From Xestospongia bergquistia (Eukaryota; Porifera; Demospongiae; Haplosclerida; Petrosiidae): 64,000 nt of DNA. Under the pieces are notes generated by a model, which made no database searches, had not been told where the DNA came from, and saw nothing but the letters and a program-made list of their open reading frames with translations. Location of the stretch: contig OZ014412.1 in assembly GCA_963965975.1 (NCBI GenBank), forward strand, positions 4,528,501 through 4,592,500, in the 5' to 3' direction. Below, one piece after another: positions 1 to 64,000 of this stretch; positions within the stretch are counted from its first letter, which is position 1, and each line of letters opens with the position of its first letter. Both the position numbers and the translations under genes were made by a program.

Positions 1-1622
1 AACCCTTTTTGTGCGGTATTAGGTATACGTTCACGTGATGCATTCTCAGCGTAGTTACTTTACTCTATACTGCAGTTGTATAGATCTAAGTGTATTTTTA
101 TTAGCAATTGTCTTTAATGTGACTAATATTCACACTCATCTTTGTAAACAAACAAGAAACAAGTTAAATGGCAAATAAACATTTTAACAATTAATGGATG
201 CTTTAGGACCCATGTGTGATCCTGTACATGTACCAATTTTGTTCAAACATGCATGTTTTTTTATCAAGACGGTGACTTTTGGCACTTTTAGATACTATTG
301 TTGATTCTATGGATAATATAACAATCTGCTGACAAGTTCAAGAACGAAAATGATCAATAGTTAGTACTTTTACGGATGCATTTCTTTGTACGATTTGTAT
401 AACATATAATAATAATAGTGATTAAAGTAAGCAAGGTTTATAGCTTTGTAAAAATGTCAAATATTTTTGTAGAAATAAATCAATCCGTATAATTGTAGTA
501 ATTGACTTCATCTTTAATTTTCAAAGTTTCAGCCCCTAGGTTCTCTAATATTATTATTTGATGTCTCCAAAATATTGGAGATATTAAGGAATCAAATTAC
601 ATTCCTGCAAAGTACTAGGGTTTAAAAATTTTTTAAAATATGATCAACTATTAGAATAAGTATCTTCACATGATTGCATCAAAAAAAGCTGAAAAAAATT
701 TCAGATATTTCTACCTTAATTAATCCATTGGGAATAGACTGCTGTTGTACAAAGAAAAGCTTTATCAATACTTTACTGAGTGAACAAAGATTGGAACAAA
801 TGGTTATGGTTTATGAAAAATCTTTGGTCTCAGAAAAAGGGTATTATCACTTATCATGAAAATAATGATGTCTTGCATCAACACTTATCCCTTTTAATTT
901 GGTAACAAATATAATGTTTTATTTTGAAAATGTCAGTAATAAACATTGTCATGAACAGCTTGTATAACCAAATTGCAAAACCAGCAGGCACTCCTTCCAC
1001 TCTATAAAATAATTCTTGAGCAGAACACTGTATTTTGGATTAACTTTGGCCTGTACTAGTGTTCTCATATAGTTTGCTCATACATACTCATTTCAACCAC
1101 AAGGCCTCTGAACTCTACAATTGTTGGCTCATTGTTCTATCATTGGTTAGAATTATAAAATGCCCCAAGATGACATGTAACAAAATGACTTCAAATATTT
1201 TATGAAGTTAACTATATAGGTCTGTGTTTGAAAATTTTGCTAAAGTCTGTAGAAAAGAGATTCATTAATTTACATTACGTGTACTAGTAAAACATAATGG
1301 TAATTGTTATTACAATATTGCTATGATAACAGGTGCCATGTAATGTTGCTTGGTGACACTATTGTGATTGCTATGCTGTTGTTATGTCAGGTAACTCTGT
1401 ATAATTTTTTACCCTTAACGTATTATCATGTCTAATACAGCAGCCATCTTGAATGAATGTAGGCGTGACTTACATACATTAGTAACGCCTCTTTACAACT
1501 TTGAGGTGTGGTTGCTAAGGTAACCCTATCAGCTGATAAACAAGTTTATACCGCTATTGGCATTAATGTTTTCTCCCTAAACTGCTTGAAGGCATTGAAA
1601 ACAAACGAGCGACCTGTACAAG
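1..1622. other. Upstream region of the dynein gene, no other gene recognised
   Basis: This AT-rich stretch has only short open frames with no recognisable domain, and no splice pattern or RNA gene was seen. Its last 300 bases become less AT-rich and hold the X-box-like sites and presumed promoter of the dynein gene starting at 1623. The 61-codon frame at 674-859 resembles nothing I know and is not annotated as a gene. Confidence 0.6.
1511..1524 (+). promoter_or_regulatory. X-box (RFX-type) site upstream of DYNC2H1
   Basis: The sequence GTTGCTAAGGTAAC fits the RFX X-box form GTTGCY, 1-3 bases, RGYAAC: two inverted half-sites around a 2-bp spacer. It lies 99 bp before the ATG at 1623. A weaker relative (GTTGCTTGGTGAC) lies at 1345-1357. 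RFX factors drive ciliary genes in animals, and dynein-2 heavy chain genes are classic targets. Binding here is inferred. Confidence 0.6.
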
Positions 1623-4600
1623 ATGTCAGGTGACTCCAGAAAAGACTATATTCTAGCCACAATTGGTAATCACTTTGGCTACTCTGTGACTGATGGGGCG
1701 GTAGTCCATATTGCTCAGTCACAGGAGATCAACACATTTCTTGATGATGGCAACTGTCCTCTGTTAGCTGCTAGACCTGAATTAATTGAAGGAGTCAAGC
1801 TAATTCAAGTAATAATAGTACCATAGTTTTACAATATGTTGAGTAGTGATTTAAATATGCTAATATTATATACACTTTATTATATTATTTCAATTGTCTG
1901 TATAAAATTATTTTCTTTCTCTATAATTAGGTATATAACTACATTGATTCAGACACCAGCGGAGATAACTGGCTTGTATTGTTCAAGCTCCACCCATCCA
2001 TTATTACTCCAGACAATCTCCATTCTAATATTGTAGTCTCATCACTTTTAGAATCTCCATTAGACACCCTCTACCATGCCCTTCAAAAAGTCTTTGGTCC
2101 TATTTTAGTCAAAGAAGGTACATGGAGTCGTACAATAGATCCCAAAATTCAAGACTTGGTGACTCAATTAGAAGCTGGTCTAGGTACCGTCATGAGACGA
2201 CAAAACAAAGAGGGTGTGGCTAAAGTGTCAGGAGGTCAATCAGAGGAACACACTCTCGGTATTATAACTCCATCTGATGAATACCAATTTTGGGTTGAGA
2301 TTGCTGACACAAGTACAAAGCTGACCATGAAAGAGAGAGCGCAATTTTTTCAAGAACAACTTCAGTCTTTAGCAACAGAGTTTGCTAATCTCGATTCTCT
2401 CTCTTTTGCTGATGCTATGGAACAACTTGATAAAACTCAAGACATTTTGAATGATATCTGGGAACAGACTGACCACAATCCATACCCCGAATCAAGAATG
2501 GTCCATCTTCTTGAGGTTATCAGTGGTAGTGTTAGCCGTTATGTTCAGCGGAAGTTGAGCGAGTTAGATTACTGGTCAGGCCAGTTTAACCAGGTTCATA
2601 CGAGTTTACAAGATGGGTTGATGGTGTGTGAACGATGGTCAGGAACTTGTGAAGCGTTGACAACGAAATTTTGGAAACATTGGAAAGGAGGTCCTTTTGT
2701 CTCTGAAATATTGACTCAACTATCAAACAGAATTGAAGAGGTAATGTAATGATGTACATGTACATATTGTATGAATTTACAGTACTAGGATGCTAGAATA
2801 CTAGTAAGCAGGAGTACCTTCCATGTACCACAATATGATAATGTAGCATTACTTTTTATTTAAGATACCTACTATATTCAAGACACTATTTGTGGAGTAT
2901 GTTATTTTAGTATGTTACTGGACATGCATGTTCTCTAGGTTCTTAGTCTTCGTACAGTACATGAACATCTCCTACGTCTTTTAAGTCCAAATGAGCAGCA
3001 AGAATTCCATCTCTCTGACTCGTTCTTACCTTTTGCTGGTCTCCATCCACTTCAACCTAATCCTTACACAGAACCATTATGGAGAGCAGCAGTAGCTCAA
3101 TATGAGAGAGCAATGGCACCTGCTGAAGCTAGGATTGCTGGTAAAATCCGTGAAAAGCTACGAAGTCTAGAAGCCCAACCTCATCAGCTTCTGAGGGAGT
3201 TCCAGCGTTACAAGGATCTTATTAAAAGACCTGCTATAAGTAAAGATTTAGTTGCTGAAAGGTGAGGATAGATTATCATTGAATGAGCTAATTATGTCTT
3301 TATTACAGGGAGACTCTCTTGGGACAACTCTCGTCCTACATCAAATCCCTACGTGAAGAGTTTACAAATCATTACACTGGTAGCCCTGCCCATCATAGTC
3401 AGCATCAACTTCAACAAGGCTATCAAGATCAAGAGACTCCACCCACTGGCAAGAACCTTCCTGAAGTAGTCAATAACATAGTCTGGGCAAGACAACTAGA
3501 AGCTAAAGTACATGTCATGTAGATTAAATATGTTTGTGCACTATTTGTACATATTAAACTTAAGGCAGTTCCCCTATACATTTAGTTGATGTATATTGAT
3601 AAACTTCTACATGTATTTCTAGGTCTCAGAGACTTTGTCAACAGTTGAGAACCTGTTAGGTGATCTCAATGGTTATAAAGCATTTCAACATGAAGCTATT
3701 GAGTTAAAGGATGAACTCCATGATTACCAGAGGGAACAGTTTGATGGCTGGTCCCGCCATACCATAGCTGGCATTGATAGCCGCAACAATCCCTTAAGTT
3801 TAGAGACCAGTGGTCGACTAATGGAACTAGGACACAAAGATGGCAAACTACGTGTACATTATAGCGATAGACTGGTGACACTTTTGAGGGAAGTGAGACA
3901 ACTATTAGCATTTGGTTTCCCTGTACCAGCAAAGATTCAACATACTGCTGTGACTGCTTTGAAGTTTTATAGACATGCTGTAGTTTTGAAACAGGTACTT
4001 GAATTGATGGGGGGAGGGAGGGATGGTTGGAAGGACAGAGAAATAGAAGGATCAACAGATAATTGAAAGGAAAGAAGAATGAAAATAACTTCAATAACAT
4101 TTTTCTTCTCTGTCTTTCTTGTTTAGGTTGCTCATTTTTATAACACTATTGATCAACAAATGATACCCAGTCAACAACCAATGATGTTAGATACTGCCCT
4201 CGCCTTTGAACAAGCTATTAAGAAACCCAAAACTTCACAGATAAATCATAAAGATGACAAGGTCCAAGTGACGTGGGACAGTCCCAATGAACTTGAGTCC
4301 TATATTGGACAACTACAATCCATTGCTGATAGACTAACATCAGAGAATAGAAGATTAAGAAAATGTCATACTACTTTAATAGAGAAGGTATTGATCCATT
4401 GGTCTGCCTGTCTGTCCATTTGTAAATCATCCATTTATTTATCTATCCATTAATTTCCCTATTTGTCCATCCATCCATCCATCTAGACTAATTCACTGAT
4501 GGCTATGGATCTTCTCAGACAGCAACCTAAATGGAAATCCACTTTAATGGAAATACGTCAAATGATGGCCTCCCTTGTACAGGAAGGTTTCAATGCAGCC

Positions 4601-7600
4601 AATATGAGACCATGGCAACTCCATTGGGATCATCAGTTGTATAAAGCACTTGAACACCAATATCAACTTGGTCTGGAAGCTCTTAATGAACACTTACCAG
4701 AAATCAAAGTAGAACTGACCTACAGGTAAATAATATAGATACTATTAAATGTATATACCTTGACTTTATACTAGATATCAACAGTTGCAATTTCGTCCTA
4801 ATTTGGAGGAATTAAGGGCCAAGTATTATCGAGATATAAAGAAGTTTATTTGTATTCCATTACACTTTAGAGGAGTTGGAGAAGCCACCTCGCCAGCTAA
4901 CACCATCTTCCCTCGACTGATAGATAGAAATGCTGCCTCCTTCTCCACTGTCTATAGAAAAGTATGCATTTATGCTTCATCATTTACAATGTTCATGTAA
5001 CAATCCAACTATCATTTATATCACTACATATATACATGTATGCTTCATTCATCCTTCTACTTTATTGTTCGTTCATTCGTCCTTAGGCTGAAGCTCTTTT
5101 CTTTCGGCTCAATCAAGCTATTATTCAATTTAAAGAGTGGGTGGTCCTCGGGTCACATGACCTTGATGCTCTAGTTGATAAGAGCTGTAAGTCAGTAACA
5201 GACTGGGAAAGAAACTTCAGAGCTCTCAAGATAAGAGGCAGAGATGCTGAAAAACTACCAAAGTAAGACATTTATATGGAGTTATATGACATATATAATA
5301 TATATGATAATACTACGTAATGAACATGTATATTATCTGATTATTTTAGCACTATAAAAGTGGACTGTATTACTGTTAATACACTACCTGTCAAGACAGT
5401 TATTGATGATCATATTCAACAATTGTATGATGCTCTTATGAACTCTTTACGACGCTCTATCTCTGTCAATGTTCAAGGTATTGATGGGTTTCTCAATGAG
5501 GCCTTTGAGTCTCTCTCGGTGAAACCACAAACTGTGGAGGAAATTGGACGTGTTAATGCATTACATCATCAGCTGTCAAAACAAAAACTTGAAGTAAATA
5601 ACAATGTTTGTATATTAATGTACTCTCTCTCTCTCTTTCTCTCTCTCAGATTTTTCCACTCTTTGCTGAAGCAGAGAAGAAGAATCGTTTATTGCGATCA
5701 GTTGCTGGGGGTGGTGTGGAACAGTTAGGAGAGTTAATGTCATGTTGGGACAAATTTGAACAAATGATGGAAAGTCATCAAAAAATGATACAAGAACAAG
5801 TAAATCTACTCTTTCTCTCTCTTTGTGCCCCTTTAATTCTATTTGTTTATTATGTTAATTTATTATCTATTCTTTTGCCTTGTTAGGTCAATGTGATGAA
5901 GTCCAATTTAGAATCTCGTGTCAGTGCTTTCAGACAGGAACTAGACAAGTTCTCTGCACGTTGGCATCAGTTAAAACCCAAGGTCATTACTATCTATTGT
6001 ACTTCGTATACAATTATATATTATAGTTAATATATTATACATATACAGGATGAAGATATATTGGAAGGTGATAGAGAGACTGGAAACATAGCATTATTAT
6101 CACTCAAAGAAAGAAGAGCTGAGTTTGATGAGCTAATGAAAAATGCCAACAGCTTAAAGTATGTACATTATATTATACATATAGTCATACTTATATCTCC
6201 CTCACTTCTTTCCTCCCTTTCTCAGAGAGGATGCTGAACATTTCCAGATGTCACAGCCAGAGTTTCCACTTATTGAAGAACTCGAACAGGACATATTACA
6301 ATATGAACAAACATGGTCTCTATATGAGCAATATTCTACTACACTGAGTGATATGGCTAGTCAAGATTGGATCTCTTTTAGGTAAAAAAAATAATATAAT
6401 TATATATGATTATATAGTTAATTATTAGGAGTCGTTCTCATCAGTTTGAGGATTTTCTTATGGGATGGGCTGAGACACTTCGTACTACGTCTCCTTCAGG
6501 TCTCACTGTTAAAATGCAAAATGAGATTGAGAAATACCAGGTAAAATGGACAAGTGTTTTCTACAATGGATGTATACTTGTACATAATGGATGCATATTT
6601 CTGCAGAATGGGTGTTAATGGATCCTCTCTTTATATTCATTTAGAACCTAGTACCTCTATTAAAATATGTCCGAGGGGAAGTCTTCTCTACTGATCATTG
6701 GCATGAACTATTTCGTATGTTGGGCATGCCAAGAGGGACTACACTAGACAAGCTAACATTTGCTGATATCATACAAAATAGTTCCTCTATCCTCTCGTCA
6801 TCTGTTGCTCTTAAAGAACTATACAGTCGAGCTCAAGGGGAAGTGTCAATACGAGAGGCTTTGAAGGAACTAGAACTATGGGGGGCTTCAACTGAGTTCT
6901 CTCTCACTGACTATGAGGACTCACAGGGCAAAAAATTAATGATTATTAAAGAGTGGAAAGAAATTGTCAATCAAGTGAGTGTTATTGATCTTCACATCAT
7001 TTTGTATCAGCTTGGCATCACTTTGCATTATTTCTGTACCATAAACTGTGTCACCCTTCTATCATTACTGCATCACATTCGTATCATCTTTGCATTAAAA
7101 ATTATCAATAGTCATTTAGTACAAAGTGGAAATTGATTGGGAATGAAAGTTTGTTATGATATGAGGTAATTGATTAAGAGTCGTTCCCCTGTACTTAGGT
7201 TGGTGATAATCAATGTCTATTACAAAGTCTGAAAGACTCACCATACTTCAAAGGATTTGAAGACAAAGCTACACTGTGGGAGACTCGTCTCTCTCAACTT
7301 GACTCTGCCCTACAAGGACTGAACCAAGTCCAAAGAAAATGGGTCTATTTGGAACCCATATTTGGTCAAGGGGCTTTACCAAGAGAGGCAGGACGTTTCC
7401 AACGTGTAGACCATGAATACAGGTAAAACTACGTGTTTTTTTAACAAAGTGATAATTTATATTGTTTGCTTTAAATAGGAGTATAATCAATAGTATTACT
7501 GGTGATAAGAGGGTACTTACCCTCGTCAACCAACAGGGTCTACAGTCAACATTGGATACATTGGTAGACCAACTGAACAGATGTCAGAAAGCTCTGAATG

Positions 7601-8495
7601 AATTTCTAGAGGTTTGTAATTACAGAAAATAATAGCCACTACCTTCTACTGATATAATATATTAATGGATACTGTGAAATATTTATCAATATCTGAGAGA
7701 TGGTTGCAGGAATTCTTACTTTGTTATGTAACTTTTGGCATTGCCATTCCTGCTTTATATCATACTTGTATTACATGTATAAATGTAACTATAGTCAATA
7801 CTTACATTATATACACAATATAGTTGGTATATAACTTAAAATAATAGGAAGATTTTAAATTGATACAAATCAGAAGAACTAATGAAGAGTCTATGAATAT
7901 TTAAAAGAACTGGTTTTGTTATTAGGAAAAACGATCAGCATTTCCAAGGTTCTATTTTATTGGAGATGAAGACCTCTTAGAGATTCTTGGTCAAGCTACT
8001 CAACCTCAAGTTATCCAGTCACATTTAAAGAAATTATTTGCTGGTATACACAGCGTTGTGTTCAGTGAAGATGGACACCAAATAATAGCCATGAAGAGTT
8101 TAGAAGGAGAAGTGGTCCCACTTACTAATGCTGTCACTGTCACTACAGATGTAGAGGTACACCCTGTAATATAGAATGATCAATATATCTCAACAATGAA
8201 GACACATATACAATGTCAAAGATATCTAGTGTCACTACTTGTATTTTAAATACTACTATAAATAGCATTCCCCTTAAGAAAGGACAATTGTATTTGACAT
8301 AATGATGTCCAGTAGATGTAGCAGAGAATTGTGTGTTAGTATTATAAGCATATCTTCTTTATTAGGTGTGGTTACAACAACTTTCTGATGAAATGAAGAC
8401 CACACTACAATTTTTATTGAATGATTGTATCCGTAATGGACAGACAGGAGGATCCGGAATTAATCCTTATAATTATCCTTCACAAGTGAGTGTTG

Positions 8496-8533
<38 letters not shown>

Positions 8534-11500
8534 TGCTATAATAATATTCTTTTTTATGATAGATTTTATGTTTGACTGAAGCCATTTTATTCACTGAACG
8601 TTGTGAAGAGGCTCTAGTTACTGGGAGATTAAATGAACTACTTATTGAACTAGAGTCACAACTTGATACTTATACTAACACAGAAATACAGGTACATTAG
8701 CTAGAGGAGAAATGACATTAATATCTCTCTCTCTCTCACTCAAATAGTCTAGTGAGTTAAGTCCAGCTGCTGTTATGGAGCTAAAAATCAAGGCTCTAGT
8801 ATTAGACACTGTACATAATATTGAAATAGTTCGTCAGTTACAAGAGATGAATATTAACAGTGTGACATCATGGCATTGGCAGAAGCAACTAAGATTTTAC
8901 TTGAGAACTGGTGAGTTTTGTTGGATGGATGGATTGATAGTTGGATGGATGGATGCATGAATGTATGGATAGATGGATAGTCTAAACAACTGAACATTAA
9001 TGGGTAGAAGTTTAGTGAATAAATGAACCTTGTGAGGTTATGTATTTCAACTATATAATGATTCTAAGGTATATTCCTACCTTTTAAATTTTTATGTTGA
9101 CTTTGTAATCAACTAATCCGCTCATATTAGAGCAGGATATCTCATACATTATTTGTAATTCTAATTCCACACTCACTATCTTCAGATCAGAGCTTAAAAT
9201 GTGGTTGACACGTCTTTCTTGCAAGTTTATTCTTTTTTAAGTCACATGACAGTCACTTTACTTGTAAATAAAGGTCACGTCTATGTAGATCAATGATGTG
9301 GGGGCTAAGATAAATAGTCTAATGTTTAGTTAATATTTAATAAAAATAAATGTACTAAATTATTACTGATACATCACAAACTTTATAACAAACTATTACA
9401 TTATCTCAATATATTACTACTCTATTATTGTACATATCACAAACATAACAAAATCCATCTCTGTCAAATGTTATTCCACTTGGAAGATTAAAATGACCCA
9501 CACTTTTACCTTGTCCTCCAAAAGCACGTATCAACTGACCATCAGTAGTAAAGATAGAAACACGATGATTACCATGATCTTTAAGTTGCAAAATAGACTC
9601 TGTGATATACACTAGATTATCATCTATTACAATTCCTATTGGATATTTCAGTTTTCCTGTACCAAACTGAGACAAAACCTGTCCCTCAGGAGAAAATACT
9701 TGGACTCGATGATTATTATTATCAGTCACATACAGTAACCCTCGTCTGTCAATAGCAATACCAAATGGATGATTAACTTGTCCCTTAGCTGATCCCTTGG
9801 TACCAAATGTGTGGGAGAAAGTTAGATCAGGATTTAAGACTTGTATACGATGGTTATTATAATCTGCAATATATATAAGTCCAGTTATTGGAGAAATAGT
9901 GATACCACAAGGAACGTTAAATTCCAGTGGTTTACTACCTTGTTTACCGACTGATTTAATACACTCCCCATCCATAGATATCTCCTGGATCTTGTGATTA
10001 TCAGCAACAAGAATGAAGTTGTCAGCAGTAATGGCTACACCACGAGGTTGAATGAACTTGACATTTCCTCCACTCTTTTGACCAAAAGACTTAATTTTCT
10101 TACTATTTCTATCTAGTACAGTGACACAATTACCCTCCCACTCACTTACTATAATATGTCCGTCATTAGTCACAGCAACTCCCCAGGGTTTGTTAAGTTC
10201 AGGTATAGTACGTACTGGAGTGATGTTATCAAGGAAGGAACTAAAAGGAATCACTAGTGACGTACTGTGAACTTGGACATCATTAACTTTGACATAAACT
10301 TGATGACGACCATGTGTTAGAGGATTACATTGTATTGTATACACTCCAGGATGTGTGGCAGTAGTGACTGTAGTTGTGATGGGTGTAGTTGTACCAACTG
10401 GTATTACACTACAACTGAGTGATGATAGAGGAACAGTAAGAAGACTGGAATCAGAAAATTGGATAGATAGTGGAAATGATACTGTCTTCTTTATAGTTGT
10501 AATGTGTTGACGATCAATCTTTTTGACTTTACAATGTTGTAGATGTGAAAGACATGTAATATCTCCAATATGATGTAATGTATCAACAATCTTGCTGTCT
10601 TTGTTAAAGTGAAGATCAGCTTTCTCTCTAACTTCAAACTCTTCAATGTTAACCTGTTCAGTCACATGAGTCATACGATCCATCATTTGTTTTGTAGATG
10701 ATACCACTTCTTGAGGACTGCCTATCTCAAGACTCTGTTTCACAAATTTGTGGCAATCCTTAAGTTGACTCAAACTCCTTTCAGCTGATCTTTTCTGCTC
10801 TGATATCACCTGTAGTTTACTGTCAGTGACTGTGTCCACCTTTCTAGTCAGCTGTCTCTCAGATTGACGAAGGACATCAATCATTTCTTCCACCATGACA
10901 TGTATCTCCTCTTTGACAACTTCTCCTTGCTCTCTGGTCTCATTCTCTCTTTCTGTGAGAGCAGTAAGTTCATCAGTAACAGCAGTGACCTTGTCACTAA
11001 CTGACTTCAGACTTGTTTCCAATTTTTTACAATCTTTAAGATAGCAGTCAGAGACTAAGTCATAATCATGATCTCTATGAATACGTATGGTACAGTCATG
11101 ACAAATGAGATTTTTACATGTTCTACAAAGGATCTCCAAAGGCTTATTATGAGTATGACATATCGTCTCCTGCTTCTCAGGAACCAATTGAGATGCAGAT
11201 TTTACTACTTCATCAAGACCTCTTATATTATGATCAGCAATGGCTACAAACTTCTTGTGAACATCAATACATTCTTGACAGAGAAACTTGGCACATTCTT
11301 TACAGTAACCTGTGGCATTAGTTGTAGTACAGTTATCACAGGCTGCCTCATGATGTCCTGATGCTTTTGTCATTAGGTCGTAAACATCTATGAGGTTGTT
11401 AATATGGAAAGCTGAAAGATAACCAGCTGCTCCTACTGGTTCAGGTAAATGTATACGATGACGACAAGTAGGACAAGAAATGTAGTGTTTATTTTCTTGA

Positions 11501-14500
11501 ATATTCAGTGATAGACCCTCCAAACATTGTTGACAAAAAGAATGGAGACATGGTAAGGTCTTAGGGTTAGTATAGATGTCAAGACATATAGCACAGGTGA
11601 GCTGTTCCTCTAGTTTCATGAGAGCTGTAGAGGAGGAGGTTCTAGGTACTGCTTTCTCTGCCATAATTTTAACAAAGCATTTAACAAGGAAACATTGCAA
11701 CACGCCCTCAGGAAGAAGCCATAAATTTGCATTTATATGGATTCCTTCGCCTATACTGATAATAGATATTGTTATTAATTTTTGAAATTCCAAGTAATAA
11801 CCTCTTTTGTAACCATATAAGGATATAGAGTCACATTATGGGTAGACGTTTTGCTTGCTCTCTAAGCAAAGGGCCTGGTCTTGTGGTGACTAGTACTATA
11901 TGCTATGAAAACAATTTGTAGTAAACTAATGGAGTAGGAAATTATTCAATTACATTTTATCTTGTTATTGGAGTGTAATAATTTTGACAGAGTCTTCGAA
12001 TCTCAAATTATTATCATTAGAACATTTAATTTGTGGACTTGTCTGATCTTCAAACTCTACCTTATGTCAATGACTAAATGGATACATTGAACAGGACACA
12101 CACAAAACAGAAATCAACCATTATATAATAATATATAGTTCTTACAAGTTTATTCTCTTTTAGTCACATGACAGTCACCTAACTTGTAGATAAAGATCAT
12201 GTGATGTACTTGTATCTATGTAGATTGATGATGTAGAGGCTAACACAATTAGTCTATTGTTAGTCAATATTTTATAAAAATAAATTTACTAAAATGTTAT
12301 TGATACATTGCAAACTTTATAAAAGTATATGAAAACTATTATAATTATCTCAATATTCTACTAGTCTATTATTGTACATATCACAAACATAACAACATCC
12401 ATCTCTGTCAAATGTTATTCCATTTGGAAGATTAAACTGACCCACACTGCTACCATATGCTCCAAAAGCACGTACAAACTGACCATCAGAAGTGAAGATA
12501 GAAACACAATGATTGCCTTCTTGATCTAGTGTAACAGACTCTGTAATATACACTAGATTGTTATCATCTACTGCAATTCCTATTGGATATCTTTGTTGTC
12601 CAGTATAAAAATGAAACAAAACTTGTCCCTCAGGAGTAAATATCTGAACACGATGATTCAAAAAGTCAGTCACATATAATAACCCTCGTCTGTCAATAGC
12701 AACATGTGCTGAGTAATTGAACTGTCCCACAGCTAATCCTTTGGTACCAAATGTGTAAGAGAAAGTTAGATCAGGATTTAAGACTTGTATACGATGGTTA
12801 TTACGATCTGCAATATAAACATGTCCAGTTATAGGAGAAATGGCAATACCACAAGGGCAATCAAATTCCAATGGTCCACTACCTTGTTTACCAACTGATT
12901 CAATACTTTTCCCTTCCATAGATATCTTCTGGATCTTGTGTTCATCAGCAACAAGAATGAAGTTGTCTGGAGTAATAGCTACACCACGAGGATGAAAGAA
13001 TTTGACATTTCTAAATCCATTTCTAAGACCAAAAGACTTCCCCTTTTTGCCATCTTTATCTAGTACCGTAACACAATTACCCTCATTCTCACTTACTACA
13101 ATATGCCTGTCATTTACAGCAACTCCCCAGGGTCTGTTAAGTTCAGGTATAATACGTATTGGAGTGATGTTATCAAGGTAGAGACTAAAAGGGATCACTA
13201 CTGAGGTACTGTCAAATGAGACGTTGTTAACTTGGACATTAACTTGATGACAACCATTAGTTACAGGACTACAATATACTGTATATACTCCAGGATGTGT
13301 GGTGGTAGTGACTGTAGCTGTGATGGGTGTAGTTGTACCAACTGGTACTACACTACAACTGAGTGATGATAGAGGAACAGTAAGAAGACTGGAATCAGAA
13401 AATTGGATAGATAATGGAAATGATACTGTCTTCTTTATAGTTGTAACATGTTGACGATCAATCTTCTTGACTTTACACTGTTGTAGAACAGTAGGTGAGA
13501 AGAACACAATATCTCCAATATGATGTAATGTATCAACAATGTTGCTGTCTCTCTTAAAGTGGAGATTAACTTTCTCTCTAGGATCGAACTGTTCAATGTT
13601 AACCTGTTCAGTCACATGACTCATACGCTCCATCATTTGTTTTGTAGATGATACCACTTCTTGAGAACTTCCTATTTGAAGACTCAGTTCCACAAACTCC
13701 TGACAATCTTTTAATTGACTTAGTTTGTTTTCAGCTGATTTCTTCTGTTCTGATAACACCTGTAGTTTACTACCAGTAACTGTGTCTACCTCTCTAGTCA
13801 GCTGTCTCTCAGACTGACGAAGGACATCAATCATTTCTTCCACCATAACATATATCTCCTCCTTGATGACTTCATCTTGCTCTCTGATCTCATTCTCACT
13901 GTCTGTGAGAGCAGTTAGGACATCAGTAATAGCATCAACCTTTTCTTTAATGTACTTAAGACTTGTTTCCAATTTTTGACCACATTTTGGATAGCAGTCA
14001 GAGACTAAGTCATAATCATGATCTCTATGAATGCGTACAATACAGTCATGACAAATGAGTTCTTCACATGTTCCACAAAAGATCTCTAAAGACTTGTTAT
14101 GTTCAGAACACTTTATCTCCTGCTTCACTGGGAGCAATTTAGAGGCAGAGGTTACTACCTCATCAATGCTTGCCATCTTATGATCACCAAGATGATCAAC
14201 ATCAATGCATTTTTGACAAAGAAACTTGGCACATTCTTTACAGTAACCTTTGGCATTAGTTGTAGTACAGTTATCACAGGTTACCTGTTGATGCCCTGAC
14301 ACTTTTATCATTAAATTTCGGACCTCTTGAAGATTGTTAATATGAAAAGCTACAGGAAAGTCAGCTGCTCCTGTTGGCTGAGGTAACTGGGTACGATGAC
14401 GACAAGTGGGACAAGTAATGAAGTAGTTACCTCCTTCAGGATCTAGTGGTAAACCCTCCAGACATTGTTGACAGAATGAATGATGACATGGTAAGGTCTT

Positions 14501-17500
14501 AGGATTGGTATAAAGGTCAAGACATATAGCACAGGTGAGCTGTTCCTCTAGTTTCTTGAGAGCCATTGAAGAAGTGATACTACATCCTGTTTTTTCCACC
14601 ATGGAAGCTGTGTGTATTGCTTTAAAACAGCCCTGATGACCTTTAATTTGAATAGGATGATGGTGTTACTATACTATCATAACAGGAGAAAAAATGGATA
14701 TTTGTTGGTAATGAATAACTTGTTAGTTTTGGTCTTGCAGACAGAAGTGTGGGAGATTATGTACATTAATTTATATAGAGATTGTCTAATAGAAAATGCC
14801 CACTCACTTCATGAATACTATTATAAGAACCACAAAAATGAGAGGAATCCAACTCTATAGTAAGCAGTATAGCCAAAAATCAATCAAAAAAATCAAATCA
14901 GAGTATAGTCTTACTTCAGTTTATTATAGAAAATATTGTTTAAAATTACCACTGACACTAACAGACAGTGAACAGCATACAGTCATATAACTATTAAATA
15001 ATATTTGTTATATAACACAACATTCATTTTATTGATTTAATACACTGCTAGTCTATTGTTATAGCAATCACAAACATACAAATATCCTTCTTTATCAAAT
15101 GTTATTCCAAATGGAGCATTAAACTGACCAACACTGCTACCATATCTTCCAATAGATCGTACAAACTGACCATCACTAGTGAAGATAGAAATACCATGAT
15201 TACCTGAGTCTTCAAAACATAAAATAGCTTCTGTAACATATATTAAATTGTTATCATCTATCGTAATGCCTACTGGCTGGCCATGATGTTGTCCTTTGAT
15301 ACTAAATTGGGTTCTATAATGTCCCTCGGGTGTGAATGTCTGGATACGATGATTATCAGTATCAGTTACATACACTAACCCTTGTCTGTCGATAGAAACA
15401 TCTGCTGGAGAATTAAACTGTCCCTCAGCTGATCCTTTCAAACCGAATGTATGAGAGAAAGTCAAATCTGAATTTAAAACTTGTATACGATGGTTACTTT
15501 CATCTGCAATATAAATCTGTCCAGTTATAAGAGAAATTGCGATACCACGAGGAACTGCAAATTCCAGTGGTCCACTACCTTGTTTACCAACTGATGTAAT
15601 GCATTTCCCATCCATAGATATTTTCTGGATCTTGTGGTTGTCGGCAACAAGAATGAAGTTGTCTGGAGTAATGGCTATACCACGAGGATAAAAGAACTTT
15701 ACATTTTTAATTCCTAGTTTCTTAAGACCAAAAGACTTCACTTTCTTTCCATCTCTGTCTAACATTGTGACACAATGACCATCTCTCTCACTTACTATAA
15801 TATGGCCATCATCAGTCACACCAACTCCATAGGGTCTGTTAAGTTCAGATATAGTATGTACTGGAGTGATGTTATTAAGGTAAGGATTAAAAGGGATCAC
15901 TAGTGAGGTACTACCAACTTGGACATCATTAACTTGAATATTAACTTGATGATGAGCATGAGTTACAGGACTACAATGTATTGTATATACTCCAGGATGT
16001 GTGGTGGTACTGACTGTAGCTGTGATGGGTGTAGCTGTATCAACTGGTACTACACTACAACTGAGTGATGATAGAGGAACAGTAAGAAGACTGGAATCAG
16101 AAAATTGGATAGATAATGGAAACGATACTGTTTCTTTATTTACAGTGATGTGTTGATGATCTATCTTTTTGACTTCACAGTGTTGTAGAACAGTAGGAGA
16201 TACACATATGATATCTCCAATATGATGCAATGAATCAAATATGCTGTTGCTTTTTTTAAAGTGAAGATTAGCTTTTTCTCTTGACTTTAAATCTTTCATG
16301 TTAACTTGTTCAGCTACATGACTTATACACTCTGTCATTAATTTTGTTGATATCACCACTTGTTGTGGACTGCCTATTTCAAGACTTTGTTCCACAAATT
16401 CCTGGCAGTCCTTTAGTTGACTCAATCTTGTTTCAGCTGATTTCTTCTGATCTGATAACACCTGTAGTTTACTACCAGTGACTGTGTCTACCTCTCTAGT
16501 CAGTTGTCTCTCAGATTGATGAAGGACATCAATCATTTCTTCCACCATGACATGTATCTCCTCTTTGACAACTTCTCCTTGTTCTCTGATCTCATTTTCT
16601 ATGTCTTTGAGAGCAGTTAGGACATCAGTAATAGCATCAACCTTTTCTTTAATGTACTTAAGACTTGTTTCCAATTTTTGACCACATTTGGGATAGCAGT
16701 CAGAGACTAAGTCATAATCATGATCTCTATGAATGCGTACAATACAGTCATGACATATGAGTTCTTCACACGTTCCACAAAAGATCTCTAAAGACTTGTT
16801 GTGTTCAGAACACTTTATCTCCTGCTTCACTGGGAGCAATTTAGAGGGAGAGGTTACTACCTCATCAATGCTTGCCATCTTATGATCACCAACATGATCG
16901 ACATCAATACATTTTTGACAAAGAAACTTGGTACATTCATTACAGTAACCTGTGGCATTAGTTGTAGTACAGTTATCACAGGTTACCTGTTGATGCCCTG
17001 ACACTTTTATCATTAAATTTCGGACCTCTTGAAGATTGTTAATATGAAAAGCTACAGGAAAGTCAGCTGCTCCTGTTGGCTGAGGTAACTGGGTACAATG
17101 ACGACAAGTGGGACAAGAGATGAAGTAGTTATCTCCTTGAGGATCTAGTGGTAAACCCTCCAGACATTGTTGACAGAAATAATGGAGACATGGTAAGGTC
17201 TTAGGATTGGTATAGAGGTCAAGACATATAGCACAAGTGAGCTGTTCCTCTAGTTTCTTGAGAGCCATTGAAGAAGCCATACTACATCCAGTTTTTTCCA
17301 CCATGGAAGCTGTTTGTATTGCTTTAAAACAGCCCTGATGACCTTTAATTTGAATATGATGATGGTGTTACTATACTATTGTAACAGGAGGAAAAAAATG
17401 GATATTTGTTGGTAATGAATAACTTGTTAGTTTTGGTCTTGCAGACACAAGTGTGGGAGATTATGTACATTAATTTATATAGAGATTGTCTAAAAGAATT

Positions 17501-20500
17501 CTTAGAAAATGCCCACTCACTTCATGAATACTATCATAAGAATCACAGGAATCCAACTCTATAGTAAGCAAAAATCAATCAAAAAATCAATCAGAGTATA
17601 TTATGATGTCTTTCATAGTAACAATAATGTTAATGATTTCTTTATACACAATCCAATACAATATTTTTAAAAATAAAATACTCTAATATAATTTATCTTT
17701 AAATTTTTATTAAGATAATCCAAAATAAATTGAGATATTCACTCCTTTTTATGACCATATGTACTAAATTCACTAAGACATGTCAATGTGTTGATTTGTA
17801 TTATATACAATTAGTATTGTAGAAAAAATGAAAGTGTAGCAAGATCACTTAATTGTTGTAATTATTTTTTAGTTTGTTACAGTTTGATGTCGTAGGTGTC
17901 TTATTGTCAACTTAATGTGTAATTTGTGGAGTCAGCATTAAATATCAAGTAAATTTAAATTTTTATAATAAAAAAAATTAAATTTAAATTTAAATTTTTA
18001 TAACACAAAACAGCATTACATAGTATATAGTATACATAGTATATTAACATAACAATATCTTATAAAAGTACACACGTTATCACATTATTTCAATATACTA
18101 CTAGTCTGTTATTATAAAAATCACAAACATACAAATATCCTTCTCTATCAAATGCTATTCCATATGGACTGTTAAACTGATCCACTTCACAACCAGGTTC
18201 CCCAAAAGAGCGTACAAACTGCCCTTCAGTAGTGAAGACAGAGACACGATTATTACCGACATGTCCAGGATACAAAGTGGACTCTGTGATGTACATTAGA
18301 TCATTGTTATCTGTTATAATACCTACTGGACATATGAGTCGTCCAGGATTGGACCCAAGAGCTCCAAATTGATACAAAAACTGCCCCTCAGAAGTGTACA
18401 ACTGGATACGATGATTACCAATATTGGTTATATAGAGTACCCCCTGCTTGTCAATGGTAACATCACCTGGCCTATCAAACTTTCCCTTGGTTGTTCCTTT
18501 GGTACCAAACATGAACAAAAACGTTAGATCAGGATTTAAGACTTGTATGCGACAGTTATTACTATCAACGACGTAAATATTGTCAGTTGTAAGAGAAACA
18601 GCAATGCCACGAGGAACGTCAAATTCCAGTGGTCCACTTCCTTGTCTACCCACTGATGAAATGTATGCCCCATCTATAGATATCTTCTGAATCTTGTGAT
18701 TATCAGTAACAAGAATGAAATTGTCTGGTGTAATGGCTACACCACGAGGTTGAGAAAACTTGACTCCTATTATTTTCTGACCAAAAGACTTCACTTTCTT
18801 TCCATCGCTATCCAATACTGTAACACAGTTGCTGTTATTCTCACTAACTATAATATGTCCATCATCAGTTACAGCAACTCCATAAGGTCTGTCAAGTTCT
18901 GGTATAATACATACTGGAATGATGTTATCACGATATGGATTAAAAGGGATCACTAGTGAGGTACTATCAACTTGGACATCATTGACTTGGACATTAACTC
19001 GAATGGTATGTGCTACAGGACTACAATGTATTGTATACACTCCAGGTTGGATGGTGGTAGTGACTATAGCTGTGATAGGTGTAGTTGTATCAACTGGTAC
19101 TACACTACAACTGAGTGATGATAGAGGAACAGTAAGAAGACTGGAATCAGAAAATTGGATAGATAATGGAAATGTTACATTGTTGTTATTTATATCAATG
19201 CGACTATCATCAATATTACTAACTTTACATTGTTGTAAAACAGTAGGTGAGAGACATAGGACATCTCCAATATAATGTACTATATTGACAATGTTCCTGT
19301 CTTGCTTAAAGTAAAGGTCAGCTTTCTCTTTAGGTTGATGTTTTTCGCTGTCAATCTGTTTAGTCACATGACTCATGTATTTCATCATGTGTTTTGTAGA
19401 TGTTATCACCTGTTGAGGATTACATATCTCAAGACTCTGTTCTACAAATTCCTGGCATTCTTTTAGTTGACTCAATTTTTTCTCAGATGACTTTTTCTGA
19501 TCTGATAAAACTTCTAGTTTTTTGCCAATAATTATGTCCACGTCATTAGTCAGTTCTCTCTCAGACTGCTGAAGAATAGCAATCATTTCTTCTACCATGG
19601 TGTGTATCTCCTCTTTGATGACTTCTCCTTGCTCTTTGATCTCATTCTCTCTGTCTGTGAAAATAGTTAGGACATCAGTAACAGCAGCGACCTTGTCACT
19701 AACTGATTTCAGAATTGCTTCCAATTTTTGGCAATGTTTGGGATAGCAGCCAGAGACTAAGTCGTGCTCGTGATCTCTATGAACTCGTATTGTACAGTGG
19801 TAACAAATGAGCTCTTCACATGTCTCACAAAAGATCTCTAAAGTTTCATTATGACTGGAACACTTCATCATAGGAAGCAGTTGAGATGCAGACGTTACTA
19901 CTTCATCAAGACCTCTTATATTATGATCAGCAATGGCTACAAACTTTTTGTGAACATTAATACATTCTTGACAGAGAAACTTGGCACATTCTTTACAGTA
20001 ACCTGTGGCATTAGTTGTAGTACAGTTATCACAAGTTACCTCTTGATGTTCTGACACTTTTGTCATTAGATTGTAGATCTCCTTGAGGTTGTTAATATGG
20101 AAAGCTCCGGGAAAGTCTGAGACTCCTGTTGGTTGAGGTAATAGGGTAGAATGATGACAAGTTGGACAAGAGATGTAGTTTTCTCCTTGAGGATCTCGTG
20201 GTAGACCCTCCAGACATTGTTGACAGAAAGAATGGAAGCATGGTAATATCTTAGGGTTGGTATAGAGTTGATAACATATAGCACAGGTGAGCTGTTCCTC
20301 TAGTTTCTTGAGAGTTGAGGAGGAAGTGCTTGGTACTGCCTTCTCTTCCATTAGTGGATGAAAAAGATTTTAAAAGTAGAGGACAGGTTATAATAAAAAC
20401 CACAAGAACAAATGTGATCCACCCCTTGTTATTTTAAACTGATGATAACTAACAATATAAGATCTACTGATCACATGATAACTACATGATCACTACTGTA

Positions 20501-21127
20501 AGTATTGTTATTGTAATATGATATATGTGATGCTCTGGGAAAGGGTGAATCAATGGATGGATGAGTGTAGATATAAATTTTCACATAGCTCAATCAATTG
20601 ACAAGCTCTTCCTTTATAGATATATGTCAAGTACATATGGTGGATTCACAGTTCAACTATACATATGAGTATCAAGGCAATTCACCGAAATTAGTCCATA
20701 CTCCATTAACTGACAAGTGTTATTTAACTCTAACTCAAGCAATGTTAATGGGACTAGGAGGTAATCCCTATGGTCCTGCTGGAACAGGGAAGACGGAGTC
20801 TGTTAAAGCACTGGGAGGATTAATGGGTCGTCAAGTATTAGTGTTCAATTGTGATGAGGTTAGTATTTAATGATGTAACTCATGAATATTAATAAGAAAA
20901 TATTTGGTTCTCTAGGGTATTGATGTTAAGTCGATGGGTCGTATTTTCATTGGTCTAGTTAAATGTGGAGCCTGGGGTTGTTTTGATGAGTTTAATCGTC
21001 TTGAGGAAGCTGTTTTATCAGCTGTATCTACTCAAATACAATCAATACAAGCTGCTATACGTAGCAGAGCTCCAACATGTGACCTGTTAGAGAGAAAGGT
21101 TGGCAAGGAATAGTTGAGATAGTAAAT

Positions 21128-21188
<61 letters not shown>

Positions 21189-24100
21189 TACTCTCTTTCT
21201 CTCTCTCTCTCTTTCTCATAGATCAATTTAGATCCTAATTCTGGTATCTTTATCACATTAAATCCAGCTGGTAAAGGTTATGGGGGTCGTCAAAAGCTCC
21301 CTGATAACTTGAAACAACTGTTCCGTCCAGTTGCCATGTCACGTCCTGATAATGAACTAATTGCAGAGGTCATCCTCTTTGCTGAAGGATTCAAAGATGC
21401 AAAGGCTTTAGGAAGAAAATTGGTAACAATTTTTACTCTATCTAGGTAAGATCAATTGAGACAACAGAATTATTTTAGCTATTCTTTTGTTAGTGAGCTT
21501 CTCTCTACACAACAACATTATGATTGGGGTTTACGAGCATTGAAAACTGTACTGAAAGGATCTGGTAATATGTTACAATATGAGAAAATAGCTAATAATG
21601 GTCAAGTAAAAGGTACTTATTTTAGAAGATAACTCTTCTCTTTATTAGACACATTCTTGTATCTTCTTTATTTATTTATTCAGTTTCTCTATCAAAAGAG
21701 ACAGAAATTGTTGTTCAAGCATTAAGACTTAATACTTTGTCCAAACTTACTTTTGCTGATAGTAAACGATTTGATTCTCTCATTCGTGATGTATTTCCTG
21801 GTGTCCAATTTAAAGGAATAGAACAACAACAATTAATAGAAGCTTTAAAACAATCAGCACAAGAAATGGATCTTGAAATAATTAATTCACAGGTTTGACC
21901 ATACATTCATTCATTCATCCATTCACTCATCCATCCATTCGTCCATCCATTTATCAATCCATCCATTTATCCATCCATCCATCAATTCATTGATATATTT
22001 ATTATTAATTCATTTCTAGATTAACAAAGCTTTAGAGCTACATGAACAGTTAAGACAAAGAATGGGTGTGGTCATTGTTGGCCCAAGTGGCTCAGGAAAG
22101 AGTGCAGTATGGAAAATCCTTAAATCTGCTCTCAATAAACTTGGACAAACAGTTAAGAACTACACCATGAATCCTAAAGCCATGCCTAGAACTCAGGTAC
22201 ATAACTTACCCACATCAGATACATCCATTTTATGCATCTATTTCTCATTGGACAGCTGCTTGGACATATTGATATTGATACTAGAGAATGGACAGATGGG
22301 GTACTGACCTCTAGTGCTCGTCAAGTCGTACGTGAATCCACTGATATTCATTCTTGGGTCATATGTGATGGAGATATTGACCCAGAATGGATAGAGTCTT
22401 TAAATTCTGTACTTGATGATAACAGATTACTTACAATGCCATCAGGCGAACGTATTCAGTTTGGACCTAATGTTAACTTCTTGTTTGAGACTCATGACTT
22501 GTCATGTGCTTCTCCGGCTACTATCTCAAGAATGGGCATGATATTTTTAAGGTACATTGACATATAGTACATGATACTATATATAGACAGCTATTGACAT
22601 ATGGTAGATGATACTACATATAGACAACTATTGACATATAGTACATGATACTATATATAGACAACCATGACATATGGTAGATGATACTATATATAGACAT
22701 AACCAGACATTGCCTGACAAGAACTATGAATCATTCACTCAATCTATACTTAAACTCAGCCATCCATTTTACAAATTGTCCATCCATTTTATAAACTATG
22801 CATCTATTCTTGAAATCATGCATCCATTTATCCAAGCTATCCATCCATTTGCAAGCATGTATCTATTCATTGTTATAGTGATGAAGATACTGACATAAAA
22901 GCAATTGTCAAGGCTTGGTTTAAACGTCATTCTACATCCTCATCAAATCTCCTTGAAGGATGGATAGAGGACTATTTCTATCAGGCTTTGGATTGGGTAC
23001 TTAAAAAGAACGAAAACATAATTGAGACGACTCTCGTAGGACTCATTATGAATGGTCTCAGTCATTTAGTTGGTGTCCAGTCGAAAGGAGAATTTAGTTG
23101 TTCACTTGTTAGAGGATTAGGAGGAAATTTGTCATCAGAGACAAGATCAGTATTTGCTAAAGAAGTATACTATTGTGTTCATTTACTGACCCATTCGTTC
23201 ATTTATTGTAGGTATTTGCATGGACTCACGAAACATTACCAGACCCTCGTCATCCACTGGATACTTACTGTGATCCTGCAACTGGAAGACTTGCCGCATA
23301 TCAACTTCAAGTCCCTGACCATCTTTCCTTGTCAGATTTCTCAAGAGGATCTCCTCCAGTTGTACTAACAGCTGATACTCAACGAAATGCAGCTATGATA
23401 ATGCCTTGGCTGCAACACAATTCCCGGCAACCGTTCTTATTGGTTGGACCAGAAGGGTGTGGCAAAGAGTAAGGACACTATCAGTACTAATATTGGAGTT
23501 ACAAATCCTCTTAATATTGTAGGTTATTATTGAACTATTGTTTTAATAGTCTGTCCTCTACACAAGTAGCTACTGTTCATTGTAGTGCTCAAACATCAGC
23601 ACTACATGTACAGCAGAAATTAAGTCAGGTACTGTAATATCTGTATACAATTAATCCTAATATTACTCAATATTTCATTGAAGGAAATTATTACTTATAA
23701 TCTAAAAATTAATTATTGTATTATTATTAACACTGCATAATCAACTATTTATAACAAATTTATAATTTATAATTTAATAAATTTAATAAATATAAATTCC
23801 TACAGGAAATGTTTGTGTTATTGATAATTTTTTTATTGTAGGTTTGTATGGCTATCTCTACTACTAATGGGCGTGTCTATCGTCCTAGAGACTGCGAGAG
23901 ACTTATTCTTTATCTGAAAGATCTCAATCTTCCCAAACCTGACAAATGGGGTACATCACAACTCATTGCCTTTTTACAACAAGTTAGTATTTATCTCTCT
24001 TGAGTACAACTCATTACAATGTGTATTATTATTACTATTATATATTATTAAATGAGATATTTTAAATTTAAGGGTATCAATTTTTTTTCTATCTATAATG

Positions 24101-27100
24101 TAATTGGTATATATGTCTATCATTTTCATCTGTTTATTTTATGTATCCATAGTTACCCTTATTTGTTTATTTCAACTTCCATCAATTAATCTATTTTCAT
24201 TTACAGGTTCTTACTTATAATGGTTTCTACGTTGCTAATCTTGAGTGGGTGGGACTAGAAGGTATTCAAATCATAGCCTCCATCAACCCAGGGGGTAGTC
24301 TCGGTCGTCATAATCTCTCCACTCGTCTCACAGCAATTGTTAGACTCTGTTGTATAGATTATCCTGATAGCGATGGACTTGATGCTGTGTACAGTGCATA
24401 CTTGAAAACTATATTACAATCTACTGTACCAAACCATCCTTACTGGGGAGCTACAGCTAAAATACATGCTCTAGCTAGTTCAATGATATCTGTATATAAT
24501 CAGGTACAACTAACTATACATGTACATATACTTATATAAATGTATATACATGTACAATATACATACAGTGCATGCATGTACTATTGATGTTCAACTAGAT
24601 ATTTACCGAATGTATCATCTAAAATTTTGATGGATTGCCTCTTTGCTATATAGGAAAATAGACTTAACTCTTTGCGCGTAAAGGGTTAAATTAAATAGTA
24701 AAATTCTATTCACATCTAAGATACTTTTGTCATAATACTATTATATTATACAAATATTACTATCAGTGACCTTTGTAGGTTAGAAAGAAGTTTACTGTTG
24801 ATGACCACTCCCACTATATTTTTACTCCTCGTGATTTGACTCGTTGGGTTTGTGGACTTTTAAGATATCCTCTCTCTGAGGATACATCCTCTAGTCTCGG
24901 AGTATTACATGCTTGGGCTTATGAAGGATGTCGTTTGTTTAGGGACAGATTAGTTGGTTAGTTAATATTAATAATTAATTTAAAATAACTATTATTGATC
25001 AGGTGAAAGACCACAGTCTGAATTTGATAGTATTCTTGGAAGTGTGCTGAGATCTGATTGGTCAACTGATGCTCCACCTCAATCAACTTACTTTGTATCA
25101 TGGGGTACTACCCACGTCTCTGAAGGAGTACATCAGTTTGGGAAACCATTGGGAAAACTATCGACTGCAGACCTTGCTGATATTATTTACAAAGCCACTA
25201 TCACATATGGTACTTAATAACTTAAACCACACCCATTCTAACAACACAATTGACACATCTATTGTTCATATAGGTCGTGAACAATGCGAACTTAATATTT
25301 TCATATTTCGAGAGGTTTTGGACTACATTGCTCACATTGATAGGGTATTGACTTCACCTGGTGGTTCCCTACTCCTCGCTGGAAGGAGTGGTTCAGGAAG
25401 AAGAACAGCAGTGAAACTGGTGGCTCATATGCACCATATGGACATTGTCACACCCCACATCTCACGTACATACTCTGTTAAACATTTTAGAAATGATCTC
25501 AAACAAGTAAGTGACTTGTACTGAATATAAGCCACCATGTCATTTATAAGCACACCACTTTACAAAAACCCTTAATCTTTTAGGTCATGCAAAGAACTGG
25601 AATTGAAGGAGAACCTCTACTTCTGCTGTTAGAAGATCATCAGTTACTTGATTCTTCATTTCTTGAGATGATCAACAGTCTATTGAGTGCAGGAGAAATC
25701 CCAGGCCTCTACACTCAAGAAGAATTGGAGCCTCTCCTTGCTCCATTGAAAGATTTAGCATCTGAGGAAGGTTATCGAGGGACTCTGTTATCATATTTCT
25801 CATCTCGTGTCCGTAATCATCTCCATGTTGTTCTAATTATGGACTCCTCATCCAATACATTTGTCAGTCATTGTGAAGCTAATCCTGCACTCTATACCAG
25901 CTGCACATTTCAGAGCATGGAGAACTGGTCACGTCAGACCATGCTCAGTCTCCCTGGAGCTGTCCTTAATGGTGTTACAGGATCAAAGATTATGGTTGGT
26001 AAAGACGAGACTGAAAACAAGTTGAGTCGTTTCTTTCTAGATATTCATGAATCTTGTCTTGTCAGTGGTGCAACACCACAGCAATTTATCAACTTTTTGA
26101 AGACTTACAAAACAGTTTTTGCTCAAAAGAAAGAAGGGCTGTTGAAACAACAGAACAGGCTACAGGCTGGCGTCACAAAACTCAACGAAGCTACTTCACT
26201 AGTAGATGAACTGAAGGCAAAAGCTGCTGTTCAAAGGAATCTCTTAGCAGAGAAACAGGCTGAAGCTGATGAGGCTTTACAACAGATTACAGCAAGTATG
26301 CAGTCAGCCTCAGAACAAAAAAATGAAATGGAGATTATTAGACAGAAGCAAGCTGAAGAAAGAGTGAAACTAGAGAAGAGAAAGAAAGCAATTGATATTG
26401 AGTTATCAGAAATAGAACCTCTAATTGCTGAAGCTAAAAAGGCTGTTGGAAACATCAAGACTGCAACGCTTGCTGAGATCCGTGCCCTCAACGTTCCTCC
26501 GACAGTCATCAAAGATATATTAGAGGGTGTACTTTGTATTATGGGTATCTATGACACAACATTCAGTAGCATGAGGACCTTTTTAGGACGACGAGAAGTG
26601 AAGGAAGATCTACAAAACTTTGATGCTAGAAAGATCACTCCTGAGATAAGAGAAAATGTTCAACAACTACTTGAGAAAAATAGCAAGTCATTTGAACCGA
26701 GTGCAGCAAAACGAGCTAGCGCTGCAGCAGCCCCTCTTGCTGCTTGGGTAAAAGCCAATGTACGATACTCCTATGTACTAGAAAAGATTGGTCCACTAGA
26801 AAAAGAACAGGCAGCTTTACAAAGGAACTTGGAACAATCAGAGGCCAAGTTGTTAAAACTGAGCAAGGTTTTGGAGGGTCTTGACAAGAAAGTAGCTGAT
26901 ATGAGACTTAAATTTGAGCAAAGAACAACAGAGGCTGCTAAACTCAAACTTGAAGTAGAAAGAGAAGAGGAGACGATAGTGGCAGCTGAAAATCTTGTTG
27001 GTAAGTTGAAAGGAGAGCATCATCGATGGACTCAACAAGTTGATGAACTTAGTCATGAAGTTGAACAACTTCCAACTTGTTCTCTACTGGCTGCAGCATT

Positions 27101-29870
27101 TCTCACTTATCTGTCTAAAGCTCCTGAGGATGAAAGGCAAAGTAAAATGACTCAATGGACAGAAATGGTTGGTTTGAATGGATTTGAATTGAGAAGCTTT
27201 CTGTCATCAGAGAAAGAGCAGTTGCTTTGGAAAGGAGAGGGATTACCCTCGGATGATCTCAGTATCGAGAATGCTCTGATTATTCTCCAAAGTCAGGTTT
27301 GTTCTTTCCTTATTGATCCCTCCCAGCGTGCTACTTTGTGGTTGAAAAATCACCTCAAAGACTCTCGTCTTGAAGTTATAAACCAACAAGATAGTAACTT
27401 TACAACAAGTCTTGAGTTAGCTGTACGGTTTGGTAAGACACTCATCATACAAGAAGTGGATGGTGTGGAACCAATTCTTTTTCCTCTCCTTCGAAAAGAC
27501 CTCGTCAGCCAAGGTCCTCGATATGTTGTCCAGATTGGTGACAAAGTGATTGATTATAATGAGAACTTTGCCTTATACCTCACAACTCGAAATCCTTGCC
27601 CAGAAATTCCTCCCTATGCTGCATCTGTTATATCTGAGATTAATTTCACAACAACTAGGGCTGGGCTAACATCACAACTCTTGGCAGCCACAATTCAGCA
27701 TGAAAAACCTGAACTAGAAGAGAGAAAGTCAGCCCTTTTGAAGTCAGAAGAAGACCTCAAAGTCCAACTAGCAGGTTTAGAAGAGTCTCTCTTACAAGAA
27801 TTAGCATCTGCTGAAGGTAATATTTTAGAGAACAAATCTCTGCTTGATTCTTTAAACGAGACAAAGGCTAAAAGTATGACAATAAGTCAATCTCTCCAGG
27901 AGTCAGTTGAACTGCAATGCTCCCTCAACCAGGAACGTGATGCTTACCTGCCACTTGCTCTGTATGGAAGTAATCTCTTCTTTATCATTAGCAAACTCAA
28001 TAAATTAAATGGGATGTATCAGTTCAGTCTGGCCTCATTCCTGAGACTGTTTCGAAGAGCTTTAGAAAACAAAGAAGGTAGTGGAAATACAGAATTAAGA
28101 ATACAAACATTGGTGTCTACATTCCAATCTCTTGTATATCGGTCCATATGTCGCTCTCTCTTCAAAGCCGACTGCCTAATGTTTGCTCTTCATCTGGTGA
28201 ATGGTGTTCGACCTGAGTTATTTCAGGAAAAAGAATGGGAAGCATTCACAGGACAACTAATTGACAATCTATTTCGACGACAGGAGTCAGTGAAACAGAT
28301 GAAAGATAGCACACCCTCATGGATCAATCCTGAACAATCTGTTCCATTGTCAGCTCTCAAATCTACCTTCCCTTCTCTTTACAACAATCTAGAACTGTCC
28401 AACACAAATCTTTGGGCTCAATTTAGCCGAAGCTCTCAATGTGAAAAAGAGTTTCCTCTCTCTGTTGCTAAAAAGATAACACCCTTTCAGCAACTTTTGG
28501 TTATACAGGCACTGCAACCCGATCGCTTACAAAGTGCAATGGAGCAGTTTGCAAACTTTGCTCTCAGTTTACGAGAGTTGAACCCATCCACATTAAATTT
28601 GAAAAAGCTCTACTCTTCAGAAACTCTTCCTACTGAACCAATACTTCTTGTCATTTCTCCTGGAGCAGATCCATCCCAAGAGCTCCAGGAATTGGCACAT
28701 GAGGTAGTTGGACAAGAGAACTACTATCAGGTAGCTATGGGTCAAGGACAAGCTGACATTGCTCTTCAATTGCTTCGTGACTGTGCCCACAATGGACAGT
28801 GGCTGTGCTTAAAAAATCTCCACCTTGTTATACCATGGTTACCAATCCTGGAGAAAGAATTAAACACACTCGAGCCTCACTCTAACTTTCGACTCTGGCT
28901 CACTACAGAGGCACATCCTCGATTTCCACCCATTCTTCTCCAGAGTAGTCTCAAGATAACATATGAAGCCCCACCAGGTATCAAAAGGAACCTCCAACGT
29001 ACCTATGACTCTTGGTCTCCTGAATATATTGAAGATGATAAGAATGTTTCTCGAGTTCAAGCTCTATTTGTGCTAGCTTGGTTCCATGCTGTTGTACAAG
29101 AGAGACGTGTTTACATTCCTCAGGGATGGTCCAAATTTTATGAGTTCTCATTGGCAGATATGAGAGCAGCTGCTAACCTAATTGATCGATTATCTTCACG
29201 TGGAGGTAACAATGATAGAATGGACAGATGGATGGATGAACAGAGAGAAAGAGAGAAATGGATTGATGGATTATGTCATAATGATGTCATTTTTGTTTAC
29301 AGGGAAAATTGAGTGGAAGTTTATGCATGGTTTAATGGAGAATGCTATCTATGGTGGACGAGTGGACAACACTTTTGATATGAGAGTTCTCACTTCTTAC
29401 TTACATCAGTACTTTAATAATAGTGTTATTACTGGTCAAACTGGTTATACTCATCAGTCAAGCAGGAAACCTGGAACAGGTCTACCTATAGGAAATATAC
29501 CAGTGTCAGCTAAATTACAGGTACACTGATAATCTTTACTACTTCTTACTCTCTCTCTATTTCTCTCTCTCTCTCTCTTTCTCAGGACTTCCTTGGTGTA
29601 ATAGGTAATCTCCCTGAATCAGATAAGCCAGAATATTTTGGTCTTCCAGCTAACATTGACAGATCACGACAGAGAACAGTTAGTAGTCAGGTAAGTATAT
29701 ATAGAAGAGAGAGAGAGATAAATATTATATTATTTATCATTTTAGGTAATATCACAGCTGAGAATAATTCAAAGAGGAGGTAATGGTACTGATAAATTTG
29801 ATAGAGAAGCATGGAATGAACAACTGACACCACTACTTAACTTATGGAAGAAATTAAATCAGGTAGATAC

Positions 29871-29909
<39 letters not shown>

Positions 29910-30989
29910 ATAAGGTATATTATCATTATTATATCACACACTCTAGTAGTGACTGTTTCTTAGTTTGTCTATCAATTTGCCTACTTGAATGTGAGGTCTA
30001 TAATTTTTTTCAATGTAGGGGTCTGATCTTATCAAAAAGAAAGTGTCACCCCCATCAGATAAAGTGGAGTCTCCTGTCGCAGCTTTTATTTCCTTGGAAT
30101 ATTTCAATGCAGTTAGATTAGTACAAGTGAGAATTGTCCATCCATTCATCCATTCTTGAAATTCATTAATCCATTTGTTCACTTCTTGTCCATTCATATC
30201 TAGAATATCCACACTAGTCTTGCATTACTTAATAAAGTACTCAAAGGAGCTGCTCTTTTAATGCCTTCTACGCATAAACTTGCTAACTCATTGCTCATTC
30301 ATGAAGTCCCGCATAGTTGGTCCTCTCAGTGGGAGGGGCCAGAAGATCCATCAACATACCTTCGTACCCTTGTTGGTAAAACATTAGCTTTAAGTACTTG
30401 GGAGGAGAAGAGTTTGAAAGGATTGTTGTTAAAGGAAGGTCCACTGGATCTTTCAGAGGTTTTCAAACCTGCAACATTTTTGAATGCATTAAGACAAGAG
30501 ACAGCTAGGTATATAATAATACTATTGATATCGAGGACAAATCTCTTATGTAATGTTATGTAATAGGTCTCTTAAAACAAGTATGGACTCATTGAAGTTC
30601 TACTGTACATGGAAACAAGCAACACAAACCCTTTGTCTACCAGTACAGGTAATAGGGTGTGGTCTTTGACCAATATCAAAGAAAGTTTTAATATATACTT
30701 TATCATACAGATTGGTGGTCTACAATTAGAAGGCTATAGTTTCGAAGGTGGTCGTCTCAATGAAAGCAAACACAACTCACCCAGTGTCTCTACTCTCCCT
30801 CCCTGTACTATAGGGTGGGTAACAATGGACACACCCTCTCCATACCCAGAGAATGAATGCATCTCTATTCCTGTCTACTCTACTAGTAGTCGTGAGAAAT
30901 TAGTCACTCAGTTATCAATTCCCTGTGGTACTAGTAATGTATCTGTCATTGTACAGTCTGGTGCAGCTGTGTTCTTGAAAAGTTTTTAA
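1623..30989 (+). CDS. DYNC2H1: Cytoplasmic dynein 2 heavy chain, 45 exons
   Basis: This is the motor subunit of retrograde intraflagellar transport. The reconstructed protein follows animal DYNC2H1 from the first exon (INTFLDDGN motif) to the C-terminal VFLKSF. Exons 1-22 (1623-1808, 1931-2740, 2939-3261, 3309-3507, 3623-3994, 4127-4387 and on to 8748-8910) encode the tail and linker start. Exons 23-45 (20620-20858, 20916-21098, 21222-21444 and on to 30711-30989) encode the motor. AAA1 has P-loop GPAGTGKTE in exon 23, AAA2 GPSGSGKS in exon 28, AAA3 GPEGCGKE in exon 31, and AAA4 a degenerate GRSGSGRRT in exon 37. Exon 38 (25584-29205) covers the coiled-coil stalk, microtubule-binding tip and AAA5 into AAA6. 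Introns are mostly 40-300 bp, but intron 22 is 11.7 kb and contains four antisense TRIM genes. Exon ends were read by eye from GT-AG sites and homology. Confidence 0.95.
9211..9405. repeat. Duplicated 3' flank of TRIM-NHL copies 1 and 2
   Basis: The 3' flank of TRIM copy 1 at about 9221-9405 matches that of copy 2 at about 12131-12349 with scattered substitutions and small indels. Shared landmarks include CACATGACAGTCAC and the TATGTAGAT region. This shows that gene and 3' flank were duplicated together. From 8911 to 9210 I see only a short ATGGATGG-type simple repeat near 8920-8980 and AT-rich sequence. Confidence 0.7.
9406..11664 (-). CDS. TRIM-NHL protein, copy 1 (RING-B-box-filamin-NHL)
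   Basis: An intronless gene for a probable E3 ubiquitin ligase of the TRIM2/TRIM3/TRIM71 (LIN-41) type, 752 aa. The RING C3HC4 ligands are C24, C27, C39, H41, C44, C47, C64 and C67. B-box 1 starts at CDNC near residue 109. B-box 2 follows ([12 protein letters not shown]), then a coiled coil (about 210-350), a filamin/Ig domain (about 375-480) and six NHL repeats ending NNRVVIY. The frame is open to an earlier ATG at 11793, but all paralogs begin with an MAEK/MVEK/MEEK-like peptide, so I place the start at 11664. In this family RING gives ligase activity and the NHL propeller often binds RNA or protein. It lies antisense inside DYNC2H1 intron 22. Confidence 0.9.
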   Translation of the reverse strand: MAEKAVPRTSSSTALMKLEEQLTCAICLDIYTNPKTLPCLHSFCQQCLEGLSLNIQENKHYISCPTCRHRIHLPEPVGAAGYLSAFHINNLIDVYDLMTKASGHHEAACDNCTTTNATGYCKECAKFLCQECIDVHKKFVAIADHNIRGLDEVVKSASQLVPEKQETICHTHNKPLEILCRTCKNLICHDCTIRIHRDHDYDLVSDCYLKDCKKLETSLKSVSDKVTAVTDELTALTERENETREQGEVVKEEIHVMVEEMIDVLRQSERQLTRKVDTVTDSKLQVISEQKRSAERSLSQLKDCHKFVKQSLEIGSPQEVVSSTKQMMDRMTHVTEQVNIEEFEVREKADLHFNKDSKIVDTLHHIGDITCLSHLQHCKVKKIDRQHITTIKKTVSFPLSIQFSDSSLLTVPLSSLSCSVIPVGTTTPITTTVTTATHPGVYTIQCNPLTHGRHQVYVKVNDVQVHSTSLVIPFSSFLDNITPVRTIPELNKPWGVAVTNDGHIIVSEWEGNCVTVLDRNSKKIKSFGQKSGGNVKFIQPRGVAITADNFILVADNHKIQEISMDGECIKSVGKQGSKPLEFNVPCGITISPITGLIYIADYNNHRIQVLNPDLTFSHTFGTKGSAKGQVNHPFGIAIDRRGLLYVTDNNNHRVQVFSPEGQVLSQFGTGKLKYPIGIVIDDNLVYITESILQLKDHGNHRVSIFTTDGQLIRAFGGQGKSVGHFNLPSGITFDRDGFCYVCDMYNNRVVIY
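11813..11822 (-). promoter_or_regulatory. CCATATAAGG box upstream of TRIM copy 1
   Basis: CCATATAAGG is a perfect CC(A/T)6GG CArG form and lies 149 bp before the ATG. The same 10-mer occurs upstream of copies 6, 8 and 9, set in TGACCATATAAGGA in those three and AACCATATAAGGA here. It may bind an SRF-like MADS factor, or its minus-strand TTATATGG core may act as a TATA element. Confidence 0.45.
11823..12349. other. Spacer between TRIM copies 1 and 2
   Basis: AT-rich intronic spacer with no recognised gene. Its last 220 bases (about 12131-12349) are the 3' flank of copy 2, duplicated from or to the 3' flank of copy 1. Confidence 0.6.
12350..14602 (-). CDS. TRIM-NHL protein, copy 2
   Basis: Intronless, 750 aa, starting [12 protein letters not shown] ligands C24/C27 through CPTC near 64-67 are all present, with a His-His (CHHSFC) at the third ligand pair. 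Both B-boxes are intact. The stretch after B-box 1 is shortened to a [10 protein letters not shown] form shared only with copy 3. The filamin domain and six NHL repeats (ending NNRLVEY) are complete. The first 230 or so residues are almost identical to copy 3, but the NHL half is clearly more different, so the pair is a mosaic of recent and older divergence. A TATATAA-like sequence lies about 170 bp upstream on the coding strand near 14775. It is nested antisense in the dynein intron. Confidence 0.9.
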   Translation of the reverse strand: MVEKTGCSITSSMALKKLEEQLTCAICLDLYTNPKTLPCHHSFCQQCLEGLPLDPEGGNYFITCPTCRHRTQLPQPTGAADFPVAFHINNLQEVRNLMIKVSGHQQVTCDNCTTTNAKGYCKECAKFLCQKCIDVDHLGDHKMASIDEVVTSASKLLPVKQEIKCSEHNKSLEIFCGTCEELICHDCIVRIHRDHDYDLVSDCYPKCGQKLETSLKYIKEKVDAITDVLTALTDSENEIREQDEVIKEEIYVMVEEMIDVLRQSERQLTREVDTVTGSKLQVLSEQKKSAENKLSQLKDCQEFVELSLQIGSSQEVVSSTKQMMERMSHVTEQVNIEQFDPREKVNLHFKRDSNIVDTLHHIGDIVFFSPTVLQQCKVKKIDRQHVTTIKKTVSFPLSIQFSDSSLLTVPLSSLSCSVVPVGTTTPITATVTTTTHPGVYTVYCSPVTNGCHQVNVQVNNVSFDSTSVVIPFSLYLDNITPIRIIPELNRPWGVAVNDRHIVVSENEGNCVTVLDKDGKKGKSFGLRNGFRNVKFFHPRGVAITPDNFILVADEHKIQKISMEGKSIESVGKQGSGPLEFDCPCGIAISPITGHVYIADRNNHRIQVLNPDLTFSYTFGTKGLAVGQFNYSAHVAIDRRGLLYVTDFLNHRVQIFTPEGQVLFHFYTGQQRYPIGIAVDDNNLVYITESVTLDQEGNHCVSIFTSDGQFVRAFGAYGSSVGQFNLPNGITFDRDGCCYVCDMYNNRLVEY
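14603..15036. other. Spacer between TRIM copies 2 and 3, duplicated
   Basis: The first 270 or so bases (14603-14870) are the 5' flank of copy 2. They match the 5' flank of copy 3 at 17305-17570 almost base for base, apart from small indels. The rest is AT-rich 3' flank of copy 3. No other gene seen. Confidence 0.7.
15037..17304 (-). CDS. TRIM-NHL protein, copy 3
   Basis: Intronless, 755 aa, starting [12 protein letters not shown] ([19 protein letters not shown]), B-box 1 (CDNC, then CNECTKFLC), B-box 2 ([12 protein letters not shown]) and the coiled coil closely follow copy 2. The NHL half differs, for example in the first-repeat loop RDGH, and repeat 5 carries an extended [12 protein letters not shown] segment. 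The C-terminus is NNRLAVY. All zinc ligands of RING and B-boxes are present, so an active ligase is likely. It is the nearest relative of copy 2 and shares its 5' flank, so the two come from a tandem duplication of about 2.7 kb. It lies antisense within DYNC2H1 intron 22. Confidence 0.9.
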   Translation of the reverse strand: MVEKTGCSMASSMALKKLEEQLTCAICLDLYTNPKTLPCLHYFCQQCLEGLPLDPQGDNYFISCPTCRHCTQLPQPTGAADFPVAFHINNLQEVRNLMIKVSGHQQVTCDNCTTTNATGYCNECTKFLCQKCIDVDHVGDHKMASIDEVVTSPSKLLPVKQEIKCSEHNKSLEIFCGTCEELICHDCIVRIHRDHDYDLVSDCYPKCGQKLETSLKYIKEKVDAITDVLTALKDIENEIREQGEVVKEEIHVMVEEMIDVLHQSERQLTREVDTVTGSKLQVLSDQKKSAETRLSQLKDCQEFVEQSLEIGSPQQVVISTKLMTECISHVAEQVNMKDLKSREKANLHFKKSNSIFDSLHHIGDIICVSPTVLQHCEVKKIDHQHITVNKETVSFPLSIQFSDSSLLTVPLSSLSCSVVPVDTATPITATVSTTTHPGVYTIHCSPVTHAHHQVNIQVNDVQVGSTSLVIPFNPYLNNITPVHTISELNRPYGVGVTDDGHIIVSERDGHCVTMLDRDGKKVKSFGLKKLGIKNVKFFYPRGIAITPDNFILVADNHKIQKISMDGKCITSVGKQGSGPLEFAVPRGIAISLITGQIYIADESNHRIQVLNSDLTFSHTFGLKGSAEGQFNSPADVSIDRQGLVYVTDTDNHRIQTFTPEGHYRTQFSIKGQHHGQPVGITIDDNNLIYVTEAILCFEDSGNHGISIFTSDGQFVRSIGRYGSSVGQFNAPFGITFDKEGYLYVCDCYNNRLAVY
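17305..18089. other. AT-rich spacer between TRIM copies 3 and 4
   Basis: The part to about 17570 is the 5' flank shared with copy 2. The rest is very AT-rich, with an AAATTTAAATTT-type inverted repeat near 17950-18002. I see no gene. Confidence 0.6.
18090..20351 (-). CDS. TRIM-NHL protein, copy 4 (divergent)
   Basis: Intronless, 753 aa, starting [12 protein letters not shown] is complete ([25 protein letters not shown]). B-box 1 is CDNC with CKECAKFLC, and B-box 2 is [12 protein letters not shown] with RVHRDHEHD. The coiled coil and filamin domain have many replacements compared with the other copies, except for the invariant filamin core. The NHL repeats end NNRLVVY and include unusual loops such as [10 protein letters not shown] and [10 protein letters not shown]. 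It is one of the two most divergent intact copies with copy 9, and shares with it features such as [10 protein letters not shown]-like and SDIDD/SNIDD segments. Its start lies only 268 bp from the acceptor of dynein exon 23, so its promoter overlaps the host intron end. Confidence 0.9.
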   Translation of the reverse strand: MEEKAVPSTSSSTLKKLEEQLTCAICYQLYTNPKILPCFHSFCQQCLEGLPRDPQGENYISCPTCHHSTLLPQPTGVSDFPGAFHINNLKEIYNLMTKVSEHQEVTCDNCTTTNATGYCKECAKFLCQECINVHKKFVAIADHNIRGLDEVVTSASQLLPMMKCSSHNETLEIFCETCEELICYHCTIRVHRDHEHDLVSGCYPKHCQKLEAILKSVSDKVAAVTDVLTIFTDRENEIKEQGEVIKEEIHTMVEEMIAILQQSERELTNDVDIIIGKKLEVLSDQKKSSEKKLSQLKECQEFVEQSLEICNPQQVITSTKHMMKYMSHVTKQIDSEKHQPKEKADLYFKQDRNIVNIVHYIGDVLCLSPTVLQQCKVSNIDDSRIDINNNNVTFPLSIQFSDSSLLTVPLSSLSCSVVPVDTTTPITAIVTTTIQPGVYTIHCSPVAHTIRVNVQVNDVQVDSTSLVIPFNPYRDNIIPVCIIPELDRPYGVAVTDDGHIIVSENNSNCVTVLDSDGKKVKSFGQKIIGVKFSQPRGVAITPDNFILVTDNHKIQKISIDGAYISSVGRQGSGPLEFDVPRGIAVSLTTDNIYVVDSNNCRIQVLNPDLTFLFMFGTKGTTKGKFDRPGDVTIDKQGVLYITNIGNHRIQLYTSEGQFLYQFGALGSNPGRLICPVGIITDNNDLMYITESTLYPGHVGNNRVSVFTTEGQFVRSFGEPGCEVDQFNSPYGIAFDREGYLYVCDFYNNRLVVY
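21131..21218 (+). repeat. (CT)n microsatellite abutting the exon 25 acceptor
   Basis: About 88 bases of almost pure CT repeat run up to the CATAG acceptor at 21221 of dynein exon 25. They form the polypyrimidine tract. Similar CT tracts end at other acceptors in this gene (before 5650, 8748 and 29586). Confidence 0.85.
22556..22700. repeat. 37-bp tandem minisatellite in a dynein intron
   Basis: About four imperfect units of about 37 bp, built on GACATATRGTASATGATACT, occupy the intron between exons 29 and 30. The units alternate between AGTACATG and GGTAGATG versions, which suggests a higher-order dimer. Confidence 0.8.
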
Positions 30990-31134
30990 TAACAGAAGAC
31001 AACTATAATAACCATACTTTATTAACTTAATTATAACTAGTGACACAAACTTTTAAATGACCTCTAAAAATTATTATTAAATATATCAAAAACAGAGATG
31101 TAAAGCTACAGGTTAAATAAACCATAATACTATC

Positions 31135-33384
31135 TCAGTACACTACTAGTCTATTATTTGAACTATCACAAACATACAAATATCCTTCTTTGTCAAATGT
31201 TAGCCGGCAAAGATGATTAAACTCAAATATATCACTGCTACCACGTCGTCCAATAGAACGTAAAAATTGACCATCAATAGTGAAGATAGAGATACAATGA
31301 TTATGACCTTGCTCTGTAACGTAGATTAGATTGTTATCATCTATAACAATCCCTTCAGGATAATCAAGTTGCCCAACACCAGATCCTTTAGTACCAAATT
31401 GAGACAAATACTGTCCCTCAGAAGTGAATGTCTGGATACGATGATTCCAACAATCAGTCACATACACTAACCCTCGTCTGTCAATTGCAACATCTCTTGG
31501 ATAATTAAACTGTCCCTTAGCTGATCCTTTTGTACCAAATGTGTGAGAGCAAGTTAGATCAGGTTTTAACACTTGTATACGATGGTTTCCACGATCAGCA
31601 ACATAAATCTGTCCAGTTATTGGAGAAATAGTGATACAACAAGGGTCGTCAAATTCCAGTGGTCCACTACCTTGTTTACCAACTGATTTAATACATTTCC
31701 CATCCATAGATATCTTCTGGATCTTGTGCTCATCAGCAACAAGAATAAAGTTGTCTGGAGTAATAGTTATACCAGCAGGACAAAAAATATTCTGACGAAA
31801 TGATTTCATTTTCTTACCATCTCTATCCAGTAATGTGACACAATTACTACCATTCTCACTTACTATAATATGTCCATCGTTAGTTACAGCAACTCCAAAG
31901 GGTATGTTAAATTCAGGTATAATATGTACTGGAGTGATTTTATTGAGGTATGGATTAAAAGGGATCACTAGTGAGGTATTATCAACTTGGATATTGTTGA
32001 CTTGAACATTAATTTGATGGCAACCATTAGTTACAGGACTACAATGTATTGTATACACTCCAGGATGGGTGGTGGTAGTGACTGTAGCTGTGATGGGTGT
32101 AGTTGTACCAACTGGTACTACATTACAACTGAGTGATGATAGAGGAACAGTAAGAAGACTGGAATCAGAAAATTGGATAGATAGTGGAAATGAAATCTTT
32201 GATTTTATAGTCATAATTAGTTGACGATCAATCTTCTTGATTTTACACTTTTGTAGAACACTAGGTGAGAAGAACACAATATCTCCAATATGATGTAATG
32301 TATCAACAATGTTGCTGTCTTTCTTAAAGTGAAGATTAGCTTTTTCTCTAGGATTAAACTCTTCAATGTTAACCTGTTCAGTTACATGACTAATATGCTC
32401 CATCATTTGTTTTGTAGATGACACCACTTCTTGAGGACTGCCTATCTCAAGACTCTGTTCCACAAATTCCTGACAATCTTTTAGTTTATTCAAACTCATA
32501 TCAGCTGCTTTCTTTTGCTCCGATAACACCTGTAGTTTACTACCAGTGACTGTGTCCACCTCTCTAGTCAGTTGTCTCTCAGACTGACGAAGGACATCAA
32601 TCATTTCTTCCACCATGACATGTATTTCCACTTTGACAGCTTCTCCTTGCTCTCTGATTTCATTCTCTCTGCCTGTGAGCGCAGTTAGAATATCAGTAAT
32701 AGCAGTGACCTGTTCACTAACTGACTTCAGATTTGTTTCTAATTTTTGACAATATTTTGGATAGCAGTCAGAGACTAAGTCATAATCATGATCTCTATGA
32801 ATACGCACAATACAGTCATGACAAATGAGCTCTTCACATGTTCTACAAAAGATCTCCAAAGGTTTATTATGAATGGAACATTTTATCCTCAATTTATCAG
32901 GAACCAGTTTAGAAGCAGAGGTTATTACTTCATTAAGACTTGTTATTTTATGATCAACAACAGCGGCAAATTTTTGGTGACTATTAATACATTCTTGACA
33001 GAGAAACTTAGCACATTCTTTACAGTAACCTGTGGCATTAGTTGTAATACAGTTACCACAGGTTACTTGTTGATGTCCTGATACTTTTGTCATTAGATTG
33101 TAGACCTCCTTGAGGTTGTTAATAAGGAAAGCTGTAGGAAAGTCAGCTGCTCCTGTTAATTGAGGTAACTGGGTACGATGGCGACAAGTGGGACAAGAGA
33201 TGAAATAGTTATCTCCTTGAGGATCTAATGGTAGACCCTCCAGATATTGTCGACAGAAAGAATGGAGACATGGTAAAGTCTTAGGGTTGGTATAGAGGTC
33301 AAGACATATAGCACAGGTAAGCTGTTCCTCTAGTTTTTTAAAAGCTATAGAGGAGGAGGTACTAGGTCCTGCCTTCTCAGCCAT
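31135..33384 (-). CDS. TRIM-NHL protein, copy 5, RING zinc ligand lost
   Basis: Intronless, 749 aa, starting MAEKAGPS. Architecture is complete, but the sixth RING ligand is changed: CLHSFCRQYLEGL has Tyr47 where the other copies have Cys. The codon at 33244-33246 reads TAT instead of TGT. This should disable one zinc site and probably E2 binding. B-box 1 is CGNC, B-box 2 is [12 protein letters not shown], and both keep their ligands. NHL repeats end NNRLVVY, and repeats 1 and 2 are closer together than in copies 1-4. It converges with DYNC2H1, with only 145 bp between the two stop codons, so 3' UTRs probably overlap. Closest relatives are copies 6 and 7. Confidence 0.9.
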   Translation of the reverse strand: MAEKAGPSTSSSIAFKKLEEQLTCAICLDLYTNPKTLPCLHSFCRQYLEGLPLDPQGDNYFISCPTCRHRTQLPQLTGAADFPTAFLINNLKEVYNLMTKVSGHQQVTCGNCITTNATGYCKECAKFLCQECINSHQKFAAVVDHKITSLNEVITSASKLVPDKLRIKCSIHNKPLEIFCRTCEELICHDCIVRIHRDHDYDLVSDCYPKYCQKLETNLKSVSEQVTAITDILTALTGRENEIREQGEAVKVEIHVMVEEMIDVLRQSERQLTREVDTVTGSKLQVLSEQKKAADMSLNKLKDCQEFVEQSLEIGSPQEVVSSTKQMMEHISHVTEQVNIEEFNPREKANLHFKKDSNIVDTLHHIGDIVFFSPSVLQKCKIKKIDRQLIMTIKSKISFPLSIQFSDSSLLTVPLSSLSCNVVPVGTTTPITATVTTTTHPGVYTIHCSPVTNGCHQINVQVNNIQVDNTSLVIPFNPYLNKITPVHIIPEFNIPFGVAVTNDGHIIVSENGSNCVTLLDRDGKKMKSFRQNIFCPAGITITPDNFILVADEHKIQKISMDGKCIKSVGKQGSGPLEFDDPCCITISPITGQIYVADRGNHRIQVLKPDLTCSHTFGTKGSAKGQFNYPRDVAIDRRGLVYVTDCWNHRIQTFTSEGQYLSQFGTKGSGVGQLDYPEGIVIDDNNLIYVTEQGHNHCISIFTIDGQFLRSIGRRGSSDIFEFNHLCRLTFDKEGYLYVCDSSNNRLVVY

Positions 33385-33594
33385 AATAGGATGTAGTGGA
33401 ATATAAAGAAATTAAAAGAATTCAAAGGATTGCTTGTTGCAGAGCTGTGTGATTCACAAAGAGTTAAAAATGTTGTTACACCCCCCCCCCCCCCTTATAT
33501 ATATATGCAGGAATGAACGAATTGTTCCAGGCTTGCCTACTAATTAATTCATGATGCACTTTGCCTAATTATTATTCATTGTTTATTATGTAAA
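33385..33594. other. 5' flank of TRIM copy 5 with poly-C run
   Basis: This holds the presumed promoter, a run of about 14 C at 33481-33494 and a TTATATATATATG stretch. It closely matches the 5' flank of copy 7 at 39640-39830, including GAATTGTTCCAGGCTTGCC. No gene seen. Confidence 0.6.
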
Positions 33595-34000
33595 TACCAA
33601 TTTTAAAATGGTGGTACGTTATTTGAAAGTAGTTGTTTGACAGAAATTTCTCTCTCATTGAAATATCAATGAACAATAAGGACTATAAGATACATTAACA
33701 AAAAAAAATGCATTATACAGTAAATTCAAACTACTTGTTACAATGTAACACAAATGATGAACATAATATTGTACAATATAACACAACACTAAATCTTAGA
33801 CACTTAATAATAATTATACAGGATTGAAATAATTAATGCATGCATACTAAAATAATTTTTATTACAAAATACATTCACTAATGATGCTATGATTAACAAT
33901 GTCTTTAAAACAGTAACCACAAATTATCATTACCGTTTTCTAATTCTTGACAATGTTTGGGATAGCAGTCAGAGACAAAGTCATAATCATGATCTCTATG
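33595..34000 (-). pseudogene. Relic of a tenth TRIM-NHL gene
   Basis: Bases of about 33606-33930 match the 3' flank of copy 9 (47262-47575) almost throughout. At about 33945-34000 the sequence jumps to a short piece of B-box 2 to coiled-coil coding sequence (reverse strand, reading around HDYD and SDCYPKHCQ). The NHL, filamin and coiled-coil regions in between are missing. The relic then runs without a gap into dynein sequence at 34001. It is a TRIM gene with a large internal deletion, cut off at a duplication joint. Confidence 0.75.
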
Positions 34001-34535
34001 ATAAGACAAGAAACTGCCAGATATATTATACTACTGAAATCTTGGACAAATCTCTTGTGTAATCATTGTAACAGGTCTCTTAAAACAAGCATGGACTTGT
34101 TGAAGTTTTACTGTACACAGAAACAAGCAACACAAACCTTTTGCCTACTGGTACAGGTACAAGTACATGTATAAGTTATGATTTACCACATCAAGGTAAT
34201 AAGGTGTGGTCTTTGATTCACATCAAATAAAGGTTTAATATATTATTTATCATACAGATTGGTGGTCTACAATTAGAAGGCTATAGTTTTGAATGTAATT
34301 GTCTTAATGAAAGCAAACACAACTCACCCAGTGTCTCTACTCTCCCTCCCTGTACTATAGGGTGGGTAACAATGGACACACCCTCTCCATACCCAGAGAA
34401 TGAATGCATCTCTATTCCTATCTACTCTACTAGTAGTCGTGAGAAATTAGTCACTCAGTTATCAATTCCCTGTGGTACTAGTAATGTATCTGTCATTGTA
34501 CAGTCTGGTGCAGCTGTGTTCTTGAAAAGTTTTTA
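34001..34535 (+). pseudogene. DYNC2H1: Duplicated 3' end of DYNC2H1
   Basis: This is a second copy of the last dynein exons. It has the end of exon 43 (34001-34021, its donor damaged), exon 44 (about 34074-34155) and exon 45 (about 34259-34535), with introns kept. The last-exon copy still reads open to the same VFLKSF end, with a few replacements (ECNCLNES for EGGRLNES). The 3' flank to about 34706 is also duplicated. There is no upstream dynein sequence, so it cannot make a motor. It was probably carried along when the copy 5 TRIM unit was duplicated to give copy 6. Confidence 0.85.
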
Positions 34536-34706
34536 ATAACAGAAGACAACTATAATAACCATACTTTATTAACTTAATTATAACTAGTGACACAAACTTT
34601 GAAATGACCTAAAATTATTATTAAATATATCAAAACCACTAAAATTTATTAAATATATCAAAAACAGAGATGTAAAACTACAGGTTAAATAAACCATAGT
34701 ACTGTC

Positions 34707-36956
34707 TCAAAACACTACTAGTCTGTTATTTGATCCATCACAAACATACAAATATCCTTCTCTGTCAAATGTTATCCGAACTGGATCATAAAACCCAAAT
34801 ATATCACTGCTACCACATCGTCCAAAAGAACGTATAAATTGGCCATCAATAGTGAAGATAGAGATACGATGATTATCACCTTGCTCTGTAACGTAGATTA
34901 GATTGTTATCATCTATAATAATCCCTTCAAGATAATCAAGTTGTCCAACACCAGATCCTTTGGTGCCAAATTGAGACAAAAAGTGTCCCTGAGGGGTGAA
35001 TATCTGGATACGATGATTCCCACAATCAGTCACATACACGAACCCTCGTCTGTCAATAGCAACATCTACTGGGTTATAAAACTGTCCTTTAGCTGATCCA
35101 CAAGTACCAAATGTGTGGGAGAAAGTTAGATCAGGATTTAAAACTTGTATACGATGATTTTGACGGTCAGCAACATAAATTTGTCCAGTTATAGGAGAAA
35201 TAGTTGTGGAGCAAGGGTCATCAAATTCTAGTGGTCCATTACCTTGTTTACCAACTGATGTAACACATTTCCCATTCATTGATATCTTCTGGATCTTGTG
35301 CTCATCAGCAACAAGAATGAAATTGTCTGGAGTAATTGCTACACCACCAGGATAAGAGATATCTTCAAAAAATGATTTCACTTTCTTACCATCTCTATCC
35401 AGTACTGTGACACAGTTACTACTATTCTCACTTACAATAATATGTCCATCATCAGTCACAGCAACTCCAAAGGGTCCATTAAGTTCAGGTATAGTACGGA
35501 CTGGAGTGATGTTATCAAGGTAAGGATTAAAAGGGATCACTAGTGAGGTACTACCAACTTGGACATCATTAACTTTGACATTAACTTGATGACAACCTCG
35601 AATTACAGGACTACAATGAATTGTATACACTCCAGGATGAGTGGTGGTAGTTACTGTAGCTGTGATGGGTGTAGTTGTATCAACTGGTACTACACTACAA
35701 CTGAGTGATGATAGAGGAACAGTAAGAAGACTGGAATCAGAAAATTGGATAGATAGTGGAAATGATGCTGTCTTCTTTATAGTTGTAATGTGTTGACGAT
35801 CAATCTTCTTGATTTTACACTTTTGTAGAACAGTAGGTGAGAAGAACACAATATCTCCAATATGATGTAGTGTATCAACAATGTTGCTGTCTTTCTTAAA
35901 CTGAAAATCAGCTTTCTCTTTAGGACTAAACTCTTCAATGATAACCTGTTCAGTCATATGACTCATACGATCCATCATTTGTTTTGTAGATGTCATCACT
36001 TCTTGAGAACTGCCTATCTCAAGACTCTGTCTCACAAAGTCCTGACAATCTTTCAACTGACTCAATTTTTTTTCAGCTGATTTCTTCTGCTCTGATAACA
36101 CCTGTAGTTTACTACAAGTAACTGTGTCTACCTCTCTAGTCAGCTGTCTCTCAGATTGACGAAGGACATCAATCATTTCTTCCACCATGACATGTATCTC
36201 CTCTTTGACAACTTCTCCTTGTTCTCTGATCTCATTCTCTCTTTCTATGAGTGTAGTTAGGACATCAATAATAGAAGTGACCTTATCACTAACTGACTTC
36301 AGACTTAATTCTAGTTTTTGACAAAAATTATGATAGCAGTCAGAGACTAAGTCATAATTATGATCTTTATGAATACGAACGATACAATCATGACATATGA
36401 GCTCTCCACATGTTCTACAAAAGATCTTTAATCGCTTATTATGAATGAAACACTTTATCTTCTCCTTCTCAGGAAGCAGTTGGTATGCAGAAGCTGCTAC
36501 ATCATTAAGACTTACAATCTTATGATTAACTATGGCAGTAAATTTCTTGTGAACATCAATACATTTTAAGCAGAGAAACTTAGCACATTCTTTACAGTAA
36601 CCTGTGGCATTAGTTGTAGTACAGTTATCACAGGTTACCTGTTGATGTCCTGACACTTTTGTCACTAGTTTGTAGACCTCCTTGAGGTTGTTAATATGGA
36701 AAGCTGCAGGAAAGTCTTCTGCTCCTCCTGGTAGAGGTAACTGGGTACAATGATGACAAGTAGGACAAGAGATGAAGTAGTTATCTCCTTGAAGATCTGG
36801 CCGTAGATCCTCTAAACATTGGTGACAGAAAGAATGGAGACATGGTAAGGTCTTTGGGTTAGTATAGATGTCAAGACATATAGCACAGGTGAGCTGTTCC
36901 TTTAGTTCTCTGAGATCTGTAGAGGATGACATACTGAGTACTGCTTTCTCCCCCAA
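34707..36956 (-). CDS. TRIM-NHL protein, copy 6
   Basis: Intronless, 749 aa, starting MGEKAVLS. RING is complete ([25 protein letters not shown]), as are B-box 1 ([13 protein letters not shown]) and B-box 2 (CRTCGELICHDC). The coiled coil, filamin and six NHL repeats are intact, and the C-terminus is NNRLVVF. The NHL half is closest to copies 5 and 7, while the 5' flank matches that of copy 8, with a CArG-like box at 37059. The gene therefore looks like a recombinant of two subfamilies. Its 3' neighbour is the duplicated dynein tail, in the same convergent arrangement as copy 5 with the real dynein gene. Confidence 0.9.
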   Translation of the reverse strand: MGEKAVLSMSSSTDLRELKEQLTCAICLDIYTNPKTLPCLHSFCHQCLEDLRPDLQGDNYFISCPTCHHCTQLPLPGGAEDFPAAFHINNLKEVYKLVTKVSGHQQVTCDNCTTTNATGYCKECAKFLCLKCIDVHKKFTAIVNHKIVSLNDVAASAYQLLPEKEKIKCFIHNKRLKIFCRTCGELICHDCIVRIHKDHNYDLVSDCYHNFCQKLELSLKSVSDKVTSIIDVLTTLIERENEIREQGEVVKEEIHVMVEEMIDVLRQSERQLTREVDTVTCSKLQVLSEQKKSAEKKLSQLKDCQDFVRQSLEIGSSQEVMTSTKQMMDRMSHMTEQVIIEEFSPKEKADFQFKKDSNIVDTLHHIGDIVFFSPTVLQKCKIKKIDRQHITTIKKTASFPLSIQFSDSSLLTVPLSSLSCSVVPVDTTTPITATVTTTTHPGVYTIHCSPVIRGCHQVNVKVNDVQVGSTSLVIPFNPYLDNITPVRTIPELNGPFGVAVTDDGHIIVSENSSNCVTVLDRDGKKVKSFFEDISYPGGVAITPDNFILVADEHKIQKISMNGKCVTSVGKQGNGPLEFDDPCSTTISPITGQIYVADRQNHRIQVLNPDLTFSHTFGTCGSAKGQFYNPVDVAIDRRGFVYVTDCGNHRIQIFTPQGHFLSQFGTKGSGVGQLDYLEGIIIDDNNLIYVTEQGDNHRISIFTIDGQFIRSFGRCGSSDIFGFYDPVRITFDREGYLYVCDGSNNRLVVF

Positions 36957-37391
36957 TGGAATCTATAGAAATTATAAAGAATACAAACAGGCAGTTTTTT
37001 GCAAGGTTTTGTGATACACCAATAAGAGATAAGGTAGGTTACACCACCCCTTTTGTGACCATATAAGGAAGCATTATTATTTATTCATCACATGACTTTT
37101 AGTTTTATTGTTAATGATTTGAAGATTTAGTATGTTATCATAATAAATGAGCTGTTCCCAATCTATCATGTTTCAAAGTAAATAATTCTCTCTCATTGAA
37201 ATATTAATGAACAATAAGAACTACGAGATACAATAGCGAATAAATAATACATTATATAGTACATTCAAACTACTTGTTACGATATAACACAAATAATGAA
37301 CTAAATAATATACAATATAACCTTAAATTATTATTAAATATATCAAAAACAGAGATGTAAAGCTACAGGTTAAATTAACCATAATACTATC
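36957..37391. other. Spacer between TRIM copies 6 and 7
   Basis: The right-hand part (37180-37391) is the 3' flank of copy 7, partly shared with the flanks at 31067-31134 and 47290-47400. The left part is the copy 6 promoter region, including the CArG-like box at 37059. No other gene seen. Confidence 0.6.
37059..37068 (-). promoter_or_regulatory. CCATATAAGG box upstream of TRIM copy 6
   Basis: The same CC(A/T)6GG 10-mer as at copies 1, 8 and 9, here 103 bp before the ATG and preceded by CCCCTTTTGTGA as at copy 8. Confidence 0.45.
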
Positions 37392-39639
37392 TCAGTACAC
37401 TACTAGTCTGTTATTTGAACTATCACAAACATACAAATATCCTTCTCTGTCAAATGTTAGCTGGCAAAGATCATTAAACTCAAATATATCACTGCTACCA
37501 CGTCGTCCAAAAGAACGTAAAAATTGGCCATCAATAGTGAAGATAGAGATACGATGATTATCACCTTGCTCTGTAACATAGATTAGATTGTTATCATCTA
37601 TTATAATCCCTTCAGGATAATCAAGTTGTCCAATACCAGATCCTTTGGTGCCAAATTGAGACAAATATTGTCCCTCAGGAGTGAATATCTGGATACGATG
37701 ATTCCAACAATCAGTCACATACACTAACCCACGTCTGTCGATAGCAACATCTCTTGGATAATTAAACTGTCCCCTACCTGATCCTTTTGTACCAAATGTG
37801 TGAGAGCAAGTTAGATCAGGTTTTAACACTTGTACACGATGGTTTCCACGATCAGCAACATAAATATGTCCAGTTATAGGAGAAATAGTTGTGGAGCAAG
37901 GGTCATCAAATTCCAGTGGTTCACTACCTTGTTTACCAACTGACTAATACACTCCCCATCCATGGATAGCTTCTGAATCTTGTGCTCATCAGCAACAAGA
38001 ATGAAGTTGTCTGGAGTAATGGCTACACCAGCAGGACAAAAAATATTCTGACAAAATGATTTCACTTTCTTTCTGTCTCTATCCAGTACTGTGACACAGT
38101 TACTACCATTCTCACTTACTATAATATGTCCATCATCAGTCACAGCAACTCCAAAGGGTATGTTAAATTCAGGTATAGTGTGTATTGGAGTGATTTTATT
38201 GAAGTATGGATTAAAAGGGATCACTAGTAAGGTATTATCAACTTGGATATTGGTGACTTGAACATTATTTGATGGCAACCATTAGTTATAGGACTACAAT
38301 GTATTGTATACTCTCCAGGATGAGCAGTGGTAGTGACTGTAGCTGTGGTGGGTGTAGTTGTACCAACTGGTACTACACTACAACTGAGTGATGATAGAGG
38401 AACAGTAAGAAGACTGGAATCAGAAAATTGGATAGATAATGGAAATGATACTGTCTTCTTTATAGTCGTAACCTGTTGATGATCAATCTTCTTGACTTTA
38501 CACTTTTGTAGAACAGTAGGTGAAAAGAACACAATATCTCCAATATGATGTAATGTATCAACAATGTTGCTGTCTTTCTTAAAGTGGAGATTAGCTTTCT
38601 CTCTAGGATTAAACTCTTCAATGTTAACCTGTTCAGTCATATGACTCATACGCTCCATCATTTGTTTTGTAGATGTCACAACTTCTTGAGGAATGCCTAT
38701 CTTAAGACTCTGTTCCATAAATTCCTGACAATCTTTTAATTGGCTTAGTTTGTTTTCAGCTGATTTCTTCTGTTCTGATAACACCTGTAGTTTATTGTCA
38801 GTGACTGTGTCTACCTCTCTAGTCAGATGTCTCTCAGACTGACGAAGGACATCAATCATTTCTTCCACCATAACATGTATCTCCTCTTTGACAGCTTCTC
38901 CTTGCTCTCTGATTTCATTCTCTCTGTCTGTAAGAGCAGTTAGAACATCAGTAATAGCAGTGACTTGTTCACTAACTGACTTCAGACTTGTTTCCAAATT
39001 TTGACAATATTTTGGATAGCAGTCAGAGACTAAGTCATAATCATGATCTCTATGAATATGTACAATACAGTCATGACAAATGAGCTCTTCACATGTTCTA
39101 CAAAAGATCTCCAAAGGCTTATTATGATTAGAACATTTTTTCCTCAGTTTCTCAGGAACCAGTTTAGAAGCAGAGGTTATTACTTCATCAAGACTTGTTA
39201 TTTTATGATCAATAACAGCAGTAAATTTTTGGTGACTATCAATACATTCTTGACAGAGAAACTTAGCACATTCTTTACAGTAACCCGTGGCATTAATTGC
39301 AGTACAGTTATCACAGGATACTTGTTGATGTCCTGACACTTTTGTCATTAGATTGTAGACCTCCTTGAGGTTGTTAATAAGGAAAGCTGCAGGAAAGTCT
39401 GCAACTCCTATTGGTTGAGGTAACTGGGTACAATGTCGACAAGTGGGACAAGAGATGAAATAGTTATCTCCTTGAGGATCCAATGGTAGACCCTCCAGAC
39501 ATTGTTGACAGAAAGAATGGAGACATGGTAAGGTCTTAGGGTTAGTATAGATATCAAGACATATAGCACATGTGAGCTGTTCCTCTAGTTTCTTGAGAGC
39601 TATAGAGGAGGAAGTACTAGATCCTGCCTTCTTTGTCAT
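37392..39639 (-). pseudogene. TRIM-NHL copy 7, broken by two single-base deletions
   Basis: The gene starts MTKKAGSS at 39639 and runs with intact RING, both B-boxes, coiled coil and most of the filamin domain. One A is missing near 38265-38268, at the end of the filamin domain, compared with copy 5, which puts the reading frame out. A second base is missing near 37943-37947 in NHL repeat 2, after which the reading continues normally to NNRLVVY. The part between reads well in another frame. The rest of the sequence is barely decayed, so inactivation is recent, or one or both indels are assembly errors. It is closest to copy 5 and shares its 5' and 3' flanks. A truncated RING/B-box/coiled-coil protein could still be made. 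Confidence 0.85.
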
Positions 39640-40992
39640 AATAGGATATAGTAAGAATATAAAGAAATTAAAAGAATTCAAAGGATTGTTTGTTGCAGAG
39701 CTGTGTGATTCACCAAAGAGTTAAAAAAGTTGTTACACCCCCCCCCTCCCTCTTATATGCAGGAAGGAATGAACGAATTGTTCCAGGCTTGCCTACTCCG
39801 TTTTTGTCTGCTAATTAATTCATGATGCGCTTTGTCTAATTATTATTCATTGTTTATTGGCCAATTTGAAAATGGTGGTAAGTACTATTAGTCGGAGGGT
39901 ATCTAAATTTTAACCCCTTCCTTTAAGTTTTTCTCTCAGAAGTTACACGCTGTGGATTGATAGAGTGTTTAGGTAATTTGTTGTAACATAAAAATAGACA
40001 ATGATACTTTACATTAGTAATATGAAATTAACACAATAAAACAAATATTTTGACATAAGCAGACAACTATACTATTTAGCGCCACGTTAAAGTATGGTGT
40101 TTCTTTACAGGCTACCTAGACAATTAAAAATATAAATAATGTAAATATTAATTGCACCTAAAAGAATAAAAAAATCTATGTTAGTGCTCAGATATTATGA
40201 CTTCAATCATAATGATACTGATGTATCTTAAATATCATGTCTTTAATTTTTATTAGATTCTCAATATTAGGATTTCAAAAGATCTATTAAACCAGTCAAA
40301 CCAATTAAAAAATTATATGAAAAAATTTATACTAATAATATTTTATAATATTTTTCTTTGTCAGTTTTATGTTTGTAATATTAATTGCATATTCTGTATA
40401 TACCATACAACTTAAGCCAATTCATGAAATCTTTTACTGACACTGTCTGACAGGTAGTTTCCCAGTAGTTTTAAATAAATAAATAATCCCTGTATGTTGC
40501 CCAAATGTCTGACTCTGTTTACACAGAACTAAATGCACAAAATAATCTAAATTTATTTAAAAATCTTTTTATATGTACTGCAGATTTTGTCTTCAAGCTC
40601 TTGTGGGGCACGCTATGACGCTTATGAACGTTCACTATGAATATGATTACTAGCACAATGAATCAAATTAAAATTATACTTTTAAGGGCCAAGAATAAAA
40701 ATAGTCCTACTTAAGCAAACTATAACAACACTACTAATTATAATAATTTTTATCATATTTTAATTTTATAGGGGGTTAAAAAATAAAAATCATTACCTAA
40801 ACACTCTTCTTTGTTATCTTTTGCTCCTTCTATCTAAATTTATAACAGCTCCTTTAGTTCCTGCACAAACTCTTTATGTTCCACATAATTCAACATTAAT
40901 TGAACATGCATTAACATAAACGTAAGCAGCCATCATCATTAGGCTAGTGGGAAAAAAATAGAAAAGAAAATACACTAACATTTTCTCATTAG
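39640..40992. other. Intergenic spacer with a 1 kb segment duplicated at 46120-47250
   Basis: After the copy 7 promoter region (with a C-rich run near 39738), bases of about 39890-40915 match about 46120-47250 over most of their length with small indels. Landmarks include TTACACGYTGTGGATTGATA and GGGGCACGCTATGACGCTTA. No coding sequence is recognised in either copy. The similarity stops near 40915, just before the acceptor of the first MRE11 exon. Confidence 0.75.
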
Positions 40993-43411
40993 CTCGACAA
41001 GATAATCCAAATGGGAAACAAGAATTTGATGACTTAGAAGGAATTAATGATGAACAAGGAGAACATCAAAGTATTGCCTCATTATTAAAAGAGACTTTAC
41101 ATCAAAACAAACTGGCATTGTTATCTGAAAAGAACTTAGTTGAGGCTGTTCAGGACTTTGTAGACAAAAATGAGAAAGAAGCAATAGCTGAGTAAGTTTG
41201 GATGAATGGACAGACAGATGGATGGATGAATGGATGGATAGACAGAGAGATGGATAAACAAATCATTAAATGGATGGATGGTTGACAAAGGATAGATGGA
41301 CATTATTTTCTGTTAGTTTTGTCAAATATTCTCTTCAACAAACTCAAGACTATTTAAAATCGGACACTTTCCCTGAGGCAGAATTAGATGAGAAAGTAAA
41401 TGGCTAAACAGGATGACATCACTTGTGTTACTATTTATAGATTGATCAAAAAAGAGATGAAATCATGAGAAGACAAGAGCAGGCTACAACCGAAGTCAGT
41501 ATCCCAATAATTTCCAAAAATTTACTGGCGTGTCCTAACTAGCTTGTAACTACTGTTAGAGCTTCTCGTCCAGGGAACGAAAGATTTACTGATGAAAGTG
41601 ATAAAGAAAATGGAGGAAGTGATGATGAATCCACATCTACTGCAGAAAGGGGTACAAGAGGACGGAGGAGAGGACGTGGTCAAGGTGGAACAGGAAAAAC
41701 CACAAGAGGTGGAATAGGAAGCCAAGGTGGAAGAGGAAGTCGAGGTGGGAGAGGTACAACTACTCAAAAGTCACAGACAGGTTCTCATAAGCATGTAATA
41801 GTCATGTGATAGTCACATGTTATTATTTTTATAGGTACTACATTACTATCAAATACAGACACATTAAGACCAGCTGTTATCAAAAAAACAGTTAGTTGCT
41901 ATTCATGTATTATGAATGAATAGATTGAACTCTCTAGGCACCTAAAAGAACTACAACCAAGTCACCCATTGTATATCAGGTACAATGTAACTAGTAAAAC
42001 CAGTTTGACTGGTTTATTATATACATGTACATTACATTTTAGGATGATAATGACTCAGATGATTTGTCATCACATATATCAAGAAAGAGAGGAAGGTAAA
42101 GATATTAACATTTAATATACTACACACTACATACCATCACTGCATTATACAGTACTTAGTATTGCTATGTGTACATGTACTTACTATCACTACATGTACA
42201 TGTACTTACCATCACTACATGTACATGTACTTACCATCACTACATGTACATAGGCTTGGGTGGTATACCAGTATTTAGTTGTATCATAGCATGATTTTTA
42301 AACTGTAGCGGTATCATATGGATTTTTTTAACTATAGAAAAATCGAAATATCGCGTTACCATATACGGTATTCATTGTGCCACGTGTACGAACCTGCACC
42401 TGTCAATTGTTTGGATGAAGAGAACAATCTAGGGATTTGGTGCCTAAACTTGGAACAAAAAGCCCTGTTTGGAATTATTTTGGGCTAGAAAAAGGTAGAG
42501 ATGGGAAACCCGTTGACGATACGAAAAACATTGGGAAGTTTATTCAAAGACCAAGAGTGTAACAGTGAGCCCCCCTCTGTATCCCCTCAGCAACAGGTAA
42601 ATGCTGAGCTGTAAAAATATCTTGACACTGTAAAACTTGATTTTGAATAAGATCCGCTTGTATGGTGGAAGCTTAACGCTTCAAAGTATCCTAACCTGAA
42701 GAAATTGGCTCAAAAGTATTTCACTGTTTGTGCTACTAGTGCTGCCTCTGAGCGTATTTTCAGTGCCTCTGGACGGATTGTGACTCCTGCCCGAGCTAGA
42801 CTTAATCCAGACAAAGTTAATATGCTTACATTTCTCTCTAAAAACTTGAAGTGACTGTACCTGTTGACTTCTTATTGTATCACTTATTCTAGCGGTCTAG
42901 CCTTGTAAATGTATGATAGACTGTCAATGTAGTAACCATGTGTTTGAGTTCAGTGTTGTTGTTTTTTTAATTTCTCAAAAATTAGTAGGTATTTAGTTAT
43001 ATCACAATATATTTGTTGAAAATACCGTGGTACTATATTGCTCAATACCGCCCAAGCCTACATGTACATGTACTTACCATTGCTACATGTACATGTACTA
43101 CACTTACTCAGACTCTGATACTCTTGAGTAGATTACAATCATCATAATTATGTAATTAATAATATCAGCTGACACATTCCTATGAGTGTTGTCATAGTAA
43201 CTCATTTTATGTTTTTATTGTATTTTATTACTTTAGATTCAGAGGCAGCAGTAGTAACACTGTTGATGTAAGTTTTATCTCTCTCCCTTTACTGACATGT
43301 CCAACTCTCTCTCTCTTAATATACCAGTTAACACAAGATGATGACAGCGATGAAGATGATGACAACCCATTTGAATTTTCCACTTCCCCAGTCTCCAAGA
43401 GACGGAAATAA
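40993..43411 (+). CDS. MRE11: MRE11 C-terminal part, nine exons, 5' end absent
   Basis: The exons are 40993-41191, 41317-41395, 41441-41494, 41543-41780, 41835-41890, 41938-41979, 42043-42095, 43237-43267 and 43328-43411. They read through as the end of the MRE11 double-strand-break nuclease. The LSEKNLVEAVQDFVDKNEKE and FVKYSLQQTQDYLK segments match the conserved region after the capping domain. A glycine-arginine-rich tract (RGRRRGRGQ, GGRGSRGGRG) and an acidic SDEDDDNPFEF tail follow. The first exon begins after an acceptor in mid-frame. No exon for the phosphoesterase domain is visible upstream, where TRIM copies and repeats lie. It is either a 3' duplicate fragment or the end of a gene disrupted by array growth or assembly. 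Confidence 0.85.
42150..43105. repeat. 25-bp minisatellite split by a transposon
   Basis: Units of about 25 bp (CATCACTACATGTACATGTACTTAC type) repeat from about 42150 to 42250. They resume at 43061-43100 on the far side of the hAT element. The array lies in the MRE11 intron between the seventh and eighth visible exons. Confidence 0.8.
42251..43060 (+). mobile_element. Internally deleted hAT transposon (ZBED type)
   Basis: The element is 810 bp, with terminal inverted repeats TAGGCTTGGGTGGTAT and, reversed at the right end, TAGGCTTGGGCGGTAT. An 8-bp CATGTACA sits on both sides as the expected hAT target duplication. Because the target is a CATGTACA-rich minisatellite, that match alone is weak. 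Inside, on the plus strand near 42440-42561, is the start of a BED finger region (SPVWNYFGLEKGRDGKP) ending in a stop. Near 42651-42854 is the hAT dimerisation end (SAASERIFSASGRIVTPAR). The catalytic middle is missing, so it is non-autonomous. Confidence 0.88.
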
Positions 43412-43616
43412 ATACCCTGACTTTCTTTTAAATTAAGATACCATAATACCCAATATCATATTCTGTACATGTACACATTATGTATACACTATTGTGTAGT
43501 TGCTTAGCAAAAGTATTCCTGTCCCAAGAATATTTAAACAAAACGAATAGTGTTACCAAAACAAATGTAAACCAAAAATTAAGTCATATTAATTATTGTT
43601 ATTATTGTATAAACAA

Positions 43617-45881
43617 TCAATATACTACTAATGTACCATTTGTCCTGTCACAAACATACAAATATCCTTTATTATCAAATGCTATTCCATTTGGAGCATT
43701 GAACTGACCCACACTGCTACCACGTCCTCCAAAAGAACGTACAAACTGACCATCAGTAGTGAAGATGGAGATATGATGATTATCTTCCTCGGTAATGTAA
43801 AGTAATTTGTTATTTATAGAAATCCCTACTGGTTGACCAAGTTGTCGAGGACTTGATCCTTTAGTACCAAACTGAGACAAAAACTGTCCTTCAGGAGTGA
43901 ACACTTGGATACGACCATTAGAGTGATCAGTCACATACACTAACCCTTGGTTGTCAATAGCAACGTCTTTTGCATGATTCAATTGTCCCTTAGCTGATCC
44001 TAAAGTACCAAATGTGTGGGAGAAAGTTAGGTCAGGATTTAAGACTTGTATGCAACTGTTTCCAGAATCTGCGATATAAATATGTCCAGTTAGTGGAGAA
44101 ATGGTGATACCATGTGGGTAATAAAATTCCAGTAGTCCACTACCTTGTTTACCAACTGATTTAATACATTTCCCATCCATAGATATCTTCTGGATCTTGT
44201 GTTTATCAGCAACAAGAATGAAGTTGTCAGGAGTAATGGCTACACCAAGAGGACAAGAGAAATTGGCATATCCACTTTCTTTAGTTTTCTGACTAAAAGA
44301 TTTTACTTTCTTTCCTTCTCTATCCAGTATTTTAACACAGTTACCCTCCCACTCACTTACTATAATATGTCCATCATTAGTCATAGCAACTCCCCAGGGT
44401 CCTTTAAGTTCAGTTATAGTATGTACTGGAGTGACGTTATTAAGGTAAGGATTAAAAGGGATCACAATTGAGGTGCCATTAAGTTGTACATCATTAACTC
44501 TGACATTAACTTGATGACAACCATTAGTTACAGGAGTACAATGTATTGTATAGACTCCAGGATGGGTGGTGGTAGTGATTGTAGCTGTGGTGGGTATAGC
44601 TGTACCAACTGGTACTACACTACAACTGAGTGATGATAGAGGAACAGTAAGAAGACTGGAATCAGAAAATTGGATAGATAATGGAAATGATACTGTCTTC
44701 TTTATAGTTGTAATGTGTTGACGATCTATCTTCTTGACTTTACACTGTTGTAGAACAGTAGGTGAGAAGAAAACAATATCTCCAATATGATGTAGTGTAT
44801 CAACAATGTTGCTGTCTTTCTTAAAATGGACATTAGCTTTCTCCTTAGAAGTAAACTTTCCAACATTAGCCTGTTGTGTCATATAACTCATACGCTCCAT
44901 CATTTGTTTTGTAGATCTCACCACATCTTGAGGACTGTCTATCTCAAGACTCTGTTCCACAAATTCCTGACAATCCTTCAGTTGGCTCAATCTCATTTCA
45001 GCTGATTTCTTCTGCTCTAATAACACCCGTAGTTTACTACCAGTGACTGTGTCCACCTCTCTAGTCAGCTGTCTCTCAGACTGACGAAGGACGCCAATCA
45101 TTTCTTCCACCATGACATGTATCTCCTCTTTGACAATTTTTCCTTGCTCTCTGATCTCATTCTCTCTTTTTGTGAGAGCAGTTAGGACATTAGTAACAGC
45201 AGTGACCTTATCACTAGCTGACTTAAGACTTTTTTTCAAATTTTGACAATATCTGGGATAGCAGTCAGAGACTAAGTCATAATCATGATCTCTATGAATA
45301 CGTACAGTACAGTTATGACAAATGAGCTCTTCACATGTTCCACAAAAAATCTCCAAAGGCTTATTGTGAGTTGAACACTTTATCTCTTGCTTTTGAGGGA
45401 GCAATTTAGAAGCGGAGGTTGCTACATCATCAAGACTTGTTATCTTATGATCAGCAATGGGAGCCCAATTGTTGTGAACATCAATACATTTTTGACAAAG
45501 AAACTTGGCACATTCTTTACAGTAACCTGTGGCATTAGTTGTAGTACAGTTATCACAGGCTACCTGTTGATGTCCTGATACTTTTGTCATTAGATTGTAG
45601 ACCTCCTTGAGGTTGTTAATATGGAAAGCTGTAGGAAAGTCAGCTGCTCCTGTTGGTTGAGGTAACTGGGTATGATGACGACAAGTGGGACAAGAGATGA
45701 AGTAGTTACCTTCTTGAGGATTCAATGGTAGAGTCTCCAGACATTGTTGACAGAAAGAATGGAGACATGTTAAGGTCTTAGGGTTAGTATAGATGTCAAG
45801 ACATACAGCACAGGTGAGCTGTTCCTCTAGTTTCTTGAGAGCTGCAGAGGAGGATGTACTGTGTACTGCTTTCTCTGCCAT
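43617..45881 (-). CDS. TRIM-NHL protein, copy 8
   Basis: Intronless, 754 aa, starting MAEKAVHS. RING ligands are complete ([25 protein letters not shown]), as are both B-boxes ([25 protein letters not shown]). The first NHL repeat carries the WEGN loop also found in copy 1. The fourth is HSNGRIQ and the last NGTLVVY, so two repeats have lost the usual NHR or NNR motif. The stop codon lies 206 bp from the MRE11 stop and the two genes converge. Upstream is a CArG-like box at 45987. Confidence 0.9.
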   Translation of the reverse strand: MAEKAVHSTSSSAALKKLEEQLTCAVCLDIYTNPKTLTCLHSFCQQCLETLPLNPQEGNYFISCPTCRHHTQLPQPTGAADFPTAFHINNLKEVYNLMTKVSGHQQVACDNCTTTNATGYCKECAKFLCQKCIDVHNNWAPIADHKITSLDDVATSASKLLPQKQEIKCSTHNKPLEIFCGTCEELICHNCTVRIHRDHDYDLVSDCYPRYCQNLKKSLKSASDKVTAVTNVLTALTKRENEIREQGKIVKEEIHVMVEEMIGVLRQSERQLTREVDTVTGSKLRVLLEQKKSAEMRLSQLKDCQEFVEQSLEIDSPQDVVRSTKQMMERMSYMTQQANVGKFTSKEKANVHFKKDSNIVDTLHHIGDIVFFSPTVLQQCKVKKIDRQHITTIKKTVSFPLSIQFSDSSLLTVPLSSLSCSVVPVGTAIPTTATITTTTHPGVYTIHCTPVTNGCHQVNVRVNDVQLNGTSIVIPFNPYLNNVTPVHTITELKGPWGVAMTNDGHIIVSEWEGNCVKILDREGKKVKSFSQKTKESGYANFSCPLGVAITPDNFILVADKHKIQKISMDGKCIKSVGKQGSGLLEFYYPHGITISPLTGHIYIADSGNSCIQVLNPDLTFSHTFGTLGSAKGQLNHAKDVAIDNQGLVYVTDHSNGRIQVFTPEGQFLSQFGTKGSSPRQLGQPVGISINNKLLYITEEDNHHISIFTTDGQFVRSFGGRGSSVGQFNAPNGIAFDNKGYLYVCDRTNGTLVVY

Positions 45882-45986
45882 AAGAGGATATACTGAGATT
45901 ATAAAGAATACAAACAGGCAGTTTGTTGCATGGTTGTGTGATTCACCAAAAAGAGATAAGATAGGTTACACCACCCCCTTTTGTGA

Positions 45987-45996
45987 CCATATAAGG
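45987..45996 (-). promoter_or_regulatory. CCATATAAGG box upstream of TRIM copy 8
   Basis: Perfect CC(A/T)6GG 10-mer, 106 bp before the ATG, in the same context as at copy 6 (CACCCCCTTTTGTGA before it). Confidence 0.45.
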
Positions 45997-47595
45997 AATA
46001 AAGATTTATTCATCACATGACTTAGTTTTCATTGTTAATGTTTTGAATATTTGGAGTATTAATATAATAAATGAGCCGTTCCTAATCTATCATGTTCACA
46101 TTAAATAATTCAACATACATTCTCCAGAGGTTATCCAAATTTTTATTCCTCCTTTTAAGTTTTTATTGCTTTCTCTCACATGAGCAGAAGTTACACGTTG
46201 TGGATTGATAGAGTGTTTAGGTAAGGATTTTTATTTGTTTCAACATAAAAAAGAGAGTATGATATTTTACATTAGTAATATGAAATTAACACAATAAAAC
46301 AAATATTTTGACACAAGCAGACAACTATACTATTTAGTCCCACGTTAAAGTATGATGTTTCTTTACAGGCTACCTAGACAATTAAAAATATAAATAATGT
46401 AAATATTAATTGCTCCTAAAAGAATAAAAAAATCTATGTTAGTGATCAGGTATTATGACTTCAATCATAATGATACTGATGTATCTTAAATATCATGTCT
46501 TTGAGTTTTTATGACATTCTCAATATCAGGATTTCAACAGATCTATTAAACCAATCAAACCAATTAAAATTATTATATAAAAAAATTATGCTAATAATAT
46601 TTTATAATATTTATCTTTGTCAGTTTTATATTTGTAATATTAATTACATATTGCCAATTGCATATTCTGTATATACCATACAACTTAAGCCAATTCATGA
46701 AATCTTTTACTGACACTGTCCCAGTAGTTTTAAATAAATAAATAATCTCTGTATGTTGCCCAAATGTCTGACTCCGTCTACACAGAACTTAATGCACAAA
46801 ATAAATCTAAATTTATTAAAAAACCTTTTTATATGTACAGCAGATTTTGTCTTCAAGCTCTTGTGGGGCACGCTATGACGCTTATGAATCTCATTAACTC
46901 TCACTATGAATATGATTACTAGCATCGATGAATCAAATTAAAATTATACTTTTAAGAGCCAAGAATAAAACTAGTCCTACTTAAGCAAACTAGAACAACA
47001 CTACTAATTATAATAATTTTTATCATATTTTAATTTTATAGGGGCTTAAAAATAACATGCATTCTCTATTTTATTTGAAAGTAGCTGTTTGACAGAAATT
47101 TTCTCTCTCATTATAGGGGGTTAAAAAATCATACCTAAACACTCTTCTTCGTTGTCTTTTGCTGCTTGTATCTAAATTTATAACAGCTCCTTTAGTTCCT
47201 GCACAAACTCTTTATGTTCCACATAATTCAACATTAATTTAACATGCATTCTCTATTTTATTTGAAAGTAGTTGTTTGACAGAAATTTCTCTCTCATTGA
47301 AATATCAATGAACAATAAGGACTATATACAAGATACATTAGCAAAGAAATGCATTATATAGTACATTCAAACTACTTGTTACAATGTAACATAAATGATG
47401 AACATAATATTGTACAATATAACACAACACTAAGTCTTAGACACTTAATAATAATTATACAGGATTGACATAGAAAAATAATATATGCTTACTAAAATAA
47501 TTTTTATTACAAAATACATTCACTAATGATGCTATGATTAACAATGTCTTTAAAACAGTAACCCCAAACTATCATATTGTATTATCATATTTATC
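45997..47595. other. Spacer between TRIM copies 8 and 9, duplicated blocks
   Basis: About 46120-47250 is the second copy of the spacer at 39890-40915. A 60-bp unit around GAAAGTAGYTGTTTGACAGA occurs at 47053-47115 and again at 47240-47300. About 47262-47575 is the 3' flank of copy 9, which also survives in the relic at 33606-33930. Small open frames here (46495-46713, 46707-46925) resemble nothing I know. Confidence 0.7.
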
Positions 47596-49878
47596 TCAAT
47601 ATACTACTAATCTATTATTACAGTAATCACAAACATACAAATATCCTTCTTTGTCAAATGAAATTCCATAGGGAGAATCAAACTGATTCACACTGCTACC
47701 ATGTTCTCCAAAATAGCGTATAAACTGACCATCAGTAGTGAAGATAGAAATACGATCATTACCAAAATTACAGTACACACTGGACTCTACAATATATATG
47801 AAATTGTTAATATCCATTACAATCCCTACTGGACATGTTAACTGTCCAGGATTAGACCCATAAGTACCAAACTGAGATAAAAATTGACCATCAGTAGTGA
47901 ATGTCTGGATGCGATGATTCCAACTATCAACTACATATACCAACTCTCGTCTGTCAATAGCAACATCTCTAGGACAATCGAACTGTCCCTTGGCAGATCC
48001 TTTGGTACCAAACACGAATGACAATGTTAGATCAGGATTTAAAACTTGTATACGATGGTTACTTTCATCTGCAATATAAATATGTCCAGTTATTGGAGAA
48101 ACGGTGATACCACAAGGGCAATCAAATTCCAATGGTCCACTACCTTGTTTACCAACTGATTTAATAGATTTCCCATCCATAGATATCTTCTGGATCTTGT
48201 GACTATCAGCAACAAGAATGAAGTTGTCATCAGTAAGTGCTACACCACGAGGACAAGTAAACTTGACATTCCGACTTCCTATTATCTTCTGACTAAACGA
48301 TTTTATTTTCTTTCCATCTTTACCCAATATTGTGACACAGTCTTTATTACACTCACTTACTATAATGTGTCCATCGTCTGTTACAGCAACTCCATAGGGT
48401 CTGTCAAGTTCTGGTATAGTACATACAGGAGTGATGTTATTAAGGTAAGGATTAAAAGGGATTGTTAAAGAGGTACTATCAAGTTGGACATCATTAACTT
48501 TGACATTAACTTGATGATGACCATTAGTTACAGGACTACAATGTATTGTATATACTTCAGGATGGGTGTTGGTAGTGACTGTAGCTGTGATGGGTGTAGC
48601 TGTACCAACTGGTACTACACTACAACTGAGTGATGATAGAGGAACAGTAAGAAGACTGGAATCAGAAAATTGGATAGATAGTGGAAAAGATGCTGTTGGA
48701 TAACTAATAGTGATGTCATCACTATCAATATCACTGACTTTACATTGTTGTAGAACATTAGGTGTGAGACATAGGACATCTCCAATATGATGTAATGAAT
48801 CAACAATGTTCTTGTCCTTTTTAAAGTACACGTCAGCTTTCTCTATAGGATAAAACTCTTTAATATCAACATGTTGTTCTAAATGATTCATATGCTTCAT
48901 CATATGTTTTGTAGATGACACCACTTCTTGAGGACTGCCTATCTTAATACTTTGTTCCACAAAATCCTGACAATGTTTTAGCTGATTCAATCTTGCTTCA
49001 GCTGATTTCTTCTGCTCTGATAACACCTGTAGTTTATTATCAGTGACTGTGTCTACTTCTCTAGTCAGCTGCTCCTCAGATTGACGAAGGACATCAATCA
49101 TTTCTTTCACCATGACATGTATCTCCTCTTTGATAACTTCTCCTTGCTCTCTAATTGCATTCACTCTCTCAGTAAGAGCTGTTAAGACATCAGTAATAGC
49201 AGTGACCTTGTCACTAACTGACTTCAGATTTACTTCCAATTTTTGACAATGTTTGGGATAGCAGTCAGAGACTAAGTCATAATCATGATCTCCATGATCA
49301 TGTACAGTGCAGTGCTGACAAATAAGCTCTTCACACGTTTCACAAAAGATTACCAAAGGCTTATTGTGTTCGGAACATTTTATCTCCTGCTTCATGGGAA
49401 GGAATTGCAAGGCAGAAGCTGTTACATTCTCTATTTCAAGACTGGTTATTTTATGATCAGCTATAGCAGTAAATTTCTTGTGAACATCAATACATTCTTG
49501 ACAGAGAAATTTGGCACATTCTTTACAGTAACCTGTTGCATTAGTTGTAGTACAGTTATCACAGGTTACCTGTTGATGTTCTGACACTTTTGTCATTAGA
49601 TTGTAGACCTCCTTGAGGTTGTTAATTTGAAAAGCTGCAGGAAAGTCAGCTGTTCTTGTTGGATGAGGTAACTGGGTACGATGATGACAAGTGGGACAAG
49701 AGATGAAATAGTTATCTCTTTGAGGATCTAGTGGTAGATCCTCCAGACATTGTTGACAAAAAGAATGGAGACATGATAAGGTCTTAGGGTTAGTATAGAG
49801 GTCAAAACATATATCACAGGTGAGCTGTTTCTCTAGTTTCTTGAAAGCTGTAGAGGAGGAGGTACTAGGTACTGCCAT
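47596..49878 (-). CDS. TRIM-NHL protein, copy 9
   Basis: Intronless, 760 aa when started at MAVPSTSSS (49878), which aligns with the other copies. The frame is open to an ATG at 50013, but the extra residues have no counterpart. RING is [26 protein letters not shown]-box 1 is complete. B-box 2 reads [12 protein letters not shown] with HDHGDHDYD. The coiled coil has an extra EIEN insertion just before it, and the first NHL loop is CNKD. It is divergent, grouping with copy 4 in the coiled coil and filamin regions. The C-terminus is NNRLVVY. Confidence 0.9.
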   Translation of the reverse strand: MAVPSTSSSTAFKKLEKQLTCDICFDLYTNPKTLSCLHSFCQQCLEDLPLDPQRDNYFISCPTCHHRTQLPHPTRTADFPAAFQINNLKEVYNLMTKVSEHQQVTCDNCTTTNATGYCKECAKFLCQECIDVHKKFTAIADHKITSLEIENVTASALQFLPMKQEIKCSEHNKPLVIFCETCEELICQHCTVHDHGDHDYDLVSDCYPKHCQKLEVNLKSVSDKVTAITDVLTALTERVNAIREQGEVIKEEIHVMVKEMIDVLRQSEEQLTREVDTVTDNKLQVLSEQKKSAEARLNQLKHCQDFVEQSIKIGSPQEVVSSTKHMMKHMNHLEQHVDIKEFYPIEKADVYFKKDKNIVDSLHHIGDVLCLTPNVLQQCKVSDIDSDDITISYPTASFPLSIQFSDSSLLTVPLSSLSCSVVPVGTATPITATVTTNTHPEVYTIHCSPVTNGHHQVNVKVNDVQLDSTSLTIPFNPYLNNITPVCTIPELDRPYGVAVTDDGHIIVSECNKDCVTILGKDGKKIKSFSQKIIGSRNVKFTCPRGVALTDDNFILVADSHKIQKISMDGKSIKSVGKQGSGPLEFDCPCGITVSPITGHIYIADESNHRIQVLNPDLTLSFVFGTKGSAKGQFDCPRDVAIDRRELVYVVDSWNHRIQTFTTDGQFLSQFGTYGSNPGQLTCPVGIVMDINNFIYIVESSVYCNFGNDRISIFTTDGQFIRYFGEHGSSVNQFDSPYGISFDKEGYLYVCDYCNNRLVVY

Positions 49879-49949
49879 AATAGAATTGGGGAGAGAATCA
49901 AAATTTACAAATATAATGAATACCACTCCTCCTGTAGCCCACAATATGA

Positions 49950-49959
49950 CCATATAAGG
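49950..49959 (-). promoter_or_regulatory. CCATATAAGG box upstream of TRIM copy 9
   Basis: Perfect CC(A/T)6GG 10-mer, 72 bp before the ATG at 49878. It falls inside the unlikely upstream extension of the frame, which supports the later start. Confidence 0.45.
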
Positions 49960-50543
49960 AATTGTCATGTGGTTATGGTTATTAAAAGCAGTCAATCCAT
50001 ACACAAGTATCAATTGTAGTATTTTTATTTTTTATCATGTGTGATTAGAACTACTAATATAAAGATTGTTATATGCATATATTTATTAATAACAATCTTT
50101 AACTAGGACTATGCCAAGTACATTGAACATAATATTAAATATTATTGAAAATGCTCCTTTTAATAGTACAATTAACATTAAGTGTTGCTGCAGAATGTCT
50201 CTGTTCCTGTGACAAACTGACAACTGAGAATGATGAATTTTGAAATCATGAATATGACTTAGCTTTGATGAAGTCTTTAATAACAATTTGATCATTAGTA
50301 ATTCAGCCACTTTGTCTTGTGAGCAGCTGGTAGATATTACTCTATTTTTTGGGGAAATGCATTCAAGATCATATATAAGACTGATGATGTCTTAAAATAA
50401 AATCTTGAAATTGGAGATACTTAAATGTCATCAATTTAAGATATTTATTGAATGACAAGATTCCTCTAAATTGAATTTACTACTAGTTAATTTACTATTA
50501 GTTCAAGAAATGAAATAAACGTCAGTAAAAATTAAAGTTATTG
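49960..50543. other. Spacer between TRIM copy 9 and the SIDT gene
   Basis: AT-rich, no gene recognised. It holds the 5' flank of TRIM copy 9 and the 3' flank of the first SID1-type gene, so those two genes lie head to tail. Confidence 0.55.
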
Positions 50544-50607
50544 TTAGAACACTTTAATAGTGTCTCTCTTTCTTTCCTTTAGTCCATCATCTAATGTGAA
50601 TACAAAC

Positions 50608-50680
<73 letters not shown>

Positions 50681-53600
50681 GAATATGTCCAAAGTATGGA
50701 ATATAAATATGAGCTATGATGACATATAGTTATTGACTTACTAAAAATGTGAAGAACAAAGCAGCTGCTGATACAAAATGCCAAATATCATGTATGTCAT
50801 AAAAATCAAGTATTCTACAGTCTTCATTATATTGTCGAGACTCAGCTGGTGTGACCTACATTGAAATTAGTTAATTTGACACCATTTAACAAACTGTACT
50901 ATTGATATAGTATACAAACCTTTCTGTTAGCAACAATATTTAACAACAAAGGAATTCCTGTAAACCAACATCCACCAAGTATGAATAAGAAAATTATCGG
51001 CATTAATGTCAAGGGTTCTTTATACCATAACTGGAAAAGATAATATTACTCTCTCTCTCTCTCTCTTTCTCTCAATAGGTTTACCTTAGACAGTACATAT
51101 ATAAAAGTAATGAAAATAAAATTTGTTATCAATAATCCAAGAACAACTATTGCAATGCTCTTCTTTGAGAATAGAATCAACAATAAACCTCTAAGTGGGT
51201 AGAGAAAGATGAGGAGTCATAATATAGATTATGTTACTCACAAAATTGCATTTATAATCACCATGATGACCAATTTAGTGGAGCGTGACTAAAGGACATT
51301 ATATAACCATAGCAACATGTAAACTCCACCTACCAAATGTCGTGGTTTCAATTTATTACAGTTCTCATGGCTATTGCAAGGAATACACCAACTTTTTAGC
51401 CATCCCCAAATCCTTTTGTAAGTTGTCAACTCTAATATGAATAGTTATTAAATCTGTATTAACAATATAGCCACACCCACCTAGCCAAATACTGATATGC
51501 CAGTCATGATAAAAGTAGAAGGAAAAAGAGAACAAAACAATTGAAAATATAACAATTAAAATTAGAACAAGTCGTATCAACCAAGCTAAATGACTCTCTT
51601 CATACTATATAAAAGAATACATGTTATGTACATGTTATGTACATGTTATATACATGTTATATACATGTTATGTACACGTATTAACAAAATTTTTAATAAC
51701 CCATATGTCCATCTTGTCTGTCAGTTAATCCATTCATGAATCCATGCATCACATATCAACTCAATTATTTATCTGTCCATTCATCCATTTATCCGTCCAT
51801 TTATCCATCTATCTGTCCATTTATCTATCTATCTATCCATTTACCATCCATTTGTATATCTATCTATCAATTCTTACTATGCCGATTAAGGTCAAGAAGA
51901 TAACAACACCAAAACAAAGAAAAGCAATAAAAGCATTGGCATGGACATCAGGATGTCTAGTTTGAAATATTTTGAGGATCAGAAGTCCACATATAATGTA
52001 CATAAAAGCTGTATCTATGGAGATACAGAGATACCATAATTATATAAACATGATCTAATTATACACGAGAAAATATTAATACTTTTAGCACGTGTTATTG
52101 CATTTTATAACAAATTCTCACATACCAAACTCATAGTTATTATTGCTGGGACAAATGTGATAAAAGGCAGACATAAATCCCTCCATTATTAATGCAACAC
52201 CTGGATGAGGTAGTTATTAAAATAGTTATTAAATGCAGGGTCTTACCCAAAGCATAATAGATACCAAAGAAATGAGGAATACCATAAGTCTAAATATGAT
52301 AATAATTAATAATTACTTTCACTTTCAAAATAACTAACATAATATTTTCTTGGATCATTCAATTTCTCTTGTTTAGCTTTATAGTGTCTAAGAAGAATCA
52401 AATAGATATCAACACTGTGTTAAGTAGCATCACAATACATATATAGTATACTGATATTGATATCAACACTATGTTAAGTAGGATCGCAATACATATACAG
52501 TACACTGATATTGACATCAATATCTAGATATTATGCTAATATCATGTTAATATTGTATTAACACTGACCTGATTCCAACAATTACAATAAATGTTAGTCC
52601 CAGTATTATAAAGCTGATATTACTCCACACACTATTGAATGAACTAAACAAATGATATCAAAAATATCAACATCATTTATCTCAGCTGCTCACCTTAATG
52701 CTCCTAAAGGTCTAGAACACTCAAAATTATAATAACATATATCTTGATCGCCTGTTGAATCCAAACTCTAATATTAATTAGATAAAAAATTGTAAATAAA
52801 AAGATAATGAATTGTTCCTACCAGTTGTCCAGCCAGTACCAGCTGGAAAGCTGGCAGTCCATAAAATATACCCACTGTAAATGTGTTCCTATAATTAATG
52901 AGTGAGAGAGAGAGAGGAAGAGTGAGGGAGAGAGAGAGAGAGAGAGACAGAGAGAGAGAGAGACAGAGAGAGAGAGAGAGACAGAGAGGGAGACAGAGAG
53001 AGACAGAGAGACAGACAAAGAGAGAGAGACAGAGAGATAGAGAGACAGAGAGGGTAGATAAGTATGTAATGAATTATGTAAATGGACAGATAGATGAATA
53101 GATGGACAAACAGATAGAGGACTAACCACCCATATACAGAATATTGTTTCTGTAATTCTGGAATTGGTTTCTTTAAAAGGTTAGGAAGTCTAATGGACTC
53201 TTCATTCTAAGAAAATATCTCTAACTATAAAATATTTTAACTTCCTTTAAATTATACCTCATCAAGTAACTTCCTAACTTCCCCACTTGAATAAGAACCT
53301 AAAACACAATAGCAACCATAGCAACAGTACATTTACCATAGCAACCTTTTGTCGATAGTGTTTCATAATTAATTGATGCTTCTTCACTGCCTAGAATTAT
53401 TTCTTCAGATTGGTTATCTTGATATATCACAGAGAATATATAATAATAGATTAGATCTTGTGACAGTGCCTACTTAATTCTTCAGTGTCTGTTGTTTCCT
53501 TGGTAATGCAAGTCTTAAAGACACAACATGAACGGCTGCATACAAATGGATAGAATGTGCTATTGTGATAGATATATTTAATAACTATTAATAAACCAAT

Positions 53601-55287
53601 GTATGTCTTACATATGAAAACAAGGAAAACTAACAATGATAACTACAATGACTCCTAATCCAATAAACAAGATTAGAGGAGCTATAATGGCCAACTTGTA
53701 CTGACTGGCTATAATATGAGAGTTATATGACATTAATATAATACATAATAATACATCATATTATTCTATAATATAGTACCTGGTTCTTCCTTCTGTATAA
53801 CTAACTGTATATAGATAGGTTTGTCTGATGGAACAAAATTGTTGGAGTGACATAGTGAGGGTTTAGCTACAACTATTACAACAAAGAAATCATCTCCTTC
53901 CACTGTATGATGCTAGAATGGATACAATGATAGATAAATGGATGGATGGATTAATAGAAGAATAGATGGATTAATAGATCAATTGATAGATATAATACTA
54001 ACAGCCTCAACATTAACAGTAGCATCCATAATCATTGTTTGATAGACACCTTTAGAACGAGCATTTTGTAATAAGTCATTTACTGGACACTGGAAAGGAA
54101 GATGGATAAATAGATATAATGTTTGATCAATGATTATACAAATGGAGAAACAGATGGATGAATGAATGGTTGAGGAATGAACAGACAAGTCTTCTACTTA
54201 CAGTAGAATTTTGTACAGACACAATTACACAGCCTGTTGTGTTAGTAGATGTAGCTAGAACACGAACATTTGAATGTCCTTTAGGAAACTTGAAATAGTA
54301 CATCTGTATGTTAACACAAATCAAATCATAATCATTTATACAATAGTGTTATATTATAGAATGTGTTAACAGAAATCAAATTATAATCATTTATACAATA
54401 GTGTTATATTATAGAATGTGTTAACACAAATCAAATTATAATCATTTATACAATAGTGTTATATTATAGAATGTGTTAACAGAAATCACATTGTGACCTT
54501 ACCTGAGGTGCATTTGCTGCAACATAGAAACCTACACTTTCATTCAGCCTAAAGGAGATACACAAAGTTACATTAAAGTTAACTCTCTCTTCACTTCTCT
54601 CTCTCTCTATCTCTCTCCCTCCTTACGATAGAACAATGTTATCAACTGGTTCAATTTTAATCTCATATTCCAGTTCTTCAGAGCTACTAGTAAAGGCATC
54701 AATATACATAGCAATGACTCGTTCATTTCGATTGTTTTCAAGAAACACAGTACTACATATTGTACGATAAGCACTATTGTATCTTGTTGGAATGCTATGA
54801 GAGGGAAAAAAATAGAAAATGAAAATTAGTATTATTAATTTTTGTTAATACCCCTGTAGTTGTAGAGGTAGTTTCCATGTTTGCACGTTGTTTTCATCTC
54901 TAGTTACAAACACAAGTGATTTCCTATCAGTAACGTTACCAGAATATGTCCAAATACGAAATACCTACCCATTTAAAAAACTATCATTGTCACTAATTCT
55001 AGAATACATTAACTTACAGCATCTCTAGTTGTTTTGTTATTACAGCTGGTAAACGTATTGTTGACAAGTAATAAATCAATGATAGAGATGTTCACAACTC
55101 GAGTGTAAGTATTACAAGGGGTGATCACCTCTTGTTCTATCCCTGGTATCACTGCACTGTTCCGAGTCTCGTTAATAAAAGAAATATTACCATTATCATT
55201 GGTCTGACGGGTGTGATACTGGTATGAAGATATGGTACAGGCAAGAGAGAAGAGAAGAGAGAGCAACAAGAAAACACAGGAAGACAT
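50544..55287 (-). CDS. SIDT: SID1 transmembrane family protein A, 26 exons
   Basis: A multi-pass membrane protein of the SID-1/SIDT1/SIDT2 family, implicated in dsRNA transport and lipid handling. Summed exons give 817 aa. Exon 1 (55018-55287) encodes a signal peptide ([20 protein letters not shown]). Exons 2-7 (54852-54964, 54627-54794, 54503-54548, 54202-54303, 54003-54089, 53780-53912) encode the extracellular domain, with YRTIC and [14 protein letters not shown]. Exon 8 (53612-53708) is the first membrane segment. Exons 9-12 form the cytosolic loop and exons 13-26 (52822-52888 down to 50544-50606) the membrane core. The metal-site motifs are visible: [13 protein letters not shown] (Ser, His), the Asp before TAFMYI, and DIHDIWHF (two His). 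It ends [17 protein letters not shown]. Confidence 0.92.
50607..50674 (+). repeat. (AG)n microsatellite, polypyrimidine tract of SIDT-A exon 26
   Basis: About 64 bases of AG repeat (CT on the coding strand) adjoin the acceptor of the last exon of SIDT-A. A shorter AG tract occupies the same place in SIDT-B (about 57987-58007). Confidence 0.85.
52904..53055 (+). repeat. Purine-rich AG/AGAC simple repeat in a SIDT-A intron
   Basis: A mixed (AG)n and (GACAGA)n tract of about 150 bases in the intron before exon 13. It generates spurious long frames on both strands (Arg-Glu or Ser-Leu repeats), which are not genes. Confidence 0.85.
54309..54490. repeat. 55-bp minisatellite in SIDT-A intron 4
   Basis: TTAACA recurs at 54311, 54366, 54421 and 54476, giving three full 55-bp units and a partial fourth, nearly identical. 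The array starts 8 bases from the exon 5 acceptor. SIDT-B lacks it at the same intron but has transposon sequence there instead. Confidence 0.9.
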
Positions 55288-56496
55288 TACCGTTCACAGT
55301 TTATTAATAGTTATTATAATATTGGGGGTCAAAGGTCATAAGTAAATAATAAATAATTAATTAATTTTTATTTTATGGTATATTAATTTTGTAGCATGAA
55401 AGTATACGGAACTATAAACTTTCTTTACATTAAATTTCTATAGAATTTTCAGAATGTTTCTGTATACTTCTGTATATTTCTGTATACTTTAATACTTTTC
55501 AAACTGTATGACTACACAAACTTGTCTGGTTGGATGTCACAAGATCATTGTATATATGGTTTAATATATTTTTCATTATGATTATGAGGTTAGTTCAACA
55601 TATGGCAGATAGGTTTTGGCTTTAAATAATTAATGGTGTAGGGTTAACTACCCAAGACAAGACAAGGTGACGTAGATCCGGGCTTGCAATGTCATAATTT
55701 TTGCACTTCATGGCTTATAGTATGAGTTGTATATAGTCACAAGTATATGTTTGATTATTAAAACATGAAATAATCATTGAATTCCAGTTTATAATAATTA
55801 TAATAATTATAATAATTATTATCATTATTTATATTTGCATTATGAACATTAAAATGGTTTTAGGTTATAGATGATGCTACAAGCTAATGAAATATATAAA
55901 TACAAAGCTATTACTCTATTTATTTATATGTGTATGTGTCAGTGTGTATATGAATAATTTGATTTAGCAATTGTGGCATTCCCTATGAGCTTATGTGAAA
56001 AAACAATATTTAACAACACTGACAAGACTACCATCCTGAACAAAAGGTCCGAACTCGTCTCAAAGTGCTGACATGAAAACAAGTACTATTTAGCACACTT
56101 CTCAAGGGACAAGACATAATTAGCACCTTGATGCTATATTATCCATCTATAAATCTAAAATTAAGACATGATATTAAAATTACAATAGTAATTATTTAAA
56201 AATGATGAATATCTCCTGTATTTCTTTGTACAATGACCAATAAAATGCTTATAGTATATACTCCTACAAGTATTTTAAATATATCAATCATTTCATGCAC
56301 CCATTTCATATTAATTGAATTTTATTGATATATTTTTACACTTTGTAAAGTTTAGCCATGAATGAAAATTGTACATTTGTCATTTAGACATAGCACTGTA
56401 GTTCATTGTACCCTAAACTCTTTCTTGTGAATCTACTATTTATAGTACACACCATCAAGTCACATTTAGTTTTACTATACAGACAATAAGATATTT
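55288..56496. other. Spacer between SIDT-A and the hAT relic
   Basis: AT-rich, no gene recognised. About 55368-55570 matches about 57586-57780 (landmark TAGCATGAAAGTATACGG), a direct repeat of about 200 bp that brackets the 2 kb in between. Confidence 0.6.
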
Positions 56497-57433
56497 CAGA
56501 GGCAGAGACACCAGTCAAAATGTGGGGGGGGGGGGGCTAAGTAAAAAAATTCTTATATGTAGAATTAAACAATAATTTTTAAAGAAAAAAGGATAACTTG
56601 AAACACATTTAAAAGCACACAGTATACATCTTCATGATCCGAAAAGTTACCAAAGTACTTTTTTCATTCATCATATTTAGAAGCAGATTATCATGCAATG
56701 GAAGGTAAATCTAATGAATCTGTGAGTTCCTTATGGAAGTGCAGCAATAGGCAGTTATTTAGTCATTTTTCTGTCATTGTTGATTGAACATAAGTATAAA
56801 GGTGCTTCAGAGGGAAAAATGTTCTTTCAGACGTTATTGGTGAAGTTAATGTTAAACGAAGAACAAGATGTACTGAAGAGAATATGTCCTTAAAGATATC
56901 ATTTATGTTCATTGTGTCACATATAGTATTAATTGAAGTGACCAACTTCACAGTTGGCAAGGCAGTTTTCACCATATTATGAAGAAGTGGAAGTTGCCTA
57001 CTTAAGGGCAATATCTTTTGAAAAGCATGACTCTTGCATCTTTTTCACCTCATTTTCAATTGACCAAGCTAGACCTACATGGGTAACAGTTTCTTCACTA
57101 GACTCTAAACTCACAGAATTTTCTCCATTAGATGAAGTACTCATTTCATTTATTTCAACAGTATCAATTTCTTACAGTAAACAGATCTAGTGTTGCTTGC
57201 CTATTTGTTGCCATCACTCACTACTGAACTGATTCCTACACTCCAGGTGCTAACTCTTAACTATTGCATGCAAGTGTGTATAATTCGAATATTATTTTAG
57301 TGTAAAAACTGAAATTTCAGCTGTCAGACAGTTCAGACTATGCAACTGACTATATCCCACCCACGTATATAATTGCCTTCTTTGTAAAGTGGGGGGGGGG
57401 GGGGCATGCCCCCTATACATATCTCTGCCAATG
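56497..57433 (-). mobile_element. Decayed ZMYM1-like hAT transposase element
   Basis: On the minus strand, about 57015 down to 56690 reads as the C-terminal end of the ZMYM1-type hAT transposase family. The segments are LPLLHNMVKTALPTVKLV, SERTFFPLKHLYTYVQSTM and, after an in-frame stop, NNCLLLHFHKELTDSLDL. The ends carry GGCAGAGA in inverted orientation, each followed inwards by a long G or C run (56522-56534 and 57390-57405), as in CAGAGGC...GGGGG-ended hAT elements. No clear 8-bp target duplication was found, so the exact borders are uncertain. It is not functional. Confidence 0.65.
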
Positions 57434-57921
57434 TATTTGAATTTGAAGGCGACAGTGATTATGCAGTCTCTCTGACATGTATGGATCTTGTCCAGTTTGT
57501 TAATAACTAGTAAGAGTAGTTCAAGACATACAATACTCCAACTCTACAAGTTACAGAAGCAATGATTGCTTTTAGTAATATAATTATTTTAATTTTATGG
57601 TATATTAATTTTGTAGCATGAAAGTATACGGAGCTATACACTGTCTTTACATTAAATTTCTATACAATATTCAGAAGGCTTCTGTATATTTCTGTATACT
57701 TTAATATCTTTTCAAACTGCAATGCTACACAGACTTGTCTGACTAGATGTACTGGATATCATAAGATGATTTAACATATTTTGCTCAATAGGAACTGTAA
57801 AGGTATAGCATGCATGCACACACAGAATCAACTAGTAAAAATGTAATTACATGCTACTACATATAATATGTATATAGCATGTATTGTCATGTATTATTAT
57901 ATATTATATAATAATCTAGTT
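57434..57921. other. 3' flank of SIDT-B with dispersed repeat
   Basis: This holds the second copy of the direct repeat (about 57586-57780) also found upstream of SIDT-A, and AT-rich sequence up to the SIDT-B stop codon. No gene seen. Confidence 0.55.
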
Positions 57922-60900
57922 TTAGAAGACTTTAATGTCATCTCTTTTCATTTCCTTTAGTCCATCATCTAGTGTCAATACAAACTAGAGAAAGAGAGAG
58001 AGAGAGGTTATTTGTCATTCTATTAGATCATATTATCTCACCAGAAAGGAAAAGAACAGAGCAATTGCAGAGATGAAATGCCAGATATCATGGTTGTCAT
58101 AGAAATCAAGGATTCTACAGTCTTTGTTGTATTCACGCGACTCAGCTGGTGATGCCTGCATAGATAGTGTTATGTAGCTCAACACTAACACAGTTTTTAA
58201 CTCAATGCTAACATAACATTAATATTATTTAAACTCAAAACTACCACAGTATTAATTCAATGTTAACACATACTTACTTCCCATTGAGCAACATTGTTAA
58301 AATAAAAGAGAAAGGAAACTACCCAACATGTTCCTAGTATGACCAAAAACACAACAGGCATTATAGTCCATGGTTCTTGATGACAAACCTAAAATGTTGT
58401 AAGTAAATAGTGTATATAGAAACGAGATATATTAGTAGTCTATTTATAATTTATTAACAAACCTTAGAAAAAAAATATATTATAATTAACAGAAGAAAGT
58501 TAGTGATGAAAAGTGACAGTATAATTGTAGCAATGTCCTTTTGTAAAATAATCATAACAAGACCACTGGATAAGGTAAACGATATTATTAATTATGTGTC
58601 AATTACAGGGGCTGCCTCACATTAAAATGTTGGCAATTAGTGTAATAGTCATCTTGATAAACCTGGCCTAAATAAATTAAAATTGAATAAAATTTACATC
58701 TCCATAGTAACATGTCTACCCTATGTCTGGGTATGAAACTTTTACAATTTTCTTTGCTATTACAAGGTACACACCAACTTTTAAACCACTCCCAAATTCT
58801 CTTGTATGTGTCCCATTCTAAATGTTACATACAATTACATGAGGTATATTATTAATAAGCCATACCCACCTATCAATTTCCCCATCTTCCAGTCATGATA
58901 GAAATAGAAGGCAACGCAAAATAAAAAAATTGAAATGACAACAAGAACATAGAGGGTTCCTCTGGTTGGCCAATAATGTATGGAATCTTCATACTAGAGA
59001 AAAATATAATGTGTGTCATGTATTTATTATCCATCTTGTATCAGTCTACTCCTTTCTATTTACAAACCATCCATCCATCTATCCATTCACTCTTACTATG
59101 CCAATTAATGTTAATAAAATGACAACAGCCAAACAGAAGAAGGCAACAAAGGCATCAGAGTGAAGATCACTGTGTCTACTTTGAAATATCTTAACAATTA
59201 ATAGTCCACCAATAATAAACATGAATGCTGTGTCTATATGAAATACCATATATCTTAAATATATATTCCAATTACAAGAATTATGATGTAATTTTAAATA
59301 TATCCACATACCAAATTGAAAATTATTATTACTGGGACAAATGTGATAAAAGGCAGACATAAATCCCTCCATTATTAATGCAACACCTGGATGAGGTAGT
59401 TATTAAAATAATTAGTTATTAATGACAGGATCTTACCCATAGCATAATAGATACCAAAAAATTGAGGGATCCCATAATTCTAAACTAGAAAAATAAAATT
59501 CTGAAATTTTCTATCTTTCAAACTCACTTTAAATCTGTCTGGACTGCACTTTTGTTCTATTTTTGATTTACATTGTCTACAGAATCACCATTGTGTCAAG
59601 TATAATCACAAACACATATATAGTATATTGATTGTCATACCATTAGTGGGTTAATATTAAGTTAACACAAACCTGATTGCAACAATCACAATAAATGTTA
59701 CTCCTAGTATTATATATCCAATATTGCTCCAAATACTGTTGAAAGAACTAGAGAACACTTTATGTTCAGCCGCTATATATCAATCAACTCACCTTAGTAC
59801 TCCAAGAGGATGGGAACATTTGAAATTATAATAACAAGCATCTTGATTACCACTGCTATTTAATATCTAAATAGACAGATGAATTAGAAATGGATGGATA
59901 AAGAGATTGACATACTAGTTGTTCTGCTAGTACCAGCTGGAAGGCAGGGATTCCATAAAAGATACCCACTGTTATAGTATTCCTAGAGAGATTGACAAAT
60001 GAATGTGAGTAAGAGAACTTACCATCCATATACAGAATACTGTTTCTGTAATTCAACAACTGGTGTCTTTAATAGTTCAGGAATTCTTATAGAACTTTCA
60101 GTCTAATGAGAAAGGGAGAGAAGACAGAGAGAGAAGAAATGAATAGAAAGAGAGGAGACTGATTTTAATTAATTCCTAGTTAATCATACTTGATCAAGTA
60201 TTTTTTGTGCCTCAACACTGGACTCAGTATCTATAATATAAAAAGTGAAACAGTACTTAGTTATAATGTTTAGTAACAACCATTGACATTTGATTGTTCT
60301 CCGTTGAGTTGACTGTAGTCTGGTGTAGATTGAAATTTAATTGGTTGAGCTTCATCTAGAGAACAACACAAATAGATTAATGGGTAATAAAATGGATAGA
60401 TGAATAGATGAATGGATGAATGAATGCATAGCTAATGATCATTAACACATACCATCCTCTATATTATTTTTCTTTAGTGTCCATTTTATACACAGTGTCC
60501 ATTTTAGTGTACAACAACAACAACATTTAAATGTACTAGTAAAGTAAAGAGAATATATTATTATCAACATGTCAACATGTCAATATTTAATTGTGCTAGT
60601 AAAATAAAGACAATATATAATATCAAAAATTATCACTATAGCAACCATACTAACAAATTATTTAACTTATTGGTCCTTTTTAACAACTTATTAATCCATT
60701 TCTTACCAATAACAACAAGGACATATAAAGATACCACAGACAACAACTCCCAATACAATATAAAAAATTACAGGAACAATGAATGCTGTAGGATACTGAC
60801 TAGCTATAAAATAAATTAATATGACACATAAAATCATATATATAATACATAACAATACATAACAATAATAATATGTATTGTACCTTGTTTCCATGGCTTC

Positions 60901-62263
60901 ACAGTAAGTGTTACATAATAAGGATCAGAGGGAATTAGCTCCACCTCCTTTAATTTATGACAAAGAGAACCCTCAGCTACAATAACAATAATAAAGAAGT
61001 CATCACCTTCTATTGTTTCATGCTAAAAAAGGAAAAAAACAATAATAATAAAATAACTGGACATAATTATGTGTGTACTAACAGCTGTAACAGTGAGTGA
61101 AGCATCTGTAATCATTGTTTGATAGACACCTTTAGAACGAGTATTTTGTAATAAGTCATTTACTGGACACTAGAGACACAGACAGATAAATGGATGAATG
61201 AATACTAATATTACTTACTGTAGCATTTTGTACTGATACAATAGCACAACCACTTTTATTAGAAGAATTAGCTACAACATGAACAGTTGAATACCCTTCT
61301 GGAAACTTGAAGTAATACATCTGAGGTGTGTATTAACATACAATATCGTAGTGTTATAATAGTGAATGCATTAACAAATGCAATGCACTAAAGTGCTTAA
61401 CTTTGCTGCGGTTTATTCTTTTTAGCCTGACCTATACCAGACAAGAGATATCTCACGTGATGCGCAAGATGATTATTGATAACTCAATCAAAGGGGAAAA
61501 AGCTTTACCATTTAGTGCATCTACTGGGTACTTTGCACTCTAATTGACAAAAGGTCCAATACGTCCAACTTCTTAGTAAAAGTTAGTGATTCTCCAATAA
61601 CAGCTATATATGGTATGAGGCGCCGTTTGTGTCAAAATTGTTCATGATATAATAAATAAGTCATTATTTATTGAAATATACGGAAGCCTGAGACGGGCAT
61701 TCCAATTTCAATATAACGGGGTTATACGGAGTGACGGAGAGACGGCTCGTGGTACTCGCACTCCGCGTTTTATTAAGTAACAATAAAAAGTAAATCATAA
61801 CATGTTAAATATACCATTGAATGCATTTAATTTTGACACAAACGGGGGAAACGACGCTCCATAAATAATAAGTAAATCAACAATAATTTTGATAAATAAT
61901 GACTTATTTATTATATCATGAAAATTTTCCAATTTTGACACAAACGGCGCCCCATAGCATTAACAAATGCAATGCACTAAAGTGCTTAACTTTGCTGCGA
62001 TTTATTCTTTTTAGCCTGACCTTTACCAGACAAGAGATATCTCACGTGATGCGCAAGATGAAATATTTGCTGAGTTAAAGCAGTTCAAAGCCATTTGCAC
62101 GGCTAACAGATCTAGACATACACACAGACACCCACGCACTCAGTCACCCTCGCTATGCGCCCACGCACAGCAAGGTTAAAAATCATCTTTACCTGAGGTG
62201 CATTTGCTGCAGTATAGAAACTCACTGGCTCATCTAACCTGTGGAGAATGGAGAACAATCATT

Positions 62264-62319
<56 letters not shown>

Positions 62320-63226
62320 CCTTACTCCAAAACAAAGTTATCAACTGGTTCTATTTCAATATCATATTCTAGTTCTTCAGAGCTACTAGTAAAGACATCA
62401 ATATACATAGCAATTTCTTGTTCATTAGTATTATTATCTCTAAACACAGTACTACATATTGTACGATAGGAAGTATTGAAACTAGTAGAATATCTGAAAA
62501 GAAAAAAAATGAAAGCAATGATTTTTAGTAGCTATCTGTCCATTTAACAATATATCTATAAACCATCCATCCCTTTCGATTATGATACATTAACAATATC
62601 ATTACGTTTGTAATTGTAATGGTAGTTTCCAAGTTTGGACATTGGTATCATCTCTAATTACAAAAATAACTGGGTCTTTCTCAGTAGCATTACTGGAGTG
62701 TGTCTTCATACGAAACACCTAAGTATTAGAATAAAAAGGTATGAGAATGAGGACTACTACAGGTATAAGAATGAGACCATTTCTACACAGAAAAATAAGC
62801 TAAAAAATTGTTGAGTATGTTTTGATCTTATGTTTGAGGAAAACCTGCAAAGTAACTAGTCATGTCAAGCCAGGCCAGGAAGAATGCTACAAAGATGATA
62901 GAAGAGACTATTTTAAGATGCTTGGATGAATGTGGCGCCATGTGAGGTGTTGTGTACTTCTACAAACTACTAGTACTTACTGGATCTCTGCTCCTATTGT
63001 TACTGCACTCAATGAAAGTATTATTAATAATCCAAACATTAGTGTTGAGTTTCTTTACGTTCCAGGTCTCGTTAGTACATGGACTACCAAAGAACAGTTG
63101 TATTGTAGGACTCTCGTTAGATAAGCTGTTCAATCTATTACTGCTGCATTCAAACAGTTTTGAAAAGCTCATAGCAAACAGAGAGACCAGTACCAAAATA
63201 AAAAAAGACTGAAAGTAAGATACCAT
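57922..63226 (-). CDS. SIDT: SID1 transmembrane family protein B, 26 exons
   Basis: Tandem paralog of SIDT-A, 818 aa from summed exons. Exon 1 (62981-63226) gives a signal peptide beginning [17 protein letters not shown]. An earlier ATG at 63265 is possible but would put charged residues before it. Exons 2-6 are 62606-62718, 62326-62493, 62193-62238, 61219-61320 and 61083-61169; the rest run to 57922-57984. Nearly all exons match SIDT-A in length (113, 168, 46, 102, 87 and so on). Conserved motifs are [34 protein letters not shown] and the end [17 protein letters not shown]. Just after the first membrane segment lies a dense cysteine cluster (CPCCYC then CCCCC). Intron 4 (61324-62192) holds inserted repeats. 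Confidence 0.92.
61368..62061. repeat. 104-bp direct repeats flanking a MITE in SIDT-B intron 4
   Basis: About 104 bases at 61368-61471 recur at 61957-62061 with very few changes. They begin GCATTAACAAATGCAATGCA and end CACGTGATGCGCAAGATGA. The second copy starts exactly where the fold-back element ends. Confidence 0.85.
61614..61956. mobile_element. Fold-back MITE with long inverted ends and TA flanks
   Basis: The left end reads TATGAGGCGCCGTTTGTGTC and the right end, reversed, TATGGGGCGCCGTTTGTGTC. Both continue through AAAATTG and, after a short indel, TTCATGATATAATAAATAAG to give inverted repeats of about 60 bp. TA at each border suggests a TA target. A third copy of the end, partly decayed, lies inside near 61831-61864, so the element may be a nested or composite MITE. 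No coding sequence. Confidence 0.8.
62266..62316 (+). repeat. (CT)n microsatellite in SIDT-B intron 3
   Basis: About 50 bases of pure CT repeat just downstream of the exon 3 donor on the coding strand. SIDT-A has a shorter CT-rich tract at the same place (54590-54620). Confidence 0.85.
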
Positions 63227-63582
63227 CTTCTTAAATTCTGATGAAATAAGTCTCAGATGACACAATTCATGATCAGTAGACGTCAGGAATGTCTATGATG
63301 TGCTTTTCTTATGAATATAGGCCTAACTTCAACTATGTTTTAAGCATAGATGTTAGACATGCATCCCTCCTACTATCTAGGATTGGCAAAATGTCACAAT
63401 GCATAGTCTATCTCAATGTATTTACAGGGCCGTAGCACCTGCTTAGGCTATGGCCTGACGACTTTCTTGCTCTTAATTAAAAAAGAATTATAATATTCAT
63501 CATTACTAACACCTAATATATACAATTAATTAATATATAACACTTAATAATTATTAATTGCATAGATTACGCGATAGTACGA
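63227..63582. other. 5' flank of SIDT-B
   Basis: Presumed promoter region of SIDT-B, AT-rich, no recognised motif or gene. Confidence 0.5.
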
Positions 63583-63798
63583 GTGAGAATAGAAGTTGGA
63601 CGTAAGCCTTATCAGCCACTTGATTATCAATTTCCTAGACGTGAGTTTGGAAGTAAGAATGTTGTGAGACGTTCCTTTCAAGCAGTTTGGTTCAAAAAGT
63701 GGCCATGGCTACATTATGACCAACTCCAAGATTTGGCCTTTTGCTACACTTGTGTTCATGCTGTAAAATCTTGGTGCAATAAAGAATCTCAAGAGTAG
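63583..63798 (+). pseudogene. TTF-type zinc finger fragment of a ZMYM1/hAT-like transposase
   Basis: A frame of 71 codons without an ATG reads YQPLDYQFPRREFG, then RSFQAVWFKKWPWLHYD and LAFCYTCVHAV. This is the TTF-type zinc finger pattern found at the N-terminus of ZMYM1-like hAT transposases and derived proteins. It stops at 63798 with no transposase core after it. It could be a transposon remnant or an exon of a gene beyond the window edge. Confidence 0.6.
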
Positions 63799-64000
63799 TG
63801 ACTTGGCTTGCATTCGACTTAATGCTATTTCACATTCATAAAAGTAAATCAGATTTATCTTTGCCTGCGTTCTTTTGTAAATGAATTCTCCAGTGCCAAT
63901 GAACATCAACTTTCCCATATTGTAAAGTTTCATTAACTTATATTTTTTCTTTATAACCATTGTCAATCACATGTCTTTCTATTCAAATATTCATATAAAA
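63799..64000. other. Right end of window, nothing recognised
   Basis: AT-rich sequence without a supported feature. Confidence 0.5.

Follow-up and report, generated by a model that had tools for sequence, protein, structure and literature searches.

Four antisense TRIM-NHL genes in one intron of DYNC2H1 and a surrounding TRIM-NHL cluster in the sponge Xestospongia bergquistia

The window, by which we mean the whole 64,000-nucleotide stretch of DNA analysed here, contains no N letters and carries DYNC2H1 with four TRIM-NHL genes (T1 to T4) inside one of its introns. The features of this part are:

1623-30989, + strand: host gene DYNC2H1, likely first Met through stop codon
8911-20619, + strand: host intron holding T1 to T4, 11,709 bp, GT-AG
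9406-11835, - strand: TRIM-NHL gene T1, stop-to-stop frame, 752 aa from the first Met
12350-14665, - strand: TRIM-NHL gene T2, a hybrid (5' part T3-like, 3' part T1-like), stop-to-stop frame, 750 aa from the first Met
15037-17367, - strand: TRIM-NHL gene T3, stop-to-stop frame, 755 aa from the first Met
18090-20369, - strand: TRIM-NHL gene T4, which groups with T9 (below), stop-to-stop frame, 753 aa from the first Met

The host is identified as DYNC2H1 because the open frame at 25584-29309 matches human cytoplasmic dynein 2 heavy chain over other dyneins in a search of solved structures (1601 bits, against 593 for the next dynein). A frame at 1931-2749 matches DHC_N1 at 1.4e-6, slightly short of the Pfam cut-off, and the first Met at 1623 is a prediction based on the open frame rather than on RNA. 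The large intron begins with the donor GTGAGT at 8911 and ends with the acceptor ...TTTATAG at 20619; the exons that border it form one open frame once joined, and the 14 exons from 6645 to a cut-off at 22500 stay open across 13 joined introns including this one. The first-pass annotation had called it a genuine DYNC2H1 intron with its exons in phase, and at the DNA level this is borne out. Each of the 13 other host introns placed between 6541 and 22255 measures 48-314 bp, as compared with 11,709 bp here. On whether other lineages have the intron, the best two of 26 loci, L001 (66% identical) and L002 (58%), read through the join site unbroken, as judged by eye. These two loci are filed under bacterial MAG names, and three loci on viral contigs gave weak P-loop matches. 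In the rest of the assembly, the DYNC2H1-like places that were scored (37 of 88 candidates) are 25-52% identical, and the host, annotated at first as single-copy, does look single-copy here.

Each of the four guest frames lies entirely within 8911-20619 and is complete, intronless and antisense to DYNC2H1. All four carry a RING, two B-box stretches and NHL repeats, and the C3HC4 zinc ligands of the RING are intact in an alignment read by eye. The earlier description of four complete, intronless TRIM-NHL genes of about 750 aa on the opposite strand thus stands on both frames and domains, and frames of this length with these domains are no chance product. Among solved structures T1 is closest to TRIM71, Thin, TRIM2 and TRIM3, and its residues 73-371, with a putative coiled coil, align with a TRIM28 chain. 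The linker of these copies is one that we take to be filamin-like; a Pfam filamin match is absent from T1 to T4. The six pairs of T1 to T4 give dN/dS values of 0.26-0.59 for the RING/B-box/coil part and of 0.33-0.59 for the NHL part, from which it follows that constraint acts on these parts, and values of 0.51-1.09 for the 86-codon linker. Positive selection was considered and set aside, as pooled dN/dS exceeds 1 in just 1 of 30 windows of 25 codons (T7 left out), and that single window is read as conversion because its dS is only 0.07.

Five more TRIM-NHL copies, one of them broken, lie downstream of the host at 31135-50031, so that all nine copies in the window share one orientation:

31135-33411, - strand: TRIM-NHL gene T5, located after the host stop and before the copied exons
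34707-36962, - strand: TRIM-NHL gene T6
37395-39720, - strand: TRIM-NHL copy T7, with two breaks in its frame
43617-45965, - strand: TRIM-NHL gene T8
47596-50031, - strand: TRIM-NHL gene T9

In the T5 RING one zinc-ligand Cys is replaced by Tyr. At least 60 related TRIM-NHL genes were scored genome-wide, and 25 of the scored members make up a 284-kb cluster that encloses DYNC2H1 (C2:4434321-4718335, defined by chaining neighbours no more than 100 kb apart). In the left part of this cluster the genes at 4445325 and 4480178 are near-identical, differing by about 0.2%. T1 to T4 are ordinary members of a larger cluster that overlaps the host, and the framing of the quartet in the first-pass annotation as a stand-alone insertion is not supported, in view of the cluster and of the size of the family. 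The five further copies, and the duplicated host 3' end described next, had not been mentioned there. Two other TRIM loci (L066 and L067), for which frame lists were used, hold TRIM genes with no clear surrounding host, a sample too small for a general statement on how often the family is nested.

Next to T5, part of the host itself is present twice:

30567-30648 and 30711-30989, + strand: last two host exons
33619-34001, - strand: remnant at the duplication junction
34002-34706, + strand: copy of the host 3' end, with exon copies at 34075-34156 and 34258-34536 and an open frame with stop

The copied exons have kept their splice sites, and a stretch of about 200 bp is 99-100% identical between copy and original. 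In the remnant, 33619-33930 is 92.8% identical to the 3' flank of T9, and 33937-34001 is a 65-bp TRIM B-box piece that is 93.8% identical to T5 and T9 and up to 95.5% identical to a left-cluster gene. The host 3' end has three matching places genome-wide (3 of 3 candidates scored), all of them within the window. As read from the sequence, a tandem duplication copied the last two host exons along with T5. Splicing of the host into the copied exons would nest T5 as well, and the duplicated host end with T5 may therefore represent an intermediate on a path to nesting in which exons of the host are copied.

The copies within the intron also bear signs of recombination. At 376 informative sites, T2 is T3-like at 88% before alignment codon 294 and at 35% after it, and none of 2000 permutations gave an equally strong breakpoint signal; T2 is accordingly a T3/T1 hybrid. 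Homology extends beyond the genes by about 240 bp at the 5' end for T2 and T3 and by about 190-210 bp at the 3' end for T1 and T2, and these shared flanks argue for DNA-level copying there. By this evidence T1, T2 and T3 multiplied in place at the DNA level. The best whole-genome match of T3 is T2, while that of T1 is not an intron neighbour, many genes scoring nearly equal. T4 groups with T9, with supports of 95/99 for the RBCC part (9 genes) and 96/95 for the NHL part and 100/99 for the whole gene (8 genes); with 21 genes the supports are 91/88, 96/91 and 97/99. The 86-codon linker by itself does not give this grouping. In the smaller gene sets the AU test disfavours a single T1-T4 clade (p 0.034, 0.017 and 0.006), and it does so more weakly with 21 genes (p 0.105 for RBCC, 0.042 for NHL and 0.040 for the whole gene). 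Gene conversion can imitate a grouping of this kind.

We consider it probable that DYNC2H1 has been enclosed by a large cluster of intronless, ubiquitin-ligase-like TRIM-NHL genes that has undergone recombination and part of which lies inside one of its introns. The guests would be transcribed from their own minus-strand promoters, and their products may act as E3 ligases of the RBCC-NHL kind, an activity predicted for them. The host would be transcribed through T1 to T4 and the 11.7 kb then spliced out, an array that could be tolerated because in antisense orientation the polyadenylation signals of the guests would go unread on the host transcript. Mutual regulation of host and guests, proposed in the first-pass annotation, is conceivable, and the host is putatively essential, as supposed there. 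Less surely, at least two lineages may have made up the incoming intronic block, one being T4 and the other or others ancestral to T1 to T3; a segmental duplication, or an exchange between the intron and the adjacent array, would have brought them in, and not one inserted gene becoming four.

A single intronless retrocopy or transposed gene could instead have landed in the intron and multiplied to four, the array outside being separate. Insertion is the usual route in the passages of PMC3933685 that treat the subject, an intronless source is at hand, since in 50 of the 60 scored members of the family the match to T5 is unbroken and nearly full-length, and the flanks common to T1 and T2 (3') and to T2 and T3 (5') have no other match of notable length. 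Intronlessness is common across the family, however, and is therefore uninformative on such an event. The RBCC part with 21 genes leaves a T1-T4 clade unrejected, but the RBCC, NHL and whole-gene sets all place T4 with T9 (the short linker does not), and the homology of T1/T2 and T2/T3 runs past the coding ends. We regard this origin as rather unlikely.

It is more doubtful that a large tandem duplication took in the 3' half of the host together with two TRIM lineages, after which the host exons were lost in their first copy. A small version of such an event, with a readable junction, is visible at 30490-34002; all nine copies in the window have the same orientation, and the two blocks are ordered alike in that the rightmost member is T4 in one and its relative T9 in the other, but that likeness depends on one pair. 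No host-exon relic was recognised in the five intron spacers by nucleotide comparison or by tblastx. Nucleotide matches between spacers and host reach 61 bp at most, the best (E 6e-4) falling where the host region has a stretch of simple repeat, and of 42 tblastx rows 40 belong to the first spacer, one to s3, one to s4 and none to s1 or s2, the best listed rows of the first spacer again being the host simple-repeat stretch. The known copied host exons, as a control, scored 8e-110 in the same tblastx comparison. Three spacers searched genome-wide matched other intronic spacers only, if 13 dispersed matches, each about 50-100 bp long, are set aside. The right edge spacer of the intron is unique and the left one matches only within the intron, and this lack of outside matches in the outer spacers also counts against a large duplication.

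A bolder form of the argument would have the TRIM-NHL array progressively swallowing DYNC2H1. Host-to-TRIM duplications would carry host exons past guests, splicing into terminal exons kept by conversion would make T5 conditionally nested, the same process would have made the quartet, and host antisense RNA would link the expression of a cilia gene to TRIM dosage; taken as a whole, this seems improbable. Very improbable, too, is that the host intron serves as an antisense source for the whole family, with spliced host RNA pairing with TRIM messages and silencing them. Perfect matches of at least 21 nt to the intron cover 35-44% of each of T5 to T9, and none of the nine copies has a 21-mer in common with the host region 20621-31000, but such matches are expected from any antisense nested paralogue, and excised introns are normally degraded fast.

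That the TRIM block belongs elsewhere and was misassembled here, an outcome that the first-pass annotation had named against itself, is suggested by the repetitive family with its near-identical left-cluster pair, but we rejected it as extremely unlikely, since exact matches of the block reach at most 118 bp to the rest of the window and 142 bp to anything compared (25 loci, L041-L065), matches so short that in a 21-contig assembly a misjoin through repeats is unlikely, and since the edge spacers are matched nowhere outside the intron and the neighbouring host exons are in order and frame.

The element newly seen at this locus is the duplication of the last two host exons with T5, intron-nested family clusters being already known. 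The entry of guests into hosts is mostly inferred long afterwards. The passages of PMC3933685 present insertion as the usual route and also mention the "acquisition of new exons". Here a single locus holds four nested family members beside copied host end exons that could nest a fifth, so that the new-exon route can be tested through one junction, 30508 to 34075. A conserved ciliary gene within a recombining cluster also has its exons exposed to duplication and conversion. Among the papers listed from the open-licence literature, none, judged by title and start of abstract, dealt with sponge TRIM-NHL expansion or with DYNC2H1-nested genes, which is not proof of absence in print.

Another host of a nested gene family has C21orf59 as its human orthologue, which we take to be the cilia gene CFAP298. 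This is the host of the insect TipE cluster, for which passages of PMC3240667 give the orthologue and describe several members of one family sharing the last intron of a single-copy gene that is widely conserved, their expression correlating poorly with that of the host. The likeness to DYNC2H1 is evident, but the TipE genes are on both strands and their arrangement is stable across insects, whereas T1 to T4 are all antisense, closely related, marked by recombination and part of an array that extends outside the host. A large family cluster likewise occupies one intron in the case of the GMC oxidoreductases in flotillin-2, with another host and another family, and with no host-exon duplication in the passages on it (PMC3240667); the first annotation had called a tandem quartet of E3 ligase genes within a single-copy, essential ciliary gene unusual, but family clusters in one intron are a known arrangement. 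In the parts of PMC4394429 on nested genes, the NF1 intron holds three coding genes, OMG, EVI2A and EVI2B, all antisense as here but not four tandem copies of one family, and MOB2 holds nested KRTAP5 paralogues of one family, as here, but its guests include several other genes and lie in more than one orientation. The guests themselves share the RING, two B-boxes and NHL repeats of the TRIM2/3/71-type RBCC-NHL ligases (subfamily C in the passages of PMC3503706), and differ in forming an expanded, largely intronless set, whose scored genes number at least 60 in this genome.

The window (G000:C2:4528501-4592500; contig C2 of the assembly G000, 146.5 Mb in 21 contigs) contains no N among its 64,000 bases. 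Searched against solved structures, the large 3' exon frame of the host gene (25584-29309) matched human cytoplasmic dynein 2 heavy chain at 1601 bits; the next dynein scored 593. DYNC2H1 looks single-copy in the assembly, because the other scored places (37 of 88 candidates) reach only 25-52% identity. The host, its large intron and the TRIM-NHL genes within it are as follows.

Host gene, host intron and intronic genes T1-T4
1623 to 30987-30989, plus strand: DYNC2H1 coding sequence, from the likely first Met (inferred) to the stop
8911-20619, plus strand: host intron of 11,709 bp, GTGAGT at 8911 and AG ending at 20619
9406-11835, minus strand: T1, frame with RING, two B-box stretches and NHL repeats
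12350-14665, minus strand: T2, frame with RING, two B-box stretches and NHL repeats
15037-17367, minus strand: T3, frame with RING, two B-box stretches and NHL repeats
18090-20369, minus strand: T4, frame with RING, two B-box stretches and NHL repeats

The exons flanking the intron join in frame. Fourteen host introns were placed (range 6541-22255), and the 14 host exons from 6645 to the cut-off at 22500 are fully open when joined across 13 of them, the first intron preceding that stretch. Since the other 13 placed introns measure 48-314 bp (median 77), the 11,709-bp intron has roughly 150-fold the median length; the TRIM block accounts for the excess. The DNA sequence bears out the first-pass annotation, which had proposed a single-copy host, an in-phase exon join and four opposite-strand TRIM-NHL genes, and at the DNA level the intron is real. 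With T1 as query, the top solved-structure matches were TRIM71, Thin, TRIM2 and TRIM3, and the RING zinc ligands, judged by eye, are intact in T1, T2, T3 and T4. In pairwise comparisons of T1-T4, dN/dS is 0.26-0.59 for the RING/B-box/coil (RBCC) part and 0.33-0.59 for the NHL part, but 0.51-1.09 for the 86-codon linker that separates the two. We take this linker to be filamin-like, although a Pfam search returned no filamin match for it.

The same annotation described a quartet, which holds for the intron and is incomplete for the locus, as five further copies on the same strand lie downstream of the host.

TRIM-NHL copies downstream of the host
31135-33411, minus strand: T5
34707-36962, minus strand: T6
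37395-39720, minus strand: T7, frame broken twice
43617-45965, minus strand: T8
47596-50031, minus strand: T9

In the RING of T5, Tyr has replaced one of the zinc-binding Cys. Across the genome, 69 matches to T5 merged into 60 TRIM-NHL genes, a lower bound with 60 of 400 first-look candidates scored. Fifty align with T5 over almost its whole length in a single row, three of them bearing one internal stop codon; of the remaining ten, one is cut short and nine are in two pieces. Twenty-five of the 60, T7 not being among them, chain at C2:4434321-4718335 when gaps of up to 100 kb are allowed, the first 20 on the minus strand and the last five mostly on the plus strand. Twelve lie left of the host, four in its intron and nine to the right; DYNC2H1 is therefore enclosed by a TRIM-NHL cluster. 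A second cluster at C2:2.58-2.72 Mb holds 23 scored genes, and the other 12 form small groups. Plus-strand TRIM-NHL fragments were also seen right of the window (L044:598-1237, L046:6334-6618). The left cluster (C2:4440475-4490031) contains near-identical units, the genes at 4445325 and 4480178 differing by about 0.2%, and these reflect either a segmental duplication of very recent date or a second haplotype that was not collapsed.

The linker includes one 25-codon window with a pooled dS of 0.07, the 29 other windows ranging from 0.21 to 0.82. The longest identical run (60-118 bases) lies at the linker start in 26 of the 30 pairs listed (36 tested), alike in intronic and outside pairs. Together these observations point to gene conversion, including exchanges between intronic and outside copies; constraint at the nucleotide level is a possible alternative. 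Because conversion is likely, we hold it only probable that at least two TRIM lineages entered the intron. T4 groups with T9, which sits 27 kb away outside the host (supports 95/99, 96/95 and 100/99, T7 omitted from the NHL and whole-gene sets), and does so again in trees of 21 genes, comprising eight window genes (T7 omitted) and 13 of the at least 60 in the genome (91/88, 96/91, 97/99). The linker-only tree does not group them. A single T1-T4 clade is disfavoured among window genes (AU p 0.034, 0.017, 0.006), and less strongly so with 21 genes (0.105, 0.042, 0.040). A T1-T3 clade is neither supported nor rejected: p was 0.11 and 0.15 on the two parts in the small set, where the clade is present, unsupported, in the whole-gene tree, and 0.19-0.32 with 21 genes.

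T2 is a hybrid of T3 and T1. At 376 informative sites it is T3-like at 88% before alignment codon 294 and at 35% after, a switch equalled in strength by 0 of 2000 permutations. Its 5' flank shares about 240 bp with T3 and its 3' flank about 190-210 bp with T1, and T2 is what unequal exchange between T1 and T3 would be expected to yield. The best whole-genome match of T3 is T2; that of T1 is a gene in the other C2 cluster, several scores being near-equal. Three of the intron spacers served as genome-wide queries. The outermost right spacer matches itself only, and the left spacer (8979-9405) only itself and the T2 3' spacer. The T3-T4 spacer matches the T2 5' spacer and has, in addition, 13 dispersed matches of about 50-100 bp. 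At least some of the copying that gave T1-T4 therefore took place within the intron. No host-exon relics were recognised in the five intron spacers, where matches were short and the strongest lay on a simple repeat.

Downstream, 30490-33782 and 34002-37321 are 83.6% identical. This duplicated unit takes in the 3' end of the host, whose last two exons are therefore present twice.

Last two host exons
30567-30648 and 30711-30989, plus strand: original, open frame
34075-34156 and 34258-34536, plus strand: copy, open frame

Both pairs are open and agree in phase and splice sites; of their 119 residues, 8 differ. Measured in 100-bp blocks, the first 300 bp are 84-92% identical, 30790-30989 is 99-100% identical and the 200 bp after that are 92-95% identical; the middle stretch, which makes up most of the last exon, is likely a conversion tract. 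The host copy abuts, at the junction, a TRIM B-box fragment of 65 bp that is 93.8% identical to both T5 and T9 and up to 95.5% to one left-cluster gene, and the sequence preceding this fragment is 92.8% identical to the 3' flank of T9. We infer that the duplication ran from within a host exon into a TRIM gene that was later mostly lost. Within the assembly, the host 3' end occurs three times, each time inside the window: in the gene, in the copy and as 67 bp beside T7. If the host were spliced from 30508 to 34075, the resulting 3,566-bp intron would hold the whole of T5, and the copied pair may be a readable intermediate of nesting by copied host exons. The host and T5 converge, their stops 145 bp apart (30990-31135), and this region was copied with TRIM units to T6 (near 34537-34706) and, as 67 bp, to T7 (near 37325-37391).

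Host and guests are most likely separate genes transcribed from opposite strands. The array is probably tolerated because guests in antisense expose the host transcript to neither polyadenylation nor splice signals. This reasoning is established, and a preference for opposite-strand nesting is reported for the mammals and Drosophila examined (PMC8467205). Between 35% and 44% of each of T5-T9 is covered by perfect antisense matches of at least 21 nt to the intron; trans-silencing of the TRIM family by the host intron is thereby possible but not to be expected by default. Beyond the array lies a second repeated family, with two related stretches in the window (50544-62753) and others to its right (loci L044, L045, L048, L049); a minus-strand frame in one of them, 59079-59399, matches Pfam PF13965, the family of SID-1 dsRNA channels, at 2.7e-22. 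That a dsRNA-channel family lies beside an antisense-rich locus may be coincidence. Two plus-strand frames, 63541-63798 and L066:7906-8589, resemble the N-terminal zinc finger of hAT-type transposases; the former had no match in a Pfam search.

Nested genes are common in animals: 12.4% of genes are nested in the glass sponge Aphrocallistes and 3358 nested genes are listed for Amphimedon queenslandica (PMC10282587), and a ctenophore has 2357, with a figure showing four in one host (PMC8527503). Family clusters within one intron are reported for TipE and GMC (PMC3240667), and one NF1 intron holds three antisense guests (PMC4394429). Because nested genes, intronic family clusters and antisense guests have already been described, the DYNC2H1 nest belongs to a known kind of arrangement. 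The variant here is the presence of copied terminal host exons around a guest, beside a nest of the same family.
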